64,000 nt of DNA from Variovorax paradoxus. Lineage in GTDB: Bacteria; Pseudomonadota; Gammaproteobacteria; Burkholderiales; Burkholderiaceae_C. Location of the stretch: NCBI RefSeq assembly GCF_009498455.1, contig NZ_CP045644.1:4529001-4593000 (forward strand), in the 5' to 3' direction. The stretch's first letter is position 1. Each line of letters opens with the position of its first letter. The notes under the pieces are model-generated. The model saw only the letters and a list, made by a program, of their open reading frames with translations. It was not told the DNA's origin and searched no databases. Positions 1 to 64,000 of this stretch are shown one piece after another. Both the position numbers and the translations under genes were made by a program.

Positions 1-876
1 CCATTCTCGTGCCACTATGACCCTGCGAAGGACGCCGCTGCGCTTTGCAGCGGCGTGACCGGCAACACGGGCGTCGTCGGTTCCAATTCGGGCGCAAGCT
101 GTGTCAGCCTCGCCGAGGCGACCGCGATCAACAAGATGTGGTACGGCCAGACCAAAGATGGCAGCGCGCCCGACCCTGCGATCGAGATCGACAGCGCACC
201 CGTCTTGAGCAACAGCCATCGCGTGTGGTTTGGCCAAACCCGTGGAGCAAACCTCGCCGCGCTCGCCGGGCCCGCGCCCCTGAGCATCGGCACCGATCAA
301 CTGGCCCTCACGTTGCAAGATCCCACATACGCGACGCCGGACTTCGTCAACGCCGTGAGCAACGGCCAGGACAAGTGGAAGACACTGAGCTATGGGGAAT
401 TGGCGGACTCGACGGCGAAGGGACTGCTGCTGCAGACGCAGTTCAGCAATATCAACACCGATAACCCAGACCTCAGTGCTTTCAAGGCACGCAAAGGAAA
501 GTTGATCATGTATCACGGGCTGGCCGACAACCTCATCATGCCGAATGGATCGGTCAACTACTACTCACGCGTCGTGGATGGCATGGGTGGGTTGGCGGCA
601 GTCCAGAGCTTCTATCGCTTCTATCTCATCCCTGCGTTGTCGCACACCGGTGCTTTCGTCGGCGCTCTCAACGAGCCGCTGCCTCAACCAGCATCGGGGC
701 GAGATGAAATGTTCACTAATCTGCAGAACTGGGTGGAGAAAGGAGTCGCGCCAGACCGAATCGATGTTTCGTCGCCCAACGCAGCTGTCTCCCTGCCACT
801 TTGCGTGTATCCGAAAAAGATCACCTACAGCGGTTCGGGTGACGCGACGACTGCCGGCAGCTTTACATGCAACTAG
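1..876 (+). CDS. Tannase/feruloyl esterase family protein, 3' part (5' end outside window)
   Basis: The frame is open from the first base of the window, so the start codon and the nucleophile region lie upstream. The visible part is the C-terminal portion of a tannase/feruloyl-esterase family protein. It begins with the family-like stretch YDPAKDAAALCSGV, carries HGLADNLIMP with the expected catalytic Asp, and ends with the typical SGDATTAGSFTCN tail. Enzymes of this family are secreted or periplasmic and cleave ester bonds of plant phenolics such as gallate or ferulate esters. The catalytic His region reads IPALSHTGAF, where many members have His-Cys, so the Cys of the CS-D-HC motif seems replaced by Thr. 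The gene converges with the minus-strand catabolic operon that ends at 903. Family assignment is fairly sure; the substrate is not known. Confidence 0.85.
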   Translation, partial: PFSCHYDPAKDAAALCSGVTGNTGVVGSNSGASCVSLAEATAINKMWYGQTKDGSAPDPAIEIDSAPVLSNSHRVWFGQTRGANLAALAGPAPLSIGTDQLALTLQDPTYATPDFVNAVSNGQDKWKTLSYGELADSTAKGLLLQTQFSNINTDNPDLSAFKARKGKLIMYHGLADNLIMPNGSVNYYSRVVDGMGGLAAVQSFYRFYLIPALSHTGAFVGALNEPLPQPASGRDEMFTNLQNWVEKGVAPDRIDVSSPNAAVSLPLCVYPKKITYSGSGDATTAGSFTCN

Positions 877-902
877 GTCTGCAGCTACCTGCGTGCTGCT
901 TC

Positions 903-1979
903 CTATTCAGGCCGGATGCCATCGAAAGCGTTCTGGAGGAGTTGCCTGATCTCATCGCGCTCTGCCAAGCCGGCGTCTCGGGGGTTCCAGTACGGATTGC
1001 TCACGACGATATTTGCCGCAGGGTCGAGATCATCCTCCTTCATGCCGATGTCGCGCAGCGCCACCGGCGCCCCGTTGTCTCGTGCCAGATCGAACAGGCT
1101 CGCCGCGGCGCTGCTTTGCGCTGCTCCCCCGAGTGCGCGCCGGATGCGGGACATGGCTTCAGGCGCCGCCGGCGCGTTGAAGGCGATGGCCTGAGGCAGC
1201 ACCACCGTGTGCACCTCGGCATGATGCAGATTGAAGCTGCCGCCCAGGGTGTGGCACAGCTTGTGGTGAAGCGCCATGCCCACGCTGCCAAGTACCGTAC
1301 CGCACAGCCACGCACCGTACAGCGCGTCTGCGCGGGCATCGACATCGTCGCAGCGCCGGCGGATGGCCGGCAGCGCCCTGGCCAAGGCGCGAATGCCTTC
1401 CTCGGCCATCAGGTCCATCACGGGATTGCCGTCGCGCGCGTACAGGCCTTCGGCCGCGTGTGCAATCGCATTCATGCCGCTCGTGATGCTCATGGCCACG
1501 GGCAGCGTCAACGTCAACTCCGGGTCGTAGATCACAGTGCGAGGCAGCACGCGCGCGTCCTTGCCGGTCTTCTTCAAGCCACCCTCGGTGATGCCGTAGA
1601 TTGGCGTCATCTCGCTTCCGGCGTAAGTCGTGGGGATGGCAAGAATCGGCAGGCCGGATTCCAGCGCAATGGCCTTGCCCAGGCCGGTGGTCGAGCCGCC
1701 TCCGATGGCGATGGCGCAGTCCGCGCCCACGCGGCGCGCCTCGTCACGGGCCTCGCGCGCCGTCTCGATGGGCACATGCATGACGGCGCGCGCAAAGACG
1801 CCAGCCGCCCGGCTGCCAAGACGCCCGACCACCAACTGCGCCTGGTCCTGCTGCTCGGGTGTGCACAGCACCAGCGCACGGCGCGCCCCTAGCAGTTCGA
1901 TCTCGCGCTCCAGGTGCGCCAAGCTCCCGACGCCGAACACCACCCGCGACGGCTGGCTGTTGTAGACGAAGTCCTTCAT
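903..1979 (-). CDS. Maleylacetate reductase (iron-type alcohol dehydrogenase fold)
   Basis: This 358-residue protein matches maleylacetate reductases, which reduce maleylacetate to 3-oxoadipate with NAD(P)H. This is the last step of the hydroxyquinol branch before the beta-ketoadipate pathway. The cofactor-binding motif GGGSTTGLGK is at residues 93-102. The family block MNAIAHAAEG is at 169-178, and the His-rich HHKLCHTLGG / LHHAEVHT region at about 238-258 is diagnostic. The length is normal for the family. It is the last gene of the seven-gene minus-strand operon. Its ATG overlaps the stop of the upstream hydroxyquinol dioxygenase fusion (ATGA), so the two are probably translationally coupled. 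The product of that dioxygenase is the expected substrate here. Confidence 0.93.
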   Translation of the reverse strand: MKDFVYNSQPSRVVFGVGSLAHLEREIELLGARRALVLCTPEQQDQAQLVVGRLGSRAAGVFARAVMHVPIETAREARDEARRVGADCAIAIGGGSTTGLGKAIALESGLPILAIPTTYAGSEMTPIYGITEGGLKKTGKDARVLPRTVIYDPELTLTLPVAMSITSGMNAIAHAAEGLYARDGNPVMDLMAEEGIRALARALPAIRRRCDDVDARADALYGAWLCGTVLGSVGMALHHKLCHTLGGSFNLHHAEVHTVVLPQAIAFNAPAAPEAMSRIRRALGGAAQSSAAASLFDLARDNGAPVALRDIGMKEDDLDPAANIVVSNPYWNPRDAGLAERDEIRQLLQNAFDGIRPE

Positions 1980-3199
1980 GCGGTCCCCGCTATGTCGCGC
2001 TCAGCCCCGGCTCTGCCGGGCCGGACTTCGTAGTCCACCTGATGCCGGGCGATGCGGACGCCAGCCAGTTCGTCGCGCACCCGCAGATGTTCCGGATGCA
2101 CCGCATACCCAGCCAATGCTTCCCACGATTCGAACTCGCTGTACAACACCACGTCGCAGGCATAGTCAACGTTGCTGGCATCCACACCGATCTCTAGGTG
2201 GAGCAACCCGGGAATGCAGCCGCGCAGGCCATGGAAGCCGCTTTGAATGCGGTCCATGTTTCTCTGCTTTTCTTCGGCCGTGTCTCCGCTCACGTCCCAC
2301 ATGACGATGTGCCGGATCATTGCGCGTCCTTTGCGGTTGTTGAAGAAGGCGAGGTGTCGGGCATCCGCAGCGTCCCGCTTGTTCAGCACGAAGTCATATT
2401 CAACGACGTAGGAGCCGTCGGCTTGCTGCTTCCAGTCGGCGATCAGCGACTGGCGCACACCGAACACGGCGTCCGAATCCAGGTAGCGATCGTCGCTGCG
2501 GAACACGTGCGTGATCAGTTTCTCGTAGCCATCCGCCTCGATCAGGAAGTGCAGGTGCGCGGGACGCCACGGATGCCGGCCGGTGGCCTTCAAGAGATCG
2601 CCCACCGGGCCATCGTGCGGAATGGCGTAGGGAACGGCCAGGATCGAACGGAAGTGGTAGCGGCCCTCGCTGTCGGCGTGCACGATGCCGCGCGCCTGTG
2701 CGTGGCCGAGCTCCGGATGCTGCACGTCGTACAGGCCGTCTTCGTCCGATTGCCACACGTCCATGCGGGCGTTGGCGACCGGCTCGCCGCCCATGCCGCG
2801 CACGGTGCCGCGCACCAGGCACGGGATGCCGCGCGCACCGTTGGAGATGTCGGCGCCGAGTTCATAGTGAGGCGCTCCTTCCACGTGGAACGGGCCGAAG
2901 ACGGTCGCCTCGGTGCAGCCGGCAGGCTTGTCGTTGTTCTGCGCCACCGTCAGCATCGACAGGCCCAGCACGTCCGACAGCAGGATGAACTCCTGGCGCT
3001 TATCGTCGGTGATGTGGCCGCAGCGGGTCAGGAACTCGATGCCCTTGAACCACTCCTCTTCGGTCAGCTCCACCTCGCGTGCAAAGGCATGCAGGTGCTG
3101 CACGAGACTGTCCATGATGCGCTTGAGCCGCGGGTCTGCCGTCTGCGCCTGCCGCGCAAGCACGGCGTCGGTGATGGTGTGATGGTTCAGATTGCGCAT
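1976..3199 (-). CDS. Hydroxyquinol 1,2-dioxygenase with C-terminal Dabb domain (fusion)
   Basis: Residues 1-290 form an intradiol ring-cleavage dioxygenase of the hydroxyquinol type. An N-terminal helical domain is followed by the catalytic domain, with the non-haem Fe(III) ligands placed as in catechol/hydroxyquinol dioxygenases: Y157 (GLYDVQ), Y191 (LAVPY), H215 and H217 (RPAHLHF). It would open 1,2,4-trihydroxybenzene to maleylacetate. From M294 (IRHIVMWDVSG) to about 390 the same frame continues into a Dabb (stress-responsive alpha/beta-barrel) domain, a small fold also found in decarboxylases, cyclases and monooxygenases. Normal hydroxyquinol dioxygenases are near 290 residues, so the extra 110 residues are unusual. 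No stop lies between the domains. The gene overlaps maleylacetate reductase by ATGA. The role of the Dabb part is unknown. Confidence 0.92.
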   Translation of the reverse strand: MRNLNHHTITDAVLARQAQTADPRLKRIMDSLVQHLHAFAREVELTEEEWFKGIEFLTRCGHITDDKRQEFILLSDVLGLSMLTVAQNNDKPAGCTEATVFGPFHVEGAPHYELGADISNGARGIPCLVRGTVRGMGGEPVANARMDVWQSDEDGLYDVQHPELGHAQARGIVHADSEGRYHFRSILAVPYAIPHDGPVGDLLKATGRHPWRPAHLHFLIEADGYEKLITHVFRSDDRYLDSDAVFGVRQSLIADWKQQADGSYVVEYDFVLNKRDAADARHLAFFNNRKGRAMIRHIVMWDVSGDTAEEKQRNMDRIQSGFHGLRGCIPGLLHLEIGVDASNVDYACDVVLYSEFESWEALAGYAVHPEHLRVRDELAGVRIARHQVDYEVRPGRAGAERDIAGTA

Positions 3200-3211
3200 G
3201 ACGGCTTTCCT

Positions 3212-4174
3212 TCAGTCCAGTTGCAGTTGGGTCCGCTGCGCGACCGTGCCCCACTTGGCAAAGTCCTCCTGGCTGCGCCGTTGCGCCTCCTGCGTGCTGT
3301 AGCCCTCGACACGCAGGTCCATCTCTGCCAGCCGTGTCTTCACGGCAGGAGCCTGGAGCGCGGCACGCACGTCGCGCTGGATTTTCTCGACCGTGACAGC
3401 CGGCAGGCTGGACGGCGCCATCAGGGTCTCGAAGAAGGTGGCATCGAACCCCGGATGCCCGCTCTGGGCAATCGTCGGAACCTCGGGGAGCAGCCCAGAC
3501 CGTTCCTTGCCGGAGACGGCGATCGCGCGCAGCCGCCCGCTCTGGACATGCGGCAGGACGATGGAGGAGACGATGAAGCCGCAGTCCACATGGCCTCCCA
3601 TCACGTCCTGCGCGGCCGGGCCGGGACCTTTGTAGGGCACATGGGTGAGCCTGGTTCCGGTCGTGGCCAGCAGCATCTCCATGGCCATGTGGCTGGGCGT
3701 GCCCGCGCCGCCCGACGCATACAGCCGGGTGGAAGGCAGCTGAACGAACTTTGCGAGCGACGGGACCTCGGCGGCTGGATTGCACACCAGCAACTGGTTG
3801 AAACTCGCGAAGTAGGTGACCGGCTTGAGCGAAGCCCTCGGATCGAAGCCCAGCTTCCTGTACAGATGGGGATTGATGGTGAGGATCGTGTCGGGCCCGA
3901 CGAGCAGTGTGTGGCCGTCCCTGGCGTGCGCGACTTCCCCGGCGGCCAGGTTGCCTCCGGCGCCTGTCTTGTTCTCGATGACGACCGGCTGGTTCCAGGC
4001 GGCCTGAAGCGCCGGCTGTATCAACCTGGCGATCACGTCGCCCGGGGTGCCCGGCGGAAATGCGGCCACCAGGCGGACCGGCCTGGTTGGCCAGGCCTGC
4101 GCGAAGGCCGAAGGAGCCATCGCCAAGGCCATTGCAAGGGCGGCGAGACGAAGAAGCGGGGTGCTGACTTTCAT
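3212..4174 (-). CDS. Bug/TctC-family periplasmic solute-binding receptor (operon 1, copy B)
   Basis: A 320-residue protein with a clear Sec signal peptide (MKVSTPLLRLAALAMALAMA...SAFA) followed by the Bug-family opening WPTRPVRLVAAFPPGTPGD. Later blocks VIENKTGAGGN, THVPYKG and VPTIAQSG are also typical. Bug proteins bind small carboxylates or aromatic acids in the periplasm, either for tripartite tricarboxylate transporters or as sensor partners. The chosen ATG overlaps the stop of the upstream FAD monooxygenase (ATGA), and a longer open frame upstream is ignored because the signal peptide fits this start. It sits between the monooxygenase and the hydroxyquinol dioxygenase. No TctA/TctB-type membrane genes are nearby. 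Ligand unknown; an aromatic acid feeding this operon is the natural guess. Confidence 0.9.
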   Translation of the reverse strand: MKVSTPLLRLAALAMALAMAPSAFAQAWPTRPVRLVAAFPPGTPGDVIARLIQPALQAAWNQPVVIENKTGAGGNLAAGEVAHARDGHTLLVGPDTILTINPHLYRKLGFDPRASLKPVTYFASFNQLLVCNPAAEVPSLAKFVQLPSTRLYASGGAGTPSHMAMEMLLATTGTRLTHVPYKGPGPAAQDVMGGHVDCGFIVSSIVLPHVQSGRLRAIAVSGKERSGLLPEVPTIAQSGHPGFDATFFETLMAPSSLPAVTVEKIQRDVRAALQAPAVKTRLAEMDLRVEGYSTQEAQRRSQEDFAKWGTVAQRTQLQLD

Positions 4175-5931
4175 GCGCGGTTTCCTCCCGTCGCATCGAC
4201 GGAGATTGTTGAAGGTGTTGAAGTGCCGTGCGGCGCTGCGGCGCAAAGCCGGGCCGTGACGCGAGACAGCACACTTGCTGCATCGTCCGCGGCTGCACCG
4301 CGCCACGCGACGATCTGGTCCGGGCGGATCAGTGCAAGCGGCGCTTCGTAGAGTTCGCGCAGAGACGGCTGCGCCAGCCGCACGACGCGCAGGTCCACTT
4401 CCAGATCCCGCGCTGCGGCTTCGAAGGCCTGGGTATCGGGGGAATCGGGCCCCAAGGCCAGCAACGTCCATTCGGCGTGGAACAGGTCGAACAGCGAGCG
4501 CCCGTCATCGAGCCACGCATGCGGCGGCCGGCCGCCCGGACTGGCGGTGGGCGTGTAGGCATTCGGCTCGTCGGGCGGCAGCGCGGCGCCATCGCCGAGG
4601 ATGATCGGCGAGCCGTCGTACCGGCCGCCGAAGGTCACGCCCGGAATGTTGAATTCGAGCCGCGCATGCGCATCGAAGTGCAGGCCTGCGAGCTTGCGCT
4701 CGGCATCGCCCCGCGTGGAGGTTTCTTCCAGCTCGGGCTTTGCCGCGAAGAGCCCCACCGAGTCGGCGAACTTGCGCGCGTAGCCCGTGTTGCGCTCGGC
4801 CAGCGGCCTGCGCTCGGCCTCGTAGCTGTCGAGCAGCGCCAGCGGTGCCTGGCCGCGGATCACGCTCGCGAGCTTCCAGCCCAGGTTGACCGCGTCTTCG
4901 ACGGCCGTGTTGTAACCCAGCCCGCCAGTGGGCGTGAACAGGTGGGCCGCATCGCCCGCGATGAAGACCCGGCCCTTCTGGAAGCGCTGGGCCACCAGCG
5001 CATGCCCCGCGAGCCAGGTGCCCATGGAGAGGATCTCTATCGGCACGTCGACGCCGACCGCTTCAGCGAAGACACGGCGCGCATCGGCCTCGGTCCAGCC
5101 CTCGGCGTCTTCGCCGGGACGCAGCGCCGCATGGAAGGCGTACTCGGACACGCCGTCCACCGAGGCCATGAAGGCACGCCTTTGGTGGTTGACGGCCACG
5201 TACATCCAGGCCTTGGGAGATTGCAGTGCAGAGAGGAACCGCGGTGCGCGCAGATAGATGGCAAACATCTTGCCGCCCATGAACTCGCGCTGGATGCCGC
5301 TCACGCCGCCCCACTCGATGCCCAGCTGCTGCCGGACCAGGCTGCGCGCGCCGTCGGTGCCGATCAGGAACTTTGCGACCACGTCCTGCGCCGGGCCGCC
5401 TTCGCTCGGCCGCACCGTGGCGCTCACCGATCCACCCTCGTCGCTGAACCTCTCCAGCCGCCAGCCATAGCGCACATCGGCGGAAGGCCAGGCCTGCGCA
5501 TGGCGGCGCAGCGTTTGCTCGACGAATTTCTGCGACACGCGATGCGGCAGCTCGGCGGCGCTCCAGGACCCCGTCATCGTCTTGACTTTGACCGCAGCCT
5601 CGGCGGCCGTGGGCAAGCTGATGCGCGCCAGTTCATGGCCGCCGAAGCGCGTGAAGTACGCAATGTCCGTCGGGTGGTCGGCGGGCAGGCCCAATGCACG
5701 GATCTCGTGCGCGAAGCCGAGCCGGCGGAAATGCTCCATCGTGCGGGCCTGCGTGGCATTGGCCTGCGGGTTGAAGGCCGTGCCCGGCTTGGCGTCGACC
5801 AGCAGGCAGCGGATGCCGCGGCGGCCGAGTTCGTTGGCAAGCATCAGGCCGCAGGGGCCGCCGCCGGCGATCAGCACATCCGTGGCGATGAGGGGAGGGT
5901 GGCCGGCTGCAGGCCGGGGCGTGGCGGTCAT
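4171..5931 (-). CDS. FAD-dependent phenol-type monooxygenase
   Basis: A 586-residue class A flavoprotein monooxygenase of the MhpA/phenol-hydroxylase type. It has the N-terminal FAD motif GGGPCG at 23-28, the DG motif GTDGARSLV around 193, and the second FAD motif GDAAHLFTPTGG from 326. A C-terminal extension of about 170 residues resembles the thioredoxin-like tail of this family. The start at 5931 is preceded by a purine-rich GAAGAAAGA ribosome site. An in-frame ATG at 5955 overlapping the upstream stop is an alternative. In this operon it most likely makes hydroxyquinol, by ring hydroxylation of a resorcinol-type phenol or by oxidative decarboxylation of a hydroxybenzoate. The exact substrate is inferred from its neighbour, the hydroxyquinol dioxygenase, and not from active-site residues. 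Confidence 0.88.
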   Translation of the reverse strand: MTATPRPAAGHPPLIATDVLIAGGGPCGLMLANELGRRGIRCLLVDAKPGTAFNPQANATQARTMEHFRRLGFAHEIRALGLPADHPTDIAYFTRFGGHELARISLPTAAEAAVKVKTMTGSWSAAELPHRVSQKFVEQTLRRHAQAWPSADVRYGWRLERFSDEGGSVSATVRPSEGGPAQDVVAKFLIGTDGARSLVRQQLGIEWGGVSGIQREFMGGKMFAIYLRAPRFLSALQSPKAWMYVAVNHQRRAFMASVDGVSEYAFHAALRPGEDAEGWTEADARRVFAEAVGVDVPIEILSMGTWLAGHALVAQRFQKGRVFIAGDAAHLFTPTGGLGYNTAVEDAVNLGWKLASVIRGQAPLALLDSYEAERRPLAERNTGYARKFADSVGLFAAKPELEETSTRGDAERKLAGLHFDAHARLEFNIPGVTFGGRYDGSPIILGDGAALPPDEPNAYTPTASPGGRPPHAWLDDGRSLFDLFHAEWTLLALGPDSPDTQAFEAAARDLEVDLRVVRLAQPSLRELYEAPLALIRPDQIVAWRGAAADDAASVLSRVTARLCAAAPHGTSTPSTISVDATGGNRA

Positions 5932-5954
5932 CGGCTGTCTTTCTTCTTCATGCA

Positions 5955-6920
5955 TCAGTCGGCGCGGATGCCGCGCTCCCGGATCACGGCGCCCAGCCGC
6001 TTGAAGTCGGCCGCGCCCTTGTCGCCGAAGGCTGCGGGCGTGAGCGGCTCCGGCACGTTGCCGAGGGTTTCGATGGTTGTCCTGACGGCCGGCAATGCCA
6101 GCGCGCGGTTGACCTCGGCATTGATCCGCTGGATCACGGCCGGCCGTGTGCCGGCCGGCGCATAGAGGCCGAACACGGCATCGGCGTCGAAGCCCTTGAG
6201 CCCGAGCTCGTCGAGCGTGGGCACCTCGGGCATCTGGGGCGCCCGCTTGAGGCTTGCCACCGCCAGCATGCGCAGCTTGCCGGTCTTGACGTGCTGGATG
6301 CTGATTCCGGGATCGAACAGGAAGTCGATCTGGCCGCCCAGCAGGTCCGTCAACGCGGGCGCCGCGCCGCGGTACGGCACATGGATGGCCGTCGTTCTCG
6401 TCTGGCTCGTCATCATCTCCGCGGCGAGGTGAGGCGAGCTCCCGTTGCCGGGCGATCCGAACGAGCGCTTGCCGGGGTTCGCCTTGAGGTCGGCGACCAG
6501 GCCCTTGAAGTCCCTGACCGGGCTGTCGGCACGGACCACCAGGTAGAACGGAACCCGTGCGACGGATGCGACGGGGACGAGATCCTTCGCGGGATCGAAC
6601 GACATCTTCGCGTAGATGTGCGGATTGATCGACACCATGCCGCCGGAACTCATGAGGAAGGTATAGCCGTCGGGCGGCGACTTGGCGACGAACTCGCCGC
6701 CGAGGTTGCCGCCCGCGCCGCCCTTGTTCTCCACGAGCACGGGTTGCCCGAGCGCTTCGTGCAGCGGTGCGCCGATCACGCGGGCCAGTTGGTCGGCCGC
6801 GCCGCCGGGCGCGAAGTTGGCGACGATCTTGATCGGCTGCCGAGGCCACTCCTGGGCCTGGGCGATGCCGCACGGACCGAGGCCGAGCGCCAGCGCCGCG
6901 GTTGCAAGCAGGGATTTCAT
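5955..6920 (-). CDS. Bug/TctC-family periplasmic solute-binding receptor (operon 1, copy A)
   Basis: A 321-residue protein with signal peptide MKSLLATAALALGLGPCGIA followed by EWPRQPIKIVANFAPGGAADQ, the standard Bug-family beginning. VENKGGAGGN, HVPYRGAAPA and VPTLDELG follow in the usual order. The chosen ATG has an AGGAGACAGCCC ribosome site; an in-frame ATG seven codons upstream is less likely. It lies between the aldehyde dehydrogenase and the FAD monooxygenase. It is one of two Bug receptors in this operon, and the two are clearly different in sequence, so they may bind different pathway substrates. No associated membrane subunits are encoded in the window. Confidence 0.9.
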   Translation of the reverse strand: MKSLLATAALALGLGPCGIAQAQEWPRQPIKIVANFAPGGAADQLARVIGAPLHEALGQPVLVENKGGAGGNLGGEFVAKSPPDGYTFLMSSGGMVSINPHIYAKMSFDPAKDLVPVASVARVPFYLVVRADSPVRDFKGLVADLKANPGKRSFGSPGNGSSPHLAAEMMTSQTRTTAIHVPYRGAAPALTDLLGGQIDFLFDPGISIQHVKTGKLRMLAVASLKRAPQMPEVPTLDELGLKGFDADAVFGLYAPAGTRPAVIQRINAEVNRALALPAVRTTIETLGNVPEPLTPAAFGDKGAADFKRLGAVIRERGIRAD

Positions 6921-6940
6921 GGGCTGTCTCCTGCTTTTCA

Positions 6941-8392
6941 TCAGAACGGATAGTGGCGCTCGGTGGTCTGCACCGTGACCCATCGCAGCTCCGTGAAGGC
7001 GTCGATGCCGGCCTTGCCGCCGAAGCGGCCGTAGCCCGAGTCCTTCACGCCGCCGAAGGGCATCTGCGCCTCGTCGTGCACGGTCGGGCCGTTCACGTGG
7101 CAGATGCCGGAGTCGATGCGGTTGGCCACATCCCAGGCACGCGCGATGTCGCGCCCGAACACGGCGGAGGACAGCCCGTAGGGGTTGTCGTTGGCCACGC
7201 GCACCGCTTCGTCGACGCCGTCGACGCGCACCACCGGCTTCACGGGACCGAAGCTCTCTTCATGGTAGATGCGCATCTGCGGCGTCACGTGGTCGAGCAG
7301 CGTCGCGGGCATCAGCGTGCTGTCGGCCTTGCCGCCGCACACGAGCTTCGCGCCCTTGGCAAGGGCATCGTCGATCAGCGCGTTGCAGCGCTCGACGGTG
7401 CTCGCATCGACCACCGAACCCAGCACCACCGGCCCCTTGCGGGGATCGCCCAGCGGAAGCTGCACGGCCTTGGCGGCGAGCTTTGCGACGAAGGCGTCCG
7501 CGATGCGGCTGTCCACGATGATGCGCTCGGTGCTCATGCAGATCTGGCCGCTGTTGGCGAAGGCGCCGAAGGCCGCGCCATTGACCGCGGCATCGAGGTC
7601 GGCATCGTCCAGCACGACCAGCGGGGCCTTGCCGCCAAGCTCCAGCACCGCCGGCTTCAGGTACTTCGCGCAGGTCTGCGCGATCAGCCTGCCGACGCGG
7701 GTGGAGCCGGTGAAGTTCACACGGCGCAACGCTGGATGGGCAATGATCGCCTCGACCACCTCGGCTGCATCGGCCGGCGCATTGGTCACGAAGTTGACGA
7801 CGCCCGGCGGGAAACCTGCATCCTTGAAGGCTTCGACGATCAGTCCGTGCGTGGCCGGGCTGAGTTCCGAGCCCTTGAACACCACCGTGTTGCCGCAGGC
7901 CAGCGGCGTGGCGATCGCCCGCACGCCGAGGATCACCGGCGCATTCCAAGGCGCGATGCCCAGCACCACACCGGCCGGGCGGCGCAAGCCCAGGGCCAGG
8001 CTGCCGGGCACGTCGGAGGGGATGACCTCACCGCTGATCTGGGTCGTCATGCCGGCCGCTTCCTGCAGCATGCCGGCGGCCAGGTGCACGTTGAAACCGG
8101 CCCACGGCGCGCCGGCACCGGTCTCGGATGCCATGGCATCCGTCAGGGCCTGGGCCTTGGCTTCGATGGCCTGTGCCGCCTTCAGCAGCAGCGCCCTGCG
8201 TGCGCCCGGGCCGGTGCAGGACCAGGCCGGAAACGCCGCAGCGGCAGCTTCGACCGCTGCCACGGCATCGGCCTTCGTGGCAGCTGGTGCGATGGTCGCC
8301 ACCGTGCCGTCGAGCGGATTGCGGCGCTCGAAGGTGGCACCGTCCGCAGCCTGGCGGTCTTCGCCATTGATCAACATCGATATCGTGCCCAT
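6941..8392 (-). CDS. NAD(P)-dependent aryl aldehyde dehydrogenase (salicylaldehyde/vanillin/benzaldehyde type)
   Basis: A 483-residue aldehyde dehydrogenase. The oxyanion Asn is N150 (IAPWN), the general base E251 (LELGGK) and the nucleophile C285 (SGQICMST). The C-terminal block NGPTVHDEAQMPFGG...SGYGRFGGKAG is characteristic of the salicylaldehyde, vanillin and benzaldehyde dehydrogenase subgroup. It would oxidise an aromatic aldehyde to the acid in the cytoplasm. The gene follows the benzoylformate-decarboxylase-like gene with a 40-base gap that carries an AAGGAGA ribosome site. This supports successive steps: aryl-glyoxylate to aryl aldehyde to aryl acid. Ring substituents of the true substrate cannot be read from the sequence. 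Confidence 0.92.
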   Translation of the reverse strand: MGTISMLINGEDRQAADGATFERRNPLDGTVATIAPAATKADAVAAVEAAAAAFPAWSCTGPGARRALLLKAAQAIEAKAQALTDAMASETGAGAPWAGFNVHLAAGMLQEAAGMTTQISGEVIPSDVPGSLALGLRRPAGVVLGIAPWNAPVILGVRAIATPLACGNTVVFKGSELSPATHGLIVEAFKDAGFPPGVVNFVTNAPADAAEVVEAIIAHPALRRVNFTGSTRVGRLIAQTCAKYLKPAVLELGGKAPLVVLDDADLDAAVNGAAFGAFANSGQICMSTERIIVDSRIADAFVAKLAAKAVQLPLGDPRKGPVVLGSVVDASTVERCNALIDDALAKGAKLVCGGKADSTLMPATLLDHVTPQMRIYHEESFGPVKPVVRVDGVDEAVRVANDNPYGLSSAVFGRDIARAWDVANRIDSGICHVNGPTVHDEAQMPFGGVKDSGYGRFGGKAGIDAFTELRWVTVQTTERHYPF

Positions 8393-8432
8393 CGTCTTGT
8401 CTCCTTGTAGATTTGAAAAAGCGAAAAAACTC

Positions 8433-10061
8433 TCAGGCCACTTCGATCTCGACCAGCATCGGTGCGGTGGATTGCAGCGCCTGGTGCAATGCGGGACGCA
8501 GTTGCTCCGCGGTGTCGACGCGCAGACCCTTCATGCCTTGTGCGCCAGCAAGCGCGACAAAATCGAGATCGGGCAGGTCGGTGCCCGGCACATGCTCGTC
8601 AGGCCGGTAGCCGAAGATGCGGGCGAACTCGTACAGTGCGGCGTAGCGACGGTTCTTCAGGATCAGCACCGTGACCGGCAGCGCCAACTGCGCCGCGCTC
8701 CACAGCGCTTGAATGGCATACATTGCCGAGCCGTCGCCCACCAATGCAATGACCCGGGCGCCCGGCTTGCCCAGCGCCACCCCCACCGCGGCCGGAAGGC
8801 CGTAGCCCAGGCCGCCGCTGCACATGGTGTAGAAGGTTTCCGATTCGAAGATCGGAAGGTGGCCGTGCATGACGGGCCGTGCGCTGGGTGCTTCCTCGAC
8901 CACGATGCTGTCGCGCGCGCGCACGTCGGCCAGGGTCTGCAGGACCCACGCCACCGACAGGCGTTCGCCCGGCTCGGGCTCTGCAACGCGCGGCGGCCAC
9001 ACGTGGGCAGGTGGTGCTGGACGATCGCGCGGCATGCTGCACTCGAGCAGATCGAGCAAGCCCAGGCGGATGCTGCCGACCACGGAGCTTCCCGTCGGCG
9101 CCCAGGCTGCGACCTGGGGATCGTCTGTCAGCTGCACCAGCTCGCATCCTTCGGGCAGGTGCGGTCCTTGGCCCGGCACATGGTAGGTGAACGCCGGCGC
9201 ACCGAGCGCAAATACGAGGTCGTGGCCGGCGAGCCGCTCGCCGATGCGCTCGCGCATCGGCGGCAGGAAGCCTCCCCACAGCGGGTGGTCTTCCGGGAAG
9301 CTGCATCGGCCCGACATGGGCGCGACATACACGCGGGCGTTGTGCCGCTCGGCCAATTCAACCGCCTCCTTCCAGGCCTCGTCGCGATCGACCGCGGCAC
9401 CGACCACGAAGGCGGGGGAGCGGGCGCCATCGAGGGCCGCGGCGATGCGCGCGAGAAGGTCGGGGTCTGCGCGCACATGCCGGCTGACCTCCCGTGCATC
9501 GACCGGCAAGGTCTGCACGTCCCAGTCATCCGATGGGATCGAGACCAGCACGGGGCCGCGCGGCGGCGTCATCGCGATGTAGTAGGCCCGCGCAATGGCC
9601 AGCGGGACGTCCTCGGCCCGCGCCGGCTCGACGCTCCACTTGACGTAGGGTCTCGGCAACTCGGGCGCCTGCGTGGAGCCGAGAAAGGGCTCGAAGGGCA
9701 GGATCGAGCGCGCCTGCTGGCCGGCCGTGATCACGAGCGGCGTGCGGTTGCGAAAGGCCGTGAAGATATTGCCCATCGCATGGCCGACGCCGGCCGCGGA
9801 ATGCAGGTTGATGAATGCCGCGTTGTGCGTGGCCTGCGCGTAGCCGTCCGCCATGCCCACGACCACGGACTCCTGCAGCCCGAGCACGTAGCGGAAGTCT
9901 TCCGGAAAGTCGATGAACATCGGCAGTTCCGTCGAGCCGGGGTTGCCGAACACGCTGGTCATGCCGAATGCGCGCAACAGCCTGAAAACCGCATCCCGCA
10001 CGGTCAGGGTGCTGCCGGCCGGGAAGGGCGCTTGCGCGGGAAGTTCGACATGTCGATCCAT
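8433..10061 (-). CDS. mdlC: Benzoylformate decarboxylase-like ThDP enzyme
   Basis: A 542-residue thiamine-diphosphate enzyme most like benzoylformate decarboxylase. It has FGNPGSTELPM with S43 where the active-site Ser is expected, the ThDP-activating Glu E64 (LQESVV), H87 (LHSAAG), and a second His region PEDHPLWGG. The ThDP motif runs from GDGSAMYAIQAL to KNRRYAAL; benzoylformate decarboxylases usually have NNGTYGAL at the end of it. It would decarboxylate an aryl-2-oxoacetate to an aryl aldehyde for the next gene product. It is the promoter-proximal gene of the seven-gene operon, divergent from a LysR gene, and has a TAGGAG ribosome site. A related decarboxylase with another 2-oxo acid substrate cannot be excluded. 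Confidence 0.85.
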   Translation of the reverse strand: MDRHVELPAQAPFPAGSTLTVRDAVFRLLRAFGMTSVFGNPGSTELPMFIDFPEDFRYVLGLQESVVVGMADGYAQATHNAAFINLHSAAGVGHAMGNIFTAFRNRTPLVITAGQQARSILPFEPFLGSTQAPELPRPYVKWSVEPARAEDVPLAIARAYYIAMTPPRGPVLVSIPSDDWDVQTLPVDAREVSRHVRADPDLLARIAAALDGARSPAFVVGAAVDRDEAWKEAVELAERHNARVYVAPMSGRCSFPEDHPLWGGFLPPMRERIGERLAGHDLVFALGAPAFTYHVPGQGPHLPEGCELVQLTDDPQVAAWAPTGSSVVGSIRLGLLDLLECSMPRDRPAPPAHVWPPRVAEPEPGERLSVAWVLQTLADVRARDSIVVEEAPSARPVMHGHLPIFESETFYTMCSGGLGYGLPAAVGVALGKPGARVIALVGDGSAMYAIQALWSAAQLALPVTVLILKNRRYAALYEFARIFGYRPDEHVPGTDLPDLDFVALAGAQGMKGLRVDTAEQLRPALHQALQSTAPMLVEIEVA

Positions 10062-10105
10062 GAATGCTCCTAGATGAGGTCCGCAGTTTTGCGCTTGCCG
10101 CTCTA

Positions 10106-10122
10106 TTCATCAATACAATGAA
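10106..10122. promoter_or_regulatory. Dyad TTCAT-N7-ATGAA in the mdlC-like/lysR divergent promoter
   Basis: In the 84-base gap between the benzoylformate-decarboxylase-like gene and the divergent LysR gene there is a perfect dyad, TTCAT, seven bases, ATGAA. LysR proteins commonly bind imperfect dyads in such gaps and activate the divergent operon, so this is the best candidate site for the regulator encoded at 10146. The assignment rests on position and symmetry only. Confidence 0.45.
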
Positions 10123-10145
10123 ATGTCTAGAACAAAATAAGCTGT

Positions 10146-11060
10146 ATGCATACTGAAAAGCTGGACATGAACCTGCTCCGCCTGTTCGAGGCGGTGTACC
10201 GCCTCGGCAGCGTCAGCCGCGCCGCCGATGCGCTGGGGTTGTCGCAGCCGGCCGCCAGCCAAGGCCTGACGCGATTGCGGCTTGCCTTGGGCGATGCGCT
10301 GTTCGTGCGCGCCAACGGGCGCATGCGCCCGACGCTGCGCGCGGAGCGGCTCGCAAGCGTCGTGCAGCCGGCCGTGGCCGCCATCGAGGATGTGCTGCGG
10401 GACGAAGACACCTTCGATCCCTCACGCTCGCGCATGACCGTCCGGCTGCACATGAACGACATCGGCGAGGCCCGGCTGCTGCCGGAACTGATGGAGGCCT
10501 TGCACCGCCAGGCACCCGGCATACGGGTGCACACGACGCCGCTGCCGCACGGGGAGATCACCGATGCCCTCGAAACCGGAGCCATCCATTTCGCACTCGG
10601 GTTTCTGCCCTTGGTCAGCGGAACGGAGCGCGTCGACCTGCTGCGCGATCGCTACGCGGTGGTGGTGCGGGCGGGACATCCGATGGCAAAGGCTTCGAAG
10701 GCGGCGGATGTCCGCATGACGATCCAGGACCTGCGGCGCCTGGAGTACGTGGCCGTACGCTCGCACTCGGAGACCCTCCGCATCCTGCAGCAGCTCGGTC
10801 TCGATGGACGGCTGGTGCTCAACTCGGCGCATTTCCTTGCGCTGCCGGCGATCATTGCGCGCACCGATTTCGCCGTCGTGATGCCACAGGCGATCGCGCG
10901 CAGGTTCATCGAGCCGAAGCGCTATGCGGTGCTTCCGGCGGAGCTGCCCCGCAGCGCCTTCACGGTGTCGCTGCACTGGAGTCGCCGCTTCGAATCGGAT
11001 CCGGCGCACCACTGGATGCGCAATCTCTTCATCGGGCTTTTCAAGGACAAAGGGCGCTGA
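10146..11060 (+). CDS. LysR-family transcriptional regulator (operon 1)
   Basis: A 304-residue LysR regulator with an N-terminal winged helix-turn-helix at about residues 8-65 (NLLRLFEAVYRLGSVSRAADALGLSQPAAS) and a LysR substrate domain after it. The pattern of the first helix and the DPSRSR start of the effector domain resemble the NahR/NodD-like branch, whose members respond to aromatic compounds. It is divergent from the seven-gene hydroxyquinol operon and is the likely activator, with the effector probably a pathway intermediate. The start codon ATG at 10146 has a weak ribosome site; M8 at 10167 is an alternative. A degenerate copy of its C-terminal end is found at 13263-13334. Confidence 0.93.
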   Translation: MHTEKLDMNLLRLFEAVYRLGSVSRAADALGLSQPAASQGLTRLRLALGDALFVRANGRMRPTLRAERLASVVQPAVAAIEDVLRDEDTFDPSRSRMTVRLHMNDIGEARLLPELMEALHRQAPGIRVHTTPLPHGEITDALETGAIHFALGFLPLVSGTERVDLLRDRYAVVVRAGHPMAKASKAADVRMTIQDLRRLEYVAVRSHSETLRILQQLGLDGRLVLNSAHFLALPAIIARTDFAVVMPQAIARRFIEPKRYAVLPAELPRSAFTVSLHWSRRFESDPAHHWMRNLFIGLFKDKGR

Positions 11061-11061
11061 C

Positions 11062-11100
11062 GGCCTGCGCTCGCGGCTTGGCCGCTTGTTCTCGCAGGCC
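11062..11100 (+). terminator. Possible stem-loop after the lysR gene at 10146
   Basis: Two bases after the LysR stop codon, GGCCTGCG pairs with CGCAGGCC 23 bases later, and the loop contains an inner GCGGC-TTG-GCCGC hairpin. No T-run follows, so this would be a weak or Rho-assisted terminator at most. It could equally be an RNA-stabilising structure. Confidence 0.35.
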
Positions 11101-11189
11101 TGAACCCCGGTTCGATCGTACGGTACTTCATGCCACGTGGATGCCGAAGGCCGCAGGGCAGCGATCACGCGCCAAGCAGCGTACCTGGT

Positions 11190-12074
11190 TCATTCTCCGA
11201 GCGTCTCGACCATGAAGTCGATGAACGTTCTCAACTTGGGTGCCATGTACTGTCGGCTGGCGTAGACCGCGAATAGGGTGGCCGACGGGGTTTGCACGTC
11301 GCTTTCCAAGACATGCATGAGGCGCCGGGAGGCCAGGTCGGCGCCCACCAGCCAGTCGGGCAGGAAGGCTACGCCCATGCCGACGCAGACTGCGTGATAG
11401 GTCAGCGTCGTGTCGTCCGAGCGCATGACCGCATTCAGCCGAAACCGCGGTGATCCCTTGTGCACCTTCGCCATCAAGGCCTCGAGGTCCAGATAGCTGG
11501 GCACCACCGCATCGAGTGCCGGCGCGTCGGCCGCCTCCGGATCGCATGCGTAGCGCTTCATGTAGGCGGCGGACGCCACGAGGCGGAAGGGGACCTGACA
11601 CAGCGGCCTCGCGATCAAGGCATGGGCCGGCTCGTCTGTTGCGCGCAGCGCGAGGTCATAGCCCTCCGTGACGAGGTCGACCTTGTGGTTCGTCAAGTGG
11701 ACATCCAGGACCACGTCCGGATAGCGACGCCGATATTCGGCCAGTGCTTGCGCAAATCGTGGCGTTGCACACCAGACGGGCGCGCTCATCTTGAGCTGGC
11801 CGCGAACGTCCTGCGCGCCTTGTCCGATCGCCGCTTCCGCGGCATCGAGGATGTCAAGTGCCCGCAGGCATTGGTCGTAGTAGGCGCTCCCGGCTTCGGT
11901 GAGGCTCAGATTCCGGCTGGTGCGGTGGAGCAGCCGCGCGTTGACAGTGCGTTCCAACTGCGCCAGCCGTTTACTGGCCATCGGCGCCGACATACCCAGA
12001 CGTTCGGCCGCAGCGGTGAAGCTGCCGGACTCCACCACTTCGCGGAACACCCGCAGGCTGGTCAATTGATCCAC
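11190..12074 (-). CDS. LysR-family transcriptional regulator (CrgA/PecT-like branch)
   Basis: A 294-residue LysR protein. The helix-turn-helix spans about residues 15-45 (GSFTAAAERLGMSAPMASKRLAQLE), followed by RTSRNLSLTEAG and an effector domain beginning GQLKMSAPV. That pattern belongs to the large CrgA-like branch. It is divergent from the DoxX-family gene at 12287, with a 212-base gap containing a 14-base perfect palindrome, so it most likely controls that gene and itself. Nothing ties it to the catabolic operon on its left. Confidence 0.92.
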   Translation of the reverse strand: MDQLTSLRVFREVVESGSFTAAAERLGMSAPMASKRLAQLERTVNARLLHRTSRNLSLTEAGSAYYDQCLRALDILDAAEAAIGQGAQDVRGQLKMSAPVWCATPRFAQALAEYRRRYPDVVLDVHLTNHKVDLVTEGYDLALRATDEPAHALIARPLCQVPFRLVASAAYMKRYACDPEAADAPALDAVVPSYLDLEALMAKVHKGSPRFRLNAVMRSDDTTLTYHAVCVGMGVAFLPDWLVGADLASRRLMHVLESDVQTPSATLFAVYASRQYMAPKLRTFIDFMVETLGE

Positions 12075-12144
12075 TCGCTCTTTCCTTTTTGGAACTGCAC
12101 CATTGAATGCACGTCACTCGCTCTCTCGCATGGCGCTGTCTAGA

Positions 12145-12158
12145 GTCCATGCATGGAC
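12145..12158. promoter_or_regulatory. Palindrome GTCCATGCATGGAC between lysR and doxX
   Basis: A perfect 14-base palindrome, GTCCATGCATGGAC, lies in the gap between the divergent LysR gene (start 12074) and the DoxX gene (start 12287). It is the only strong dyad noticed in this gap and is a plausible operator for the adjacent LysR protein. Confidence 0.45.
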
Positions 12159-12286
12159 AAATTCTCGCACCGAGCACCTTCTGGATGTCGTCCACGCACT
12201 CGATGGTCGGCGTCGGCAGGTCTCGGTCCTGAATGGCGCGTGCGCCAGTCCTTCGTCCCATCCGTTTTCTCATTTGGAATCTTTGC

Positions 12287-12721
12287 ATGACAGCCACCAC
12301 CTTTGAACCATCTGCCCGCCAGCCGCTGCGGATTGGGCTATGGACTGCTCAAGTTCTGCTTGCCGTGGCGTTCTGCGGCATCGGCCTCATGAAGCTGACG
12401 ACGCCGATACCGGAACTCGCCGCTTCGATGAAGTGGCCGGGAGAGTACTCGTCCACCTTTGTTCGCTTCATCGGGCTCATCGACCTGCTCGGTGGCCTCG
12501 GCATCCTGCTGCCAGCGCTGACACGTGTGCTGCCCCGCCTCTCGATTCTCGCAGCGCTCGGTTGCACCGTGCTGCAAGTGCTGGCGATCGGCTTTCATTT
12601 ATCGCGCGGCGAAGCGGGCGTGCTGCCGCTGAACTTCGTGCTGCTCGCGCTCTCGGTTTTCGTGCTGTGGGGCCGTAGCCGGAGGGTGCCGATCGTCCCG
12701 CGCATTTGGGATGCTTCCTGA
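12287..12721 (+). CDS. DoxX-family membrane protein
   Basis: A 144-residue protein with four predicted membrane helices, starting near residue 15 (LRIGLWTAQVLLAVAFCGIGLMK). It has the DoxX-type motif GxxKL (GLMKLTTP), followed by RFIGLIDLLGGLGILLPAL. DoxX-family proteins are small inner-membrane proteins, often linked to quinone or thiol redox systems, with no clear single function. An in-frame start 18 codons upstream is possible, but the ATG at 12287 begins directly before the first hydrophilic segment. It is divergent from the LysR gene, and that pairing is common. Function unknown beyond the family. Confidence 0.85.
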   Translation: MTATTFEPSARQPLRIGLWTAQVLLAVAFCGIGLMKLTTPIPELAASMKWPGEYSSTFVRFIGLIDLLGGLGILLPALTRVLPRLSILAALGCTVLQVLAIGFHLSRGEAGVLPLNFVLLALSVFVLWGRSRRVPIVPRIWDAS

Positions 12722-12762
12722 CGGTAGGCGCAGCAGTGGGGCCCTTCGCGGCTCGCGCTCCA

Positions 12763-12981
12763 TCAGGTGTTCTTGCGCATCGGGTCTGGCCAGTCGGAAG
12801 CCCGCCGGAGCCATCGGGTCTCCGTGAGATAGAGCCGCCGAGTGTTGCGTTCGACGAGCCTCGTCTTGAGGCGATTCTCAAGCGCGCTCAGATAGCGGCT
12901 TGCCGTGGGATTGGACAAGCCAAGCACTTCTGCAGCGCGGCCCATGCTTCCGCATTCGGCGATCTGGATGAACAGATCTGG
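12763..12981 (-). pseudogene. Remnant of a LysR N-terminal DNA-binding domain
   Basis: Read on the minus strand, this stretch encodes DLFIQIAECGSMGRAAEVLG and then LSNPTASRYLSALENRLKTR, a LysR-type helix-turn-helix, up to LYLTET. There is a TAG stop immediately upstream at 12982-12984. After LTET the protein ends in unrelated sequence (stop at 12763), so the effector domain is missing. It is a truncated gene without an intact start. Confidence 0.75.
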
Positions 12982-13019
12982 CTAGAGCTCAGCCCGAAGT
13001 CATGGCACGCGGGTTAACA

Positions 13020-13209
13020 GGGACGACGCGACGACCGGGCGCGCCGCCTCTGCGAGCGAGGCGGCGGGTGTCGCGTTGCAACCGCGGACAGTCGAGGACC
13101 TCGACGCGCATATCGCATCTCACGACGTCGTGCCCCTTTGCGAACAGGTTGATGGCGGCTTCGCACTCCATCGCGCCGAGCCCGACACCACTTTCATCTT
13201 CGTGTTCAT
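13020..13209 (-). pseudogene. Remnant of an NAD-binding 6-phosphogluconate/3-hydroxyisobutyrate dehydrogenase-like gene
   Basis: On the minus strand an ATG at 13209 gives MNTKMKV. After a one-base shift the frame continues VGLGAMECEAAINLFAKGHD and then VVRCDMR, the N-terminal Rossmann motif (GLGAM) of the 3-hydroxyisobutyrate/tartronate-semialdehyde dehydrogenase family. The similarity then fades, and the catalytic and C-terminal domains are absent. The frameshift within the first ten codons and the missing remainder mark it as dead. Confidence 0.65.
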
Positions 13210-13262
13210 GTCTGGGTCCAGTCTTTGATGCGTTATGCCGCGTTGTCGAGGTCTAGCTAGCG

Positions 13263-13334
13263 CTGGCACATCACTGGATGCGGGATTTCTTCATTGGCTT
13301 TTTCAACGATAGAGGCCGCACTGATCGGCTATAA
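13263..13334 (+). pseudogene. C-terminal tail remnant of a LysR gene
   Basis: The reading frame LAHHWMRDFFIGFFNDRGR ending in TAA closely matches the end of the intact LysR protein at 10146-11060 (PAHHWMRNLFIGLFKDKGR). In-frame stops occur just upstream (TAG TAG region before 13260), so only the last 20 or so codons of a paralogous LysR gene survive here. Confidence 0.7.
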
Positions 13335-13373
13335 CGGCGGCAGCCCAGCGCTTCACAACAACTGCCTTATCCA

Positions 13374-13877
13374 ATGAAGAAACCTCTGCTCGCACATATC
13401 GTTCTTGCGCTTGCCGCCATCTTGCCCCTCGCCGCGGCGGCACAGGTCCCGGTTCAACCGGCCGCAGACCAGGAGGCGCTTCTCGCAAGCGCCGATCCGG
13501 TGCTGCGGGCCAACAAGCGCCTGGTCTACGACTTCTGGCGTGAGGTCTTCGAGGCGGGACAGGTGGCGCAGGCGGACAAGTACGTTGCCGAGTCCTACAT
13601 CCAGCACAACCCCAACGTGCCGACCGGCCGTGCGGCCATGGTGGGCTTCCTCTCGCGAAGGACCCCGGCGCCTCTGCCGGTGGAGGCCCGCATCAAGGCG
13701 CCGCTGGTCTCCATCGTTGCCGAGCGCGACCTCGTGATCCTGAGCTTCGTGCGCGAGTACCCCGAACCGCAGGACGCAACGCGAAAGTACACGACCACCT
13801 GGTTCGACATGTTCCGCCTTGAGAACGGCAAGATCGTCGAGCACTGGGATGGTGCCGTGAAGCCGCCGAAACCCTGA
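13374..13877 (+). CDS. Exported SnoaL/NTF2-like protein
   Basis: A 167-residue protein with a Sec signal peptide (MKKPLLAHIVLALAAILPLAAAAQ). Its mature domain resembles SnoaL-like polyketide-cyclase/NTF2 proteins: LVYDFWREVFEAGQ, YVAESYIQHNPNVPTGR, and a C-terminal FDMFRLENGKIVEHWD. Proteins with the IQHNP motif are common exported members of this fold and have no settled reaction. The gene stands alone between remnant sequences. Its codon use and length look normal, so it appears intact. Confidence 0.82.
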   Translation: MKKPLLAHIVLALAAILPLAAAAQVPVQPAADQEALLASADPVLRANKRLVYDFWREVFEAGQVAQADKYVAESYIQHNPNVPTGRAAMVGFLSRRTPAPLPVEARIKAPLVSIVAERDLVILSFVREYPEPQDATRKYTTTWFDMFRLENGKIVEHWDGAVKPPKP

Positions 13878-13914
13878 TCGTCGGAATCCGGCGGGAGGGC
13901 CTGGTCTACTTCCC

Positions 13915-14341
13915 CCGAGCACGGATACCTGCTCCTGCGACATCCCTAACAACCGGCTGATCACCTGCGAGCACTCGGTGACCGGCGCGTGATCCGCACC
14001 AAGAAGGACGGAACAAGGCCAAGCAGATAGACGCCGGCGGGCCGGGTGCCTTCGACGGCTTTCGCGCCGATCGCGACGGCAATCTCTGGTGCGGGTGGGC
14101 TACACGGCGCGGTTGCGGCCGAGCCTTCCGACATCGGTGGCGGCATGAATGCCTCCCTGCCCACCGGCAAGTGGGAAGAGATGAACGGCGTGAAGATCTT
14201 CAACTCGCAGGGCAAGCCAAGCCCATTGGCTTCATCCGCCTGCCCGAATCTCGAGTTCGGAGGCCGAAGCGCAATCGCCTCTACATGGCGAGCAGCCATT
14301 CGCTCTATCCGCCCTACGTCGAGGCCCTCGGCGCCGGCTGA
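13915..14341 (+). pseudogene. Frameshifted SMP-30/gluconolactonase gene
   Basis: Pieces of an SMP-30/gluconolactonase-family protein can be read in successive plus-strand frames: DIPNNRLITCEH, then RRVIRTKKDG after a shift, then DAGGPGAFDGFRADRDGNLW, then NGVKIFNSQGK, then KRNRLYMASSHSLYP, ending EALGAG and TGA. The order and spacing follow the family, but several frameshifts interrupt it, so it cannot make a functional lactonase. An intact member of the same family is at 51153-52076, although the two are not close copies. Confidence 0.72.
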
Positions 14342-14463
14342 ACGATTGTCTCCTGGCAGTACGGGCAGCACCCAGTACATGAAGAATTTGGACGCACAGG
14401 CCTCACATGCAGTTCGGACCTCGAATTCCGCGGTTCCCTATGAGCGTTCAGCCAGGCCGCATG

Positions 14464-15375
14464 TCAGGCTTCGACCGTGCCGAACAGGCGGGCGACGGAC
14501 TCGCGCAGCCATCGCACGGCGGGGTCGGTATGAAACCTCGGATGCCAGAACTGCCGGATCGGGGCCGGTTTGATGCCAATCGGTAGCTCTACGATGCGCA
14601 GGTTCTCCAGCCGGGTGTAGTAGTCCGCGATGGATCGAGGCACCGTCGCAATCATGTCCGTGACGGCAATGATCGACGGCAGCGAGAGGAAGTGGGCCGT
14701 CTTCAATTGAACCCTGCGCGTGTAGCCCTTCTCTTTGAGCAGAGCTTCGAAGAGTTCCTGGCTGCGGCCCACCGGATGCACGACGGCATGCGAAAGCTCC
14801 AGGAAGCGACGCATGCTGATGCGTGACGACTGCACCGTCGGATGATCCGCTCGCACCAGGCACACGATGGTTTGCTTGAGGATCTGCTGCGTGTAGAGCG
14901 CAGGTCGCTCCAGATTCGGGAAGAGCCCGAACGCGAGGTCACATCGGCCGTCTTCCAGCGCGGCTTCAACGTCCGCCGTCGCAAACGGTTCGGACCGAAG
15001 GTTGCAGTGAGGCGCTTCCCGTGCGAGATAGGCCATCAGTGGCGGCAGGAGTTGCAGTTCGCCGACATCGGGCGTGGTGACGACGAAGTCGCGACGCGAG
15101 GTGGCCGGATCGAAAGTCGGCTCGCTCTGCGCATGAACGCTGAAGTCCGAGAGCGCCCCGGCTGCGGCATTGGCCAGTTCGGTGCCGCGCGGCGTTGGCA
15201 GCATGCCAGCAGGAGACCGCACGAACAGCGGATCGTCGAGCGCCTTGCGCAGCCTTCCCAGAGCAAGGCTTGTCGCAGGCTGGCTCAGGCCGAGCGCAGC
15301 GGCGGCCTTGGAGACACTGCGCGTGCGGTGCAGCACCACCAGCACGCGCAGCAGGTTCAGGTCGAAATCCTTCAT
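14464..15375 (-). CDS. LysR-family transcriptional regulator (Rieske/DUF1302 operon)
   Basis: A 303-residue LysR regulator. FDLNLLRVLVVLHRTRSVSK and AAAALGLSQPATS form the helix-turn-helix at residues 4-37. The effector domain starts at about residue 90 (FDPATSRRDFVVTTPD). The FDLNLLRVL opening and DPATSRRxF junction resemble the NahR/LinR/NodD-like branch that senses aromatic ligands. The ATG at 15375 was chosen over an upstream in-frame start because LysR proteins begin just before the recognition domain. It is divergent from the ten-gene plus-strand operon that begins near 15569, and a 15-base palindrome lies in the gap, so it is the likely regulator of that operon. Confidence 0.92.
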   Translation of the reverse strand: MKDFDLNLLRVLVVLHRTRSVSKAAAALGLSQPATSLALGRLRKALDDPLFVRSPAGMLPTPRGTELANAAAGALSDFSVHAQSEPTFDPATSRRDFVVTTPDVGELQLLPPLMAYLAREAPHCNLRSEPFATADVEAALEDGRCDLAFGLFPNLERPALYTQQILKQTIVCLVRADHPTVQSSRISMRRFLELSHAVVHPVGRSQELFEALLKEKGYTRRVQLKTAHFLSLPSIIAVTDMIATVPRSIADYYTRLENLRIVELPIGIKPAPIRQFWHPRFHTDPAVRWLRESVARLFGTVEA

Positions 15376-15446
15376 TTGTTCCACATCTCGGGGGGCTATG
15401 CAGCCCGACTCTCGACGGGCTTCCAGCTCGGGGCACACCGTCCATT

Positions 15447-15461
15447 ATTTGCACGGCAAAT
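15447..15461. promoter_or_regulatory. LysR-box palindrome ATTTGC-ACG-GCAAAT
   Basis: A perfect 15-base dyad (ATTTGC, ACG, GCAAAT) fits the T-N11-A rule for LysR sites. It lies 72 bases upstream of the lysR start (15375) and 108 bases upstream of the first small frame of the divergent operon (15569). This is the usual place for the recognition half of a LysR-regulated divergent promoter. Confidence 0.6.
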
Positions 15462-15568
15462 GTTGATAGTAAACGGCGCTGCATTGCCTAAATTTTGATG
15501 TGGGTCGATGCTCTGTGTCACGCGGCTCCGATGAAGCTGCGCTACCAAGAAAAAAACGGAGACAAGAC

Positions 15569-15706
15569 ATGAGCATCCTCGTCGTTGGCGAGGGGCCTTT
15601 GGGCCTCTCTTTCTCGCACCTGCTCGACACGTCCTGCGACCGCGTCGGCGCAGCATTGCGGCACGGCCGCGGCATGTGCCCTGCGGGCAAGGCAGGGAAC
15701 CCATGA
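15569..15706 (+). CDS. Short leader-like ORF coupled to the SDR gene
   Basis: A 45-codon frame beginning MSILVVGEGPLGLSFSHLLD has a good ribosome site (ACGGAGACAAGAC before the ATG). It ends in a TGA that overlaps the ATG of the SDR gene (ATGA at 15703-15706). No family was recognised. The first residues look like the start of a nucleotide-binding protein, so it may be the stump of a deleted gene, a leader peptide for translational coupling, or both. Whether the peptide itself does anything is unknown. Confidence 0.4.
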   Translation: MSILVVGEGPLGLSFSHLLDTSCDRVGAALRHGRGMCPAGKAGNP

Positions 15707-16461
15707 CAGAAGATCGTCGGGCCCTTGTCGTCGGCGGTGCCGGTGGCATCGGCGGCGATATCTGTCGCAAGCTGGCGTCGCAGGGCTATCGCGTTGTCGT
15801 GGCCGACTTCGATGCGGAGGGTGCGTGCAAGGTTCGGGATGGCCTGCACGGCAGCGGCCACGACGTGGCGCGGCTGGACGTGACCAATGCGGAATCGGTG
15901 CATGCCGCCTTTCTCGGCATCGAGACGAGCGGCGCCGCCAGCGTCCTGGTGGTCGCGTCGGGCGGGCCTGTCGTTCATCTCGGCCAGCAGCCCCATGTCG
16001 CGACCTTGAGCATGAACGACTGGGATCGGACCATCGCGCTCAACCTCACGGGTGTCTTCCGTTGCATCCATGCGTTCGCACAGCTGAGGCTGGTGGCGCC
16101 GATCGAGCATTCGCGCATCATCGTCATCGGGTCCGCTGCCGGTGAACTTGCCGGCAGCGGTACGGACATTGCCTACGGGACGGCGAAAGCCGCACTCCTC
16201 GGGCTGACGAGGCAGGCGGCTTTCGACCTGGCGGCGGCGGGCATCACTGTCAACAACGTGGCCCCGGGGCCCGTCGGCACGCCCGAGTTCTTCCGCAATA
16301 CCAACGAACCGGTCCGATCGGGTATTGCGTCGCTCGCCGCACTCAAGCGGCTCGCCACGCCCCAAGAGGTCAGTGCGGCCGTCGCGTACATCGCCTCGCG
16401 CGAAGCGGCATGCATCACGGGGGCAACGCTCGCCATCAACGGAGGCATCCACATGCATTGA
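15703..16461 (+). CDS. Short-chain dehydrogenase/reductase (SDR)
   Basis: A 252-residue classical SDR. The NAD(P) motif GGAGGIG is at 11-17, the structural N114 in IALNLTG, the catalytic S144 in GSAAG, and Y158/K162 in YGTAK. The adenine-side Asp in VVVADFD suggests NAD preference. The C-terminus (ITGATLAINGGIHMH) is complete. It opens the DUF1302-Rieske operon and probably oxidises an alcohol or dihydrodiol intermediate made by the Rieske oxygenase in the same operon. That link is inferred from the neighbourhood. A nearby upstream start at 15676 is possible, but the ATGA overlap with the short leader frame favours 15703. Confidence 0.9.
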   Translation: MTEDRRALVVGGAGGIGGDICRKLASQGYRVVVADFDAEGACKVRDGLHGSGHDVARLDVTNAESVHAAFLGIETSGAASVLVVASGGPVVHLGQQPHVATLSMNDWDRTIALNLTGVFRCIHAFAQLRLVAPIEHSRIIVIGSAAGELAGSGTDIAYGTAKAALLGLTRQAAFDLAAAGITVNNVAPGPVGTPEFFRNTNEPVRSGIASLAALKRLATPQEVSAAVAYIASREAACITGATLAINGGIHMH

Positions 16462-16515
16462 GTCCCATGCTGCGAAACGATGCAAGGCGGTTTTAAAAAA
16501 GAACGAGGAGACAAC

Positions 16516-18213
16516 ATGATGAGAATGGACTCACCGCGGCATTGCCGCATTGCCGGAGCCCTGGCCGCGGCGCTTTCCAGCGCTGGTGTACATGCCGTGG
16601 AACTCGACTTGCCCGACTCGGACTGGTCGGTTCGCTTCGACAACACGGTCAAGGGCGGGCTGATGTACCGCACGCAGCCGGCCGCCCCCGCATTGGTCAA
16701 CTCGTTCCGCCCCCTTGTGCCTGGGGTGCCGGCCTCGGCCTTCCCGCAAGCGCTGAACCTCAATGCGGGCAATGACAACTTTCGCGACCGGGGCCTTGTC
16801 TCCAAGCGGGTGGACCTGCTCTCCGAGCTGGACGTGGTCTACCGCAAGGACTTCGGATTTCGCCTGAGTGGTGCGTCCTGGTACGACGCGGCCTATGACG
16901 GCACGACCCGGGCCCTGGATTCGATGAACGGCCAGACCCCGACGAACGAATTCGCACGCAGCACGCGAAACCTGGCGGGCCGCAAAGCAGAATTGATGGA
17001 TGCGTTTGTCTTCGGGAACTGGGATCTGGGTTCGGGGCGCAAGTTGAGCCTGCGTCTGGGCCAGCACGCCCTGCAGTATGGCGAGAGCCTCTTCTTCGGC
17101 GAGAACGGCATCGCGCGAGCGCAGGGCCCGATCGATGTCCACAAGCTGCTCAGCTCGCCGAATGCGCAGTTCAAGGAAAGCCTGCGACCTGTGCCGCAGC
17201 TGTCCGGGCAGTTGCAGATCACGCCCGATGTGGCGGTCAGTGGCTACGTGCAGTTCGGCTGGAAAGCGGATCGCCTGCCGCCCGCGGGAAGCTACTTCTC
17301 GGCGTCCAACCTTGTCTGGGGCGACCCGACGCTTCCCCAGTTCCTGGACATTCCCAACGTCGGCAATTTCGCGCTGCAACCCGGCGGGGATCGCAAGCCG
17401 AAGGACTCCGGGCAGTTCGGCATGCAACTGAAGTGGCGCCTGGAAGATACCGACCTGGGCTTCTACGCAGCCCGCTACCACGACAAGAGCGGCCTGCTCT
17501 ACGGCCAGCTGAACCCGGGGGGCGTTGCAGGTCCGGGCGGCACGCTGCCGGGCAACTGGTACTACCGGTTCCCGGACGCGGTCAAGGTCTACGGATTGAG
17601 CGCGACGCGGTCCATCGGGGATTTCAACTTTGCCGCCGAAGGGTCGATCCGCGATGACATGCCGCTGCGCAGCCCGGGTGTGGTCTACGGGTTCTTTCCT
17701 GGCCAGCCCGAACCGAGATACGCAAAGGGTCGCACGGCGCACATCAATCTGTCGACATTGGCATCCTTCGGCCCGAGCATCATCGCACGCGAGTCGACCC
17801 TGCTCGCCGAGATCGCGTGGAACCGCATTCTGCACATGACCGACCCCGATGGGGCGATCGACAAGGATCGCACGCGTGACGCCACGGCGCTGCAGATGGT
17901 CTTCACGCCCACCTATCGCCAGATCGCCCCGGGGCTTGACCTGAGCGTTCCCATCGGGCTGCGCTACACGCTGGATGGCCGCTCGGCGATCACCACCTGG
18001 GACGCCCGCGGGAACGGGACTGCGAGCATCGGACTGGCGGGCAACTACCTCGGTGTGTGGCAGTTCGCACTGACCTACACCCACTACATCGGCAAGGCCA
18101 CACCATTCATCGACTACTCGCCGACCTTGACAGGAGGCAGTCCTCAATTTGGCCAGGGCAACGCGGTCGCAGACCGCAGCTTCGTCTCGCTCACGCTGAG
18201 CCGCACATTCTGA
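16516..18213 (+). CDS. DUF1302 family outer-membrane protein
   Basis: A 565-residue protein with a signal sequence (residues 1-27, ending ...SSAGVHA). Its long beta-rich body is typical of DUF1302: DNTVKGGLMYR near the start, DLLSELDVVYRKDFGFRLSG, SLRLGQHALQYGESLFF, and a C-terminal aromatic residue (SLTLSRTF) as in outer-membrane barrels. DUF1302 proteins occur with DUF1329, YCF48-like and RND genes in clusters for hydrophobic compounds such as steroids, and all four are present here. A role in passage of the substrate through the outer membrane is the common proposal and is not proven. A GAGGAGACAAC ribosome site precedes the chosen ATG. Confidence 0.88.
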   Translation: MMRMDSPRHCRIAGALAAALSSAGVHAVELDLPDSDWSVRFDNTVKGGLMYRTQPAAPALVNSFRPLVPGVPASAFPQALNLNAGNDNFRDRGLVSKRVDLLSELDVVYRKDFGFRLSGASWYDAAYDGTTRALDSMNGQTPTNEFARSTRNLAGRKAELMDAFVFGNWDLGSGRKLSLRLGQHALQYGESLFFGENGIARAQGPIDVHKLLSSPNAQFKESLRPVPQLSGQLQITPDVAVSGYVQFGWKADRLPPAGSYFSASNLVWGDPTLPQFLDIPNVGNFALQPGGDRKPKDSGQFGMQLKWRLEDTDLGFYAARYHDKSGLLYGQLNPGGVAGPGGTLPGNWYYRFPDAVKVYGLSATRSIGDFNFAAEGSIRDDMPLRSPGVVYGFFPGQPEPRYAKGRTAHINLSTLASFGPSIIARESTLLAEIAWNRILHMTDPDGAIDKDRTRDATALQMVFTPTYRQIAPGLDLSVPIGLRYTLDGRSAITTWDARGNGTASIGLAGNYLGVWQFALTYTHYIGKATPFIDYSPTLTGGSPQFGQGNAVADRSFVSLTLSRTF

Positions 18214-18228
18214 TTGGGGACACGACAC

Positions 18229-19413
18229 ATGATCTCGACCGACTCCAAACGAGGCCGCATCGCGCTCTCGGTAGCGCATTGCGCGGGCATGCTCGACATG
18301 GTGGCGCTGCCGGTGTGGGTGGGTACGCTGATGGCGAACTACCGGTTCGACCCCCAGCAGGCCGGCCTCCTGGCCACACTGTTCCTGATCGGAGCCGTCG
18401 TCGCCAGCCTTCTGCTCGCGTCGCGCTTCAACCGCCTGCCCAGGCGCCCCCTGGTAACGCTGTCGTTCCTGACCAGTGCCATCGGCTTCGGCGTCGCCGC
18501 ACTGGCGAGCGACTTCAAGACGCTGGCGGGGTTGCACCTGCTGTGCGGCATGGCCGCCGGTAGCGCCCTGAGCGTCACGCACGGCACCGTGGCGCTCAGC
18601 GCCAACCCGCATCGCCTGTTCGCGATCATCAACATGGCGCTCGGCGTCGTGGCGATCTTCTATCTCGGCGTCACGCCGCGGCTGGTTGCGCAGTGGGGCG
18701 GCACGGCACTCTTCGGTGTCTTCAGCGCTGCGATGGCGCTGGCGGCACTCGTCTGCCTTTTTAACTTTCCGCACGCCGCGGCCCTGCCGTCGATCGCACC
18801 CGGAGCCGCGAAGGCCGGCCGTTCCACAGCCGTGCCCGCGCCAGCGCGCTTCTCGGCGGCCGTGTGGTTCGGCATCGTGGGCGTTGCGCTGGTGGCCCTG
18901 GTGCAAGCGATGACCACCAGCTTCGTCGAGCGCGCCGGCATCGACCGCGGCTTCGGCCCGCAGGCCGTGGCCGGCGTACTGATCGCGCTGGGCGTGGTCA
19001 ACCTTGTGCCCGCGCCGCTGGCGGTGCTGCTCGAGCGGCGCCTGCCGGCGCGCCGTGTGCTGTTGTGCGCGCCGGTCATTCAGGCTGCGCTGGCGATGAC
19101 GGTGATGAACGCCACGGGCTTTCCCATCTATGCCGCTTCGACCGCCGTGTTCGTGGCGGTCATCATCTTCTCGCACACCTTCGCCTTCGGGCTGCTCGCG
19201 CGTCTCGAGCAGACGGGGCGGGCGCTTGCAGCGACGCCAGCCATGCTGATGATCGGCGCGGCCATCGGTCCCGTGCTTGGCGGCACGCTGGTCAAGCTCC
19301 ACGGCTACGGCGCCATCGGCGTTGCCGCGGTCGTGCTTGCCGCCTGCGCATGCTGGTGTTTCTCGCGCCTGCCGGTGCAAGCGACGCCTGCAGCACCGGG
19401 TGTCCCGGCATGA
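18229..19413 (+). CDS. MFS-type transporter (copy 1)
   Basis: A 394-residue integral membrane protein with about 12 predicted helices, of the major facilitator type. It opens AHCAGMLDMVALPVWVGTLM and contains FDPQQAGLLATLFLIGA and SRFNRLPRRP. A second gene at 37142-38320 encodes a clear paralog with the same opening and FDPQQAG block, so the pair arose from one ancestor and each copy serves a different aromatic cluster. The chosen ATG follows GGGGACACGACAC; it starts 15 bases after the DUF1302 stop. Direction and substrate are unknown. Uptake of an aromatic acid is likely from context. Confidence 0.85.
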   Translation: MISTDSKRGRIALSVAHCAGMLDMVALPVWVGTLMANYRFDPQQAGLLATLFLIGAVVASLLLASRFNRLPRRPLVTLSFLTSAIGFGVAALASDFKTLAGLHLLCGMAAGSALSVTHGTVALSANPHRLFAIINMALGVVAIFYLGVTPRLVAQWGGTALFGVFSAAMALAALVCLFNFPHAAALPSIAPGAAKAGRSTAVPAPARFSAAVWFGIVGVALVALVQAMTTSFVERAGIDRGFGPQAVAGVLIALGVVNLVPAPLAVLLERRLPARRVLLCAPVIQAALAMTVMNATGFPIYAASTAVFVAVIIFSHTFAFGLLARLEQTGRALAATPAMLMIGAAIGPVLGGTLVKLHGYGAIGVAAVVLAACACWCFSRLPVQATPAAPGVPA

Positions 19414-19484
19414 ACCCGCCGGTGCGCGCAGCGCTTCCTCGTCACTACATCTCGTCGGCTTTGACCGGCGCAAGGAAACCTGAA

Positions 19485-20837
19485 ATGAATCGACACCTCG
19501 CTGCGACCGCCACTTGCCTGGCCGCGCTGATCGCACCCTTCGGAGCATTCGCCGGCGTGAGTGCCGAGCAAGCCGCACGGTTGAAAACCGAGCTCACGCC
19601 CCTGGGCGCGGAGAAAGCCGGCAACAAGGACGGCACCATCCCCGCGTGGACCGGCGGCTACACCACGCCCATCCCCGGCGACAAGCCGGGCGGCCGACGC
19701 GGCGACCCTTTCAAGGACGAGAAGCCGCTCTACTCGATCGATGCCAAGACGGTCGATCAGCACGCCGACAAACTGTCGGACGGCACGAAAGCGATGCTGA
19801 AGAAATATCCGGAGTCCTTCCGCGTCGACGTCTACAAGACGCACCGCACGGCTGCTGCGCCGCAGTGGGTGTACGACAACACGTTCAAGAATGCGACTCA
19901 GGCCAAGGCCAGCGGCGATCAGATCGAAGGCGCGTATGGCGGGATTCCCTTCCCGATACCGAAATCCGGCGCGGAGGTCATGTGGAACCACATCCTGCGC
20001 TGGCGCGGAACGTCGTGGCAGTTCCAGACCAACATGTACCAGATCACCGCCGACGGAAAAGCCGTGCTGACGACGGATGGGGTCGGCGATTCGGTGGCCC
20101 CGTACTACCAGCCCGAGGGGCCGTCCGACAAGTGGAACGGCGACTTCTGGCTGGTCCGGGTGGTGAACTCGGGTCCACCGATCCGCGCCGGCGAGGCCAT
20201 CGTCGGCCGTGAGAACGTCGACTACGCCAAGTCGCAGAGCTGGGTTTACCTGACCGGCCAGCGGCGCGTGCGCAAGCTGCCCAACCCTTGCTGCGACACG
20301 CCGGCACCGGTGACGGCGGGCGTGATGTCGCTGGACGAGATCGAGGTCTTCACCGGGCGGCTCGAGCAGTTCGACTGGAAGCTGATCGGCAAGCGCGAGA
20401 TGATCGTCCCCTACAACACCAACCGCCTGTTGCAGCCCACGGCGGACGCCGAAGTGCTGGCGGCCCACCATCTGGCACCTGGCTTCATGCGCTGGGAACT
20501 GCATCGGGTCTGGGTCGTCGAGGCCACGCTGCGCGACGGCAAGCGGCACCAGGCGCGAAAGAGCCGCTACTACTGCGACGAGGACACTTGGACCTGCGTG
20601 CTGGGCGACCGCTGGGACGCCAATGGCCAGCTCTGGAAGCAGCTCTGGGCGAACACCTTTATTGCCCCCGATCTCCCGGGTGTTCTCGTCGGTAGTTTCG
20701 GTTTCGATGATCTGCTGGCAGGCACGGCGTTCGTCGCCAATCTGTACAACCAAAAGAAGGCGCACTACTCGATCGTGCAACAGTTCTCGGACGGCCACTT
20801 CACGCCGGATGGCCTGGCCGCTGGTGGTGCACGCTGA
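19485..20837 (+). CDS. DUF1329 family exported protein
   Basis: A 450-residue protein with signal peptide (MNRHLAATATCLAALIAPFGAFA) and hallmarks of DUF1329: LGAEKAGNKDGTIPAW, an MWNHILRWRGTS block, YLTGQRRVRKLPNPCCDTPAP, FTGRLEQFDWKLIGKREMIVPYN, and the ending AHYSIVQQFSDGHFTPDGL. DUF1329 proteins are LolA-like periplasmic or outer-membrane-associated proteins. They are almost always encoded with DUF1302, and in RND-containing clusters are thought to shuttle hydrophobic substrate. The start at 19485 has AAGGAAACC upstream. The gene directly precedes the hydrolase genes, fitting a capture-then-cleave arrangement. Confidence 0.88.
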   Translation: MNRHLAATATCLAALIAPFGAFAGVSAEQAARLKTELTPLGAEKAGNKDGTIPAWTGGYTTPIPGDKPGGRRGDPFKDEKPLYSIDAKTVDQHADKLSDGTKAMLKKYPESFRVDVYKTHRTAAAPQWVYDNTFKNATQAKASGDQIEGAYGGIPFPIPKSGAEVMWNHILRWRGTSWQFQTNMYQITADGKAVLTTDGVGDSVAPYYQPEGPSDKWNGDFWLVRVVNSGPPIRAGEAIVGRENVDYAKSQSWVYLTGQRRVRKLPNPCCDTPAPVTAGVMSLDEIEVFTGRLEQFDWKLIGKREMIVPYNTNRLLQPTADAEVLAAHHLAPGFMRWELHRVWVVEATLRDGKRHQARKSRYYCDEDTWTCVLGDRWDANGQLWKQLWANTFIAPDLPGVLVGSFGFDDLLAGTAFVANLYNQKKAHYSIVQQFSDGHFTPDGLAAGGAR

Positions 20838-21734
20838 ATGACCGCGACGTTCCACTCCGATGTTCACCGGGATCGCGCGAGCACCCTCGACCCGACCCGA
20901 CGCAACGGGATCGTCTATGCCACGCCCGACGGTAGGCAGTTGCGAGCCGATTTCTACGCACCCGCGGGCCCGGGGCCGTTCCCTGTCATCGTTGCCCTGC
21001 CGGGCGGCGGCTGGCTGGCCGGCGACCCGGCCGGATTGCGGCACTGGGGCGAGTTTCTGGCGCGCAACGGGCTCGCCATGTTCGCGATCCAGTATCGCGT
21101 CTCGGCCACGGAAAAGACCTTTCCCGATCCGGTTTGCGATGCCCTCGCTGCCGTCCAGTTCGTCCGTGGCAGTGCGCAAGAACTTGGCGTCGACCCACAA
21201 CGCATCGGCCTTCTCGGTGCATCGGCCGGGGCGCATGCGGCGGCGCTGGCGGCGCTGGCCTGGGATGCGCCACGGTTCGCGAACCGCCCACCGGCCAATG
21301 CCCATGCCGGCGTCGACGCACGCGTCAAACTGTTCGCGGGGGTCTACGGCGTGTACGACATGCTGGCTCACTGGCAGCACGAGATCGCCGATTTCCCTCT
21401 TGCGAGCGGGCGCCGCTCCGAGTGCTTCATGGGCGGGTCTCCCTTTGTCGACCGCCAGCTCTACTTCGACGCGTCGCCCATCAGCCATGTCCGCCATGCG
21501 ACGAACAAGCTGCCCGTCTTCGTGGGCTACGGGACGGCGGATGCGGTTGTGGACCCGCGCTCGCAGTCCGAGCCATTCCTGCGCGCCCTGCGACAAGCCG
21601 GGCATGTCGTGCGCGAATGCCCGGTCAACGGGGCTGGCCACTTCTGGTTCAGCGAAGAGCACATCGAAGAGGCGCAAAGTTCCGCCGGCTTTTTGGCGCC
21701 GCATCTGCTGCGCTTCCTGAAGCGGCACCTCTAG
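20838..21734 (+). CDS. Alpha/beta-hydrolase (HSL-like esterase)
   Basis: A 298-residue cytoplasmic hydrolase with no signal peptide. The oxyanion region reads PGGGWLAGD (residues 55-63) in place of the HGGG of hormone-sensitive-lipase esterases. The nucleophile elbow GASAG gives S129, the acid is D235 (GTADAVVDP) and the base H268 (GAGHFW). It starts immediately after the DUF1329 stop. A likely job is to hydrolyse an ester of the imported compound and release an aromatic acid or alcohol for the oxygenase; this is inferred from position. Confidence 0.88.
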   Translation: MTATFHSDVHRDRASTLDPTRRNGIVYATPDGRQLRADFYAPAGPGPFPVIVALPGGGWLAGDPAGLRHWGEFLARNGLAMFAIQYRVSATEKTFPDPVCDALAAVQFVRGSAQELGVDPQRIGLLGASAGAHAAALAALAWDAPRFANRPPANAHAGVDARVKLFAGVYGVYDMLAHWQHEIADFPLASGRRSECFMGGSPFVDRQLYFDASPISHVRHATNKLPVFVGYGTADAVVDPRSQSEPFLRALRQAGHVVRECPVNGAGHFWFSEEHIEEAQSSAGFLAPHLLRFLKRHL

Positions 21735-21768
21735 AAACTTCATCAACACAAGCCTGAAGGAGAAGTGA

Positions 21769-22503
21769 ATGACTCGAACACTGAATGGATTCGACGAGCA
21801 ACTGCGTGCCATCACGCGCGAGAAAGCCCTGATCGAGGTTGCGGGCGGCCAGATGGAGGCATACAGCGCCGCGCCTGGGAAAGGCGAGGGGCCGGGGGTG
21901 ATCGTTGTGACGCATGTCTTTGGCATCGACCAGGACATGAAGGACGTCTGCGACGAGTTGGCCGCGCGCGGCTGCGTTGCGCTGGCGCCGAATTTCTTCT
22001 GGCGCGACCAGGATTCGGGCGTGCTCGCGGAAGCGACCGATGTGCAGCGCGCCATCGGCCGCGCGATGCGCATCGACTTCCCGAAATCGATGGATGAATT
22101 GCGGCGGAGCATCGAGGCGCTCAAGCGTCATCCCCACTGCAACGGCAAGGTCGTGCTTCTGGGCTATTGCTTCGGCGGCCCCTACGCCTGGCGTGCGGCG
22201 TGCGATGGGCTGAGCGTCGATGCCTCGGTGTCTTTCCACGGCACCTACGTGTCGAAGTACCTGAAGCCCGGCGACAAGCCGAGCTGCCCGGTGGTGTTCC
22301 ACTACGGCGAGCACGACCACCTCGCGCCAGCCGAAGAACTCGCCGCGGTGAAGGCCGTGGCCGATGCGAACGGCTGCTCTTTCGTCGTGCATCCGGACGC
22401 CGGCCACGCCTACATGATGCCGGCCAATTCGCACTACCACCCGGAAGCCGCGCGCAAGTCCTGGGATGCCGCGCTGCAACTGATCGAGACCCTCCGAGCG
22501 TGA
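21769..22503 (+). CDS. Dienelactone hydrolase family protein
   Basis: A 244-residue protein of the dienelactone-hydrolase family. The nucleophile is a Cys, C134 in GYCFGG, as in true dienelactone hydrolases, with D183 (GEHDHLAP) and H213 (DAGHAYM) completing the triad. True enzymes convert dienelactones to maleylacetate. Many family members act on other lactones or esters. Maleylacetate would link to the reductase at 903-1979, but that is only a possibility. The gene has an AAGGAGAAGTGA ribosome site and lies between the esterase and the Rieske oxygenase. Confidence 0.88.
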   Translation: MTRTLNGFDEQLRAITREKALIEVAGGQMEAYSAAPGKGEGPGVIVVTHVFGIDQDMKDVCDELAARGCVALAPNFFWRDQDSGVLAEATDVQRAIGRAMRIDFPKSMDELRRSIEALKRHPHCNGKVVLLGYCFGGPYAWRAACDGLSVDASVSFHGTYVSKYLKPGDKPSCPVVFHYGEHDHLAPAEELAAVKAVADANGCSFVVHPDAGHAYMMPANSHYHPEAARKSWDAALQLIETLRA

Positions 22504-22535
22504 TCTGCTCGCCATCCAAGAAAAGAGAATCCCCA

Positions 22536-23864
22536 ATGAGTACCACAACCCTGGATTTATCCCTGCGCCATGGCGCTGCCGCCGACCTCGACCTGGGGCG
22601 CATGGTGGAAGCCGAGCGAGTGCATCGCCGCGTATTCGTCGATCCCGAGGTGTTCGAACTGGAGATGGACCGCATCTTCGGCCGGTCGTGGGTCTACGTC
22701 GGACATGAGAGCCAGGTGCCCAATGCCGGCGACTACTTCACGACGCAGGTCGGCCGTCAGCCGGTGGTCATGACACGGCATGCCGACGGTGCGATCCATG
22801 TGCTGGAGAACCGTTGCCCCCACAAGGGGGCGATCGTGTGTCCCGAGCGGTCCGGCCATACCAAGCGGCTCGTGTGCATGTACCACGGCTGGAGCTTCGA
22901 GGCTGATGGCTCGCTGGCAGGGGTGCCGGTGCGTTCCGGCTACGACAACACCTGCTTCGACCCGACGAACCGAGCCAACGGCATGAGGCGCCTGCCGCGC
23001 GTTGAGAACTACCGCGGATTCGTCTTCGCTTCGCTCGTGGCGGACGGCCCCGATCTCAAGACCTGGGCAGGTGAGGGAATGCGCGGCTTCGACAGCGTGG
23101 TCGACCGCGCCCCCGAGGGCCGGATCGAGGTCATCGGCGATTGCTTCCGGACCGTGCAGAACAGCAACTGGAAGATCTTCATCGACAACATGAGCGATGG
23201 TATGCACACGTCGTTCGTGCACTACCAGACGGCACGGGCGGCAAAGCGCACGCTCGAGAAGTTCAAGATCGAACACCCTGGAGGCCTGCAGGTCGCCACC
23301 TTGCTGGCCGGGGCGCCCGATCAGATGGCCAAGACCGACCTCGTCGCCCATCCGAACGGACACTTCGACATGGCGGCTTTCGCCCCTGAGCCGAAGGGGT
23401 TGGACGCAGAGAAATACAAGGCGGAGATGATCGCCAGGCACGGCGAGACGGGTGCGCAGGCGATCCTCGGGAAAAACTTCCACAACGCCATGCTCTTTCC
23501 GACGGCGCTCATGCAGCCGTCGCTCCAGCAACTGCGGGTCATTCGTCCGCTGGCGGTCGACAAGACCCTGCTGGAAATCTGGGTCTTCCGCCTCAAAGGC
23601 GCACCGGACAGCTTCACGAGCCGCGCCATCACGGCGGCCAACATCGGGAATTCGCCTTCGAACCTGGTCGCTGCAGACGACTTCGAAGCCTACTACCGCG
23701 TCCATGCCGGCCTGAAGGGACCGGAGTCGGAGTGGGTGCGCCTGAGCCGCGAGGCGAACCGCGACATCGCCGTCGGTTCCAGCTTGAAGGGATCGTCCGG
23801 TAACTCGGAGGTCTGCATGCGCAACATGTACCAGGCGTGGAGCCAGTACATGACCGTGCGGTAA
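22536..23864 (+). CDS. Rieske ring-hydroxylating oxygenase, alpha subunit
   Basis: A 442-residue catalytic subunit. The Rieske [2Fe-2S] ligands are C94, H96, C114 and H117 (CPHKGA...CMYHGW, CXH-X17-CX2H). The mononuclear iron site reads N211-W-K, D221, H224 and H229 (DNMSDGMHTSFVH), with D221 the usual inter-subunit electron-transfer Asp. The third iron ligand should be a later Asp. It would insert oxygen into an aromatic ring using electrons from a ferredoxin/reductase pair, and neither partner is encoded next to it. The start at 22536 follows AAGAAAAGAGAATCC. The beta subunit follows directly. The substrate cannot be read from the sequence. Confidence 0.92.
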   Translation: MSTTTLDLSLRHGAAADLDLGRMVEAERVHRRVFVDPEVFELEMDRIFGRSWVYVGHESQVPNAGDYFTTQVGRQPVVMTRHADGAIHVLENRCPHKGAIVCPERSGHTKRLVCMYHGWSFEADGSLAGVPVRSGYDNTCFDPTNRANGMRRLPRVENYRGFVFASLVADGPDLKTWAGEGMRGFDSVVDRAPEGRIEVIGDCFRTVQNSNWKIFIDNMSDGMHTSFVHYQTARAAKRTLEKFKIEHPGGLQVATLLAGAPDQMAKTDLVAHPNGHFDMAAFAPEPKGLDAEKYKAEMIARHGETGAQAILGKNFHNAMLFPTALMQPSLQQLRVIRPLAVDKTLLEIWVFRLKGAPDSFTSRAITAANIGNSPSNLVAADDFEAYYRVHAGLKGPESEWVRLSREANRDIAVGSSLKGSSGNSEVCMRNMYQAWSQYMTVR

Positions 23865-23888
23865 GCCGCATTGACCACCAAGGAAACC

Positions 23889-24395
23889 ATGAACATGCAG
23901 ACCACCGCCCACGAATTGCGCCTCACTCGGAGCGAAGCCGAGGATCTTCTCTATCGCCAGGCTGAATACATCGACACACGCGATTTCGCGTCGTGGATCG
24001 ATCTCTTCACGACCGATGCGACCTACTGGATCCCGGCACGGCCGGAGGACACCGATCCAAAGACCCAACTGTCATTTCTGTACGACGACGTGCCCGGCAT
24101 GACGGCGCGCTGCGAACGCCTGCTGGATGCCGGTACCGGGGGGCAACAGCCGGGAACGCGCTGCAATCACGTCATCAGCAATGTGCGTGTCCTCCCGGCG
24201 GACGCCAGCGGCGTCGTGGTCGTCAGGTCGCGCTTTCAGGTGACGCAGTTCCGGCGCGATGCCGCGAGGTCGTACGTGGGCTCGTACACGCACCATCTCG
24301 TCTCGACGGACGAGGGCATCAGGATCCGCTCGCAACGGGTGGATCTGATCGATTGCGATGGCATTCACGATGCGATCTTGCAGGTCTACCTGTAG
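23889..24395 (+). CDS. Rieske ring-hydroxylating oxygenase, beta subunit
   Basis: A 168-residue protein of the ring-hydroxylating dioxygenase beta-subunit/SnoaL fold. RSEAEDLLYRQAEYIDTRDF, DATYWIPARPEDTD and RCNHVISNVRVLP are typical of the family. It forms the structural half of an alpha3beta3 oxygenase with the upstream gene product. The chosen ATG has AAGGAAACC before it; a TTG start at 23871 would add six residues. Because alpha and beta are adjacent and both look intact, the oxygenase should be assembled, provided an electron-transfer chain is supplied from elsewhere. Confidence 0.9.
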   Translation: MNMQTTAHELRLTRSEAEDLLYRQAEYIDTRDFASWIDLFTTDATYWIPARPEDTDPKTQLSFLYDDVPGMTARCERLLDAGTGGQQPGTRCNHVISNVRVLPADASGVVVVRSRFQVTQFRRDAARSYVGSYTHHLVSTDEGIRIRSQRVDLIDCDGIHDAILQVYL

Positions 24396-24437
24396 CGGTT
24401 GATGGGCCGGAGTGCAGCACATGATCGGAGTTCAGCC

Positions 24438-25517
24438 ATGACCCCTTGTCCACACGGCGTGGCCAACCCGCGCCGCGGCGGCATGAAGCACGGGTGCGCT
24501 CTCGCCCTCCTGATCGCGTGCGCGACGGCGTCGGGCGCGGAGAAGGTGGGGGAGGCGCTGGAGCGGCCGGCACTGACGGTTCGTGTGCCCGAGCGAACCG
24601 TGCTGCTGGGCGCGGCGCAGGCGGGGCAGCGTTGGCTGGCTGTGGGCGAGCGCGGTGTCATCGTGCGGTCGGATGACGCGGGCCGCAGCTGGGTGCAGGC
24701 TGCAACGCCCGTCAGCGTCACGCTCACCGCCGTGCGCTTTTCCGACGCGCGGAACGGCATCGCAGTGGGCCACGCGGGCACCGTGCTCGTCACACAGGAT
24801 GGAGGCACCCGTTGGGAGCGCCGTCTCGATGGTCGGCGCATTCCTGAACTGATGCTGGCCGATGCCCGCGCGCGCGGCGATGCGGCGGCGCAGAAGGCCG
24901 CCGAGCAGATGCGCAAAGACGGGCCTGACAAGCCGCTGCTCGATGTGCTGGCGGTCGATCCGTTGCACGCGCTGGCCGTCGGCGCCTACGGCATGGCGCT
25001 TGCCACCGAAGACGGTGGCAAGCGATGGGTGTCGTGGGGCGACCGGCTGGACAACCCCGACGCCCTGCACCTGTACGCCGTTCGCCAGCGCGGCAGCCGC
25101 ATTGTCATCGCAGGCGAACAGGGACTTGTGCTCAAGTCCGACGATGGCGGCCAGACCTTCCAGCGCCTGAGCACGCCGTACAAGGGGAGCTTTTTCACAC
25201 TCGAGCTTCCCAACGACCAGGAGATCGTGCTCGCCGGGATGCGCGGCAACGTCTGGCGATCGACCGATGGTGGGAGTGCCTGGCAGCCGTTGCCAGCGCC
25301 CATGCCGGTCTCCATCGTTGCCAGCCAGTTGACCGGTGACGGCACGCTGCTGCTGGCCAACCAAGCCGGCTTCGTCATGGCGCGTCGCGAAGGCGGTGCG
25401 TTCGTGCCAGTGAACCGCGTGGCGCTGCCGCCACTCAACGGGCTGCTCGCGACCGCCGACGGCGGGATGCTGGCCCTATCCATCCAGGGCGTAATGACCG
25501 TCGATACCAAGCCATGA
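24438..25517 (+). CDS. YCF48-like/BNR-repeat exported protein
   Basis: A 359-residue beta-propeller-like protein with repeated SDDAGRSW, TQDGGTRW, TEDGGKRW, SDDGGQTF and STDGGSAW motifs. These Asp-box/BNR repeats are typical of YCF48-related proteins. A hydrophobic segment starting at MKHGCALALLIACATASG looks like a signal sequence. The ATG at 24438 has a GGAG ribosome site and gives an extended basic N-region; ATG 24483 is an alternative. In bacterial DUF1302/DUF1329 clusters such a protein regularly precedes the RND transporter. Here its stop overlaps the transporter start (ATGA), so the two are probably a functional pair in the periplasm. Confidence 0.85.
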   Translation: MTPCPHGVANPRRGGMKHGCALALLIACATASGAEKVGEALERPALTVRVPERTVLLGAAQAGQRWLAVGERGVIVRSDDAGRSWVQAATPVSVTLTAVRFSDARNGIAVGHAGTVLVTQDGGTRWERRLDGRRIPELMLADARARGDAAAQKAAEQMRKDGPDKPLLDVLAVDPLHALAVGAYGMALATEDGGKRWVSWGDRLDNPDALHLYAVRQRGSRIVIAGEQGLVLKSDDGGQTFQRLSTPYKGSFFTLELPNDQEIVLAGMRGNVWRSTDGGSAWQPLPAPMPVSIVASQLTGDGTLLLANQAGFVMARREGGAFVPVNRVALPPLNGLLATADGGMLALSIQGVMTVDTKP

Positions 25518-27886
25518 CACCTCTCGATTTCGATCGTTCCGGTTCGCTCTTCGAGCGGGCACTGTTCAACCACCGGCTGCTTGTCGTCCTGCTGTGTGCG
25601 CTGGTCACCGCGCTGCTGGGCTGGCAGGCCACGCGGCTGCAGCTCAATGCCAGCTTCGAGAAGACGATTCCAGCCCATCACCCCTACATCCAGAACTTCC
25701 TGCGGCACCAGGAGGATCTGAGTGGGCTGGGCAATGCGGTGCGCATCGCCGTCGCCAACCCGAAGGGCGATATCTACGACGCGACGTACCTGGAGGCGCT
25801 GCGCCGCATGAGCGACGAAGTCTTCCTGATCCGCGGGGTGGCGCGCGTGCAGATGAAGTCGCTGTGGACGCCATCCACGCGCTGGGCCGGCGTCACCGAA
25901 GACGGCCTCGAAGGCGGGGCGGTCATCCCCGAGGGCTACGACGGTTCGCCTCAAAGCCTGGAGCAACTGCGCGCCAACGTGGCTCGCTCGGGCGAGATCG
26001 GACAACTTGTCGCGCTCGACGGCAAATCCAGCGTGATCTATGTGCCTCTGCTGGCCAAGGATCCACAAGGCCGTCCCCTCGACTACGGTGTCCTGGCCGG
26101 GCGCTTGGAAGCCCTGCGCGTCAAGTACGAGCGCGAGGGCCTGGGGATTCACATCACCGGCTTCAGCAAGGTCGTGGGTGATCTCATCGACGGCGTGCGC
26201 GAGGTGCTGGTGTTCTTCGCGGTCGCGGTGGCCATCGCAGCAGTCGCCGTGTTCTGGTTCACGCGCTGCATCCGCTCCACCCTGCTGGTGGTCACCGCTT
26301 CCCTGGTGGCGGTCGTCTGGCAGCTCGGGCTGCTTCCCGCGATGGGCTTTGCGCTGGACCCCTACTCGATCCTCGTGCCGTTCCTGGTGTTCGCCATCGG
26401 CATGAGCCATGGCGCGCAGAAGATGAACGGCATCATGCAGGACATCGGCCGCGGTTGCCCCAAGCTGGTGGCTGCGCGTTTCACGTTCCGCCGGTTGTTC
26501 CTGGCCGGCCTGACGGCGCTGCTGGCTGACGCGGTAGGCTTTGCGGTGCTCCTGGTGATCGACGTCCAGGCCATCCGCGAGCTGGCGATTGCCGCGTCCA
26601 TCGGCGTGGGCGTGCTGATCGTCACCAACCTGATCCTGTTGCCGATCCTGTTGAGCTATACCGGGGTGAGCCCGGCCGCCGCCCGGCGCAGCCTTCGCTC
26701 CGAAGCAGCCGAGCAGAAGCTGCCCTTGTGGCGCTGGCTGGACAGATTCACGCAGCGGCGTTGGGCTGTCGGTGCCGTTATCGCCGGCATGCTGCTGGCA
26801 TCCGCAGGTGTTGTGGTCTCGCAGCACCTGGCTATCGGCGACCTCGACCCGGGCGCGCCAGAGCTGCGCGCGGACAGCCGCTACAACCGCGATGTGGCCT
26901 TCATCAACGGTGCCTATGGCGCCTCCAGCGATGTGCTTGCGGTGATGGTCAAGACACCCGATGGTCAATGCTCGCAGTACGACACGCTCAACAAGGTCGA
27001 CTCGCTGGAGTGGCAGTTGCGCCAGCTCGATGGCGTGGAGTCCACCAGCACGTTGGCGCTGCTGAACCGCCGGGTTCTTGCCGGGCTCAACGAAGGCAAC
27101 CCCAAGTGGTACGAGTTCCTGCCCAATCAGGACATGCTCAACACTGTGACGGCGCGCGCGCCCCGCGGGTTGTACAACGAGGCGTGCTCGATGCTCACCC
27201 TCTACGTATCCCTGCGCGACCACAGGGCCGACACGCTGACCCGAGTGGTCGACCATATCGAAGCCTTCGCGAAGGTGAACAACACGGCGGACACGAAGTT
27301 CCTGCTTGCCGCTGGCTCGGCCGGGATCGAGGCGGCGACGAACATCGTCGTCAAGGACGCTTGGCGCACGATGCTGTTGCTGGTCTACGGCGCGGTGGCG
27401 GTGCTGAGCCTGGTCACCTTCCGGTCGTGGCGTGCAGTGCTGGTGGCGGTTCTGCCGTTGATGCTGACTTCGGTTCTGGCCGAGGCGCTGATGGTCGCGC
27501 TCGGGATGGGCGTGAAGGTCGCGACGCTGCCGGTGATCGCGCTCGGCGTGGGCATCGGGGTGGACTACGCGCTGTACATCCTGTCGGTCACGCTGGCGCA
27601 GTTGCGCGAAGGCAAGAGCCTCTCGGAGAGCTACTACCGCGCATTGTTGTTCACCGGCAAGGTCGTGCTGCTGACGGGCGTGACACTGGCCGTCGGCGTC
27701 ATCACCTGGGTCGCCAGCCCCATCAAGTTCCAGGCCGACATGGGCCTGCTGTTGGCCTTCATGTTCCTGTGGAACATGCTCGGTGCGATGGTGCTGATCC
27801 CTGCATTGAGTCATTTGCTGCTGAAGCCGCGAACCTCACGCGAAGGCTCTGCCGTTGTGCTTGGCGAGCTTCGAGCGAGCTCCTGA
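25514..27886 (+). CDS. RND/MMPL-family transporter
   Basis: A 790-residue inner-membrane protein with the RND layout: TM1 near residues 20-42, a large periplasmic loop, a block of helices from about 235 to 380 (EVLVFFAVAVAIAAVAVFWF, SILVPFLVFAIGMSHG), a second loop, and a second helix block from about 615. The second block contains GVGIGVDYALYILSV. The two-fold repeat and FAIGMSHG/GIGVDYA motifs fit the MMPL/HAE-type exporter family. In DUF1302-DUF1329-YCF48 clusters it is believed to move hydrophobic compounds, probably inward for catabolism, but direction is not proven. It is the last gene of the plus-strand operon. Confidence 0.9.
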   Translation: MTPLDFDRSGSLFERALFNHRLLVVLLCALVTALLGWQATRLQLNASFEKTIPAHHPYIQNFLRHQEDLSGLGNAVRIAVANPKGDIYDATYLEALRRMSDEVFLIRGVARVQMKSLWTPSTRWAGVTEDGLEGGAVIPEGYDGSPQSLEQLRANVARSGEIGQLVALDGKSSVIYVPLLAKDPQGRPLDYGVLAGRLEALRVKYEREGLGIHITGFSKVVGDLIDGVREVLVFFAVAVAIAAVAVFWFTRCIRSTLLVVTASLVAVVWQLGLLPAMGFALDPYSILVPFLVFAIGMSHGAQKMNGIMQDIGRGCPKLVAARFTFRRLFLAGLTALLADAVGFAVLLVIDVQAIRELAIAASIGVGVLIVTNLILLPILLSYTGVSPAAARRSLRSEAAEQKLPLWRWLDRFTQRRWAVGAVIAGMLLASAGVVVSQHLAIGDLDPGAPELRADSRYNRDVAFINGAYGASSDVLAVMVKTPDGQCSQYDTLNKVDSLEWQLRQLDGVESTSTLALLNRRVLAGLNEGNPKWYEFLPNQDMLNTVTARAPRGLYNEACSMLTLYVSLRDHRADTLTRVVDHIEAFAKVNNTADTKFLLAAGSAGIEAATNIVVKDAWRTMLLLVYGAVAVLSLVTFRSWRAVLVAVLPLMLTSVLAEALMVALGMGVKVATLPVIALGVGIGVDYALYILSVTLAQLREGKSLSESYYRALLFTGKVVLLTGVTLAVGVITWVASPIKFQADMGLLLAFMFLWNMLGAMVLIPALSHLLLKPRTSREGSAVVLGELRASS

Positions 27887-27974
27887 AGAGCTTGGTTCGT
27901 CTATGCCTCGAAGCCTTGACCGCCTTAGCCACTTCTCCATCGGCGGGCCGCATCACGCATCAACCGTGTGACGC

Positions 27975-28547
27975 CTATCTCGCGTTTCTCGATGCCTCGA
28001 AAGAGGCTCGCGACTCTTGGTTGTTGGTGATTGCTTGTCCGTCGTGGTTGCGTCGACTCCGGTCCGAGATTCGTGTACCAGTCGCCATGCGTGCGAGCAA
28101 CCTGAGAAAGTTCTTTCGCTGCTCGGTGTCGAAGCCTGCCAATAATTCAACTTGCAGGCGATCGAGGACTGGTGCAACCCGCTTGGCAGATTCGGCACCG
28201 CGCTGGGTAAGGACAACTTCAACCACTCGCCGATCCGATGACAGCCGCGATCGGTGGCACAGTCCGCCGCGTTCTAGCCGGTCGATCAACCGAGTCATGC
28301 CGGCAGGATCAATTTCGCAGAATCGCGCCAACTCGACCAGCCGCAAGGGGGCGCGGGTGTATAGGCAATGCAATGGGCGCCACTGGGATTCGGTAGGTCC
28401 GTCGAGCGCGCGCAGCCGTGTATTCACGGCATGGCTCGAGAGCGCAAGAATTCTTCGAATCAGAAGACCCAGGTCTTCCTCGAGGCCATAGCGAAGAACC
28501 TGCACTGCAGGCGTTTCTGCGACGTCCACGACACGCGCTCTTCTCAT
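27975..28547 (-). CDS. MarR-family transcriptional regulator
   Basis: A 190-residue MarR protein. The winged helix region is about residues 55-120 (QWRPLHCLYTRAPLRLVELA, CEIDPAGMTRLIDRLERGGL, RRSSDRRVVEVVLTQRG-like wing SSDRRVVEVVLTQRG). The C-terminal 25 residues are polar and probably flexible. It is the third gene after the BKACE and thioesterase genes on the minus strand, 44 bases behind the thioesterase stop, so it may be co-transcribed with them. MarR proteins often release DNA on binding phenolic acids or aryl-CoA thioesters, which would suit this neighbourhood. Confidence 0.9.
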   Translation of the reverse strand: MRRARVVDVAETPAVQVLRYGLEEDLGLLIRRILALSSHAVNTRLRALDGPTESQWRPLHCLYTRAPLRLVELARFCEIDPAGMTRLIDRLERGGLCHRSRLSSDRRVVEVVLTQRGAESAKRVAPVLDRLQVELLAGFDTEQRKNFLRLLARMATGTRISDRSRRNHDGQAITNNQESRASFEASRNAR

Positions 28548-28591
28548 TGGGGAAATGTTGCAACCGTTCCGGTTCGTGGAGCCTGGGATCG

Positions 28592-29071
28592 TTACGCGCG
28601 GACTGCTCTGACGGCCAGCGAAGAGGTCGCATTCGCAATCAGTCTGGAGCGCCCTGCGTCATAAAGCTGCGCCTGCGCGAAGGCAACCTGCCCCCCGATC
28701 CTGTCGACCTTTGCCGCAGCAATGAAATGACCTTCTGGGCCGGCGCTTTGCATATTGACGGTCAAGCTGATGGTTGCGCATGTGTAGCCGGGCTTGAGCT
28801 GTGCCAGGACCGCCATCGCCATGGCCAGATCCAGCATGGTAGCCAATGTGCCTCCGCCCACGACGCCGTTGCCCTGCGTCGCGCTCCGAGGTGCGGTGAA
28901 CCTGATCACCAGTTCGTTCTTGCCGCTTTCCACCAGCAGGGCCGACAGGCTGGCCAATGCGGGATTCACCTCCAGTGGCAGGTGCCGGCGTCCAGAGGCC
29001 ACCGCGTCCGCAATGAATGCGCGCGTGGGGTTATCCTCTTGCAGCATTGCGGAATTCTCGTCCGGCTTCAC
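28592..29071 (-). CDS. PaaI-type hotdog-fold thioesterase
   Basis: A 159-residue hotdog protein. The conserved stretch VVGGGTLATMLDLAMAMAVL corresponds to the GGxxxxxxDxA active-site helix of PaaI-like acyl-CoA thioesterases, with D at the catalytic position. The later strand ATISLTVNMQSAGPEGHFIA is also typical. It would hydrolyse an acyl- or aryl-CoA. Its ATG overlaps the stop of the BKACE gene (ATGA), so the two proteins are probably made together. BKACE enzymes release a CoA thioester, which this enzyme could hydrolyse; that is inference. Confidence 0.87.
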   Translation of the reverse strand: MKPDENSAMLQEDNPTRAFIADAVASGRRHLPLEVNPALASLSALLVESGKNELVIRFTAPRSATQGNGVVGGGTLATMLDLAMAMAVLAQLKPGYTCATISLTVNMQSAGPEGHFIAAAKVDRIGGQVAFAQAQLYDAGRSRLIANATSSLAVRAVRA

Positions 29072-29958
29072 GATCTGGCCAGCAAGGTGGTGCGCGCGTG
29101 GTCGGGCGTGGCGACCTCATACCCGAGGTCCTCGATGATCCTGGCTGCCTTGGCAACGAGCTCCGCGTTGTCGCGCGCGAGCTTGCCGGGCGAGACATAC
29201 AGGTTGTCCTCCAGGCCCACCCGCACGTGTCCTCCCAGGATCGCGGCAATGGCGACCATCGGGAACTGGTCCGCGCCCACACCGAAGGCGCTCCAGCATG
29301 CATTCGCCGGCAGCAGTCGCTGCATCTCGGCCAGCACCGTGGGCGTGGCCGGTGCGCCCCAGGGCACGGACATGCACAGCTGGAAATACGCGCTCTTGGG
29401 AATCGCGCCGGTGGCGATGAGGTGACCCGCCAGACGGGCATGCCCAAAGTCGAAGACCTCGAGTTCCATGGTGACGCCGCTCGCGTGGATCTCCGCGGCC
29501 ATCTCGCGCAGGTGGTTTGCCGGATTGACGAACACCGCGTCGCCGAAGCTCATCGTCGCGACGTCCAGGCTGCAGATGTCCGGCTTGAGCCTGACCACGT
29601 GCGCGACCCGCTCCTGCGGCGTCATGAGTTCGGCGTCCGGGATGGATTCGACACGGAAGGGCGCATCGGTCGGCACCGTCAGCATCGTGCCCGGACCGGT
29701 CGTGAGATTGATCAGCACGTCGCAGCGCGAGTCGCGGATACGTTGTACCACCTCCTCGTAGTAGGCGAACTTCGTCGAAGACCTGCCGGTCTCGGGATCG
29801 CGCACATGGATGTGAACGACGCAAGCGCCTGCACGCGCGGCGCCGATGGCTTGGTCCGCGATCTCGCGGGGCGAGACGGGGACGGCGGGGTTCTTCGCTC
29901 GGGTGTCTCCAGCGCCAGTCAAGGCGCAGGAAATGATGACGGGAGGGCGCTTGCTCAT
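29068..29958 (-). CDS. Beta-keto acid cleavage enzyme (BKACE, DUF849 family)
   Basis: A 296-residue zinc enzyme of the BKACE/Kce family, which condenses a beta-keto acid with acetyl-CoA and splits it into acetoacetate and a new acyl-CoA. The zinc ligands fit: H49 and H51 in VVHIHVRDP and E250 in VGLEDN, matching His46, His48 and Glu230 of Kce. The TIM-barrel block LINLTTGPG is present. It is the first gene of a minus-strand operon with a thioesterase and MarR gene. Its promoter region carries a perfect 19-base palindrome assigned here to the TetR protein at 32889. The beta-keto acid substrate is unknown. Confidence 0.92.
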   Translation of the reverse strand: MSKRPPVIISCALTGAGDTRAKNPAVPVSPREIADQAIGAARAGACVVHIHVRDPETGRSSTKFAYYEEVVQRIRDSRCDVLINLTTGPGTMLTVPTDAPFRVESIPDAELMTPQERVAHVVRLKPDICSLDVATMSFGDAVFVNPANHLREMAAEIHASGVTMELEVFDFGHARLAGHLIATGAIPKSAYFQLCMSVPWGAPATPTVLAEMQRLLPANACWSAFGVGADQFPMVAIAAILGGHVRVGLEDNLYVSPGKLARDNAELVAKAARIIEDLGYEVATPDHARTTLLARS

Positions 29959-30030
29959 GGGATAGGGCCAGGGCTGGCAATGAAATGGCTGGGACCGGCG
30001 ATGCGAGGGCTTTACGCCGCCGTGCTATTT

Positions 30031-30049
30031 ACGATACGAGTCGTATCGT
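30031..30049. promoter_or_regulatory. Perfect 19-bp palindrome, putative TetR operator 1 (BKACE promoter)
   Basis: ACGATACGAGTCGTATCGT is a perfect inverted repeat with nine-base arms around a single central base. It lies 72 bases upstream of the BKACE start. Read in that gene's direction, the second half contains TATCGT followed by AAATAG, which could serve as a -10 box. Three related sites stand before the other operons around the tetR gene. Confidence 0.75.
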
Positions 30050-30145
30050 CCAAAATATAGGTGTGGTTTGCGGTCGCGTCAATGGAAATCCTTCGACAAC
30101 CGACACCCCTTCGCCCTAGGGAAAACACCAAAAGCCGATCTTAAA

Positions 30146-30164
30146 ACGAGACGTACAGTATCGA
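30146..30164. promoter_or_regulatory. Degenerate copy of the TetR operator (site 2, FAH promoter)
   Basis: ACGAGACGTACAGTATCGA matches 13 of 19 positions of the perfect palindrome at 30031. It ends 25 bases before the GTG start of the first FAH gene, and the tetR gene is the last gene of that operon, so this would also be the autoregulatory site. The second half, GTATCGA followed by AATTAT, overlaps a possible -10 box. Confidence 0.5.
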
Positions 30165-30189
30165 AATTATCTTGGATTGGAGTGTCGCC

Positions 30190-31188
30190 GTGAAACTTGG
30201 AAGATTTGTCGTACAGGGCCTCGATGGTCCCGTTCAGCGCATCTGCATGGTGCTGCCCGAGCAGTCCCGTGTCATCGATCTGCGCGCGGCGGAGGTGTTG
30301 CGGCAGGAGTCGCGCGGTGCCAGCCGCGAGGCCGCGCTGCGCTACGCATCCGCGGTGTTTCCCGAAAGCATGTCGGCGGCCATTGCGCTCGGCGAGCAGT
30401 TCCTCGAGACGGCGCATGAGGCGTCGGCACGCCACGGGGACGATGCCTCGAAGCCCTTCGAAGGGCTGACCTGGGCGGCGGCCTGCGACCCGTCGGTCGT
30501 GCGCGATGGGCTTACCTTCGTGAAGCACATCCGCCAGTTTCATGAGCGAATGAAGCTCACGCCCGCGCCGGCGCTGCTGCAGGTGCCCGGATACTTCAAG
30601 GGTTCTCCCTGGACGGTCATCGGGCACGAAGCGCAGGTGCCATGGCCGGCGCGGGCCGAGAAGATGGACTACGAGCTGGAGATCGGCTGGGTCATGGGTC
30701 GGACCGCGCACAACATCACGCCAGACACTGCGCGTTCGCATCTTTTCGGGGTGACGATCTTCAACGACTTCTCGGCACGCGACCTGCAGGCCAATGAATT
30801 TGCGATCGGCATGGGCCCCACCAAGAGCAAGGACTTTGCCTACGGCATCGGACCGTGGATCACGACGATCGACGAGTTTCCGCACCTGGACCGCATCCGC
30901 ATGGCCGTTCGGGTGAACGGCGAGACCTGGGGCGAGGGCGATACCTCGGAGATGCTGTGGAGCGTGGAAGAGCTGATCGCCTATGTGTCGCTGGGCGATC
31001 ATGTGCAGCCCGGCGACGTGATCGGCTCGGGCACGATGGGCAACGGTTCCGCGCTGGAGCTTGGCCGCAGCCTCAGCCCGGGCGACGTGGTGGAGTTGGA
31101 GGTGTCCGGTGTCGGCGTGCTGCGCAACCGCATGGGCCCGCGCGAGCAGGACACCTGGTGGCCGACCCCGCGCCAGCCTTTCATGTGA
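30190..31188 (+). CDS. Fumarylacetoacetate hydrolase (FAH) family protein 1
   Basis: A 332-residue FAH-fold protein. The metal-binding acidic motif MDYELEIGWVMG (E162 and E164) is followed by FSARDLQANEF with the expected Asp, and by the GDVIGSGTMGNGSALELG loop near the C-terminus. Members cleave or decarboxylate acyl-pyruvates and related ring-opened products. The GTG at 30190 follows TTGGAGTGTCGCC and begins MKLGRFV, a natural start. It heads the operon with a second FAH gene, a cupin and the TetR regulator. Together with the extradiol dioxygenase of the same apparent regulon it would act after ring opening. Confidence 0.9.
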   Translation: MKLGRFVVQGLDGPVQRICMVLPEQSRVIDLRAAEVLRQESRGASREAALRYASAVFPESMSAAIALGEQFLETAHEASARHGDDASKPFEGLTWAAACDPSVVRDGLTFVKHIRQFHERMKLTPAPALLQVPGYFKGSPWTVIGHEAQVPWPARAEKMDYELEIGWVMGRTAHNITPDTARSHLFGVTIFNDFSARDLQANEFAIGMGPTKSKDFAYGIGPWITTIDEFPHLDRIRMAVRVNGETWGEGDTSEMLWSVEELIAYVSLGDHVQPGDVIGSGTMGNGSALELGRSLSPGDVVELEVSGVGVLRNRMGPREQDTWWPTPRQPFM

Positions 31189-31198
31189 GAGGGCCGCC

Positions 31199-32206
31199 GT
31201 GAAGTTTTCTCTCGGAACTTTCTCCCGCGATGGAGGCGAACGGTTCGCCGCCATGTGCATCGGCGATCGCGTGCTGCCGCTTCATGCGCTGCATGCGCAG
31301 GCGCTGCGCTGCGGAGCCCAATGGCCCGAGGCGGCTTCGGTGCTGGACCTGCTGCAGCACTGGGACCGCAACCTGGCGGTGCTGCGCGCGCTGCGGGAGA
31401 CCGTGCCCGCCCGGCATGACGCCGAGTTGCCGATGGAACGCCTGAGAGTGCATCCACCTGTCGATCTGCCGCGGCAGCTGCTCTGCACCGGGGCGAACTA
31501 CCGCAAGCACGTCGTCGACCTCACGCTCGACATGGGCGTCGGGCCCGAAGGCCTGGAGGGCCCCGCGCTGCGCAAGTGGGCCGAAGACATGATGGACGAA
31601 CGGGCCGCGCACGGCGAGCCGTACGCATTTCCAAAGCTGCCTTCGGCCGTCACGGGTGCCTTCGATCCCATCGTGCTTCCGGCGACGACCCAGAAGCCGG
31701 ACTGGGAGCTGGAGCTCGCCGTCATCATCGGCCGGCGCGCCCGGAACGTGCGCCGCGAGGATGCGCTCCACTACGTGGCCGGGTATGCGATCGTCAACGA
31801 CGTTTCCGCGCGCGACCTGATCGCTCGCACCGACTACAAGATGCTCGGCACCGACTGGCTGAGATCCAAGTCGCCCCCGAGCTTCATGCCGTTCGGCCCC
31901 GTGCTGGTGCCGGCTTGCTTCGTGCCGGATCCGCAGAATTTGCGAATCACCCTGAAGCTGAACGGCCAGACCATGCAAGACGAGTCGAGCGCGGACATGC
32001 TGTTCGACGTGGCGCGGCAGATCGAGTACATCTCCGCGCACGTCGAGCTCTGGCCGGGCGACCTCATCGCGACAGGATCTCCCGCAGGCAACGGCATGCA
32101 CTACAACCGCTTTCTGCGTGAAGGCGACGTGCTCGACTCGGAGATCGAAGGCCTGGGCATGCAGCGCAATGTGTGCACGCGATCACAGGCGACAAAGGCG
32201 TCCTGA
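31199..32206 (+). CDS. Fumarylacetoacetate hydrolase (FAH) family protein 2
   Basis: A 335-residue FAH-family protein distinct from its upstream neighbour. CTGANYRKH, PDWELELAVIIGRRARNV with the paired Glu metal ligands, VNDVSARDLIAR, and the closing GDLIATGSPAGNGMHYN are standard blocks. The GTG start at 31199 is 11 bases after the first FAH stop and has GAGAGGG in front. Two different FAH proteins in a row suggest two steps on a ring-cleavage product, for example isomerase or decarboxylase and hydrolase; which does which cannot be decided by eye. Confidence 0.9.
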   Translation: MKFSLGTFSRDGGERFAAMCIGDRVLPLHALHAQALRCGAQWPEAASVLDLLQHWDRNLAVLRALRETVPARHDAELPMERLRVHPPVDLPRQLLCTGANYRKHVVDLTLDMGVGPEGLEGPALRKWAEDMMDERAAHGEPYAFPKLPSAVTGAFDPIVLPATTQKPDWELELAVIIGRRARNVRREDALHYVAGYAIVNDVSARDLIARTDYKMLGTDWLRSKSPPSFMPFGPVLVPACFVPDPQNLRITLKLNGQTMQDESSADMLFDVARQIEYISAHVELWPGDLIATGSPAGNGMHYNRFLREGDVLDSEIEGLGMQRNVCTRSQATKAS

Positions 32207-32263
32207 TCGTGCCATTCGACATGCGAAACGACTCATACACCGCCACCAGAAAGGACCCTCGGC

Positions 32264-32830
32264 GTGAATACTGAAGCAACGATCGAAAAAGAACACGCCA
32301 ACACCACGGCGAGCGCGCGCCCGGTGCGCCGCATCGTCACCGGAGAGAACGCGCAGGGCAAATCCATCTTCGTGTCGGACGGACCGGCGCCCAACCACAC
32401 CACGGATCCGGGGACGCCGCTTGCGCAGGTGGTCTGGGCAACGGGCGAGGCCGCAGCTCCCGGTCCCGATCCGGCGCCCGCGGGCCGGGCGTTCGGTTTT
32501 CATTCCAGGCGTGGCTCCCTCCTGCGAGTGGTCGACTTCCCGCCCGATGAGGCTTACGAGCCGGCAGAGCTGGCGCGGTTCCTCGACGAGCATGGCGTGC
32601 GGGACACCGGCGACGCGCGTCACTTCTGGTTCCACAAGACGCAGTCCCTGGACTATGCGATCGTCCTGGAAGGCGAGATTCACGCACTCATGGACGAGGG
32701 CGAGACGCTCATGCGTGCCGGCGACATCCTGATCCAGAGGGCGACAAACCACAGCTGGGCGAACCGTTCAGGCAAGTCTTGCCGCATGGCCTTCGTGCTG
32801 CTGGACCTGGAGCCGGGCGGCAAGGTGTGA
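32264..32830 (+). CDS. Cupin domain protein
   Basis: A 188-residue protein with a single C-terminal cupin. WFHKTQSLDYAIVLEGEIHAL and MDEGETLMRAGDILIQRATN give the double beta-helix signature, and HSWANRSGKSCRMAFVLLD closes it. The first cupin motif lacks the usual HxH pair, having HKTQSLDYAIVLEGE, so metal binding is uncertain. Residues 1-25 are disordered in composition. The GTG start at 32264 has an AAAGGA ribosome site. It lies between the FAH genes and tetR and is probably co-transcribed. It may be an isomerase, lyase or binding protein for a ring-cleavage product. Confidence 0.82.
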   Translation: MNTEATIEKEHANTTASARPVRRIVTGENAQGKSIFVSDGPAPNHTTDPGTPLAQVVWATGEAAAPGPDPAPAGRAFGFHSRRGSLLRVVDFPPDEAYEPAELARFLDEHGVRDTGDARHFWFHKTQSLDYAIVLEGEIHALMDEGETLMRAGDILIQRATNHSWANRSGKSCRMAFVLLDLEPGGKV

Positions 32831-32888
32831 TCGTGCGGGATGGCGCGTCCGAGATAATGGGCTCGTCGCAGTAGACATCGGGAATTTC

Positions 32889-33620
32889 TTGCCTACCAAA
32901 ACTCCTTCCCAAGCCGTCGCAGCCAAGGCTCGCGGCCGTGCCTCGGCCCCCTCCGTCGCCAAGCTCGGCGCCGCGCCGGGCCCGGCGGCATCGCGCGCTC
33001 GCCCGCCCGGGCGCGCGCGCAGCGATGCGTCGCGCATGGCCGTCCTCGATGCCACGCTGAAACTCCTGGAGACCACGCCGGTGCAGCAGATCTCGATCGA
33101 GTCGATCGCGCGCGAGGCGGGTGTGGGCAAGGCCACCATCTACCGCTGGTGGAGTTCGAAGGCCGCGGTGGTGATCGAGGCCTTCCTGCACACCCACCTG
33201 AGCCACACGCCGATGCCCAAGGATGTCAGCCCGCGCGAGGCGCTGACCCGCCATATCCACCTGCTGGTGGAAGAGTACAGCGGGTGGTCGGGGCGCATCG
33301 TCTCGCAGATCATGGCCGAGGGCCAGAGCGACCCCGACGTGCTGCGCGAATTCCGCGAGCGCTTCTGGTACGGGCGGCGGGCGGTCGTGCGCGAAGTGGT
33401 CGAAGAAGCACGCCGAAGGGGCGAGTTCCGCAACGACCTCGAAACGGAGCTGCAGATGGACATCCTGTACGCGCCGATCTATTTTCGGCTGCTCATGCGG
33501 CACCTGCCGCTGGACAAGAAGTTCGCGGACGAACACTGCGCCGCGATCATGCAGATGCTGGCACCGAGCGAAAAGAAAGAGGCCGGTGCTGCACCGGCCA
33601 GGCGCCGCAAGGTCGCCTGA
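32889..33620 (+). CDS. TetR-family transcriptional regulator
   Basis: A 243-residue TetR protein. A basic, Ala/Pro-rich N-terminal tail of about 45 residues precedes the helix-turn-helix at about 50-97 (ISIESIAREAGVGKATIYRW). The rest is the helical ligand domain. The TTG start at 32889 has GGGAATTTC upstream; an ATG at 33035 would cut into the first helix, so TTG is preferred. It is the last gene of the FAH operon. A 19-base palindrome occurs once before each of the four operons around this gene, so it is the best candidate for a local repressor released by a pathway metabolite. Confidence 0.92.
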   Translation: MPTKTPSQAVAAKARGRASAPSVAKLGAAPGPAASRARPPGRARSDASRMAVLDATLKLLETTPVQQISIESIAREAGVGKATIYRWWSSKAAVVIEAFLHTHLSHTPMPKDVSPREALTRHIHLLVEEYSGWSGRIVSQIMAEGQSDPDVLREFRERFWYGRRAVVREVVEEARRRGEFRNDLETELQMDILYAPIYFRLLMRHLPLDKKFADEHCAAIMQMLAPSEKKEAGAAPARRRKVA

Positions 33621-33642
33621 GCCGTTCCCACGGAAGGCCGGG

Positions 33643-34497
33643 TCAGTCCTGGGGCAGGGCCGAGGTATTCACCAGCCTGTCGTACGTGGTGTCGGCGCCC
33701 GGCAGGCCGCAGCGGCGGCGCTGCTGGATGAGCAGTTCGATGCCGTCGCGGTCCGGACGCAGCGAGGCCGGCGTGCCACGCAGCATGGCGTCCACCACTG
33801 GAGCGGAGAAGCCCGCCAGCGCCAGGATCTGACGTGCGCCTTCCGGATCGTCACTCATCCGCCAGCGCGCTTTGTCGAGGCCTTGCAACCAGGCGGACAG
33901 CGTGGGCCGCAGCCGCTCCAGCGCGCCCGCGCTCACCACGAGGCCTTGCCCTGGAAAGGTCGGATAGCGCTCCTGTACGGTCGCCACTCGGCTGAGTCCC
34001 GCGTCGAGTGCCATGGCGTCGAAAGGCGGTCCCAGCAGGGTCGCGTCGCCGTGCCCGGAGACGATGGCGTCGTGCCGCTCCTTCACGCCGCCCACCGGCT
34101 CCAGCGCATAGTCGTCCGGTTCGATGCCCGCATCGGCCAGCATGGCGCGCAAGGCCACGATGAAGCCGTTGCGGGGCGCATCGACCAGGATGGTGGCACC
34201 GCGCAGGTCTTCGAGCCTGTCGCGGCCTCTCTGCCCGATCACGGTCAGCGGGGTCGTGCGCTCGAGCTGTGCGACAACACAAAAATCCTGCGGCCCATCG
34301 CGCAGGTTCCAGTCCATCACGTTGTCGATGGCCGTGAGCACGGCATCCGCACGGCCGGATGCCAGCGCCTCGAACTGGGCGTCCGATGAAGGATTGCGCT
34401 CGGCCTGGAGCGACACGCCCGGCGTGAGGCCCCACGCGTCGGCAGCCAGCGCCACGGGGGAAGGAACGAACCAGAGAAGCCGCAGTGTGGAAGACAT
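33643..34497 (-). CDS. Periplasmic-binding-protein-like protein without signal peptide
   Basis: A 284-residue protein with the fold pattern of NitT/TauT/THI5-type substrate-binding proteins: ALASGRADAVLTAIDNVMDW, LEDLRGATILVDAPRNGFIV, ALRAMLADAGIEPDDYALEPVGG and SGHGDATLLGPPFDAM. Unlike exported members, it begins MSSTLRLLWFVPSPVALAAD with no convincing signal peptide. A GTG at 34515 adds only six residues and does not create one. No ABC permease or ATPase is nearby. It follows a Bug receptor gene by about 20 bases on the minus strand. It may be a cytoplasmic binding or sensing protein, or an enzyme of this fold. Confidence 0.75.
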   Translation of the reverse strand: MSSTLRLLWFVPSPVALAADAWGLTPGVSLQAERNPSSDAQFEALASGRADAVLTAIDNVMDWNLRDGPQDFCVVAQLERTTPLTVIGQRGRDRLEDLRGATILVDAPRNGFIVALRAMLADAGIEPDDYALEPVGGVKERHDAIVSGHGDATLLGPPFDAMALDAGLSRVATVQERYPTFPGQGLVVSAGALERLRPTLSAWLQGLDKARWRMSDDPEGARQILALAGFSAPVVDAMLRGTPASLRPDRDGIELLIQQRRRCGLPGADTTYDRLVNTSALPQD

Positions 34498-34518
34498 GGG
34501 ATCGCGCGCCCGCACTCG

Positions 34519-35499
34519 TCAGGTCAATTCGAGCTTGATGCCCGAACGCTTCACCACCGGAACCCATTTCGCCCGCTCGGCGCGGATGTAGGCCGCGAAT
34601 TCCGCCGGGGTACTCCCGACGGGCTCGCCGCCGTATTCGTGGTACCTCTGGATGACCTCCGGCTTGCCTGCCAGCGTGGCGCAGGCAGCCGACAGCTTGT
34701 CCAGCACGGCCTTGGGCGTGCCTGCGGGCGCAAGAAGGCCGAACCATGTCGATGCGTCGTAGTCCGCGATGCCCAGTTCCTCGAAGGTCGGCACGTTCGG
34801 AAGCAGTGCGTGGCGGCCCTTGCCCGTGACGGCCAGCGCCTTCAGCTTTCCCGCGCGGATGTTGCTCATGGACGCCGCCAGCGCATCGAACATCACCTGC
34901 GTCTCGCCTGCCAGCAGCGCCGCATAGGGACTGGTCGTGTTGTACGGGACGAACTGGTAGCTGGTCCCGGTGATCGCACCGAACCACACGCCCAGCAGGT
35001 GCTGGAAGGTGCCGATACCGAGCGTTCCCGCGGGAATGGTTCCCGGCCTGGCCTTGGCCAGCGCCACGAGTTCGGATGCCGTCGAGGCGGGCAACCCCGG
35101 GTGGGCGACCAGCACGCTGCGCAAGGCGGTGAGCTGGCTGATGGGTTCGAAGTCGGTGGGCTTGTATGGAAGCTTCGCGTACAGCTCGGACATGTAGCAC
35201 AGCGAACTCGGGATACCGATGTGCAAGGTGTAGCCGTCGGGAGGCGCCTTGGCGGCCAAGGCGGTACCGATTGTTGTCGCGCCTCCGGGACGGTTGTCGA
35301 TGAACACCGACTGCCGCAGCAGAGTGGTGAGCCCTGCGGCCCAGAAGCGCGAATCGGCATCGAGGCCCGACCCGGGCGGGTTCGCCACGATGATGCGCAC
35401 CGGCTTGTCGGGATAGTCCCCCGCCAGCGACCTGCCGGCGAGCGTTGCCATCAGCATTCCGGCGCCGGCGCCCAGCGCCTGCCGTCTCGAGATCGTCAT
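34519..35499 (-). CDS. Bug/TctC-family periplasmic solute-binding receptor (TetR regulon)
   Basis: A 326-residue Bug protein whose N-terminus, MTISRRQALGAGAGMLMATLAGRSLAG, has a twin-arginine-like signal (SRRQAL) and is followed by DYPDKPVRIIVANPPGSGLD. Later blocks include FIDNRPGGATTIGT, QFVPYNTTSPYAALLAGE and VPTFEELG. The ATG at 35499 has a GGAGACACAACCC ribosome site; an ATG at 35517 is possible. It is divergent from the extradiol dioxygenase operon, and a degenerate copy of the TetR operator lies 67 bases upstream. It would bind the small acid that this cluster degrades. Confidence 0.9.
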   Translation of the reverse strand: MTISRRQALGAGAGMLMATLAGRSLAGDYPDKPVRIIVANPPGSGLDADSRFWAAGLTTLLRQSVFIDNRPGGATTIGTALAAKAPPDGYTLHIGIPSSLCYMSELYAKLPYKPTDFEPISQLTALRSVLVAHPGLPASTASELVALAKARPGTIPAGTLGIGTFQHLLGVWFGAITGTSYQFVPYNTTSPYAALLAGETQVMFDALAASMSNIRAGKLKALAVTGKGRHALLPNVPTFEELGIADYDASTWFGLLAPAGTPKAVLDKLSAACATLAGKPEVIQRYHEYGGEPVGSTPAEFAAYIRAERAKWVPVVKRSGIKLELT

Positions 35500-35566
35500 T
35501 GGGTTGTGTCTCCGCATCTTGGGCACCGGAAAAAAAAGCGGCGCCTGGAAATTGTCCACCCATATT

Positions 35567-35585
35567 ACAAGACGAACCGTATTGC
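35567..35585. promoter_or_regulatory. Degenerate copy of the TetR operator (site 3, Bug promoter)
   Basis: ACAAGACGAACCGTATTGC on the plus strand matches 13 of 19 positions of the palindrome at 30031. Read toward the Bug gene it is followed directly by AATATG, and overlaps a possible TAATAT -10 box. It is placed like the other three sites and is weaker. Confidence 0.45.
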
Positions 35586-35602
35586 AAATATCGGGAAACC
35601 CC

Positions 35603-35628
35603 GAAGATGCCGCGCCAGTGGCATCTTC
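35603..35628. repeat. Perfect 9-bp stem hairpin in the Bug/extradiol divergent promoter
   Basis: GAAGATGCC and GGCATCTTC form a perfect nine-base stem with an eight-base loop, between the two TetR-like sites of this divergent region. It has no T-run, so it is not a classic terminator. It could be a second operator or an RNA hairpin in one of the leaders. Confidence 0.45.
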
Positions 35629-35655
35629 CGCCCAAGGGTTTGTCCTAAATTAATA

Positions 35656-35674
35656 ACGATACGGTCCGTATAGT
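35656..35674. promoter_or_regulatory. Near-perfect TetR operator (site 4, extradiol dioxygenase promoter)
   Basis: ACGATACGGTCCGTATAGT is a palindrome with one mismatch and the same arms as the site at 30031 (ACGATACG...CGTATCGT). It lies 140 bases before the dioxygenase start. Its second half contains TATAGT, a good -10 match, followed by ATTTAG, just as site 1 contains TATCGT followed by AAATAG. Confidence 0.7.
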
Positions 35675-35814
35675 ATTTAGTCAGTTCCAGCACAACAAGC
35701 AGAGACAAGCAAGGAAGCTGCGGCGAAGTCGATTCGCCCGTCGCTCCACGAACATCGGTGCTTGGCTTTCGAGTGCTGGCCATGGAGCCTTCTCACTCTC
35801 GAAAGGAAAAGAGA

Positions 35815-36762
35815 ATGAACATCCTGGGGCCTGATTCCCTGGTCTTCGGCGTCGATGACCTCGATGCCTGCATTCAGTTCTTCACCGACTACGGCCTCGC
35901 GCCCGTTGGTGTCGATGAATCCGGCGGGCGCTTCGAGGCGGTCGACGGTACCTCCATCGTCATCGCGCACAGAAGCGATCCCTCGCTGCCTCCCGCCATG
36001 GACACGGGAACGATGCTGCGAAAGACGATCTACGGTGTCGCGGACCGCGAGACGCTGGAAGCTATCGCCGACGAGCTGGGTCGCGACCGCGAGGTGAAGC
36101 GTCTGCCCGACGGCTCCATAGAGGCGTCGGACGACATGGGATTTGTCCTGGGGTTCCAGGTCTCGGTGAGGCGAAAGATCGACGTTGCAGCCGAGACCGT
36201 GAACTCGCCGGGTGCCAAGCCGGGGAGGGCTCCCAACGTCGTCGGGGCGAATGCCCATGCAGAGTTCCGGCCGCTGACGCTTTCGCACGTCGTGTACTTC
36301 GTGCCCGATCAGGCCAAGGCCTCCAGGTTCTACGTGGACCGGCTGGGCTTCCGCTGCACCGACCGCTTCACGGAAGCAGGCACCTTCCTCAGGCCCGCGG
36401 GAACCCTGGATCACCACACGCTGTTCCTGATCCAGACTCCGGCCTTCATGAAGGGGGTGGAGCATTTCACCTTCCATCTCTCGGGTCCTACGGCGGTGCT
36501 TCAGCGCGGCACCGCCTTTGCCGCCCAGGGCTACCAGACGTATTGGGGTCCTGGCCGGCACAAGTTCGGCTCCAACTGGTTCTGGTACTTCAACAGCCCT
36601 GTGGGCTGCCATGTGGAGTACGACGCGGACATGGACCTGCACGACGACAGCTGGGTCGCGCGCGAAGCACCCATGCAGGTCGATGAATCGCAGATCTTCC
36701 TGTTCCAGCACCGTGACAAGTGGGCGCCGGGTGGCCCACCGCCGGGCAGCGAGGCGCATTGA
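35815..36762 (+). CDS. Type I extradiol dioxygenase (VOC fold)
   Basis: A 315-residue two-domain vicinal-oxygen-chelate protein with the metal triad of type I extradiol dioxygenases: H158 (LSHVVYF), H217 (VEHFTFH) and E268 (HVEYD), spaced as in 2,3-dihydroxybiphenyl-type enzymes. It would open a catechol-type ring by meta cleavage. The ATG at 35815 follows GAAAGGAAAAGAGA. It heads a plus-strand operon with a Rieske ferredoxin, an MFS transporter, an FAD hydroxylase and a LysR gene, and its promoter holds a near-perfect TetR operator. The exact catechol is unknown. Confidence 0.9.
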   Translation: MNILGPDSLVFGVDDLDACIQFFTDYGLAPVGVDESGGRFEAVDGTSIVIAHRSDPSLPPAMDTGTMLRKTIYGVADRETLEAIADELGRDREVKRLPDGSIEASDDMGFVLGFQVSVRRKIDVAAETVNSPGAKPGRAPNVVGANAHAEFRPLTLSHVVYFVPDQAKASRFYVDRLGFRCTDRFTEAGTFLRPAGTLDHHTLFLIQTPAFMKGVEHFTFHLSGPTAVLQRGTAFAAQGYQTYWGPGRHKFGSNWFWYFNSPVGCHVEYDADMDLHDDSWVAREAPMQVDESQIFLFQHRDKWAPGGPPPGSEAH

Positions 36763-36771
36763 AGGACCGGC

Positions 36772-37119
36772 ATGCGCGCGTACCTGTGCAGGCTCGACGA
36801 GCTCCCTGACCGCGCGGCACGCGGCTTCGCTCCCGAAGGCATGTCGCGAAGAGCGATGTTCGTCGTCCGGCACGGCGGCCGCGTGAGGGGATGGCTCGAC
36901 ACCTGCCCGCACGTCTACGGCGCGCCGCTGGCCTGGCGCAAGGATGCCTACCTCAGTGCCGACAGGAATTCGATCGTTTGCTATGGGCATGGCGCGGTGT
37001 TCGACATCGACACCGGTGTCTGCACCAAGGGGCCATGCGTGGGGCAGGCACTCACGCCCGTGACGCTGGAATGCGATGAGGGGGCGTTGTGGATCACATC
37101 ACCGCATGCCGCCAAGTGA
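36772..37119 (+). CDS. Rieske [2Fe-2S] ferredoxin-like protein
   Basis: A 115-residue Rieske protein with cluster ligands C45 and H47 (CPH) and C70 and H73 (CYGHGA). The motif agrees with Rieske ferredoxins of ring-hydroxylating oxygenases or with small stand-alone Rieske proteins. It starts ten bases after the extradiol dioxygenase stop. No Rieske oxygenase is encoded in this operon; the only one in the window (22536-24395) lacks its own ferredoxin. It may serve that oxygenase, or reduce the iron of the extradiol dioxygenase as XylT-type ferredoxins do, although XylT is a plant-type and not a Rieske ferredoxin. Confidence 0.85.
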   Translation: MRAYLCRLDELPDRAARGFAPEGMSRRAMFVVRHGGRVRGWLDTCPHVYGAPLAWRKDAYLSADRNSIVCYGHGAVFDIDTGVCTKGPCVGQALTPVTLECDEGALWITSPHAAK

Positions 37120-37141
37120 CAACTTTTCCGAGGGCTTCAAT

Positions 37142-38320
37142 ATGAATTCGACAACTGGCTTCCGGGCACGGATCGCCCTCATGGCCGCGCATTGCGCGGG
37201 AATGATCGACATCGTTGCGCTACCCGTGTGGGTCGGAACGCTCATCGCACGGTTCGGGTTCGACCCGCAGCAGGCGGGCGCGCTGGCCACCTTGTTCCTG
37301 GCGGGGGCCGTCACGGCGAGCGTGGGCCTGGCGCCGCGCTTCAACCGCCTGCGCGGCCGCCACTGGATCGTTCCCGCAGGCTACGCCATTTCGGCTGCTG
37401 CGTTCCTGGCCTGCATGCGCACCAGCCAGTTCGAAACACTCGCGGTCCTGCATCTTGCGGCGGGCTTTGCCACTGGCGTCGGATTGAGCATCACGCATGG
37501 CACCGTCGCCCTCACGAACAACCCGCATCGGCTGTTCGGCTTCATGCAGGTCGCGGTAGGCGTGCTTGGCATTGCCTACATGGCAGCCGCCCCGCAGATC
37601 ATCGCGCAGGTCGGAGGTGCAGGGCTCTTCGCCATCTTCGGCGCCATCATGATCGCGGCGAGCGTCATCACGGCGCTGGCGTTCCCGAAAGTACACCCGG
37701 CGCAGGCGGAGGCCGCGGCGCACGATGTGCGGCCGGCGCGGCTGCCGAAAGCCGCATGGTGCGCGATGGCGGGCATCAGCCTGATGAACGTGACGCAGGC
37801 CATGGTGTTCTCCTTCATGGAGCGGATGGGTGCCGATCGTGGGTTCACACCGCCCGATCTGCATGTCGTGCTGATCGCGGTGGGCATCGTCAACCTGGTT
37901 CCTGGCGCGGTCGCCGCGTTCCTGCAGCACCGCCTCGATGCACGCAATGTCGTGCTTGCTGGCGCCACCGCACAAGCCATCCTCGCGGTGGTGCTGGTCT
38001 CAAGTACCGCATTCCCCGCCTATGCGGCGAGCGGCGCATTCTTTGTCTCCGCGGTGATCTTCACGCACATATTCACCTTCGGGGCTCTGGCCAAGCTGGA
38101 TCCGTCGGGGCGCGCCGTGTCCGCGACGCCCGCGATGCTGATGATCGGTTCGGCCATCGGCCCTGTCCTGGGCGGCACCCTGGTGAAGTTCTTTGGTTAT
38201 GAGGCCATCGGCTGGGCTGCGGTCGCGATCGACGCCGTGGCCTTCTGCTTCTATCTGCAATTGCGAAACCACACCGCGCCACCCGATGCGCCGGTGATAA
38301 AGATTCATCCACAAACATGA
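37142..38320 (+). CDS. MFS-type transporter (copy 2)
   Basis: A 392-residue membrane protein with about 12 helices, paralogous to the transporter at 18229-19413. The two share AHCAGM(I/L)D(I/M)VALPVWVGTL, FDPQQAG, ATLFL-GAV, the RFNRL loop, ATPAMLMIG-AIGPVLGGTLVK and other blocks. The ATG at 37142 is preceded by GAGGGCTTCAAT. It sits between the Rieske ferredoxin and the FAD hydroxylase genes, so it probably imports the aromatic acid used by this operon. Substrate and direction are inferred. Confidence 0.85.
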   Translation: MNSTTGFRARIALMAAHCAGMIDIVALPVWVGTLIARFGFDPQQAGALATLFLAGAVTASVGLAPRFNRLRGRHWIVPAGYAISAAAFLACMRTSQFETLAVLHLAAGFATGVGLSITHGTVALTNNPHRLFGFMQVAVGVLGIAYMAAAPQIIAQVGGAGLFAIFGAIMIAASVITALAFPKVHPAQAEAAAHDVRPARLPKAAWCAMAGISLMNVTQAMVFSFMERMGADRGFTPPDLHVVLIAVGIVNLVPGAVAAFLQHRLDARNVVLAGATAQAILAVVLVSSTAFPAYAASGAFFVSAVIFTHIFTFGALAKLDPSGRAVSATPAMLMIGSAIGPVLGGTLVKFFGYEAIGWAAVAIDAVAFCFYLQLRNHTAPPDAPVIKIHPQT

Positions 38321-38342
38321 CTGAAAAGCAGGAGACAAATCC

Positions 38343-39455
38343 ATGAACAAGACCAAGCGGGTGCTCGTGGTCGGAAGTGGCATCGGCGGCGCCACCGCGG
38401 CCTATGCGCTGGCCAAGGCGGGCCTGGAGACCCATTGCATCGACATCCAGCCGGCCAGGTCCACGCTCGGCTCGGGGATCTGCCTGCTTCACAACACGAT
38501 GCGTGCACTTTCGGAGATCGGTCTAGCCGACCCTTGCCTCGACAGCGGGCTGCGCTTCGAGGTGTTCAAGCAGTTCGACGCTGCCGGCAACCTTCTCATG
38601 TCGAACCCGACGCCGCCCGGCATCGGCATCCGCCGTCCGGAGCTTGCCCGGATCCTCGAGACCTCGGCCAGCGCGGCGGGAGCGAAGATGGAGCGCGGCC
38701 TCACCGCCAAGAGCGTGAGCGACCGTGGAGACTGCGTGGAGGTGGAGTTTTCCGATGGGCGCGAGGCTGCCTACGATCTCGTGGTTGCAGCGGACGGCGC
38801 CTACTCGAAACTGCGCGAGCAATTCTTCGGTGCCGAGCATCGCGTGTGTTTTGCTGGCCAGAGCGCCTGGCGCTTCAATGCGCCGCGGCCGCCCGAGGTC
38901 GATGGCTTCTGTCTCTATCGCTCGCCCGATGGCAAGCGCACCGTCGGCGCGCTGCCGACGTCGAAGGAGACGTGCTATCTGTTCTTCCTGGAGAACAGTG
39001 CGCAGCACCTGCATTGGCCGGACGACCAGCTGGATGTCCTGGTCCGTGAGCGGCTCGCTGGCTTTTCCGCCCCGGTGATCCAGGACTCGCTGGCATTAAT
39101 CACGAGCCCGCAGCAGGTTCTGGTTCGTCCGTTCGACGTCACGCTTGTGCCGGCCCCGTGGCATCGCGGCCGGGTCGTGCTGCTGGGAGATTCGGCGCAC
39201 TCGCCGACCCCGCAGATGACCTCCGGGGGTGGCATGGCCATCGAGGACGCGGTGGTGCTCGCCCAGTGCCTGAAGGCCGAAAGCAGCATTCCGGAGGCTC
39301 TGGTGGCCTATACGAACCGCCGGTTCGAGCGCGTCTCCACGGTGTGGAATGCCTCGCTGCAGCTGTGCAAGTACGAGCAAGAGGCCGTGCCGAATCCGCA
39401 AAGATCCGCCGCGCTCTTGCTGCAGACCTACCAGTATCTCGGCCAGCCCATGTGA
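38343..39455 (+). CDS. FAD-dependent aromatic hydroxylase (salicylate/6-hydroxynicotinate hydroxylase-like)
   Basis: A 370-residue class A flavoprotein monooxygenase. It has GSGIGG at 11-16, the DG motif AADGAYSKLR at about 149-158, and GDSAHSPTPQMTSGGGMAIEDA from 282. Its short length and lack of a C-terminal extension place it with salicylate and 6-hydroxynicotinate hydroxylases. It would hydroxylate, possibly with decarboxylation, a monocyclic aromatic acid, and the product would be the catechol opened by the extradiol dioxygenase in the same operon. It has a CAGGAGACAAATCC ribosome site. Confidence 0.9.
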   Translation: MNKTKRVLVVGSGIGGATAAYALAKAGLETHCIDIQPARSTLGSGICLLHNTMRALSEIGLADPCLDSGLRFEVFKQFDAAGNLLMSNPTPPGIGIRRPELARILETSASAAGAKMERGLTAKSVSDRGDCVEVEFSDGREAAYDLVVAADGAYSKLREQFFGAEHRVCFAGQSAWRFNAPRPPEVDGFCLYRSPDGKRTVGALPTSKETCYLFFLENSAQHLHWPDDQLDVLVRERLAGFSAPVIQDSLALITSPQQVLVRPFDVTLVPAPWHRGRVVLLGDSAHSPTPQMTSGGGMAIEDAVVLAQCLKAESSIPEALVAYTNRRFERVSTVWNASLQLCKYEQEAVPNPQRSAALLLQTYQYLGQPM

Positions 39456-39492
39456 GCGCCCCCGCCGGCCGCGAAGGACGGAAAATCACGGC

Positions 39493-40410
39493 ATGAAGTC
39501 CATCGTCGACGCGGCCTGGCACCACTTCGTCAAGGTGGCGGAGCTGGGATCGGTGTCGCGCGCAGCCGTGGCGGCGGATGTCCCGCAATCGGTGGTCAGC
39601 CGGTGCATTGCCCAACTCGAACGCGACGCAGGCTCCCCCTTGTTTCGCCGGACGGGGCGCGGCGTCGTCCTGACCGAACTGGGTGAGCAGCTGTACCCGC
39701 GGATTCAGCGGCTGATCGCCGAGTCGGAGAGCTTTGCCGACGAGGTCCGGGCGAGCAGGGGGGTGCCCGTGGGCGACGTGCGCCTGGGGCTGTTGCCCTC
39801 GACGGTGCCGTCGCTTGCGGGTCCGCTTTACCAGCGCGTCCTCCAGCAGTTTCCCCAGGTGCGGTTGCACCTGACGGAGGGCTCCAGTTCGCAGCTGCAG
39901 GAAATGCTGGACCAAGGGCGACTGGACCTGTCCTTGCTGCTGCGTGACGGTGGCGAGGCCAGCGCGGACGAGCCGGTCCTGATGGAGGGCGCTCTCTGTC
40001 TCGTGGCCGCCAGCAGCGACCCGCTCGCAAGTCGCCAGGAGATTCGCTTCGAAGAAGTCACCCGGCTGCCGCTGGTGCTGCCGACCGAACCTCATCCGCT
40101 GCGCGAGCGGCTGGTCGTACTCGCGCGCAAGATGGGCCTGAGCTTGCGCGTCGTCGCCGAGGCGAACTCGATCCGCCTGCAGCACGAGATCGCGGCGTCC
40201 GCGGCAGGCTTTGCGATCACCGCCCCGTCCATCGCTGCGCACGACAAAGGCCGGCTCGCCGCATTGAAGATCGTGGAGCCGGTGCTGTCGCGCGCGATCG
40301 TGCTCGCGGTCGCCCGCCACCGCCCACACACGCTGGCGACGCGAGAGATCCATGCGCTCCTTCTGTCGATGGCGCCCGCGATCCTTTCGCAAGAAGGCTC
40401 CGCCGCCTGA
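39493..40410 (+). CDS. LysR-family transcriptional regulator (nac/cbl-like branch)
   Basis: A 305-residue LysR protein. The helix-turn-helix is about residues 10-50 (VKVAELGSVSRAAVAADVPQ and SVVSRCIAQLERDAG). The effector domain from about 90 (GVPVGDVRLGLLPSTVPSLA) resembles the Nac/Cbl group. It lies 37 bases behind the FAD hydroxylase on the same strand and just before the DapA-type operon, so it could regulate either. The gap at 40411-40545 contains a 13-base palindrome, which favours control of the downstream operon. Confidence 0.92.
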   Translation: MKSIVDAAWHHFVKVAELGSVSRAAVAADVPQSVVSRCIAQLERDAGSPLFRRTGRGVVLTELGEQLYPRIQRLIAESESFADEVRASRGVPVGDVRLGLLPSTVPSLAGPLYQRVLQQFPQVRLHLTEGSSSQLQEMLDQGRLDLSLLLRDGGEASADEPVLMEGALCLVAASSDPLASRQEIRFEEVTRLPLVLPTEPHPLRERLVVLARKMGLSLRVVAEANSIRLQHEIAASAAGFAITAPSIAAHDKGRLAALKIVEPVLSRAIVLAVARHRPHTLATREIHALLLSMAPAILSQEGSAA

Positions 40411-40435
40411 GCTTTCGCCGGAGCGGATAGCTGCT

Positions 40436-40448
40436 ATCGCGTGCGCAC
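40436..40448. promoter_or_regulatory. Palindrome GATAGC-T-GCTATC upstream of the DapA-type operon
   Basis: A perfect 13-base dyad, GATAGCTGCTATC, sits in the 135-base gap between the LysR gene and the DapA-type gene. It is the strongest dyad seen in that gap and is a candidate site for the adjacent LysR protein. It does not follow the T-N11-A rule strictly, so the assignment is tentative. Confidence 0.4.
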
Positions 40449-40545
40449 TCTCGCTCATCGCGCGCAGCAAACCTAAAGTGCCTTTCATCGTTGCTGTGCT
40501 TCGATGAGGACAGCGTTCTACCCACCACAACCGAGAGAGACAAAC

Positions 40546-41565
40546 ATGCTTCCCTACAAGCGCGCAGATGCCCGGGCCTGGGCCCGTGACAACCTGGTCG
40601 GCTGCTCCGCCGTAACCATCCCGAGCTATTCGGCCGATCTCAAGCGACTGAACGAGCGCGGCATCCGCCATGACGTGGCGCTGGCCAAGGAGCTCGGGTT
40701 CAAGCACACGCTGCTGTGCGCCGAAGTGGCCATCTCGCCGGAGGAGAACGCCCAGTTCACAGCCTGGGCGGCGGAGACGGCGGGTCCGGACTTCGGCCTG
40801 TTCTTCCATGCCGCGTTCAACACGCTGGCGGAGAACATCCAGGCCGTGAAGCTGGCGGAGGCGGCCGGCGCCACCATGGTGCTGCTGTCCTATCCCGCGC
40901 AGTTCTGGCCCACGACGGAGCAGGAAGTCTTCGACTACACCAAGGAAATGTGTGACGCGACCAAGCTGGGCGTGATGCTGTTTCCGTTGCCGGCTTGGGG
41001 CTTCGAGCGCATCCATCCGGCAGGCATGTCGGTCGCGCTGGTGCGGCGGCTGCTCGAGGCCTGCCCGAACATCGTGGCGATCAAGTCGGAGCAAGGCTTT
41101 CCGCTGCCGGCCGGCATCTGCGAGATGTACCACCACTTTCGCGACGAGGTCGTCATCAGCTGCCCGATCGAGGGCGACGCCATCCCGCTCATGAGCCTGA
41201 TGAAGATGCAGTTTTCCGGCACCAGCAACACGCAGTGGATGGGCGACTACTATCCGCGCGCCTTCGAACTGGCCCGCACCGGAAAGTGGGAGGGGGCCAT
41301 GGAGCTGTACTGGAAGGTCAACCCGGCACGCGGCGCCAACGGCGCGGCCACCCAGGCTTACATCGGCGGCACGTCGGTGTTGAACCGGACCATGTGGAAG
41401 TACCAGGACTGGCTCGCCGGCTTCAATGGCGGCCCGCTGCGGGCTCCGGCCATGCGCATCCCCGACAGGTTCCTGAAGACGCTTCGCCAGGGGCTGGTGG
41501 CTTCCGGGCTTCCGGTGACCTCCGATCCGGACAGCGAGTTCATGGTCGGGCGGCATCCCTGCTGA
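40546..41565 (+). CDS. DapA-family (dihydrodipicolinate synthase-like) lyase
   Basis: A 339-residue TIM-barrel lyase of the DapA/NAL superfamily. K180 in NIVAIKSEQG is the likely Schiff-base Lys, and the SYP motif near 115-117 is at the place of the catalytic Tyr region. It is somewhat longer than DapA (about 290), and lysine biosynthesis is unlikely in this context. Members of the superfamily cleave or dehydrate 2-oxo acids, for example sugar-acid aldolases and dehydratases. It heads a four-gene operon with a Bug receptor, an ornithine-cyclodeaminase-like protein and a semialdehyde dehydrogenase. A semialdehyde would be a sensible product. The ATG follows CCGAGAGAGACAAAC. Confidence 0.82.
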   Translation: MLPYKRADARAWARDNLVGCSAVTIPSYSADLKRLNERGIRHDVALAKELGFKHTLLCAEVAISPEENAQFTAWAAETAGPDFGLFFHAAFNTLAENIQAVKLAEAAGATMVLLSYPAQFWPTTEQEVFDYTKEMCDATKLGVMLFPLPAWGFERIHPAGMSVALVRRLLEACPNIVAIKSEQGFPLPAGICEMYHHFRDEVVISCPIEGDAIPLMSLMKMQFSGTSNTQWMGDYYPRAFELARTGKWEGAMELYWKVNPARGANGAATQAYIGGTSVLNRTMWKYQDWLAGFNGGPLRAPAMRIPDRFLKTLRQGLVASGLPVTSDPDSEFMVGRHPC

Positions 41566-41608
41566 AGCGGCTGCCCGATAGCCGCTGCTAGAAAAACGAG
41601 ACCAGACC

Positions 41609-42559
41609 ATGACACTCCTGAGACGCCGCACATTCATCGGCGCGGTAGGCGGCCTGCTGCTTTCATCGGTGCGCGCCGCCGAGGCGGTCCGCGTGATCGT
41701 GCCCTATGCCGCGGGCGGCTTTACCGACATCGGCGCGCGCGTCATCTGCGAGCAACTCGGCCAGGTGCTGGGGCAGCCCGTGATCGTGGAGAACCGACCG
41801 GGCGGCGGCACGCGGATCGGAACCTCCGCCGTGTTCGGCGCCAAGCCGGACGGCCACACGCTGCTGCTCACCAACATTGCGTACAGCATCCTCCCGCTGG
41901 TCGACCCTTCGGTGAAGTACGACGCGCCCACGGCTGCTGCGCCCGTGGGCATCGCTTCGGTCTATTCCATCGCCGTGGTCGTCAATGCGCAGCTGCCCGT
42001 GAAAACGCTGCGGGAGTTCATCGACCACGCACGCAAGAACCCGGGCAAGCTGACCTACGGCAGCGCCGGGCCGGGCAGCGGGGCGCACCTGGGGGGCGAG
42101 CTGTTCAAGGCCTTGACCGGCGCCGATCTCGTTCACGTGCCGTTCCGGTCCACCTCGAGCGCGCTCACCGAGGTGGCTGCGGGCCGGGTCGATCTCACCT
42201 TCGACGGCACGGCGCTCGAACTCGCGAAGACCGGCAAGGTCAGGATCCTCGCGGTGTCGGGCACCGACCGCGATCCGCGCATGCCGGATGTTCCCACCGT
42301 GGCGGAAGCGGGCCTCAAGGGCATGGAGACGAACTCCTGGCTCGGCATCTTCGCTCCGCTGGGCACGCCCGCGCCGGTGGTCGAGCGGCTGAACCAGGCG
42401 CTGAACACCGTCTTGCAGAAAGAAGCGCTGAAGGCGCGCTTCCGCGAACTCGGCATGGTCGCGCGTTCCGGCTCTCCAAGCCTGCTGATCGATCAGGTGC
42501 GCCACGACACTGATCTGTACAGGCGCGTCATCCACGAAGCCAAACTGAAATTCGAATGA
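41609..42559 (+). CDS. Bug/TctC-family periplasmic solute-binding receptor (DapA operon)
   Basis: A 316-residue Bug protein with a twin-arginine-like signal (LLRRRTFIGAVGGLLLSSVRA) and the family opening VRVIVPYAAGGFTD. Later blocks are VENRPGGGTRIGT, VHVPFRSTSSALTEVAAG and VPTVAEAG. It lies between the DapA-type lyase and the ornithine-cyclodeaminase-like gene, and its stop overlaps the start of the latter (ATGA). Its ligand is probably the acid degraded by this operon. Confidence 0.9.
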   Translation: MTLLRRRTFIGAVGGLLLSSVRAAEAVRVIVPYAAGGFTDIGARVICEQLGQVLGQPVIVENRPGGGTRIGTSAVFGAKPDGHTLLLTNIAYSILPLVDPSVKYDAPTAAAPVGIASVYSIAVVVNAQLPVKTLREFIDHARKNPGKLTYGSAGPGSGAHLGGELFKALTGADLVHVPFRSTSSALTEVAAGRVDLTFDGTALELAKTGKVRILAVSGTDRDPRMPDVPTVAEAGLKGMETNSWLGIFAPLGTPAPVVERLNQALNTVLQKEALKARFRELGMVARSGSPSLLIDQVRHDTDLYRRVIHEAKLKFE

Positions 42560-43599
42560 GCTCCACCAACCCCAAACTTCCCGAGAGCGCCGCGGCCGAA
42601 GCGCCCGTGTTCGTCTCCTCCGAAACCGCCGCTGCCGTTTTCCAGTGGCTGCCGGCGGTGCGCGTCTTGCAGGAAACCTATGCGCGGCCGATGGGCGCGA
42701 ACGCGGTGCCTCGGCGCACCATTGCCGCGGGCGCGGCGGAGCGTGCGTCGCTGCGGACGATGACCGCGGTGCCGCCGGGATCGCGCTACTACGGCGCCAA
42801 GCTGATGGGCATGGCCTTTGGGACTGCGGGCCGGCAGCTCGAGTACGCCGTCGTCCTGTTCGATGCCACCACAGGCTCATTGGCCGCAATCGTGGACGGC
42901 AACCTCGTCACCGCCTACCGGACGGCCGCGACGTCGGCGGCGGCGCTGGATCGGCTGGCGCCGGAGCGCCCCGCGAGCCTCGCCGTGCTCGGCAGCGGCT
43001 TGGAGGCGCGCATGCACACGCTCGCCATCGCTGCGGTGCGCGAGCTGCATGAGATCAGGGTCTACAGCCCGACGAAGGCCAAGCGCGAGGCCTTCGCCAA
43101 GGCCCTGGGCACTGAACTGGGGGTTCGCGCGCACGCCGTCGAATCGCCCGCAGAAGCCGTGGGCGGCGCCGACGTCGTGCTGGCGGCGGCCCGTTCTTAT
43201 GGCGAGGAACCCATCCTGCACGGCGAGTGGCTCGCACCCCATGCAACGGTGGTTTCGATCGGATCGACGCTGCCCGATCAGCGTGAAGTCGACAGCAGCG
43301 TGGTGGCCCGCGCCAGCGTCATCGTTTGTGACAACGTGGAGGAAGTGCTCGAGGAATCCGGGGACATGCTGGCTGCCCGGCGTGACGGTGTCGAGCCTGA
43401 GGCCAAGTGCATCAGCCTCAATGACCTGCTGTCCGGCAAGGCGAGCGGCGCCCGACGCGAAGGCGAGGTGGCCATGTACAAGTCGGTCGGATCGGGCCTT
43501 CAGGACGTGGTGGTCGCCGGGATGATCCTCGATCTTGCGCGTGCCGCCGGCCTGGCGACGCCGCTGCCGATCCGATTCGAAACAAAGCGCATCGGTTGA
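42556..43599 (+). CDS. Ornithine cyclodeaminase/mu-crystallin family protein
   Basis: A 347-residue NAD(P)-dependent protein of the ornithine-cyclodeaminase/mu-crystallin family. It has the conserved DGNLVTAYRTAATSAAA block, the Rossmann motif LAVLGSGLEARMH, and VVSIGSTLPDQREVD. Members act as ornithine cyclodeaminase, imine or ketimine reductases, and alanine or related dehydrogenases. In an operon with a DapA-type lyase and a semialdehyde dehydrogenase, a ketimine-reductase or amino-acid-dehydrogenase role is plausible. It overlaps both neighbours by ATGA/TGATG junctions. Confidence 0.87.
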   Translation: MSSTNPKLPESAAAEAPVFVSSETAAAVFQWLPAVRVLQETYARPMGANAVPRRTIAAGAAERASLRTMTAVPPGSRYYGAKLMGMAFGTAGRQLEYAVVLFDATTGSLAAIVDGNLVTAYRTAATSAAALDRLAPERPASLAVLGSGLEARMHTLAIAAVRELHEIRVYSPTKAKREAFAKALGTELGVRAHAVESPAEAVGGADVVLAAARSYGEEPILHGEWLAPHATVVSIGSTLPDQREVDSSVVARASVIVCDNVEEVLEESGDMLAARRDGVEPEAKCISLNDLLSGKASGARREGEVAMYKSVGSGLQDVVVAGMILDLARAAGLATPLPIRFETKRIG

Positions 43600-45086
43600 T
43601 GCAAAGAACCATGAAGAACCTGCTGAAAGACCCCGAACTGTTCCGCACCGCCGCCTTTGTGGGCGGCGAGTGGATCGATGCTACGCCGCACGGCAAGTAC
43701 ACCTTGCGCAACCCGGCTACCGATGAACCGCTCGTCGAGCTCCCTCGCTTCCGGCAGGACGAGACGGCGCAGGCCATCGAGGTGGCGCACCGCGCCTTCC
43801 TCGACTGGCGCGGGACCACGGCCAAGCACCGCTCGGAAGTGCTGCGCCGCTGGTACGAGCTCATGGTTCTGCACGGCGACGACCTGGCGACATTGATCAC
43901 CCTGGAGGAGGGCAAGCCGCTGGCCGAAGCCAAGACCGAAGTGCAGTACGCGGCATCGTTCCTCCAGTGGTTTTCGGAGGAAGCCAAGCGGGTGCGCGGC
44001 GACGTGATACCCGCACCGAAGGACACCCAGCGCATCGTGGTGCTGAAGGAGCCGATCGGCGTCTGTGCAGCCATCACGCCCTGGAATTTTCCCGCGGCGA
44101 TGATCACGCGCAAGGCCGGTCCCGCGCTGGCGGCGGGCTGCAGCATGGTCGTCAAGCCCGCGAGCCAGACGCCGCTCACGGCGCTGGCGCTGGCGGAACT
44201 GGGCCGACGCGCTGGCGTGCCCGCGGGCGTGTTCAACGTCGTGACCGGCAACGACACGCGCGACATCGGCAACCAGCTCACATCGCATCCGCTGGTGCGC
44301 AAGATCACCTTCACCGGTTCGACCGAGGTGGGGCGCGTGTTGCTGGCGCAAGCCGCGAGCACCATCAAGAAATGCTCGATGGAACTGGGAGGCAACGCAC
44401 CCTTCATCGTCTTCGACGATGCGGATCTGGATGCGGCCGCGGACGGCGTGGTGGCGGCCAAGTTCCGCAACACCGGCCAGGCCTGCATCAGCGCCAACAG
44501 GGTGCTCGTCCAGGCGGGCGTGTACGACGCATTTGCCGCGAAGCTGGTCGAGCGCGTTCGCAAGCTGCGCGTCGGCAATGGCCTCGAATCGGACGTGCAA
44601 CTCGGCCCGTTGATCGATGACGGGGCCGTTCGGAAGGTCGAAGAGCACATCGCGGATGCCGTCGCGCACGGTGCGACCGTGCTGCATGGCGGGCACCGCC
44701 ATCCGCTGGGAGGCCGCTTCTTCGAACCCACCGTGGTTGCGGGTGCCACCTCGCAGATGGCGCTGGCGCGCGAAGAGACCTTCGGCCCTCTCGCGCCGCT
44801 CTTTCGCTTCGAGAAGGACGAGGAGGCGTTCGCGATCGCCAACGCGACCGAGTTCGGGCTCGCCGCCTATCTCTACAGCCGCGACGCCGCGCGCATCTGG
44901 CGGGCTTCGGCGGCCATCGAGTCCGGGATGATCGGCATCAACTGCGGGTTGATCTCGAACGAAGTGGCGCCGTTCGGCGGCGTGAAGCAGAGCGGGCTGG
45001 GGCGTGAGGGCTCGCACCACGGCATCGAGGAGTTCCTGGAGGTCAAGTACCTGTGCTGGGACGGCCTTGCGCCGGCGTTCAGCTGA
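43599..45086 (+). CDS. NAD(P)-dependent semialdehyde dehydrogenase (succinate-semialdehyde dehydrogenase-like)
   Basis: A 495-residue aldehyde dehydrogenase of the GabD group. N163 (TPWNFP), E262 (MELGGNAPF) and nucleophile C296 (NTGQACISANR) are in place, and the C-terminal NCGLISNEVAPFGGVKQSGLGREGS is typical of succinate- and related semialdehyde dehydrogenases. The ATG at 43599 overlaps the upstream stop (TGATG); ATG 43611 is an alternative. It is the last gene of the DapA operon and would oxidise the semialdehyde product to a dicarboxylic acid such as succinate or 2-oxoglutarate. The true substrate is not determined. Confidence 0.9.
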   Translation: MQRTMKNLLKDPELFRTAAFVGGEWIDATPHGKYTLRNPATDEPLVELPRFRQDETAQAIEVAHRAFLDWRGTTAKHRSEVLRRWYELMVLHGDDLATLITLEEGKPLAEAKTEVQYAASFLQWFSEEAKRVRGDVIPAPKDTQRIVVLKEPIGVCAAITPWNFPAAMITRKAGPALAAGCSMVVKPASQTPLTALALAELGRRAGVPAGVFNVVTGNDTRDIGNQLTSHPLVRKITFTGSTEVGRVLLAQAASTIKKCSMELGGNAPFIVFDDADLDAAADGVVAAKFRNTGQACISANRVLVQAGVYDAFAAKLVERVRKLRVGNGLESDVQLGPLIDDGAVRKVEEHIADAVAHGATVLHGGHRHPLGGRFFEPTVVAGATSQMALAREETFGPLAPLFRFEKDEEAFAIANATEFGLAAYLYSRDAARIWRASAAIESGMIGINCGLISNEVAPFGGVKQSGLGREGSHHGIEEFLEVKYLCWDGLAPAFS

Positions 45087-45122
45087 GGTGGCCAGTTCGC
45101 CGATCGGTCCTGACCTGGCCAG
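45087..45122. repeat. Inverted repeat, left copy (36 bp)
   Basis: Directly after the aldehyde dehydrogenase stop codon lies a 36-base sequence containing CAGTTCGCCGATCGGTCCTG. It recurs in inverted orientation at 52205-52240 with 34 of 36 bases identical. It may be one end of a mobile segment or a copy of a dispersed intergenic repeat. No transposase is between the copies. Confidence 0.7.
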
Positions 45123-45778
45123 GTGTGGTCGTTCAAGATGGAGAAGATTTCGCAATACGACGCGGCCGGCCCGGGTTGGTACTGGAACAACTTCTCCTGC
45201 GGCGAGCACACCGGCACTCATTTCGACGCGCCGGTGCACTGGGTGACCGGCAAGGACCAACTGAACAACACCGTTGACACCAGCGACCCATCGCGCTTCA
45301 TTGGTCCAGCAGTCGTGGTGGATGCGAGCGCTCAGGTCGCGCTCGATTCAGATTGGCTGTTGACCGTGGACTTTCTCGAGGACTGGGAAGTTCGGCATGG
45401 ACGCATGCCGGCGGGCGCCTGGGTGCTGTTCCGCACCGACTGGTCCAAGCGCATCGAGGATCCGGCAGCGTTCGTCAACATGCAGGCGGACGGTGCACAC
45501 ACTCCGGGCCCACGCAGGAGGCCGTGCAGTGGTTGATCGAGGAGCGCGAGGTACGAGGTTTTGGTGTCGAGACGATCAACACCGATGCGGGCCAGTCCCA
45601 CACTTGGCCGATGCCCTATCCGTACCACACTCTGATGCACGGGTCGAACAGGTATGGACTGCAATGCCTCACGAACCTGGACCAGTTGCCGCCGATCGGG
45701 GCCGTGATCTCCGCCGCGCCGCTGAAGATCGAAGGTGGCTCTGGCAGTCCGCTGCGCGTACTTGCGCTCATGGGATAG
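45110..45778 (+). pseudogene. Truncated and frameshifted cyclase-family (kynurenine formamidase-like) gene
   Basis: The frame PGQVWSFKMEKISQYD followed by GWYWNNFSCGEHTGTHFDAP is the metal-binding region (HxGTHxDxP) of the cyclase/kynurenine-formamidase family. It runs to HTPG at about 45510. The protein then continues in another frame as GPTQEAVQWLIEEREVRGF, HTLMHGSNRYGLQCL and PLRVLALMG, stopping at 45778. The two halves join only through a frameshift near 45505-45520. The N-terminal 20-30 residues are also missing: a stop codon and the 36-base repeat lie where they should be. It is therefore broken twice. A sequencing error could explain the frameshift but not the missing start. Confidence 0.82.
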
Positions 45779-46186
45779 CGCGACCCGCTCGCAGCCAGTC
45801 CCGCCCGCGGCGGCCGATGTCGGCGAATGCCTGCTTTCTGCGAGTCCACTCGAGGTCTTGAAAGGCAAGGTTGAATCCGCACTGCGAAGCTGTCACGGGC
45901 AACTTCGGCTCGAGACTGGTTGCTGACGGTCACGCGCAAAGCTCGAACGGCAAGGATGGGCCCGTTGCAGTCCTTCGGCCATCAAGAGAAGCTGACCTTG
46001 GCCGAGGTTGCTGAACGGCCGACAGCGGACTTTCGACAGCTGCGTCAATCCGAGTGATTTGAAGGCTGCAAACTCGTCAAGCAGGACTTGCGAGATCACC
46101 CTTCCGGTCTACTTGTCGAACTGCCGGAACGGCCGGCAGCGTTCAGTCAGACTTCTTCGGGGCTTCGCGGTACGCTTAGAGACGCT
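45779..46186. other. Non-coding gap, no gene recognised
   Basis: About 400 bases between the broken cyclase gene and the IclR gene. Short open frames exist, but none resembles a protein family, and no ribosome site, tRNA or strong terminator was seen. The sequence contains scattered GC-rich motifs such as GAACGGCCG and CGGCCGGCAGCG that look like decayed intergenic repeats. Confidence 0.5.
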
Positions 46187-46927
46187 TTAGATCATGCCGC
46201 TCAGCCGGGCAGCGGCTTCCCTGACGGGCTCGATCTGGGAACGATTAAAACGATGCGCTGGCATCGTCAATGTCACTGCTCCGGCCAGCGATCCGTCTGC
46301 GTGAAAAACGGGTGCGGAGACACCACCAAGCTCAGTGTTGCGGTCGCCCACCAGGGCCACGAAGCCCTCGGCACGGATTCGGGCGAAGAGCTTGCGATCC
46401 GCTGGCGACTCGGACCCGCTGGACTCGCTGAATGCGTTGAGTACGCGAGCGCCGGCCCCCCGGTCGGCGGGCAGCAGGTCTCCAGCCCTCACATGATCGC
46501 GCAGCATGTTTGGCGAATCGACGCGGTACATGCAAAGGCGAACCCAGGCGTCGCCCTGCTTCTGCCGCACGTGGTAGGCGGCGCTCTCGCCCGTTGCAGC
46601 GGTCAATGCGCGCAGCACCGGCATCACCACCGCATCCAGCGAGAACGATGCCGCATATATGGCGTGCAGCCGCGCCACTTCCGGGCCGAGCGCGTAGCGG
46701 CCATCGTCGCGTTGTCTTTGCAACAGACCTGCGTGCTCCAACGAAGCAAGCAGCCGCAACACCGTGCTCTTGTAAAGCTGCGTGCGCTCGGCCAACTCCG
46801 TCAGCGATAGCGCGCGGTCGCCGTGGCGAAAGGCGGATAGCAGGGTCAATGCACGGTCTACGGCGGCGGCCCCGCCCGGGGCGGCGTGCGCGTCGGCGAC
46901 CGATTCGACTTGGGGTTTTTTGGGCAT
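46187..46927 (-). CDS. IclR-family transcriptional regulator
   Basis: A 246-residue IclR regulator. The N-terminal winged helix is about residues 20-80 (AVDRALTLLSAFRHGDRALS, LTELAERTQLYKSTVLRLLA). The effector domain follows from about 95 and ends with RFNRSQIEPVREAAARLSGM. It is divergent from the HMG-CoA lyase operon. The 100-base gap contains two tandem dyads 20 bases apart, fitting a dimer-of-dimers operator as seen for IclR proteins. The likely inducer is a carboxylic acid or CoA ester of the adjacent pathway. Confidence 0.93.
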   Translation of the reverse strand: MPKKPQVESVADAHAAPGGAAAVDRALTLLSAFRHGDRALSLTELAERTQLYKSTVLRLLASLEHAGLLQRQRDDGRYALGPEVARLHAIYAASFSLDAVVMPVLRALTAATGESAAYHVRQKQGDAWVRLCMYRVDSPNMLRDHVRAGDLLPADRGAGARVLNAFSESSGSESPADRKLFARIRAEGFVALVGDRNTELGGVSAPVFHADGSLAGAVTLTMPAHRFNRSQIEPVREAAARLSGMI

Positions 46928-46958
46928 GGGTTGACCTTCAAGCGAGACTGCGGTGTAA

Positions 46959-46993
46959 TTCTGTCTATTAGATCACAGTTCTGTCTAACAGAA
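46959..46993. promoter_or_regulatory. Tandem IclR-type operators (TTCTGTCTA repeats)
   Basis: A perfect 15-base dyad, TTCTGTCTAACAGAA, lies at 46979-46993. A related copy, TTCTGTCTATTAGAT, lies at 46959-46973, so their starts are exactly 20 bases (two helical turns) apart. Both are in the gap between iclR and the divergent HMG-CoA lyase gene. The spacing would let two dimers bind on one face of the DNA. Confidence 0.65.
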
Positions 46994-47027
46994 CATCTGC
47001 AAGCAGCTTTTTCAGGAGACATCCGCC

Positions 47028-47978
47028 TTGGAAGCCACATCTTCTCATCGGACGCCCGGCGTGCTCATCAGCGAAGTGGGCCCGCGCGACGGCCTGCAAT
47101 CGGTCAAGGCAACCATGCCGACCGCCGACAAGCTGCGCTGGATCGACGCTCTCTATGCCGCCGGCGTGCGCGAGATCGAGGTTGCGTCGTTCGTGCCCGC
47201 ACGACTGCTTCCGCAGATGGCGGACGCGGCCGAGGTAGTTCGCCATGCGATCACTCTGCCCGGCCTGACGGTGATGGCACTGGTGCCAAACCGCAGGGGC
47301 GCACAGGCCGCGCTGGAAGCCGGCGTCCACAAGCTCACCCTGCCCGTGTCGGCCAGCGCGGCCCATTCACTGGCCAACGTGCGCAAGACGCGGGAAGAAA
47401 TGGTTGAGGAGGTGCGTGCCATTGCCAACCTTCGCCGCGAGATGGCACCGCAGGTCAAGCTCGAGGCGGGCATCTCGACCGCCTTCGGTTGCACCCTGCA
47501 AGGCGAGGTGCCGGAAGACGAGGTGATCCGCCTCGCCGTGCAATGCGTCGAGGCCGGCGCGAACGAATCGGGCCTGTCCGACACCGTCGGCTATGCAAAC
47601 CCAGCGCAGGTGCGGCGCCTGTTCCGTGCCTTGCGTGCCGAGCTTGGCGAGCGCGCCGGCGCTGCCCACATGCACAACACCCGCGGCCTTGGCTTGGCCA
47701 ACTGCCTGGCCGCCTACGAGGAAGGGGTGCGCACCTTCGACGCTTCGCTGGGCGGACTCGGTGGCTGTCCCTATGCACCGGGCGCCTCGGGTAACGTGGT
47801 TACGGAAGACCTGGTCTTCATGTTCGAGGCCATGGGCGTGCGCACCGGCATCGACATCGACAGGCTCATCGCAGCCCGGGCGCCGCTCATCGCCGGCCTG
47901 CCCGGCGAGCCGATCTACGGCATGACGCCCGAAGCCGGACTTCCCAAGGGCTTCGTCCAAGGGGCTGCCCATGTCTGA
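47028..47978 (+). CDS. Hydroxymethylglutaryl-CoA lyase
   Basis: A 316-residue HMG-CoA-lyase-family enzyme. The metal and catalytic residues correspond in spacing to human HMG-CoA lyase: R20/D21 (EVGPRDGLQ), H214 and H216 (HMHNTRGLG), C247 (GGCPYAPG) and N256 (GNVVTED). It cleaves HMG-CoA, or a close 3-hydroxyacyl-CoA such as citramalyl-CoA, to acetyl-CoA and a keto acid. The TTG start is supported by CAGGAGACATCCGCC. The end overlaps the CaiB transferase start by eight bases. With a CoA-transferase next to it, the pathway seems to activate a free 3-hydroxy acid and then cleave it. Confidence 0.93.
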   Translation: MEATSSHRTPGVLISEVGPRDGLQSVKATMPTADKLRWIDALYAAGVREIEVASFVPARLLPQMADAAEVVRHAITLPGLTVMALVPNRRGAQAALEAGVHKLTLPVSASAAHSLANVRKTREEMVEEVRAIANLRREMAPQVKLEAGISTAFGCTLQGEVPEDEVIRLAVQCVEAGANESGLSDTVGYANPAQVRRLFRALRAELGERAGAAHMHNTRGLGLANCLAAYEEGVRTFDASLGGLGGCPYAPGASGNVVTEDLVFMFEAMGVRTGIDIDRLIAARAPLIAGLPGEPIYGMTPEAGLPKGFVQGAAHV

Positions 47979-49158
47979 TACACCGATACCCTACGCCGGC
48001 ATCCGTGTAGTCGAGTTCACTCACATGGTGATGGGCCCCACCTGCGGCATGCTGCTGGCCGACCTCGGCGCCGAAGTCATCAAGGTGGAACCCATCGAGG
48101 GCGACAACACGCGCCGGCTGCTCGGTTCGGGCGCAGGCTTTTTCCCGACCTTCAACCGCAACAAGAAGAGCATCGCGCTCGACCTGAAGAAGCCCGAGGG
48201 CATCGAAGCCGCGCTGCGCCTGCTGGCCACCGCCGACATCGTGAGCGAGAACTTCAAGCCCGGCACGATGAAGAAGCTGGGTCTCGACTACGACAGCCTG
48301 AAGCAGCTCAATCCGCGCCTCATCTACGTGAGCCACAAGGGCTTCCTGCCCGGCCCGTACGACCACCGCACCGCGCTCGACGAAGTGGTGCAGATGATGG
48401 GCGGCCTGGCCTACATGACCGGCCGCGCCGGCGACCCGCTGCGCGCGGGCACCAGCGTGAACGACATCATGGGCGGCATGTTCGGCGCCATCGGCGCGAT
48501 GGCCGCGCTGCGCCAGCGCGAACTCACCGGCAAGGGCTGCGAGGTGCAGTCCGCGCTGTTCGAGAACAACGTGTTCCTGGTCGCGCAGCACATGATGCAG
48601 TTCTCCGCCACCGGCAAGGCGGCCGACCCGATGCCCGGCCGCATCTCGGCCTGGGCCGTGTACGACGTGTTCACCGTGAAGGATGGCGAGCAGATCTTCC
48701 TCGCGGCCGTGAGCGACAAGCAGTGGGCGATCTTCTGCAACGCCTTCGGCTTGGAGGAGATGCTGACCGATCAGCGCCTCACGACCAACAACGACCGTGT
48801 GAATGCCCGCGAGTGGCTGATGCCTTTGCTGCGCTCGCATTTGGCTGACCGCAGCGCAGCCGAGATCAGCGACGTGTTCGAGCGACACGAGCTACCCTTC
48901 GCGCCCATCACCAAGCCACAGGAGTTGTTCGACGACAGGCATCTGAACGAGAGCGGCGGCTTGGCTCCGATCCGCATGAACGACGGGAGCGAATCGAAAG
49001 TCCCGCTGCTGCCACTGTCGATTGGCGGTATCCGGCCCGGCATCCGCCTTCAGCCGCCGCGAGTAGGTGAGCACACATCCGCGCTCTTGCGCGAGGTCGG
49101 CTACGGCGACGCCGACATCGAACGACTCAAGCAACAGCACATCACTTCTGGAGACTGA
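47971..49158 (+). CDS. CaiB/BaiF family (type III) CoA-transferase
   Basis: A 395-residue class III CoA-transferase. The opening IRVVEFTHMVMGPTCGMLLA and DLGAEVIKVEPIEGD is standard, and D165 in SVNDIMGGM is at the position of the aspartate that carries the acyl-CoA intermediate. It would transfer CoA, usually from succinyl-CoA, to a carboxylic acid. The neighbouring HMG-CoA lyase suggests 3-hydroxy-3-methylglutarate or a similar branched hydroxy acid as acceptor. It is translationally coupled to the lyase (eight-base overlap). Confidence 0.92.
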   Translation: MSDTPIPYAGIRVVEFTHMVMGPTCGMLLADLGAEVIKVEPIEGDNTRRLLGSGAGFFPTFNRNKKSIALDLKKPEGIEAALRLLATADIVSENFKPGTMKKLGLDYDSLKQLNPRLIYVSHKGFLPGPYDHRTALDEVVQMMGGLAYMTGRAGDPLRAGTSVNDIMGGMFGAIGAMAALRQRELTGKGCEVQSALFENNVFLVAQHMMQFSATGKAADPMPGRISAWAVYDVFTVKDGEQIFLAAVSDKQWAIFCNAFGLEEMLTDQRLTTNNDRVNAREWLMPLLRSHLADRSAAEISDVFERHELPFAPITKPQELFDDRHLNESGGLAPIRMNDGSESKVPLLPLSIGGIRPGIRLQPPRVGEHTSALLREVGYGDADIERLKQQHITSGD

Positions 49159-49161
49159 CCC

Positions 49162-50133
49162 ATGCGTTCTTACCTTCGCTGCGCGCTGCTGGCGTGCACC
49201 ACGGCCCTCCCTTATGCAACTGCCTCGGCCCAGGCTGCCTGGCCCGAGCGTCCGATCAAGTTCATCGTCCCCTACACGGCAGGCGGCGCCACCGATGTCG
49301 TCACGCGCCTAGTCGTGCAGAAGATGACCGAAGACACCAAGTGGGTGTTCGTGGTCGACAACCGCGCCGGCGGCGCCGGCAATATAGGGCTCGACGCGGT
49401 GGCCAAGGCCAAGCCCGACGGCTACACCATCGGCATGGGACAGACTGCCAACCTGGCGATCAATCCCACCTTGTTTCCCAAGATGCCCTACGACGCGCTG
49501 AAGGATTTCACGCCCGTGTCGGTAGTGGCATCGCAGCCGGTCGTGCTGGTGGTGCGTGCGGATGCGCCATGGAAGAACGTTGCTGAGCTGGTGGCAGCCG
49601 CCAAGGCCAAGCCCGGCGAACTGAAACAGGCCCTGGCCGCCACGGGGACGCTTGGTCACATGGCTGGCGAACTGCTCGCCAAGAAGGCCGGCTTCAAGGT
49701 GCTGAACGTCCCATACAAGGGCGCAGCGCCGGCGATCACGGACCTCCTGGGCGGCCAGACCGATTTCATGTTCGCCACCCCCCAGGCGGTCCTTGCCATG
49801 ATCAAGGGCGGCAAGCTGCGCCCGTTGGCCGTCACCTCTTCGCAGCGCCTGTCGGTGCTGCCCGACGTGCCGATCGTGGCAGACAGCTACAAGGGCTTCG
49901 AGGCACTCGACTGGAAGGCGATCGTGGCGCCGGCCGGAACGTCACCCGACATCGTCAAGAAGCTGAGCGACGCCGTGGACAAGGCGCTGGCGAAACCCGA
50001 AACGATCGCGCAGTTGCAGGCCGAAGGCAGCATGCCGGTCGGCGGCAGCGCTGAGAAGGCGGCGAAGTACTTGAAAGCTGAGCACGTCTTGTGGGGCGGC
50101 ATCGTGCGCGAGACCGGCGCCAAGGCGGACTGA
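49162..50133 (+). CDS. Bug/TctC-family periplasmic solute-binding receptor (lyase operon, copy A)
   Basis: A 323-residue Bug protein with signal peptide MRSYLRCALLACTTALPYAT and then AWPERPIKFIVPYTAGGATD. VDNRAGGAGN, LNVPYKGAAPAITDLLGGQ and VPIVADSYKG follow in family order. It starts four bases after the CaiB stop with a GGAGACTGACCC ribosome site. Uptake or sensing of the acid activated by the CoA-transferase is the likely role. A second Bug gene follows directly. Confidence 0.9.
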   Translation: MRSYLRCALLACTTALPYATASAQAAWPERPIKFIVPYTAGGATDVVTRLVVQKMTEDTKWVFVVDNRAGGAGNIGLDAVAKAKPDGYTIGMGQTANLAINPTLFPKMPYDALKDFTPVSVVASQPVVLVVRADAPWKNVAELVAAAKAKPGELKQALAATGTLGHMAGELLAKKAGFKVLNVPYKGAAPAITDLLGGQTDFMFATPQAVLAMIKGGKLRPLAVTSSQRLSVLPDVPIVADSYKGFEALDWKAIVAPAGTSPDIVKKLSDAVDKALAKPETIAQLQAEGSMPVGGSAEKAAKYLKAEHVLWGGIVRETGAKAD

Positions 50134-50167
50134 GCGAACCTGGAAACACCACAAATCGGAGACCCGC

Positions 50168-51133
50168 ATGAAAACTTTTCGCTCCCTTGCCATCTCAGCC
50201 GTCTTGGCGGCCTCCAATCTTGCGATCGCCCAGACCACGTGGCCCGACAGGCCAGTACGCATGATCGTTCCGTACTCGCCCGGCGGCACCACCGACTACA
50301 CGGCGCGCCAGATCGCACAGAAACTCACCGAGCAGACCGGGAAATCGTTCTACGTAGAGAACAAGGTCGGCGCGAGCGGCACCATCGGCTCCGACCTGGT
50401 CGCCAAGGCGGCGCCCGATGGCGGGACCTTCCTCGTCAATGACACCACTTACGCGATGCTGCCGCACCTGTTCAAGAAGCTGCCATGGGACCACGCGAGC
50501 GGCCTGGTGCCGGTCACGAACATGGTCGACACGCCGCTGGTCGTGGTGGTCGGTGCCAACTCGCCTTACAAGACGATGGAGGAGCTGGCCGCCGCGGCAC
50601 GCAAGGATTCGAACAAGCTGACCTTCGGTTCGGGCGGGGTTGGCAGCTCCACGCATCTGGGCGGTGAACTGCTCAAGCAGAACGGCAAGCTGGCGCTGAC
50701 GCACGTACCCTACAAGGGTGCCGGTGAGGCAATGCTGGGTGTGGTGTCGGGCCAGGTTGACGTGCTGGTGACTGCTGCACCGACGGCGATTCCGCAAGTC
50801 AGGGGCGGCAAAGCGCGCGCCCTGCTCGTGACCTCGCCCCAGCGCCTGCCCGCCCTGCCGGACGTGCCGACCAGCACGCAGGTTGGCATGAAGGACTTCA
50901 CTGCAACGAACTGGTTCGGCCTCGCAGCCCCCAAGGGCACTCCGCAGCCAATCCTCGACAAGATGCAGGCCGAAGTGAAGAAGGCACTGTCATCACCCGA
51001 CCTCGTGAAGCGACTGGCCGATCAGGGCGCCACACCCGGTGGCATGTCGGTCGTCGAGTTCCAAGCGTTTGTGCGAAGCCAAACCGACGACTGGGGCAAA
51101 GTTGTAAAGAGTGCTGGCGTGCAACCGGAATGA
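50168..51133 (+). CDS. Bug/TctC-family periplasmic solute-binding receptor (lyase operon, copy B)
   Basis: A 321-residue Bug protein with signal peptide MKTFRSLAISAVLAASNLAIA and the opening TWPDRPVRMIVPYSPGGTTD. VENKVGASGTIGSD, THVPYKGAGEAMLGVVSGQ and VPTSTQVG are present. It lies 34 bases behind the first Bug gene of this operon. The two copies differ widely, so they are not a recent duplication. The lactonase gene follows it. Confidence 0.9.
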   Translation: MKTFRSLAISAVLAASNLAIAQTTWPDRPVRMIVPYSPGGTTDYTARQIAQKLTEQTGKSFYVENKVGASGTIGSDLVAKAAPDGGTFLVNDTTYAMLPHLFKKLPWDHASGLVPVTNMVDTPLVVVVGANSPYKTMEELAAAARKDSNKLTFGSGGVGSSTHLGGELLKQNGKLALTHVPYKGAGEAMLGVVSGQVDVLVTAAPTAIPQVRGGKARALLVTSPQRLPALPDVPTSTQVGMKDFTATNWFGLAAPKGTPQPILDKMQAEVKKALSSPDLVKRLADQGATPGGMSVVEFQAFVRSQTDDWGKVVKSAGVQPE

Positions 51134-51152
51134 ATGCAATCGGAATGCGGCC

Positions 51153-52076
51153 ATGTGGAATCTGAGCTTCAACCCGCCCGCCCTGGTCGAGGCGCGCGTG
51201 CTGACACGCCTGCCCGATGCACTGCGCAAGCCCGAGCCCAGCGCTTGGGCCGATGCCAACAAGCCAGGCCATATCGTCGACAGCTTTCTGGAGGGGCCGG
51301 TGTTCGACAGCGCGGGCAATCTGTACGTTACGGACATACCGCACGGTCGCATCTTCCGAATCACGCCGTCGCTCGAATGGCAACTTGTCATTGAGTACGA
51401 CGGCTGGCCCAACGGGATGGCGATGCACTCTGCCGGCAGTCTCTGGATCGCGGACTATCGACGCGGCATCCTCAAGCTCGATGTGACGAGCGGGCAGGTC
51501 GAAACGGTGCTCGGACATCGAAACAGCGAATCGTTCAAAGGCGTCAACGACCTGACGTTCGACGCCCAGGGCCGCCTGTACTTCACAGACCAGGGCCAGA
51601 CTGGGTTGCATGACCCGACCGGTCGCGTCTATCGCCTCGGCACCGACGGCCAGCTCGACCTGCTGCTGGACAATGCGCCGAGTCCCAACGGTATTGCGCT
51701 CGACGCCAACGGCGCGGTGCTGTTCGTTGCCGTGACGCGCGCAAACCAAGTCTGGCGAGCCCCACTGCTGGCTGATGGCAGCGTTTCCAAGATGGGCGCG
51801 TTCCAGACCTTCTTCGGCATCAGCGGCCCGGATGGACTGGCGTCCACTGCCGACGGCGGCCTCGTGGTGGCGCATGCCAGCCTCGGCGGCGCCTTCGTGC
51901 TGAATCCGCGGGGCGAGGTCACGCATTTCGTGCGCAGCCCAACGGGCCAGACCATCACCAACGTCGCCTTCCGACCTGACACGACTGAATTGGTGATGAC
52001 GGACTCAGCGACAGGAAGCTTGCTACAGGCTACTTTGCCGGTCGGCACCAGCAAACATTTCATCAATAGCAACTGA
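51153..52076 (+). CDS. SMP-30/gluconolactonase family lactonase
   Basis: A 307-residue six-bladed propeller of the SMP-30/gluconolactonase/LRE family. The metal ligands fit: E47 (FLEGPVFD), N132 (KGVNDLTFD), N179 (SPNGIALD) and D227 (GPDGLAS). It has no signal peptide. It would open a lactone to the hydroxy acid, and its position after HMG-CoA lyase, the CoA-transferase and two Bug genes suggests a branched hydroxy-acid lactone as substrate. The ATG at 51153 is preceded by CGGAATGCGG; a longer start overlapping the Bug gene is less likely. Confidence 0.9.
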   Translation: MWNLSFNPPALVEARVLTRLPDALRKPEPSAWADANKPGHIVDSFLEGPVFDSAGNLYVTDIPHGRIFRITPSLEWQLVIEYDGWPNGMAMHSAGSLWIADYRRGILKLDVTSGQVETVLGHRNSESFKGVNDLTFDAQGRLYFTDQGQTGLHDPTGRVYRLGTDGQLDLLLDNAPSPNGIALDANGAVLFVAVTRANQVWRAPLLADGSVSKMGAFQTFFGISGPDGLASTADGGLVVAHASLGGAFVLNPRGEVTHFVRSPTGQTITNVAFRPDTTELVMTDSATGSLLQATLPVGTSKHFINSN

Positions 52077-52415
52077 GCGCGCCCACTGTTGCTGCGTCCC
52101 CAATCAACAGCGACACGCGGCGGCTATGGAAAGTCAACCGTCTCCTTTGAGTTGAGAGCGGCGCCGAGCGGCCGCTATCGGCCACTGCCATCGACCGACC
52201 GGTTCTGGCCTGGTCAGGACCGATCGGCGAACTGGTCACCGGCTTTTCTGGCGGGGATGCGCTGTGTGGGCTGTCCCGGCCGGGCCTGGTCGCGTCGTTG
52301 GACGATGGGGAAAACCCTCCATTCTCCAGCTGATGTTCATCAACCGGACAGCGCACTGTGAGCGATTCATCCGGTCTGAACAATCGGGCGTTGTGCCTTA
52401 AGTCCGGAGACAATC
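52077..52415. other. Non-coding gap with right copy of the inverted repeat
   Basis: A 339-base gap between the lactonase and the next Bug gene. It contains the right copy of the 36-base inverted repeat (52205-52240) and GC-rich flanking sequence, but no recognised protein or RNA gene. The promoter for the operon starting at 52416 should lie in its last 150 bases; no clear operator was seen. Confidence 0.5.
52205..52240. repeat. Inverted repeat, right copy (36 bp)
   Basis: This is the reverse complement of 45087-45122 with two mismatches (core CAGGACCGATCGGCGAACTG). The two copies enclose about 7.1 kb: the broken cyclase gene, the iclR gene and the HMG-CoA lyase operon. Confidence 0.7.
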
Positions 52416-53381
52416 ATGTCCATTACGTTTTTGCGCTTAGCGCTATTCGCGCTCGTCGCTGCAGTGGCTCTGCCAGCCCAGAGCCAGGGGTGGCCATCCA
52501 GGCCCGTTCGCTGGGTGGTCGGCTATCCGGCAGGTGGCGGGACCGACATCATTGTTCGCCTGCTCGCCGAGGAGATGGGCAAGTCGCTCGGCCAACCGGT
52601 CATCGTGGACAACAAGCCCGGCGCCAACACCATGATTGCGGCAGAGCAGGTCGCGAGAGCGCAGCCCGACGGATACACGATCCTCGTGGCAGACAACGGC
52701 ACGCTGGTGAACAACGCCGCGCTCTACAAGAAGCTGTCTTACGACCCGGTGGCCGACTTCGCTCCCGTCACGATGATCGGACGATTCCAGTTTGTGTTGC
52801 TGGCAAATCCCGCAACCGGCATCAGGACGTTCGCCGACATGAAAAGACTGGTGGTCGTGGATCCAAGCAAATTCAACTACGCCTCGGGCGGCGTCGGCTC
52901 TCCGTTCCACATCGGCATGGAGCTCTTGAAGCAAGAGCAGGGTCTGTCGATCAATCATGTGCCGTACAAGGGCATGGCGCCGGCGGTCCAGGCGCTTCTC
53001 TCGGGCGACGTCCAGCTGATGATCGCGGACATCGCGACTGCCTTGCCGTACATCAAGGCCGGGAAACTTGCGGCACTGGCCACGGCAACGCCGAAGCGGA
53101 CGATGCAGTTGCCGGAGGTGCCCACCTTGGCCGAATTGGGCGTACCGAGCTTCCCCGGGTGGCAGGCGCTCGTCGTGCCGGCGCGAACGCCCGATGACGT
53201 AAAGGCGAAGTTGGAGGCGGCGCTCAAGGCTGCCGTCGCAAGCCCGGCCGCTGTTCGATTGTTCCAGGAGAAGGGCGTGGAAGCAGTGCTCAGCACCCCC
53301 GCGGAACTCAGGTCCTATCAGCAGGCCGAGATCGGACGCTGGCACAAGTTCATCCACGACCGCGGCATCAGCCTCGACTAG
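52416..53381 (+). CDS. Bug/TctC-family periplasmic solute-binding receptor (aldolase operon, copy A)
   Basis: A 321-residue Bug protein with signal peptide (MSITFLRLALFALVAAVALPA...SQ) and the opening GWPSRPVRWVVGYPAGGGTD. VDNKPGANTMIAAE, NHVPYKGMAPAVQALLSGD and VPTLAELG follow. The ribosome site is CCGGAGACAATC. It is the first gene of the plus-strand operon running to 58743 and lies outside the inverted-repeat segment. The ligand is unknown; an aromatic hydroxy acid would fit the oxidase and hydroxylase downstream. Confidence 0.9.
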   Translation: MSITFLRLALFALVAAVALPAQSQGWPSRPVRWVVGYPAGGGTDIIVRLLAEEMGKSLGQPVIVDNKPGANTMIAAEQVARAQPDGYTILVADNGTLVNNAALYKKLSYDPVADFAPVTMIGRFQFVLLANPATGIRTFADMKRLVVVDPSKFNYASGGVGSPFHIGMELLKQEQGLSINHVPYKGMAPAVQALLSGDVQLMIADIATALPYIKAGKLAALATATPKRTMQLPEVPTLAELGVPSFPGWQALVVPARTPDDVKAKLEAALKAAVASPAAVRLFQEKGVEAVLSTPAELRSYQQAEIGRWHKFIHDRGISLD

Positions 53382-53518
53382 TAGGCAGGCGTTGCAACTC
53401 TTCGGGTGCAGTCCCGCGGAGATGGAGGCCGCGCAGAACGCCCGGAGGCGCGCTCGCGGCACATGTTCAAGGCGCCGACGCGTCGGCCGAAGTCACTGAG
53501 GCGAGAAGGAAGAAAGCG

Positions 53519-54289
53519 ATGAAGCCATCCGAAATTTCCGAGGACGAGTGGAAGACGCGGGTCGATCTTGCGGCCTTCTACAGGTTGTGTGCCCATTTCG
53601 ACTGGACCGATCTGATCTACAACCACATCTCCGCCCGGGTGCCGGGCGAAGGTGAACATTTCCTGCTCAACCCGTTCGGCTGGACCTTCGACGAGGTTAC
53701 CGCTTCGAGCTTGGTGAAGATCGATCTCGACGGCGGCATCGTCGCGCCGACGGACAACAAGATCAATCGCGCGGGCTTCGTGATTCACAGCGCCATCCAC
53801 GCAGCCCGCCCGGACGCCGCCTGCGTGATGCACGCGCACACCCGCGCGGGGATGGCCGTGTCGATGCTTGAGGAAGGGCTCATGCCCCTGAGCCAGCACG
53901 CGATGATGTTCACAGGCCGGGTCGGCTATCACGAGAGTGAAGGCTTCGCCATGAACCTCGAGGAGCGAAAGCGACTGGCGGTGGACATGGGTTCGAACGC
54001 CGTACTGATGCTGCGAAACCATGGCACGCTCGTCGCCGGTGCCACGATCGCCGAGACGTTCAGCATGATGTGGCATCTGGAGAAGGCCATGCAGGCGCAG
54101 CTCGACGCGCTCGCGACCCAGCGAGCCCTGACGTTTCCCTCGGACGAGGTTTCGCAGGAGCTGGGAAGAATCGCTTTCACCGGACACCTGCCGCCCAAGG
54201 CCGGCGTCGAACCGGCGCCCCTCGGCCGGCTCGAGTGGCCGGCGATGCTTCGTATGCTGGATCGCAAGGATCCATCGTTCAGGACTTGA
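53519..54289 (+). CDS. Class II aldolase/adducin family protein
   Basis: A 256-residue class II aldolase/adducin-fold protein with zinc ligands H105 and H107 (MHAHTRAG) and H168 (LRNHGTL). The fold includes fuculose-phosphate aldolases and also decarboxylases of hydroxy-aromatic or keto acids. It starts 137 bases after the Bug gene with AAGGAAGAAAGCG before the ATG. In an operon with an FAD hydroxylase and an FMN 2-hydroxyacid dehydrogenase, a decarboxylase or retro-aldol role on an organic acid is more likely than sugar metabolism; this is inference. Confidence 0.87.
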   Translation: MKPSEISEDEWKTRVDLAAFYRLCAHFDWTDLIYNHISARVPGEGEHFLLNPFGWTFDEVTASSLVKIDLDGGIVAPTDNKINRAGFVIHSAIHAARPDAACVMHAHTRAGMAVSMLEEGLMPLSQHAMMFTGRVGYHESEGFAMNLEERKRLAVDMGSNAVLMLRNHGTLVAGATIAETFSMMWHLEKAMQAQLDALATQRALTFPSDEVSQELGRIAFTGHLPPKAGVEPAPLGRLEWPAMLRMLDRKDPSFRT

Positions 54290-54293
54290 GGCG

Positions 54294-55220
54294 ATGAGGA
54301 TTGCTGTTGTCGGCGGCGGCTCTATCGGCTCGTACCTTGCGGCGATGTTCGCGTTGGCGGGCAACGAAGTCCACCTCGTGTGTCGCGGGCCGCAGCTGCA
54401 GGCCATCCGCAGCCGTGGGCTCGTGCTGAAGAGAGGGCAGGCATCCATCCCGGTGCCGGGCCTTTCAGCCACGAGCGATGCCGTGTCGGTCGGTGTGGTC
54501 GACGTGGTCCTGATGGCCGTGAAGTTGTACGACCTTGGTGCCAGTGCGCGGCAAGTGCAGACGCTGGTAGGTCCGGGTACCCTTGTCGTTCCGATCCAGA
54601 ACGGGGTGACTGCCCACGAAATCATCGACCGAGCGCTGGGGGCCCACCGCGCAGCGGGCGGGACAGTGTTCATCTCGGCGGTGCTGGAGCAACCCGGCGT
54701 CGTGCTCAGCCGCAGCGCCGTCGACCAGATTGTCTTCGGCGAGGTGGACGGGACGATCTCGCCGCGGGCCGAGGCCTTCCGAGACGCGTGCGAGTCCGCG
54801 GGAATCAGGGCTGACCTGTCGCCGCGAATCGTCGCGCGCATGTGGGAGAAGTTCGTCTCGATCGTCGGCATCAACGTGGTCTGCTGCCTGGCGCGCCAGA
54901 GCGTCGGCTACATCCGTGCCGACGAACGCCTGACGGCCTGCCTGGTGCAGGCGATGGAAGAAGCCGTGACCGTCGCCCGCGCCCTGCAGATCGACGTTGC
55001 TGGCGACACCATCGATCGCGCCCTGGCGTTCGGCAAGCATGTGGCGTATGGCACGCGCGTCTCGATGCTCGAAGACATCGAAGCGGGCAAGCCCACGGAA
55101 GTGGAATGGCTCAATGGACATCTCGTGAAGGTCGCAGAGGGAGCCGGCATCGACGTGCCGATGAACAGGCTGGCCTATGCATGCCTCTCGCAGTACGCGC
55201 CAGCGTTGAGAGCTGCATGA
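54294..55220 (+). CDS. Ketopantoate reductase (PanE/ApbA) family protein
   Basis: A 308-residue NAD(P)-dependent reductase. GGGSIG at 7-12 is the nucleotide-binding motif, QNGVTAHE is the conserved central block, and MWEKFVSIVGINVVCC carries the family's catalytic Lys. The C-terminal helical domain includes PTEVEWLNGHLVKVA. Pantothenate synthesis is possible, but the catabolic setting suggests reduction or oxidation of another 2-oxo or 2-hydroxy acid. It starts four bases after the aldolase stop and is clearly in the same operon. Confidence 0.88.
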   Translation: MRIAVVGGGSIGSYLAAMFALAGNEVHLVCRGPQLQAIRSRGLVLKRGQASIPVPGLSATSDAVSVGVVDVVLMAVKLYDLGASARQVQTLVGPGTLVVPIQNGVTAHEIIDRALGAHRAAGGTVFISAVLEQPGVVLSRSAVDQIVFGEVDGTISPRAEAFRDACESAGIRADLSPRIVARMWEKFVSIVGINVVCCLARQSVGYIRADERLTACLVQAMEEAVTVARALQIDVAGDTIDRALAFGKHVAYGTRVSMLEDIEAGKPTEVEWLNGHLVKVAEGAGIDVPMNRLAYACLSQYAPALRAA

Positions 55221-55359
55221 GTCGCAACCTGAGTCGCCGCGCCGAGCAAGCGGGTTCGAGCCTTTTCATGTTCGTTTATCGGAATGCGCTAGGTGCGCGG
55301 CCCCCCTTCCTGAACACAATGCGGAAACGCTGACCAACCCCACGAGACAAGGTGCTTCC

Positions 55360-56568
55360 ATGAGTGAAAACGGACAAATCAAACACATCGTCATGGTCGG
55401 GGCGGGTCTCGGCGGGCTCGCTGCCGCGCTGGCGTTACTGCGCCGCGGCTTTGAAGTGACCGTGCTCGAGCAAGCGCCCGCGTTGGGCGAAGTTGGCGCC
55501 GGTGTCCAATTGAGCGCGAATGCGACGCGCGTGCTGAGCCTGCTCGGTCTGGGGGACGCGGTGGCCGAGGCCGGTGCGGAGCCCACGGGCAAGATCATTC
55601 GCCATTGGAACTCCGGCCGCACCTGGGAGATCGCCGACTTGGCCGGCGATTCGCGAAACAAGTACGGCCATCCTTTCTGCATGTTCCATCGCGCGGACCT
55701 TCACGCGGCGCTCGTGCGCGGGGTGCAGCGAGCGTCTCCCTCGGCCATCCGCCTGAACAGCCGATGCGAATCGGTCGATCTGTCCGGCCCACGGCCGGTG
55801 GTCGTCCTGCAGAACGGAGAGCGCGTCGAAGGCGACATTGTGGTTGGCGCCGACGGTGTGCATTCCCGGATCCGGATACCCATTGCCGGGGCCGACAAGC
55901 CGCGTTACTCGGGCTGCTACGGATGGCGCGGGGTGGTCCCGACTGCGCAGCTTCCCGAGCACCTGCGGGCACCGGTCGGCGTCAACTGGATCGGCCCGGG
56001 TCGGCATGTGGTGCAGTACCCGCTGCGCCGCGGCGAGCTGACCAACTTCGTGGGGATCGTTGAAGGCGAAGGCTGGCAAGTGGAGTCCTGGACGCAGCAG
56101 GGAACCGTCGAGGACTGTCTCAAGGATTTCGCCGGGTGGCACGAAGACATCCAGACCATGATCCGGTCCATTGATGTCCACTACAAATGGGCCTTCATGG
56201 TGCGCGAGCCACTGCAGAAATGGTCCTCTGGGCGCGTGACCCTGCTCGGCGATGCGGCGCATCCAACGCTTCCCTTCCTCGCCCAAGGCGCCGCCATGGC
56301 GCTGGAGGACGGCTACGTCCTGGCGCGCGCACTGGAAGCGCATCGCGATGACCACCAGGCCGCGCTGGCCAGCTACGAGAAGGCTCGGGTCGAGCGCACC
56401 TCCGCGATCGTGCGCGGCTCCAACGACAACGCATCGCGCTTTCACAATCCGAAGTTGGCCGACCCGGAAGGTGCCGCGCAGTACATCGAAGATCAATGGG
56501 CACCGGAGAAGGTGCGGCAACGCTACCAGTGGTTGTTCGAATACAAGGTCGATGAAGTTCCGGTTTGA
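55360..56568 (+). CDS. FAD-dependent aromatic hydroxylase (salicylate/3-hydroxybenzoate hydroxylase-like)
   Basis: A 402-residue class A monooxygenase with GAGLGG at 14-19, the DG motif VGADGVHSRIR, and GDAAHPTLPFLAQGAAMALED. The last block, with PFLAQGAA, is typical of salicylate 1-hydroxylase and 3-hydroxybenzoate 6-hydroxylase types. It would hydroxylate an aromatic acid in the cytoplasm. It is 139 bases behind the ketopantoate-reductase-like gene, and a separate promoter is possible. It has an AAGGTGCTTCC ribosome region. Confidence 0.9.
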   Translation: MSENGQIKHIVMVGAGLGGLAAALALLRRGFEVTVLEQAPALGEVGAGVQLSANATRVLSLLGLGDAVAEAGAEPTGKIIRHWNSGRTWEIADLAGDSRNKYGHPFCMFHRADLHAALVRGVQRASPSAIRLNSRCESVDLSGPRPVVVLQNGERVEGDIVVGADGVHSRIRIPIAGADKPRYSGCYGWRGVVPTAQLPEHLRAPVGVNWIGPGRHVVQYPLRRGELTNFVGIVEGEGWQVESWTQQGTVEDCLKDFAGWHEDIQTMIRSIDVHYKWAFMVREPLQKWSSGRVTLLGDAAHPTLPFLAQGAAMALEDGYVLARALEAHRDDHQAALASYEKARVERTSAIVRGSNDNASRFHNPKLADPEGAAQYIEDQWAPEKVRQRYQWLFEYKVDEVPV

Positions 56569-56588
56569 GTGAAGGAAAAGGCGACAGG

Positions 56589-57557
56589 ATGAAACGACGT
56601 TGCCTTGGGGGACTGCTCGCACTCGTCGGCGCCCTCTGCACCTTGCCTGCACAGGCTTCGGGCTATCCCGAGAGGCCGGTGAAGTTGATCGTTCCATTCG
56701 CCGCGGGCGGATCCACCGACCTGCTGGCCCGAGTCGTGGCGCGCGCCTTCGAAAAGGAAATCGGCCAACCTTTCGTCGTCGAAAATGTCGGCGGGGCAGG
56801 AGCGACGCTGGGCACGGCCCGAGTCGCCCATGCGCCGGCTGACGGCTACACGCTTCTCCTTGGCAGCTCGAGTGCGCTGGTGATCGCTCCCCATCTGTAC
56901 AAGGTGGGCTATGACGGCCGCACGTCGTTCGAGCCGATCGGCAAGGTCGCGACTGCCTCCTTCGTGCTCATGACGCGCGCAGGTTCGGGGATGGATCACT
57001 TCGAGCAACTCGTGGCCAGGGCGCATGCGGAGCCGGGGCGCCTGACCTTCGGCTCTCCGGGGACGGGCAGCGCGCTTCATCTGGCGATCGAGATGATGCT
57101 GGACCGGGCGAAGCTACAGGCCGTGCACGTGCCGTTCACAGGCTCGGCCCCCGTCTACACGGCGCTGCTCGGCTCTCACATCGACTTCATGGTGGATTCG
57201 CCCAGTGGCGCGGTGCCCATGGTCAAGTCGGGCAGGATCGTCGCCCTCGCGGTGACGAGCCGCACACGCGAGCATGAGCTGCCGAAGGTGCCGACCCTTG
57301 AGGAACTGGGACTGAAGGATTTCGAAGCCATGGCCTGGTTTGCGATGATGGCGCCAAAAGGCACGCCACAAGCCGTGGTGCAACGGCTCGGTCAGACATT
57401 GGTGCAGGTGCTCAAGCAGCCTGAGGTGCGATCCGCCATGGCGGGCGCCGGCTTCCGCCCGGTGGAAGACTCTGGGACGCTGAGTGCGGACATCACGCGG
57501 GAATACGCCCGCTGGGGCGACACGATGGCCAGGAGCGGCGTGAAGCTCGACAAATGA
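56589..57557 (+). CDS. Bug/TctC-family periplasmic solute-binding receptor (aldolase operon, copy B)
   Basis: A 322-residue Bug protein with signal peptide MKRRCLGGLLALVGALCTLPAQAS and opening YPERPVKLIVPFAAGGSTD. VENVGGAGATLGT, VHVPFTGSAPVYTALLGSH and VPTLEELG follow. The start at 56589 is preceded by AAGGAAAAGGCGACAGG. An upstream in-frame start at 56565 would overlap the hydroxylase gene. It lies between the FAD hydroxylase and the FMN dehydrogenase and is the eighth Bug receptor of the window. Confidence 0.9.
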   Translation: MKRRCLGGLLALVGALCTLPAQASGYPERPVKLIVPFAAGGSTDLLARVVARAFEKEIGQPFVVENVGGAGATLGTARVAHAPADGYTLLLGSSSALVIAPHLYKVGYDGRTSFEPIGKVATASFVLMTRAGSGMDHFEQLVARAHAEPGRLTFGSPGTGSALHLAIEMMLDRAKLQAVHVPFTGSAPVYTALLGSHIDFMVDSPSGAVPMVKSGRIVALAVTSRTREHELPKVPTLEELGLKDFEAMAWFAMMAPKGTPQAVVQRLGQTLVQVLKQPEVRSAMAGAGFRPVEDSGTLSADITREYARWGDTMARSGVKLDK

Positions 57558-57576
57558 TCCCGGGCGATCGACGTTC

Positions 57577-58743
57577 ATGAGCCGGATCTCTCAAGCACAC
57601 TCCATCGAGGATCTGCGTCGACGCGCGCGCATCAGGCTGCCGCGGGGCGTGTTCGATTTCTTCGACGGCGGGGCGGAGGACGAAAACACCCTGGCGGCAA
57701 ATCGTCGAGCCTTCGAGAACGTCCGTCTGTTGCCTCATGTGCTTCGCAATGTGGCGGATCCGGATCTTTCCGCGCAGATCATCGGCATGCGGGCCGCGGC
57801 GCCTTTTGTCGTCGCGCCCATGGGAGCCGCCGGCATCGGCTGGCCGGGCGCCGATGTCGCCATCGCCAGGGCTGCGTCCCGGCTAGGCATCCCGTACGTG
57901 CTGTCGACGGCGGCGACCGCTTCGATCGAGCGCATCGCCAGCGAGGCAGGTGGGCGGCTGTGGTTCCAGTTGTACGTCTTGCGCGACCTCGCGTTCACCG
58001 AGGCACTCATGGCGCGTGCCGCCGCGGCCGGCTACGAGGCCCTTGTCTTGACGCTCGACATGGCAGTGGGCGGCAAGCGCGAGCGCGACATCCGCAATGG
58101 ATTCACGGTGCCGCTCGCGCCACGCTGGCGTACCGCTGCGGATTTCATGACGCACCCCATGTGGTGCTTGCGAATGTTGCGCCACGGTCAGCCGAGCTTC
58201 GAGAATCTTCAGGGGTTCGCCGGCAGCTCCCATGCTGGCACATCGATCGTGGCAAGGGCTGCACAGAGCCTCGACCCATCGTTCGACTGGGGGGCCCTGC
58301 AGCGTATCCGGGACAAGTGGCCAGGCAGGCTGCTCGTCAAGGGGGTCTGCCGTGCGGACGACGCGGATCGGCTGGCCACGCTTGGGCTCGATGGCCTGTG
58401 GGTGTCCAACCATGGCGGCCGTCAGCTCGACGGCAGCGTGGCTTCGGCCGAAGCCCTGCCGGATGTCGTGCATGCCGTGCGCGGCCGGATGCCAGTCCTG
58501 ATCGACTCCGGCATACGCCGTGGCGTGGATGTGGTCAAGGCGCTTGCGCTCGGCGCGCAGGCCGTTGGCATCGGGCGGGCCGCACTCTACGGGGTGGCCG
58601 CCGCGGGTCAAGCCGGTGCCGAGCGAGCCTTGATGATTCTCTCGGAAGAACTCCGACGGGCGATGCAGTTGTGCGGGACACCGACCATCGGTGACATCGA
58701 CGCGCAACTGCTGCAGGTTCAGCCTGCACGCCAACGGTCCTGA
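57577..58743 (+). CDS. FMN-dependent 2-hydroxyacid dehydrogenase (mandelate/lactate dehydrogenase family)
   Basis: A 388-residue TIM-barrel flavoenzyme. The catalytic His is H279 and the substrate Arg R282 in SNHGGRQLDG. LLVKGVCRADDA contains the expected active-site Lys, and LIDSGIRRGVDVVKALALGA binds the FMN phosphate. It oxidises an (S)-2-hydroxy acid such as mandelate or lactate to the 2-oxo acid. Aryl-glyoxylate made from a mandelate would be the substrate of the decarboxylase at 8433, so the two may form a split mandelate route. It is the last gene of the operon and converges with the Liv transporter genes. Confidence 0.92.
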   Translation: MSRISQAHSIEDLRRRARIRLPRGVFDFFDGGAEDENTLAANRRAFENVRLLPHVLRNVADPDLSAQIIGMRAAAPFVVAPMGAAGIGWPGADVAIARAASRLGIPYVLSTAATASIERIASEAGGRLWFQLYVLRDLAFTEALMARAAAAGYEALVLTLDMAVGGKRERDIRNGFTVPLAPRWRTAADFMTHPMWCLRMLRHGQPSFENLQGFAGSSHAGTSIVARAAQSLDPSFDWGALQRIRDKWPGRLLVKGVCRADDADRLATLGLDGLWVSNHGGRQLDGSVASAEALPDVVHAVRGRMPVLIDSGIRRGVDVVKALALGAQAVGIGRAALYGVAAAGQAGAERALMILSEELRRAMQLCGTPTIGDIDAQLLQVQPARQRS

Positions 58744-58904
58744 CAGTGAGCCGGCCAGGCGTCCTGTCGACCCCTCTGCACACATCGAAGCCGCTCGGCG
58801 CGGGTGTTTCACGGGTCGGCGCCGCGGTCGGCCCTCCAGGCCGATCAAGGCCAGCAGCGCCCGCCTTCGGCCCGAGCCGCGGCCTGCTCTTGCGCTGTTC
58901 GTTC

Positions 58905-59951
58905 TCAGGGTGCTTGGTGCGGCGTCGACTGCGCAGGCCTTTCCGCCTGCTTCGTAGGCCGCCTCCATGCCCCGACACGCCGCACGAGCGAACGCGCGGC
59001 AGCCGCCGCGCCGCCGGGCACCACGAACATGCAAACGATCAGCAGTCCCCCGTAGATGGCCCACGGCGCGGCCTTCGAAATGCCGCCTGCCAGATTGGGA
59101 ATGAACTGAAGGAACAGCGCGCCGACAATCGCGCCCGGAATCGATCCAAGCCCGCCGATCACGACGCCGACCATGAGCGACAGCGACAGAAATACCGTGA
59201 AGCTGTCCGGCGCGACAAATGCGACGGCAATGGCGCTCAATGCACCGGCCACGCCGGTGTAGAGGGCGCTGATGGCGAAGGCGATGCTCTTGAACATGGC
59301 AATGTCCACCCCCATCGAGACGGCCGCCACCGGCTGGTCACGGATGGCGATTAGTGCCCGGCCGATCCGACCGCGCAGCAGGTTCCACGCAACGACGAAG
59401 AGGCCGGCCGCCGTGACCAGCGCCAGGACATAGAGCCATCGATCTGGGCTCAGTGTCATTCCCAGCAGGGCGTCGACCGGCGGCGCCGGCTTGGTGAGCA
59501 CGATGCCCTGCACGCCGCCGGTCCAGGCCTCCAGGGCCTTGTGCTTGAGCAACTGCGGGAGCGCGACCGCCAATGCGAACGTCGCCAGCGCGAGGTAGTG
59601 GCCTTCCAGCTTCAGGATCGGAAGTCCGAAGAGAAAGCCCGCGACCAGACACACCGCTGCTGCCGCTGGAACCGTCATCCAGTACGAAACCTGGAACTGG
59701 TCCATGAGGATCGCGGCCACGTAGGCGCCCATCGCGAAGAAGGCGCCGTGGCCCAATGAAATCTGCCCTGTGATGCCGGTGAGCAGATTCAGGCCGAGGA
59801 TCGCGATGGCGTACACCAGCACCATCGTGGCCTGGAACAGCCGATAGTCCGTCAGAAAGACGGGCAGGCTGCAGGCGACGAGAAACACCAGGGCGGACGC
59901 GAGCGCGGCGGCTCGCGCAGGATTCTGTTGGAGGATTGCGTTCACTGTCAC
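58905..59951 (-). CDS. livM: Branched-chain amino acid-type ABC transporter permease LivM
   Basis: A 348-residue inner-membrane permease of the LivM type. It has about nine or ten helices, the GLNLLTGITGQISLGHGAFFAMGAY motif of the family near residue 55-80, and LIAIRDQPVAAVSMGVDIAMFK on the cytoplasmic coupling loop. The C-terminal 30 residues are polar. The GTG start overlaps the LivH stop (GTGA). It is the last gene of the Liv operon and converges with the FMN dehydrogenase. Transporters of this type in Burkholderiales often carry aromatic or dicarboxylic acids, not leucine. Confidence 0.93.
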   Translation of the reverse strand: MTVNAILQQNPARAAALASALVFLVACSLPVFLTDYRLFQATMVLVYAIAILGLNLLTGITGQISLGHGAFFAMGAYVAAILMDQFQVSYWMTVPAAAAVCLVAGFLFGLPILKLEGHYLALATFALAVALPQLLKHKALEAWTGGVQGIVLTKPAPPVDALLGMTLSPDRWLYVLALVTAAGLFVVAWNLLRGRIGRALIAIRDQPVAAVSMGVDIAMFKSIAFAISALYTGVAGALSAIAVAFVAPDSFTVFLSLSLMVGVVIGGLGSIPGAIVGALFLQFIPNLAGGISKAAPWAIYGGLLIVCMFVVPGGAAAAARSLVRRVGAWRRPTKQAERPAQSTPHQAP

Positions 59952-60820
59952 ACCCGCTTGACGATGACTTGGCCGAAGAGACCCGCGGGCTTCAGGAGCA
60001 GCACGCCGACGATGACAACCAGCGCAAGGGTCAGTTTGAGCTCGTCGCCTATGAGGTATGCGCCGGCCAGGTTTTCCAGGAGGCCCACGATGAAGCCGCC
60101 GACGATCGCCCCGGCCGGACTGTCGATCCCACCCAGGAGGGCGGCCGCGAAAGCGTAGATCAAGACGCCGGACATCATGTACGGGTCGAGAAACACCTTA
60201 GGCGCCACCAGCATGCCGGCAGTCGAACCGATGGCGGCCGCGAGCCCCCACCCCAGCGCCAGCATCCAGCCCACCCGGATTCCGACCAGCCGGCTCGATT
60301 CGGGGTTCTGGGCTGCCGCCCGCATCGCCAGACCCAGCGACGTGTAGCGGAAGAAGGCGAACAGCAAGCCGACCACCAACAACGTCACCGCCAGACTTCC
60401 GAGCTCGTGCCAGGAAATGAACGTCAATCCGAAAGGCGCGCTCGTCGGGAACGGACTCGGAAAGGTCTTGATCGTGTAGGTGAAGACCCAGCCGGCCACG
60501 CTGTTCAGGATAACCAGCAATCCGACCGACACCACGACCATCGAAAGCGCGGGGGCGTCCTTCAGGGGGCGGATGACTGCGCGCTCGATCACGACGCCCA
60601 TCAGGAAGGCGAGGCCGACCGTCGCGATGAATGCGAGCCAGTACGGCAGGCCCGCCGCGATGAGCACCCAAGCGAAGTAGGTCGAGAACATCGCCATCTC
60701 GCCTTGCGCGAAGTTGATGCGGCCGGTGGACTTGAAGATCATGACGAGCGCGAGCGCCAGGGTGGCGTAGATGCCGCCGTTGGACAGGCCAGAGACGATC
60801 TGGTTGACGAAGGTTTCCAT
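59948..60820 (-). CDS. livH: Branched-chain amino acid-type ABC transporter permease LivH
   Basis: A 290-residue permease starting METFVNQIVSGLSNGGIYAT, the usual LivH beginning, followed by FKSTGRINFAQGEMAMFSTY. The coupling region RAAAQNPESSRLVGI is also characteristic. It has about eight membrane helices. The ATG was chosen by family length; an in-frame extension of 39 codons overlapping livF is not supported. It forms the channel with LivM. Only 19 bases separate it from livF. Confidence 0.93.
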   Translation of the reverse strand: METFVNQIVSGLSNGGIYATLALALVMIFKSTGRINFAQGEMAMFSTYFAWVLIAAGLPYWLAFIATVGLAFLMGVVIERAVIRPLKDAPALSMVVVSVGLLVILNSVAGWVFTYTIKTFPSPFPTSAPFGLTFISWHELGSLAVTLLVVGLLFAFFRYTSLGLAMRAAAQNPESSRLVGIRVGWMLALGWGLAAAIGSTAGMLVAPKVFLDPYMMSGVLIYAFAAALLGGIDSPAGAIVGGFIVGLLENLAGAYLIGDELKLTLALVVIVGVLLLKPAGLFGQVIVKRV

Positions 60821-60839
60821 GCAGAGAAGGGTGAGGGAG

Positions 60840-61553
60840 CTATTCGCCAAGGTAGGAGCGGCGTACCGCGTCGTTGCGCTTGATCTCGTCAGCGGGTCCG
60901 GACAGGACGAGACGTCCCGTCTCGATGAGGTAGGCATGATCGGCCACGCCGAGCGCGATGGAGGCGTTCTGTTCGACGAGTAGGATGCTCACGCCTTCCT
61001 TCTCGCGGATGAGGCGCATGATCGAGAAGATCTCCTTGACCACGAGCGGGGCCAGGCCGAACGAGGGCTCGTCGAGCAGCAGGAGTTTCGGACGCAGCAT
61101 CAGCGCCCGGCCGATCGCGAGCATCTGCTGCTCGCCGCCGGAAAGGGTGCCGGCCTGCTGCTTGCGCCTCTCCTTCAGGCGCGGGAAATAGCCGAAGATG
61201 CGTTCGCGGTCTTGTGCGACCTGAAGCTTGTCGTTGCGTACGTAGCTGCCCAGCTGCAGGTTCTCCTCGGTGGTCAGGCCCGTGAAGGTGCCGCGGCCGT
61301 CGGGGACATGGGCGATCCCCCGCCGCACGATCTGTTCCGTCGAAAGCCGTCCGATGTCCTGGCCATCGAACCGGACCTCGCCCGACGTGTGGATCATCCT
61401 GCACAGGGCGCGCAGGGTCGTGGTCTTTCCGGCGCCGTTCGCACCGAGCAAGGCTACGATGGCAGCGGGCGCCACGCGCAGGCCGATGCCATGCAGCACT
61501 TCGTTGCCGCGATAGGACGCGCGCAGGCCTTCCACTTCAAGCAAGGCCGTCAT
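60840..61553 (-). CDS. livF: Liv-type ABC transporter ATPase LivF
   Basis: A 237-residue ATPase with Walker A GANGAGKTT (about residues 37-45), signature LSGGEQQ, Walker B LLLLDEP and the switch His region after ILLVEQN. Length and the HVPDGRGTFTGLTTEENL stretch fit LivF. It pairs with LivG to drive LivHM. Its start overlaps the livG stop by four bases (ATGA), so they are translationally coupled. Confidence 0.95.
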   Translation of the reverse strand: MTALLEVEGLRASYRGNEVLHGIGLRVAPAAIVALLGANGAGKTTTLRALCRMIHTSGEVRFDGQDIGRLSTEQIVRRGIAHVPDGRGTFTGLTTEENLQLGSYVRNDKLQVAQDRERIFGYFPRLKERRKQQAGTLSGGEQQMLAIGRALMLRPKLLLLDEPSFGLAPLVVKEIFSIMRLIREKEGVSILLVEQNASIALGVADHAYLIETGRLVLSGPADEIKRNDAVRRSYLGE

Positions 61554-62404
61554 GCTTCACCGCTCCCCAGGTACGCCTCGATGACATCGCGATGCCGCTG
61601 CACCTGCGCAGGCGTTCCCTCGGCGATCTTCCGTCCGAAATTCAGGGCCACGACCTTGTCTGAGACGCCCATCACGAGGCTCATGTGGTGCTCCACCAGC
61701 AGTATGGCCGTCCCGAGTTTCGAGCGCACATCCTCGATCACGCGGCGAAGGTCCTCCACCTCCTCATGATTGAGGCCTGCGGCTGGCTCATCCAATAGGA
61801 GAAGCTTCGGATCACTGGCGAGCGCGCGGCCGAGCTCGACACGCTTGCGGGTTCCGAAAGGCAAATCACCAACAAGCCGTGACAAGACCGGCCCGAGCTC
61901 GAGGAAATCCACGAGTGCCCTCGCGCGGCGCTCGGATTCGAACTCTTCCCGCCGCACGCCCGGGAGATGCAGCGCGTGCGAGAGAAAGCCTTTGCACGTG
62001 CGGCTGTGCCGCCCGACCTTGATGTTGTCGAGCACGCTCATGCTATTGAACAAGGCCAGGTTCTGGAACGTGCGACCGATGCCCAGGTGGACCATCCGGT
62101 GTCTTGGATGTTCCTCCAGGGGATGGCCGTCGAACACGATCCTGCCTTCGCCATAGGCGTAGAGTCGCGACAGGCAGTTGAAGAGCGAGGTCTTGCCCGC
62201 GCCGTTCGGCCCGATGAGGCCTAGCACCGTCTCCCGTTCCATGTTGAACGAGACGCCGTCGAGTGCGGTTATGCCCCCGAACCGGAGCGTCACGCCCTCG
62301 ACGGACAGCAGAGGGCCGTGGCGTACGGACTTGGCCGACGCGGTCGCCCCCGCCGCATCACGCGGCATCGCCAGGGCAGCCGTCGCGATCATCGCCTCGG
62401 ACAT
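61550..62404 (-). CDS. livG: Liv-type ABC transporter ATPase LivG
   Basis: A 284-residue ATPase. An N-terminal 30-residue extension precedes the core, which carries Walker A GPNGAGKTS, the family-specific GIGRTFQNLALF, signature-like LPFGTRKRVELGRAL and Walker B LLLLDEPAAGLNHEE. LivG proteins usually show LP(Y/F)G at this place instead of LSGGQ, so the signature is normal for the subgroup. The start ATG lies nine bases after the end of livK. The C-terminus matches LivG (RDVIEAYLGSG). Confidence 0.94.
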   Translation of the reverse strand: MSEAMIATAALAMPRDAAGATASAKSVRHGPLLSVEGVTLRFGGITALDGVSFNMERETVLGLIGPNGAGKTSLFNCLSRLYAYGEGRIVFDGHPLEEHPRHRMVHLGIGRTFQNLALFNSMSVLDNIKVGRHSRTCKGFLSHALHLPGVRREEFESERRARALVDFLELGPVLSRLVGDLPFGTRKRVELGRALASDPKLLLLDEPAAGLNHEEVEDLRRVIEDVRSKLGTAILLVEHHMSLVMGVSDKVVALNFGRKIAEGTPAQVQRHRDVIEAYLGSGEA

Positions 62405-62412
62405 CGTTGCCC

Positions 62413-63612
62413 TCACTTGCCCGTCTTGCCGAAAGGCACCCATGCCTTGCCGTCGAAGCGCTGCAGCTGTGCCTGCTTGATGGCCAGGTAGTCGGCGGGG
62501 GAGGTGTTGACGGCGATGCCGTCCAGCAGCATGGCGAGGTGGACATCCTTCAGGGAGGTCGCCACCTTCATCAGGTTCTCGCGCGTCAGGTTGTCCTTGC
62601 AGCGCTCGAGGAGGATCGCTGCGAGTTGGGCGGAGGTATAGGCCCAGACGGTGTTGGTGTCCGAGGGATCGCCGTCGGGGTACCACTTGGCCATGAAGGC
62701 GCGGTATTCTGCCACGTCCTTGTCCGTGCCCTGGAGAATGTTGTCCGGGTCCTTCACGACCGAAGCCGTGATGATGCCGGTGGAGATGTCGAGGCCCGCC
62801 GGCTTGAGCACGGCACCCTTGGAACTGGAGATGAAGCTGATGAAGTGCAGCGGCTTCCAGCCCAGGTCATGCACCTTCCTGATCGCCTGCGCACCGAATT
62901 TCTGCGTCGTCACGTTCAGCAGCGTGTCAGCACCCGCACCCTTGAGCGCAATGATCTGCGATTCGATGCTGGGCGCCGAAATCTCGTAGGAGGCCTCTCG
63001 AACGATCATCCTGCCGGCCTTGTCGCCGAGCTCGGCCTTGAATGCGCGCAGGAAGTCCTTGCCGAAATCGTCGTTCTGGTAGATCACGCCCACCTTCGCA
63101 TCCGGCTTGTCTCTCAGGAGGTAGCGGGCATAGCTGGTCGCCTCGACCTCGTAGCTGGGGTAGTAGCCCATCGTGTAGGGCGCATCCTTCGGATCGAGGA
63201 AACGTTTCGCACCCGTGATCAGCAGCAGACCCGGGACCTTGCGCTGATTGAGGTAGCGCTGGACCGCGGCGTTGGTGGGCGTGCCCAGCGTGCCGATGAC
63301 GGCGAAGACGTTTTCCTCTTCCACCAGTCGGCGATGGTGCTCGACCGTGCGCGGCGGGCTCAGTTCATCGTCGAGTGAGATGAACTTGATCTTGCGGCCG
63401 TTGATGCCCCCACGCGCGTTCACCATGTTGAAGTACGCGTTCATCAGCTTCCCGTTCACGGAGGCCGCCGACACGGGACCGCTGTAGGGATTCGTCTGCC
63501 CGATCTTGATCTCGGTGTCCGTCACGCCGGGGCCGTATGCCTTCTGCGCAGAGGCGATGCCACCGGCGGCGAGCAGCAATGCGGCGGCGTATGCATGGAA
63601 GATGCGCTTCAT
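62413..63612 (-). CDS. livK: Liv-type periplasmic substrate-binding protein LivK
   Basis: A 399-residue binding protein of the Leu/Ile/Val family with signal peptide MKRIFHAYAAALLLAAGGIASA. ITDTEIKIGQ-like VTDTEIKIGQTNPYSGPVSA, the YQNDDFGKDFL block and TLLNVTTQKFGAQAIR are typical. At 399 residues it is of the longer type often found in transporters for aromatic or aliphatic acids. A GGAGACTGAC ribosome site supports the start. It precedes livG by eight bases and follows an alcohol dehydrogenase gene by 16 bases, so that enzyme may act on the imported substrate. Confidence 0.94.
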   Translation of the reverse strand: MKRIFHAYAAALLLAAGGIASAQKAYGPGVTDTEIKIGQTNPYSGPVSAASVNGKLMNAYFNMVNARGGINGRKIKFISLDDELSPPRTVEHHRRLVEEENVFAVIGTLGTPTNAAVQRYLNQRKVPGLLLITGAKRFLDPKDAPYTMGYYPSYEVEATSYARYLLRDKPDAKVGVIYQNDDFGKDFLRAFKAELGDKAGRMIVREASYEISAPSIESQIIALKGAGADTLLNVTTQKFGAQAIRKVHDLGWKPLHFISFISSSKGAVLKPAGLDISTGIITASVVKDPDNILQGTDKDVAEYRAFMAKWYPDGDPSDTNTVWAYTSAQLAAILLERCKDNLTRENLMKVATSLKDVHLAMLLDGIAVNTSPADYLAIKQAQLQRFDGKAWVPFGKTGK

Positions 63613-63628
63613 GTCAGTCTCCAGGGAT

Positions 63629-64000
63629 TCAGGTGGCCGAGGGCAGCACCACGACGTTAATGAAGCCGCTGCCTGAGTCGGCGGCGGCGGCGATGGCCTC
63701 GTTGACGTCGGCGAGCGCGAAACGCTTGTGTTCCAGGCACGAGAGGTCAAGGGTGCCCGCGCCCGCCATGTCCGCCATGTCCTGCCCTTCGGAGACGGTG
63801 AACCAGCGCGAGCCGATCAAGTACGCGTTCTTGGCGAGGCCCCAGAAAGGGTCGAGGGTCAACGCCTCGGCCATGCCGCCGGGCAGGACCGTGCGCCCGC
63901 CGGTTCGCATGGCACGCATGGCGGCCATCGTGGACGCTGCGGGGCTCTTCGGGGGCAGGCAATCCACCACGATGTCTACGCCGTAGCCCTCGGTGAGACT
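63629..64000 (-). CDS. Zinc-type alcohol dehydrogenase, C-terminal part (5' end outside window)
   Basis: The minus-strand frame is open to the end of the window and encodes the C-terminal 124 residues or so of a medium-chain (zinc) alcohol dehydrogenase: GYGVDIVVDCLPP, MRTGGRTVLPGGM, then LEHKRFALADVNEAIAAAAD and a closing FINVVVLP. The catalytic and NAD-binding halves are upstream. It is followed 16 bases later by livK, so it appears to be in the same operon as the Liv transporter. It probably oxidises an alcohol or reduces a carbonyl of the transported compound. Confidence 0.85.
   Translation of the reverse strand, partial: SLTEGYGVDIVVDCLPPKSPAASTMAAMRAMRTGGRTVLPGGMAEALTLDPFWGLAKNAYLIGSRWFTVSEGQDMADMAGAGTLDLSCLEHKRFALADVNEAIAAAADSGSGFINVVVLPSAT

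Follow-up and report, generated by a model that had tools for sequence, protein, structure and literature searches.

The question raised by this locus is which regulator, if any, reads four copies of a 19-bp palindrome that stand in two divergent promoter regions of a catabolic gene cluster in Variovorax paradoxus. The stretch of DNA analyzed, here called the window, is 64,000 nucleotides long, and it carries a tetR gene between the two regions. We consider it highly probable that the TetR_C_11-type protein encoded at 32889 has the four palindromes as its operators, from which it would repress four catabolic promoters until an inducer binds. All four sites were read directly in the sequence at the positions given in Table 1. 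The first-pass annotation had described the site at 30031 as a perfect repeat and the site at 35656 as a one-mismatch copy, and both descriptions were verified (0 and 1 mismatch).

Table 1. Predicted regulatory sites and genes of the cluster, in window coordinates
Feature	Coordinates	Strand	Remarks
4HBT (PaaI-like) thioesterase	28592..29071	-	adjoins BKACE
BKACE beta-keto acid cleavage enzyme	29068..29958	-	
Operator 1 (putative)	30031..30049	.	perfect 8-3-8 palindrome ACGATACGAGTCGTATCGT, BKACE/FAH1 divergent region
Sigma70-like promoter match TTGACG-17-TATATT	30054..30082	-	towards BKACE; best match at site 1
Operator 2 (putative)	30146..30164	.	imperfect palindrome ACGAGACGTACAGTATCGA, about 25 bp 5' of FAH1 GTG
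FAH family hydrolase 1 (FAH1)	30190..31188	+	
FAH family hydrolase 2 (FAH2)	31199..32206	+	
Cupin domain protein	32264..32830	+	
tetR, 243 aa, TetR_N + TetR_C_11	32889..33620	+	3' of FAH1-FAH2-cupin, same direction
Phosphonate-bd/NMT1-like substrate-binding-type protein (SBP2)	33643..34515	-	
TctC/Bug substrate-binding protein	34519..35499	-	
Operator 3 (putative)	35567..35585	.	imperfect palindrome ACAAGACGAACCGTATTGC, upstream of TctC/Bug
Operator 4 (putative)	35656..35674	.	one-mismatch palindrome ACGATACGGTCCGTATAGT, upstream of VOC
VOC protein, extradiol-dioxygenase-like	35815..36762	+	weak family matches
Rieske domain protein	36772..37119	+	
MFS transporter	37139..38320	+	
FAD-dependent monooxygenase-like protein	38343..39455	+	

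The rarity of the sites was examined by counting mismatches to the reference pattern ACGATACGNNNCGTATCGT over its 16 scored positions, of which the site at 35656 misses one, that at 30146 three, and that at 35567 four. The window contained four matches with up to three mismatches (30031, 30146, 35656, and 60907), and 100 shuffles gave a mean of 0.13 and at most 1. A pattern search of the 7.29-Mb genome with up to one mismatch returned only 30031 and 35656, and this strong pair is exceptional by sequence. With up to three mismatches, 18 places were found in the genome versus 14 with the reversed-pattern control, and the relaxed pattern ACRAKACGNNNCGTMTYGT with up to two mismatches gave 17 places, including all four sites, versus 13 in the control. 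Because these totals lie near those of the controls, the weak pair (30146 and 35567) is not significant by mismatch count alone. In some loci, overlapping palindromes offset by 5 bp were seen, in part because the motif overlaps itself, having ACG at both position 1 and position 6.

The protein encoded at 32889 scored 39.8 bits against TetR_N (PF00440; cut-off, 24) and 86.3 bits against TetR_C_11 (PF16859; cut-off, 32), and by both domains it is a TetR/AcrR family regulator. The best PDB matches to a profile of five orthologues were 2fq4 (E 3e-33) and 2zb9 (E 4.2e-28), the latter of which we take to be SCO0332. Genes for a MarR (27975) and a LysR (39394) regulator also lie near the sites, and either might own the operators in place of TetR; palindromes of about this size are bound by MarR proteins as well. 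Among these three local regulators, only tetR was found in all five Variovorax loci. In a search of four related loci (L041 to L044) at E 1e-8, tetR matched all four and LysR matched L041 and L042 only, whereas marR matched none, yet all four loci carry the sites; the comparison covered MarR 27975 and LysR 39394, and further LysR genes lie at 10146, 11190, and 14464.

The co-occurrence of site and regulator was followed through the genus. A search of 61 genus genomes for the strict motif with up to one mismatch gave eight places in six genomes, versus two for the reversed-pattern control. Six of the eight lie in this cluster (G000 and G031 have two apiece, and G019 and G023 have one), one in G002 is upstream of a tetR homologue, and one in G021 is inside a MOSC-domain gene. 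Thirty-seven of these genomes, the window's own included, were searched for the TetR protein. Five carry a TetR of at least 73% identity, the orthologues in four of the 36 other genomes being 73 to 87% identical. A site within one mismatch occurred in 4/5 of the genomes with such a TetR versus 2/32 of the others; the exception among the five, G030, has weaker forms of the site and none within one mismatch. The remaining 24 of the 61 genomes have no such site.

More distant TetR proteins were then considered by scoring 400 nt upstream of each homologue gene. Matches shorter than 110 aa, with less than 100 nt upstream, or with duplicate first 60 aligned residues were dropped, and 28 of the 114 that were left were excluded because they were training loci or duplicates of these, leaving 86 outside the training loci. 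Relatives of 26 to 47% identity often have the palindrome in front of tetR: 15 of the 86 scored at least 15 there, whereas 300 permuted motifs averaged 0.08 and never exceeded 6. The positives include loci of Bradyrhizobium (L167, with a perfect palindrome, and L164), Corynebacterium (L166), Fictibacillus (L105 and L136), Leuconostoc (L101), and Insolitispirillum (L100). Against the link, five gammaproteobacterial MAG homologues of 45 to 49% identity (L094 and L096 to L099) gave no score as high as 13 over the 400 nt preceding tetR, although L095, which is of the same kind, has a site scoring 27.2 there. The best scores in the whole fetched loci were 15.6 for L094 (9 kb off), 13.0 for L099, and below 8 for L096 to L098. 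The homologue of Variovorax paradoxus VAI-C (L169, 48%) likewise had none as high as 13 among its 400 upstream nucleotides, and a site scoring 21.9 stands about 8 kb from tetR in that strain (L045). The Streptomyces and Kitasatospora relatives had no palindrome in the 400 nt scored upstream of tetR.

The similar sites upstream of tetR homologues in Bradyrhizobium, Fictibacillus, and Leuconostoc, together with the patchy occurrence of marR and LysR, make it improbable that another local regulator, such as the MarR at 27975 or the LysR at 39394, uses the palindromes. The link to the local TetR, which the first-pass annotation had offered as inference, is supported by co-occurrence and by the palindromes before the distant homologues' own genes. 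The link of the sites to this TetR is well supported by comparison, and the protein presumably binds them. By family precedent, it would act as a repressor rather than an activator.

The weaker copies reported at 30146 and 35567 are present, and they rest on position, conservation, and a learned motif. A weight matrix built from 13 sites in nine clusters, all outside Variovorax (PWM A), scored 29.4 at 30031, 27.7 at 35656, 19.7 at 60907, 18.3 at 30146, and 15.0 at 35567, and the next-best score in the window was 10.6. Thus, the weaker copies ranked above the rest of the window except 60907. When the half-site columns were permuted, 3 of 1,000 motifs reached 15.0 in the two intergenic regions. 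The match at 60907 lies inside a gene, in a frame of 237 aa that encodes an ABC transporter domain, and is probably due to chance. A second matrix (PWM B), from 35 sites including those of Variovorax relatives and none from the window, gave 29.6 for 30031, 27.3 for 35656, and 21.3 and 19.3 for the weak pair. The genome-wide motif search that had been suggested for further targets was run as a pattern search, which may miss sites that a matrix would detect. Its strict and relaxed forms yielded 23 places outside the window and among them no target rivaling the four sites, with a maximum PWM B score of 16.5 versus 19.3 for the weakest operator; the context was determined for six of the 23, each of which is inside an open frame of 374 to 969 codons.

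Conservation was examined in alignments of seven FAH1-upstream regions, five of them divergent from BKACE, and four TctC/VOC regions, the window included in both. Half-site identity to the window was 0.89 in the FAH1-upstream regions versus 0.41 in the remaining aligned intergenic DNA, and 0.92 versus 0.53 in the TctC/VOC regions, and all four sites are conserved islands in related genomes. Site 2 was recognizable in 7/7 of the aligned FAH1-upstream regions. In L042/L074, which are the same genome, site 3 is GCAATACGCTGCGTATTGC, a perfect palindrome, and site 4 is TCGAGACGAGTCGTCTAGT, with both halves changed together. Such paired changes are what would be expected of contact with a two-fold symmetric protein. 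The near-control genome count could also be taken to mean that real operators are confined to the strong pair and the weak two are relics or chance matches, but the weak sites match the strong ones in conservation (0.88 for 30146 and 0.94 for 35567 versus 0.91 for 30031 and 0.90 for 35656), and with a perfect site 3 in L042/L074, that account is quite improbable. A stem could also form from a perfect inverted repeat, but it is extremely improbable that the palindromes are RNA hairpins or terminators in leaders rather than DNA operators, as a terminator scan of 29900-36000 found none at the sites, the same sequence, beyond mere pairing, recurs across genera, and what is conserved at site 2 is an imperfect palindrome.

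Absence of the palindrome from relatives that keep the gene order had been named in advance as evidence against the regulon. Gene order is kept in L041 and L042, and Variovorax sp. JS1663 (L075) has a related cluster in the same order; all four sites aligned in L041, L042/L074, and L075. These syntenic genomes are three in number, and some of their site copies exceed the mismatch limit of the pattern scans and were recovered by alignment. In the rearranged loci L043 and L044, a site is retained upstream of FAH1 and of the MFS-VOC-Rieske genes. The same-genus locus scan took in 20 fetched stretches. Further related clusters were found in a Hydrogenophaga MAG, Cupriavidus, Paraburkholderia, Burkholderia, and Pseudomonas inefficax. 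Plasmids of Bradyrhizobium and Corynebacterium also bear related gene sets that include a tetR.

Each presumed operon start in the window has one nearby site. Sites with scores of at least 13 in the 450 bp upstream were counted by gene in 26 loci. Duplicates of the same genome were left out, and one match per gene, the best, was taken (for tetR, two), provided that it covered half or more of the query and had at least 80 nt upstream. Some of the sites had been used to train the motif, and a site between divergent genes counts for both. A site was present upstream of FAH1 in 20/23 loci, VOC in 13/18, MFS in 7/12, SBP2 in 8/14, cupin in 7/14, TctC in 3/6, tetR in 10/33, and BKACE in only 4/14. 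By the same measure, none was found upstream of the FAD monooxygenase (0/16) or DHDPS (0/21) genes. Of the ten BKACE genes that lack a site, at least six (in L082, L083, L088, L089, L090, and L093) are of a remote type, with 29 to 30% identity to the window BKACE, and stand beside a cupin gene. The earlier proposal of one site for each of four operons fits the comparative data as a whole. Pfam, NCBIfam, and PDB searches of the cluster proteins gave broad families only and no pathway name, the VOC relatives carried only general names among the matches listed (120 of 2995), and we recognized no paper on this cluster or operator among open-licence full texts, although such papers may exist.

The sites were also compared with predicted promoters. 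The first-pass annotation had noted a -10-like hexamer in the same half of each strong site and argued that bound protein would block RNA polymerase, which proved partly right. A promoter scan of 6.1 kb gave three matches of the sigma70-like kind versus 0.7 in shuffles. The best match at site 1 is TTGACG-17-TATATT on the minus strand (30082-30054), and from it BKACE transcription would start within operator 1. GTCAA, the complement of the -35 core, is present in 6/7 of the aligned FAH1-upstream regions, as is TAYAGT within site 2 (6/7). The TATAGT of site 4 is not kept, being TCTAGT in L074 and TATAGC in L075. The -10 overlap argument is weaker than first stated. Sites 1 and 2 are 115 bp apart in the window and in L074 and 117 bp apart in L075. 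A fixed looping geometry of the paired sites was rejected because the spacing of sites 3 and 4 differs between the window (89 bp) and L074 (139 bp).

The mode of action that we infer, from operon structure, binding, and repression to inducer and autoregulation, would be as follows. Without inducer, a TetR dimer would occupy each site and block RNA polymerase at the four promoters, most likely by steric hindrance at each, thereby silencing the putative operons BKACE-thioesterase, FAH1-FAH2-cupin-tetR, TctC-SBP2, and VOC-Rieske-MFS-FAD monooxygenase. A substrate or intermediate of the pathway would bind the C-terminal domain of TetR and release it, and the whole cluster, including tetR, would then be induced together, with tetR autoregulated through the FAH operon. 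The locus is probably an inducible, local TetR repressor regulon of a catabolic cluster.

A broader reading can be put forward only tentatively, at somewhat less than even odds in our judgment: in Proteobacteria, Firmicutes, and Actinomycetota alike, much of the TetR_C_11 clade may share one operator code, C-N2-TAC-N5-GTA-N2-G, with a recognition helix mostly of the form xKxTIYRWW, and the cluster here may represent an undescribed, widely shared catabolic pathway with inducer-controlled operons that can be listed from their operators. The recognition helices of the 15 positive homologues end in YRWW in 9 cases, YRRW in 3, YKWW in 2, and YRTW in 1, and the shared code is weakened because 6/15 positives are without YRWW. 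YRWW also occurs in homologues without a site, such as L094, L096 to L099, and L169, and in the Streptomyces group the helix is mostly YRRW. Five proteins with SKMTIYKWW have ACTATAC-like half-sites when read by eye, and 3/5 score below 13; L068 (YRTW), also read by eye, has an ACTATAC-like half-site too. The YKWW subgroup could reflect a one-residue specificity switch, and a helix code in which R or K before WW corresponds to ACGATACG or ACTATACG could be a candidate. If the shared operator code holds across phyla, the targets of many unnamed regulators could be predicted from sequence, and target assignment for other TetR_C_11 proteins would become easier.

Local palindromic repressor sites are an ordinary kind of bacterial switch. 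The regulon described here is testable for this catabolic cluster in Variovorax, a Hydrogenophaga MAG, Cupriavidus, Paraburkholderia, Burkholderia, and Pseudomonas. Its operators mark genes that would act together and may help in finding the pathway substrate. The pairing of TetR with its promoter also offers a candidate biosensor.

The regulon is well supported and not surprising, and the kind of system is already known. MbdR of Azoarcus sp. CIB is a regulator of 3-methylbenzoate genes, and control of an aromatic cluster would be common to it and the TetR here. It is reportedly of the TetR type, with the operator ATACN10GTAT. ATAC/GTAT half-sites are common to the MbdR operator and the window sites, with a spacing of N10 in MbdR versus N5 here. 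A closer likeness is seen with EdcR of Caenibius tardaugens, a TetR_N and TetR_C_11 (PF16859) protein that represses the estradiol edc cluster, with estrone as its likely inducer (PMC8700777). Repression of two edc operons was shown there by deletion, RT-PCR, and reporter fusions, and the operator TnnCnnTACnAnTnGTAnnGnnA, a sequence-based proposal, was assigned to two promoters and, less conserved, to two more (PMC8700777). EdcR and the window TetR have the TetR_N and PF16859 architecture in common, both would be local repressors of a catabolic cluster (by prediction in the window), and both systems have a palindrome at four promoters, two of them weaker. The skeleton C-N2-TAC-N5-GTA-N2-G, compared by eye, is complete in window sites 1 and 4, whereas in sites 2 and 3 one half reads GAC instead of TAC, and site 4 is without the central AnT of the wider EdcR consensus. 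The window system appears to work like EdcR, a likeness drawn from domains and operator skeleton.

The second element TAGGGNAAACNC was located approximately 20 to 40 bp from the palindromes, with at most one mismatch, in the Variovorax and Hydrogenophaga clusters, and in addition to the window it was present at loci L041, L074, L075, L076, L077, and L078. It was not found near the palindromes of the scanned Cupriavidus and Paraburkholderia loci (L081, L083, L084, L086, L088, and L165). The exact copies genome-wide (6 versus 4 for the control) and the counts in 20 sequences (17 versus 11) showed statistically weak excesses. The element is possibly the site of a second regulator.

Features in and around the cluster
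Feature	Position	Strand	Location
Second element TAGGGNAAACNC (within 1 mismatch)	30117-30128	+	Beside palindromes
Second element TAGGGNAAACNC (within 1 mismatch)	35636-35647	-	Beside palindromes
Palindrome-like match ACGAGACGTCCCGTCTCGA	60907-60925		Within ABC-transporter gene
DUF1302, MFS, dienelactone hydrolase, Rieske oxygenase alpha, YCF48-like, MMPL genes	16480-27886		Adjoining cluster
DHDPS family, TctC, ornithine cyclodeaminase family, aldehyde dehydrogenase genes	40546-45086		After cluster

TetR homologues with the recognition helix SKMTIYKWW showed ACTATAC-like half-sites, not ACGATAC, upstream of tetR (loci L048, L050, L053, L070, and L071), a possible specificity switch. L068 has a different helix, yet its half-site is similar to the ACTATAC-like type. 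The match ACGAGACGTCCCGTCTCGA, which scores no lower than the weak operators, is likely due to chance.

The palindrome was absent from the adjoining gene set in the window. The MMPL gene, which belongs to this set here, is located within the cluster in Variovorax L043/L076. A related tetR carried by plasmids of Bradyrhizobium and Corynebacterium likewise has genes for DHDPS, cyclodeaminase, and dehydrogenase close by, and this recurrence suggests one widespread pathway.
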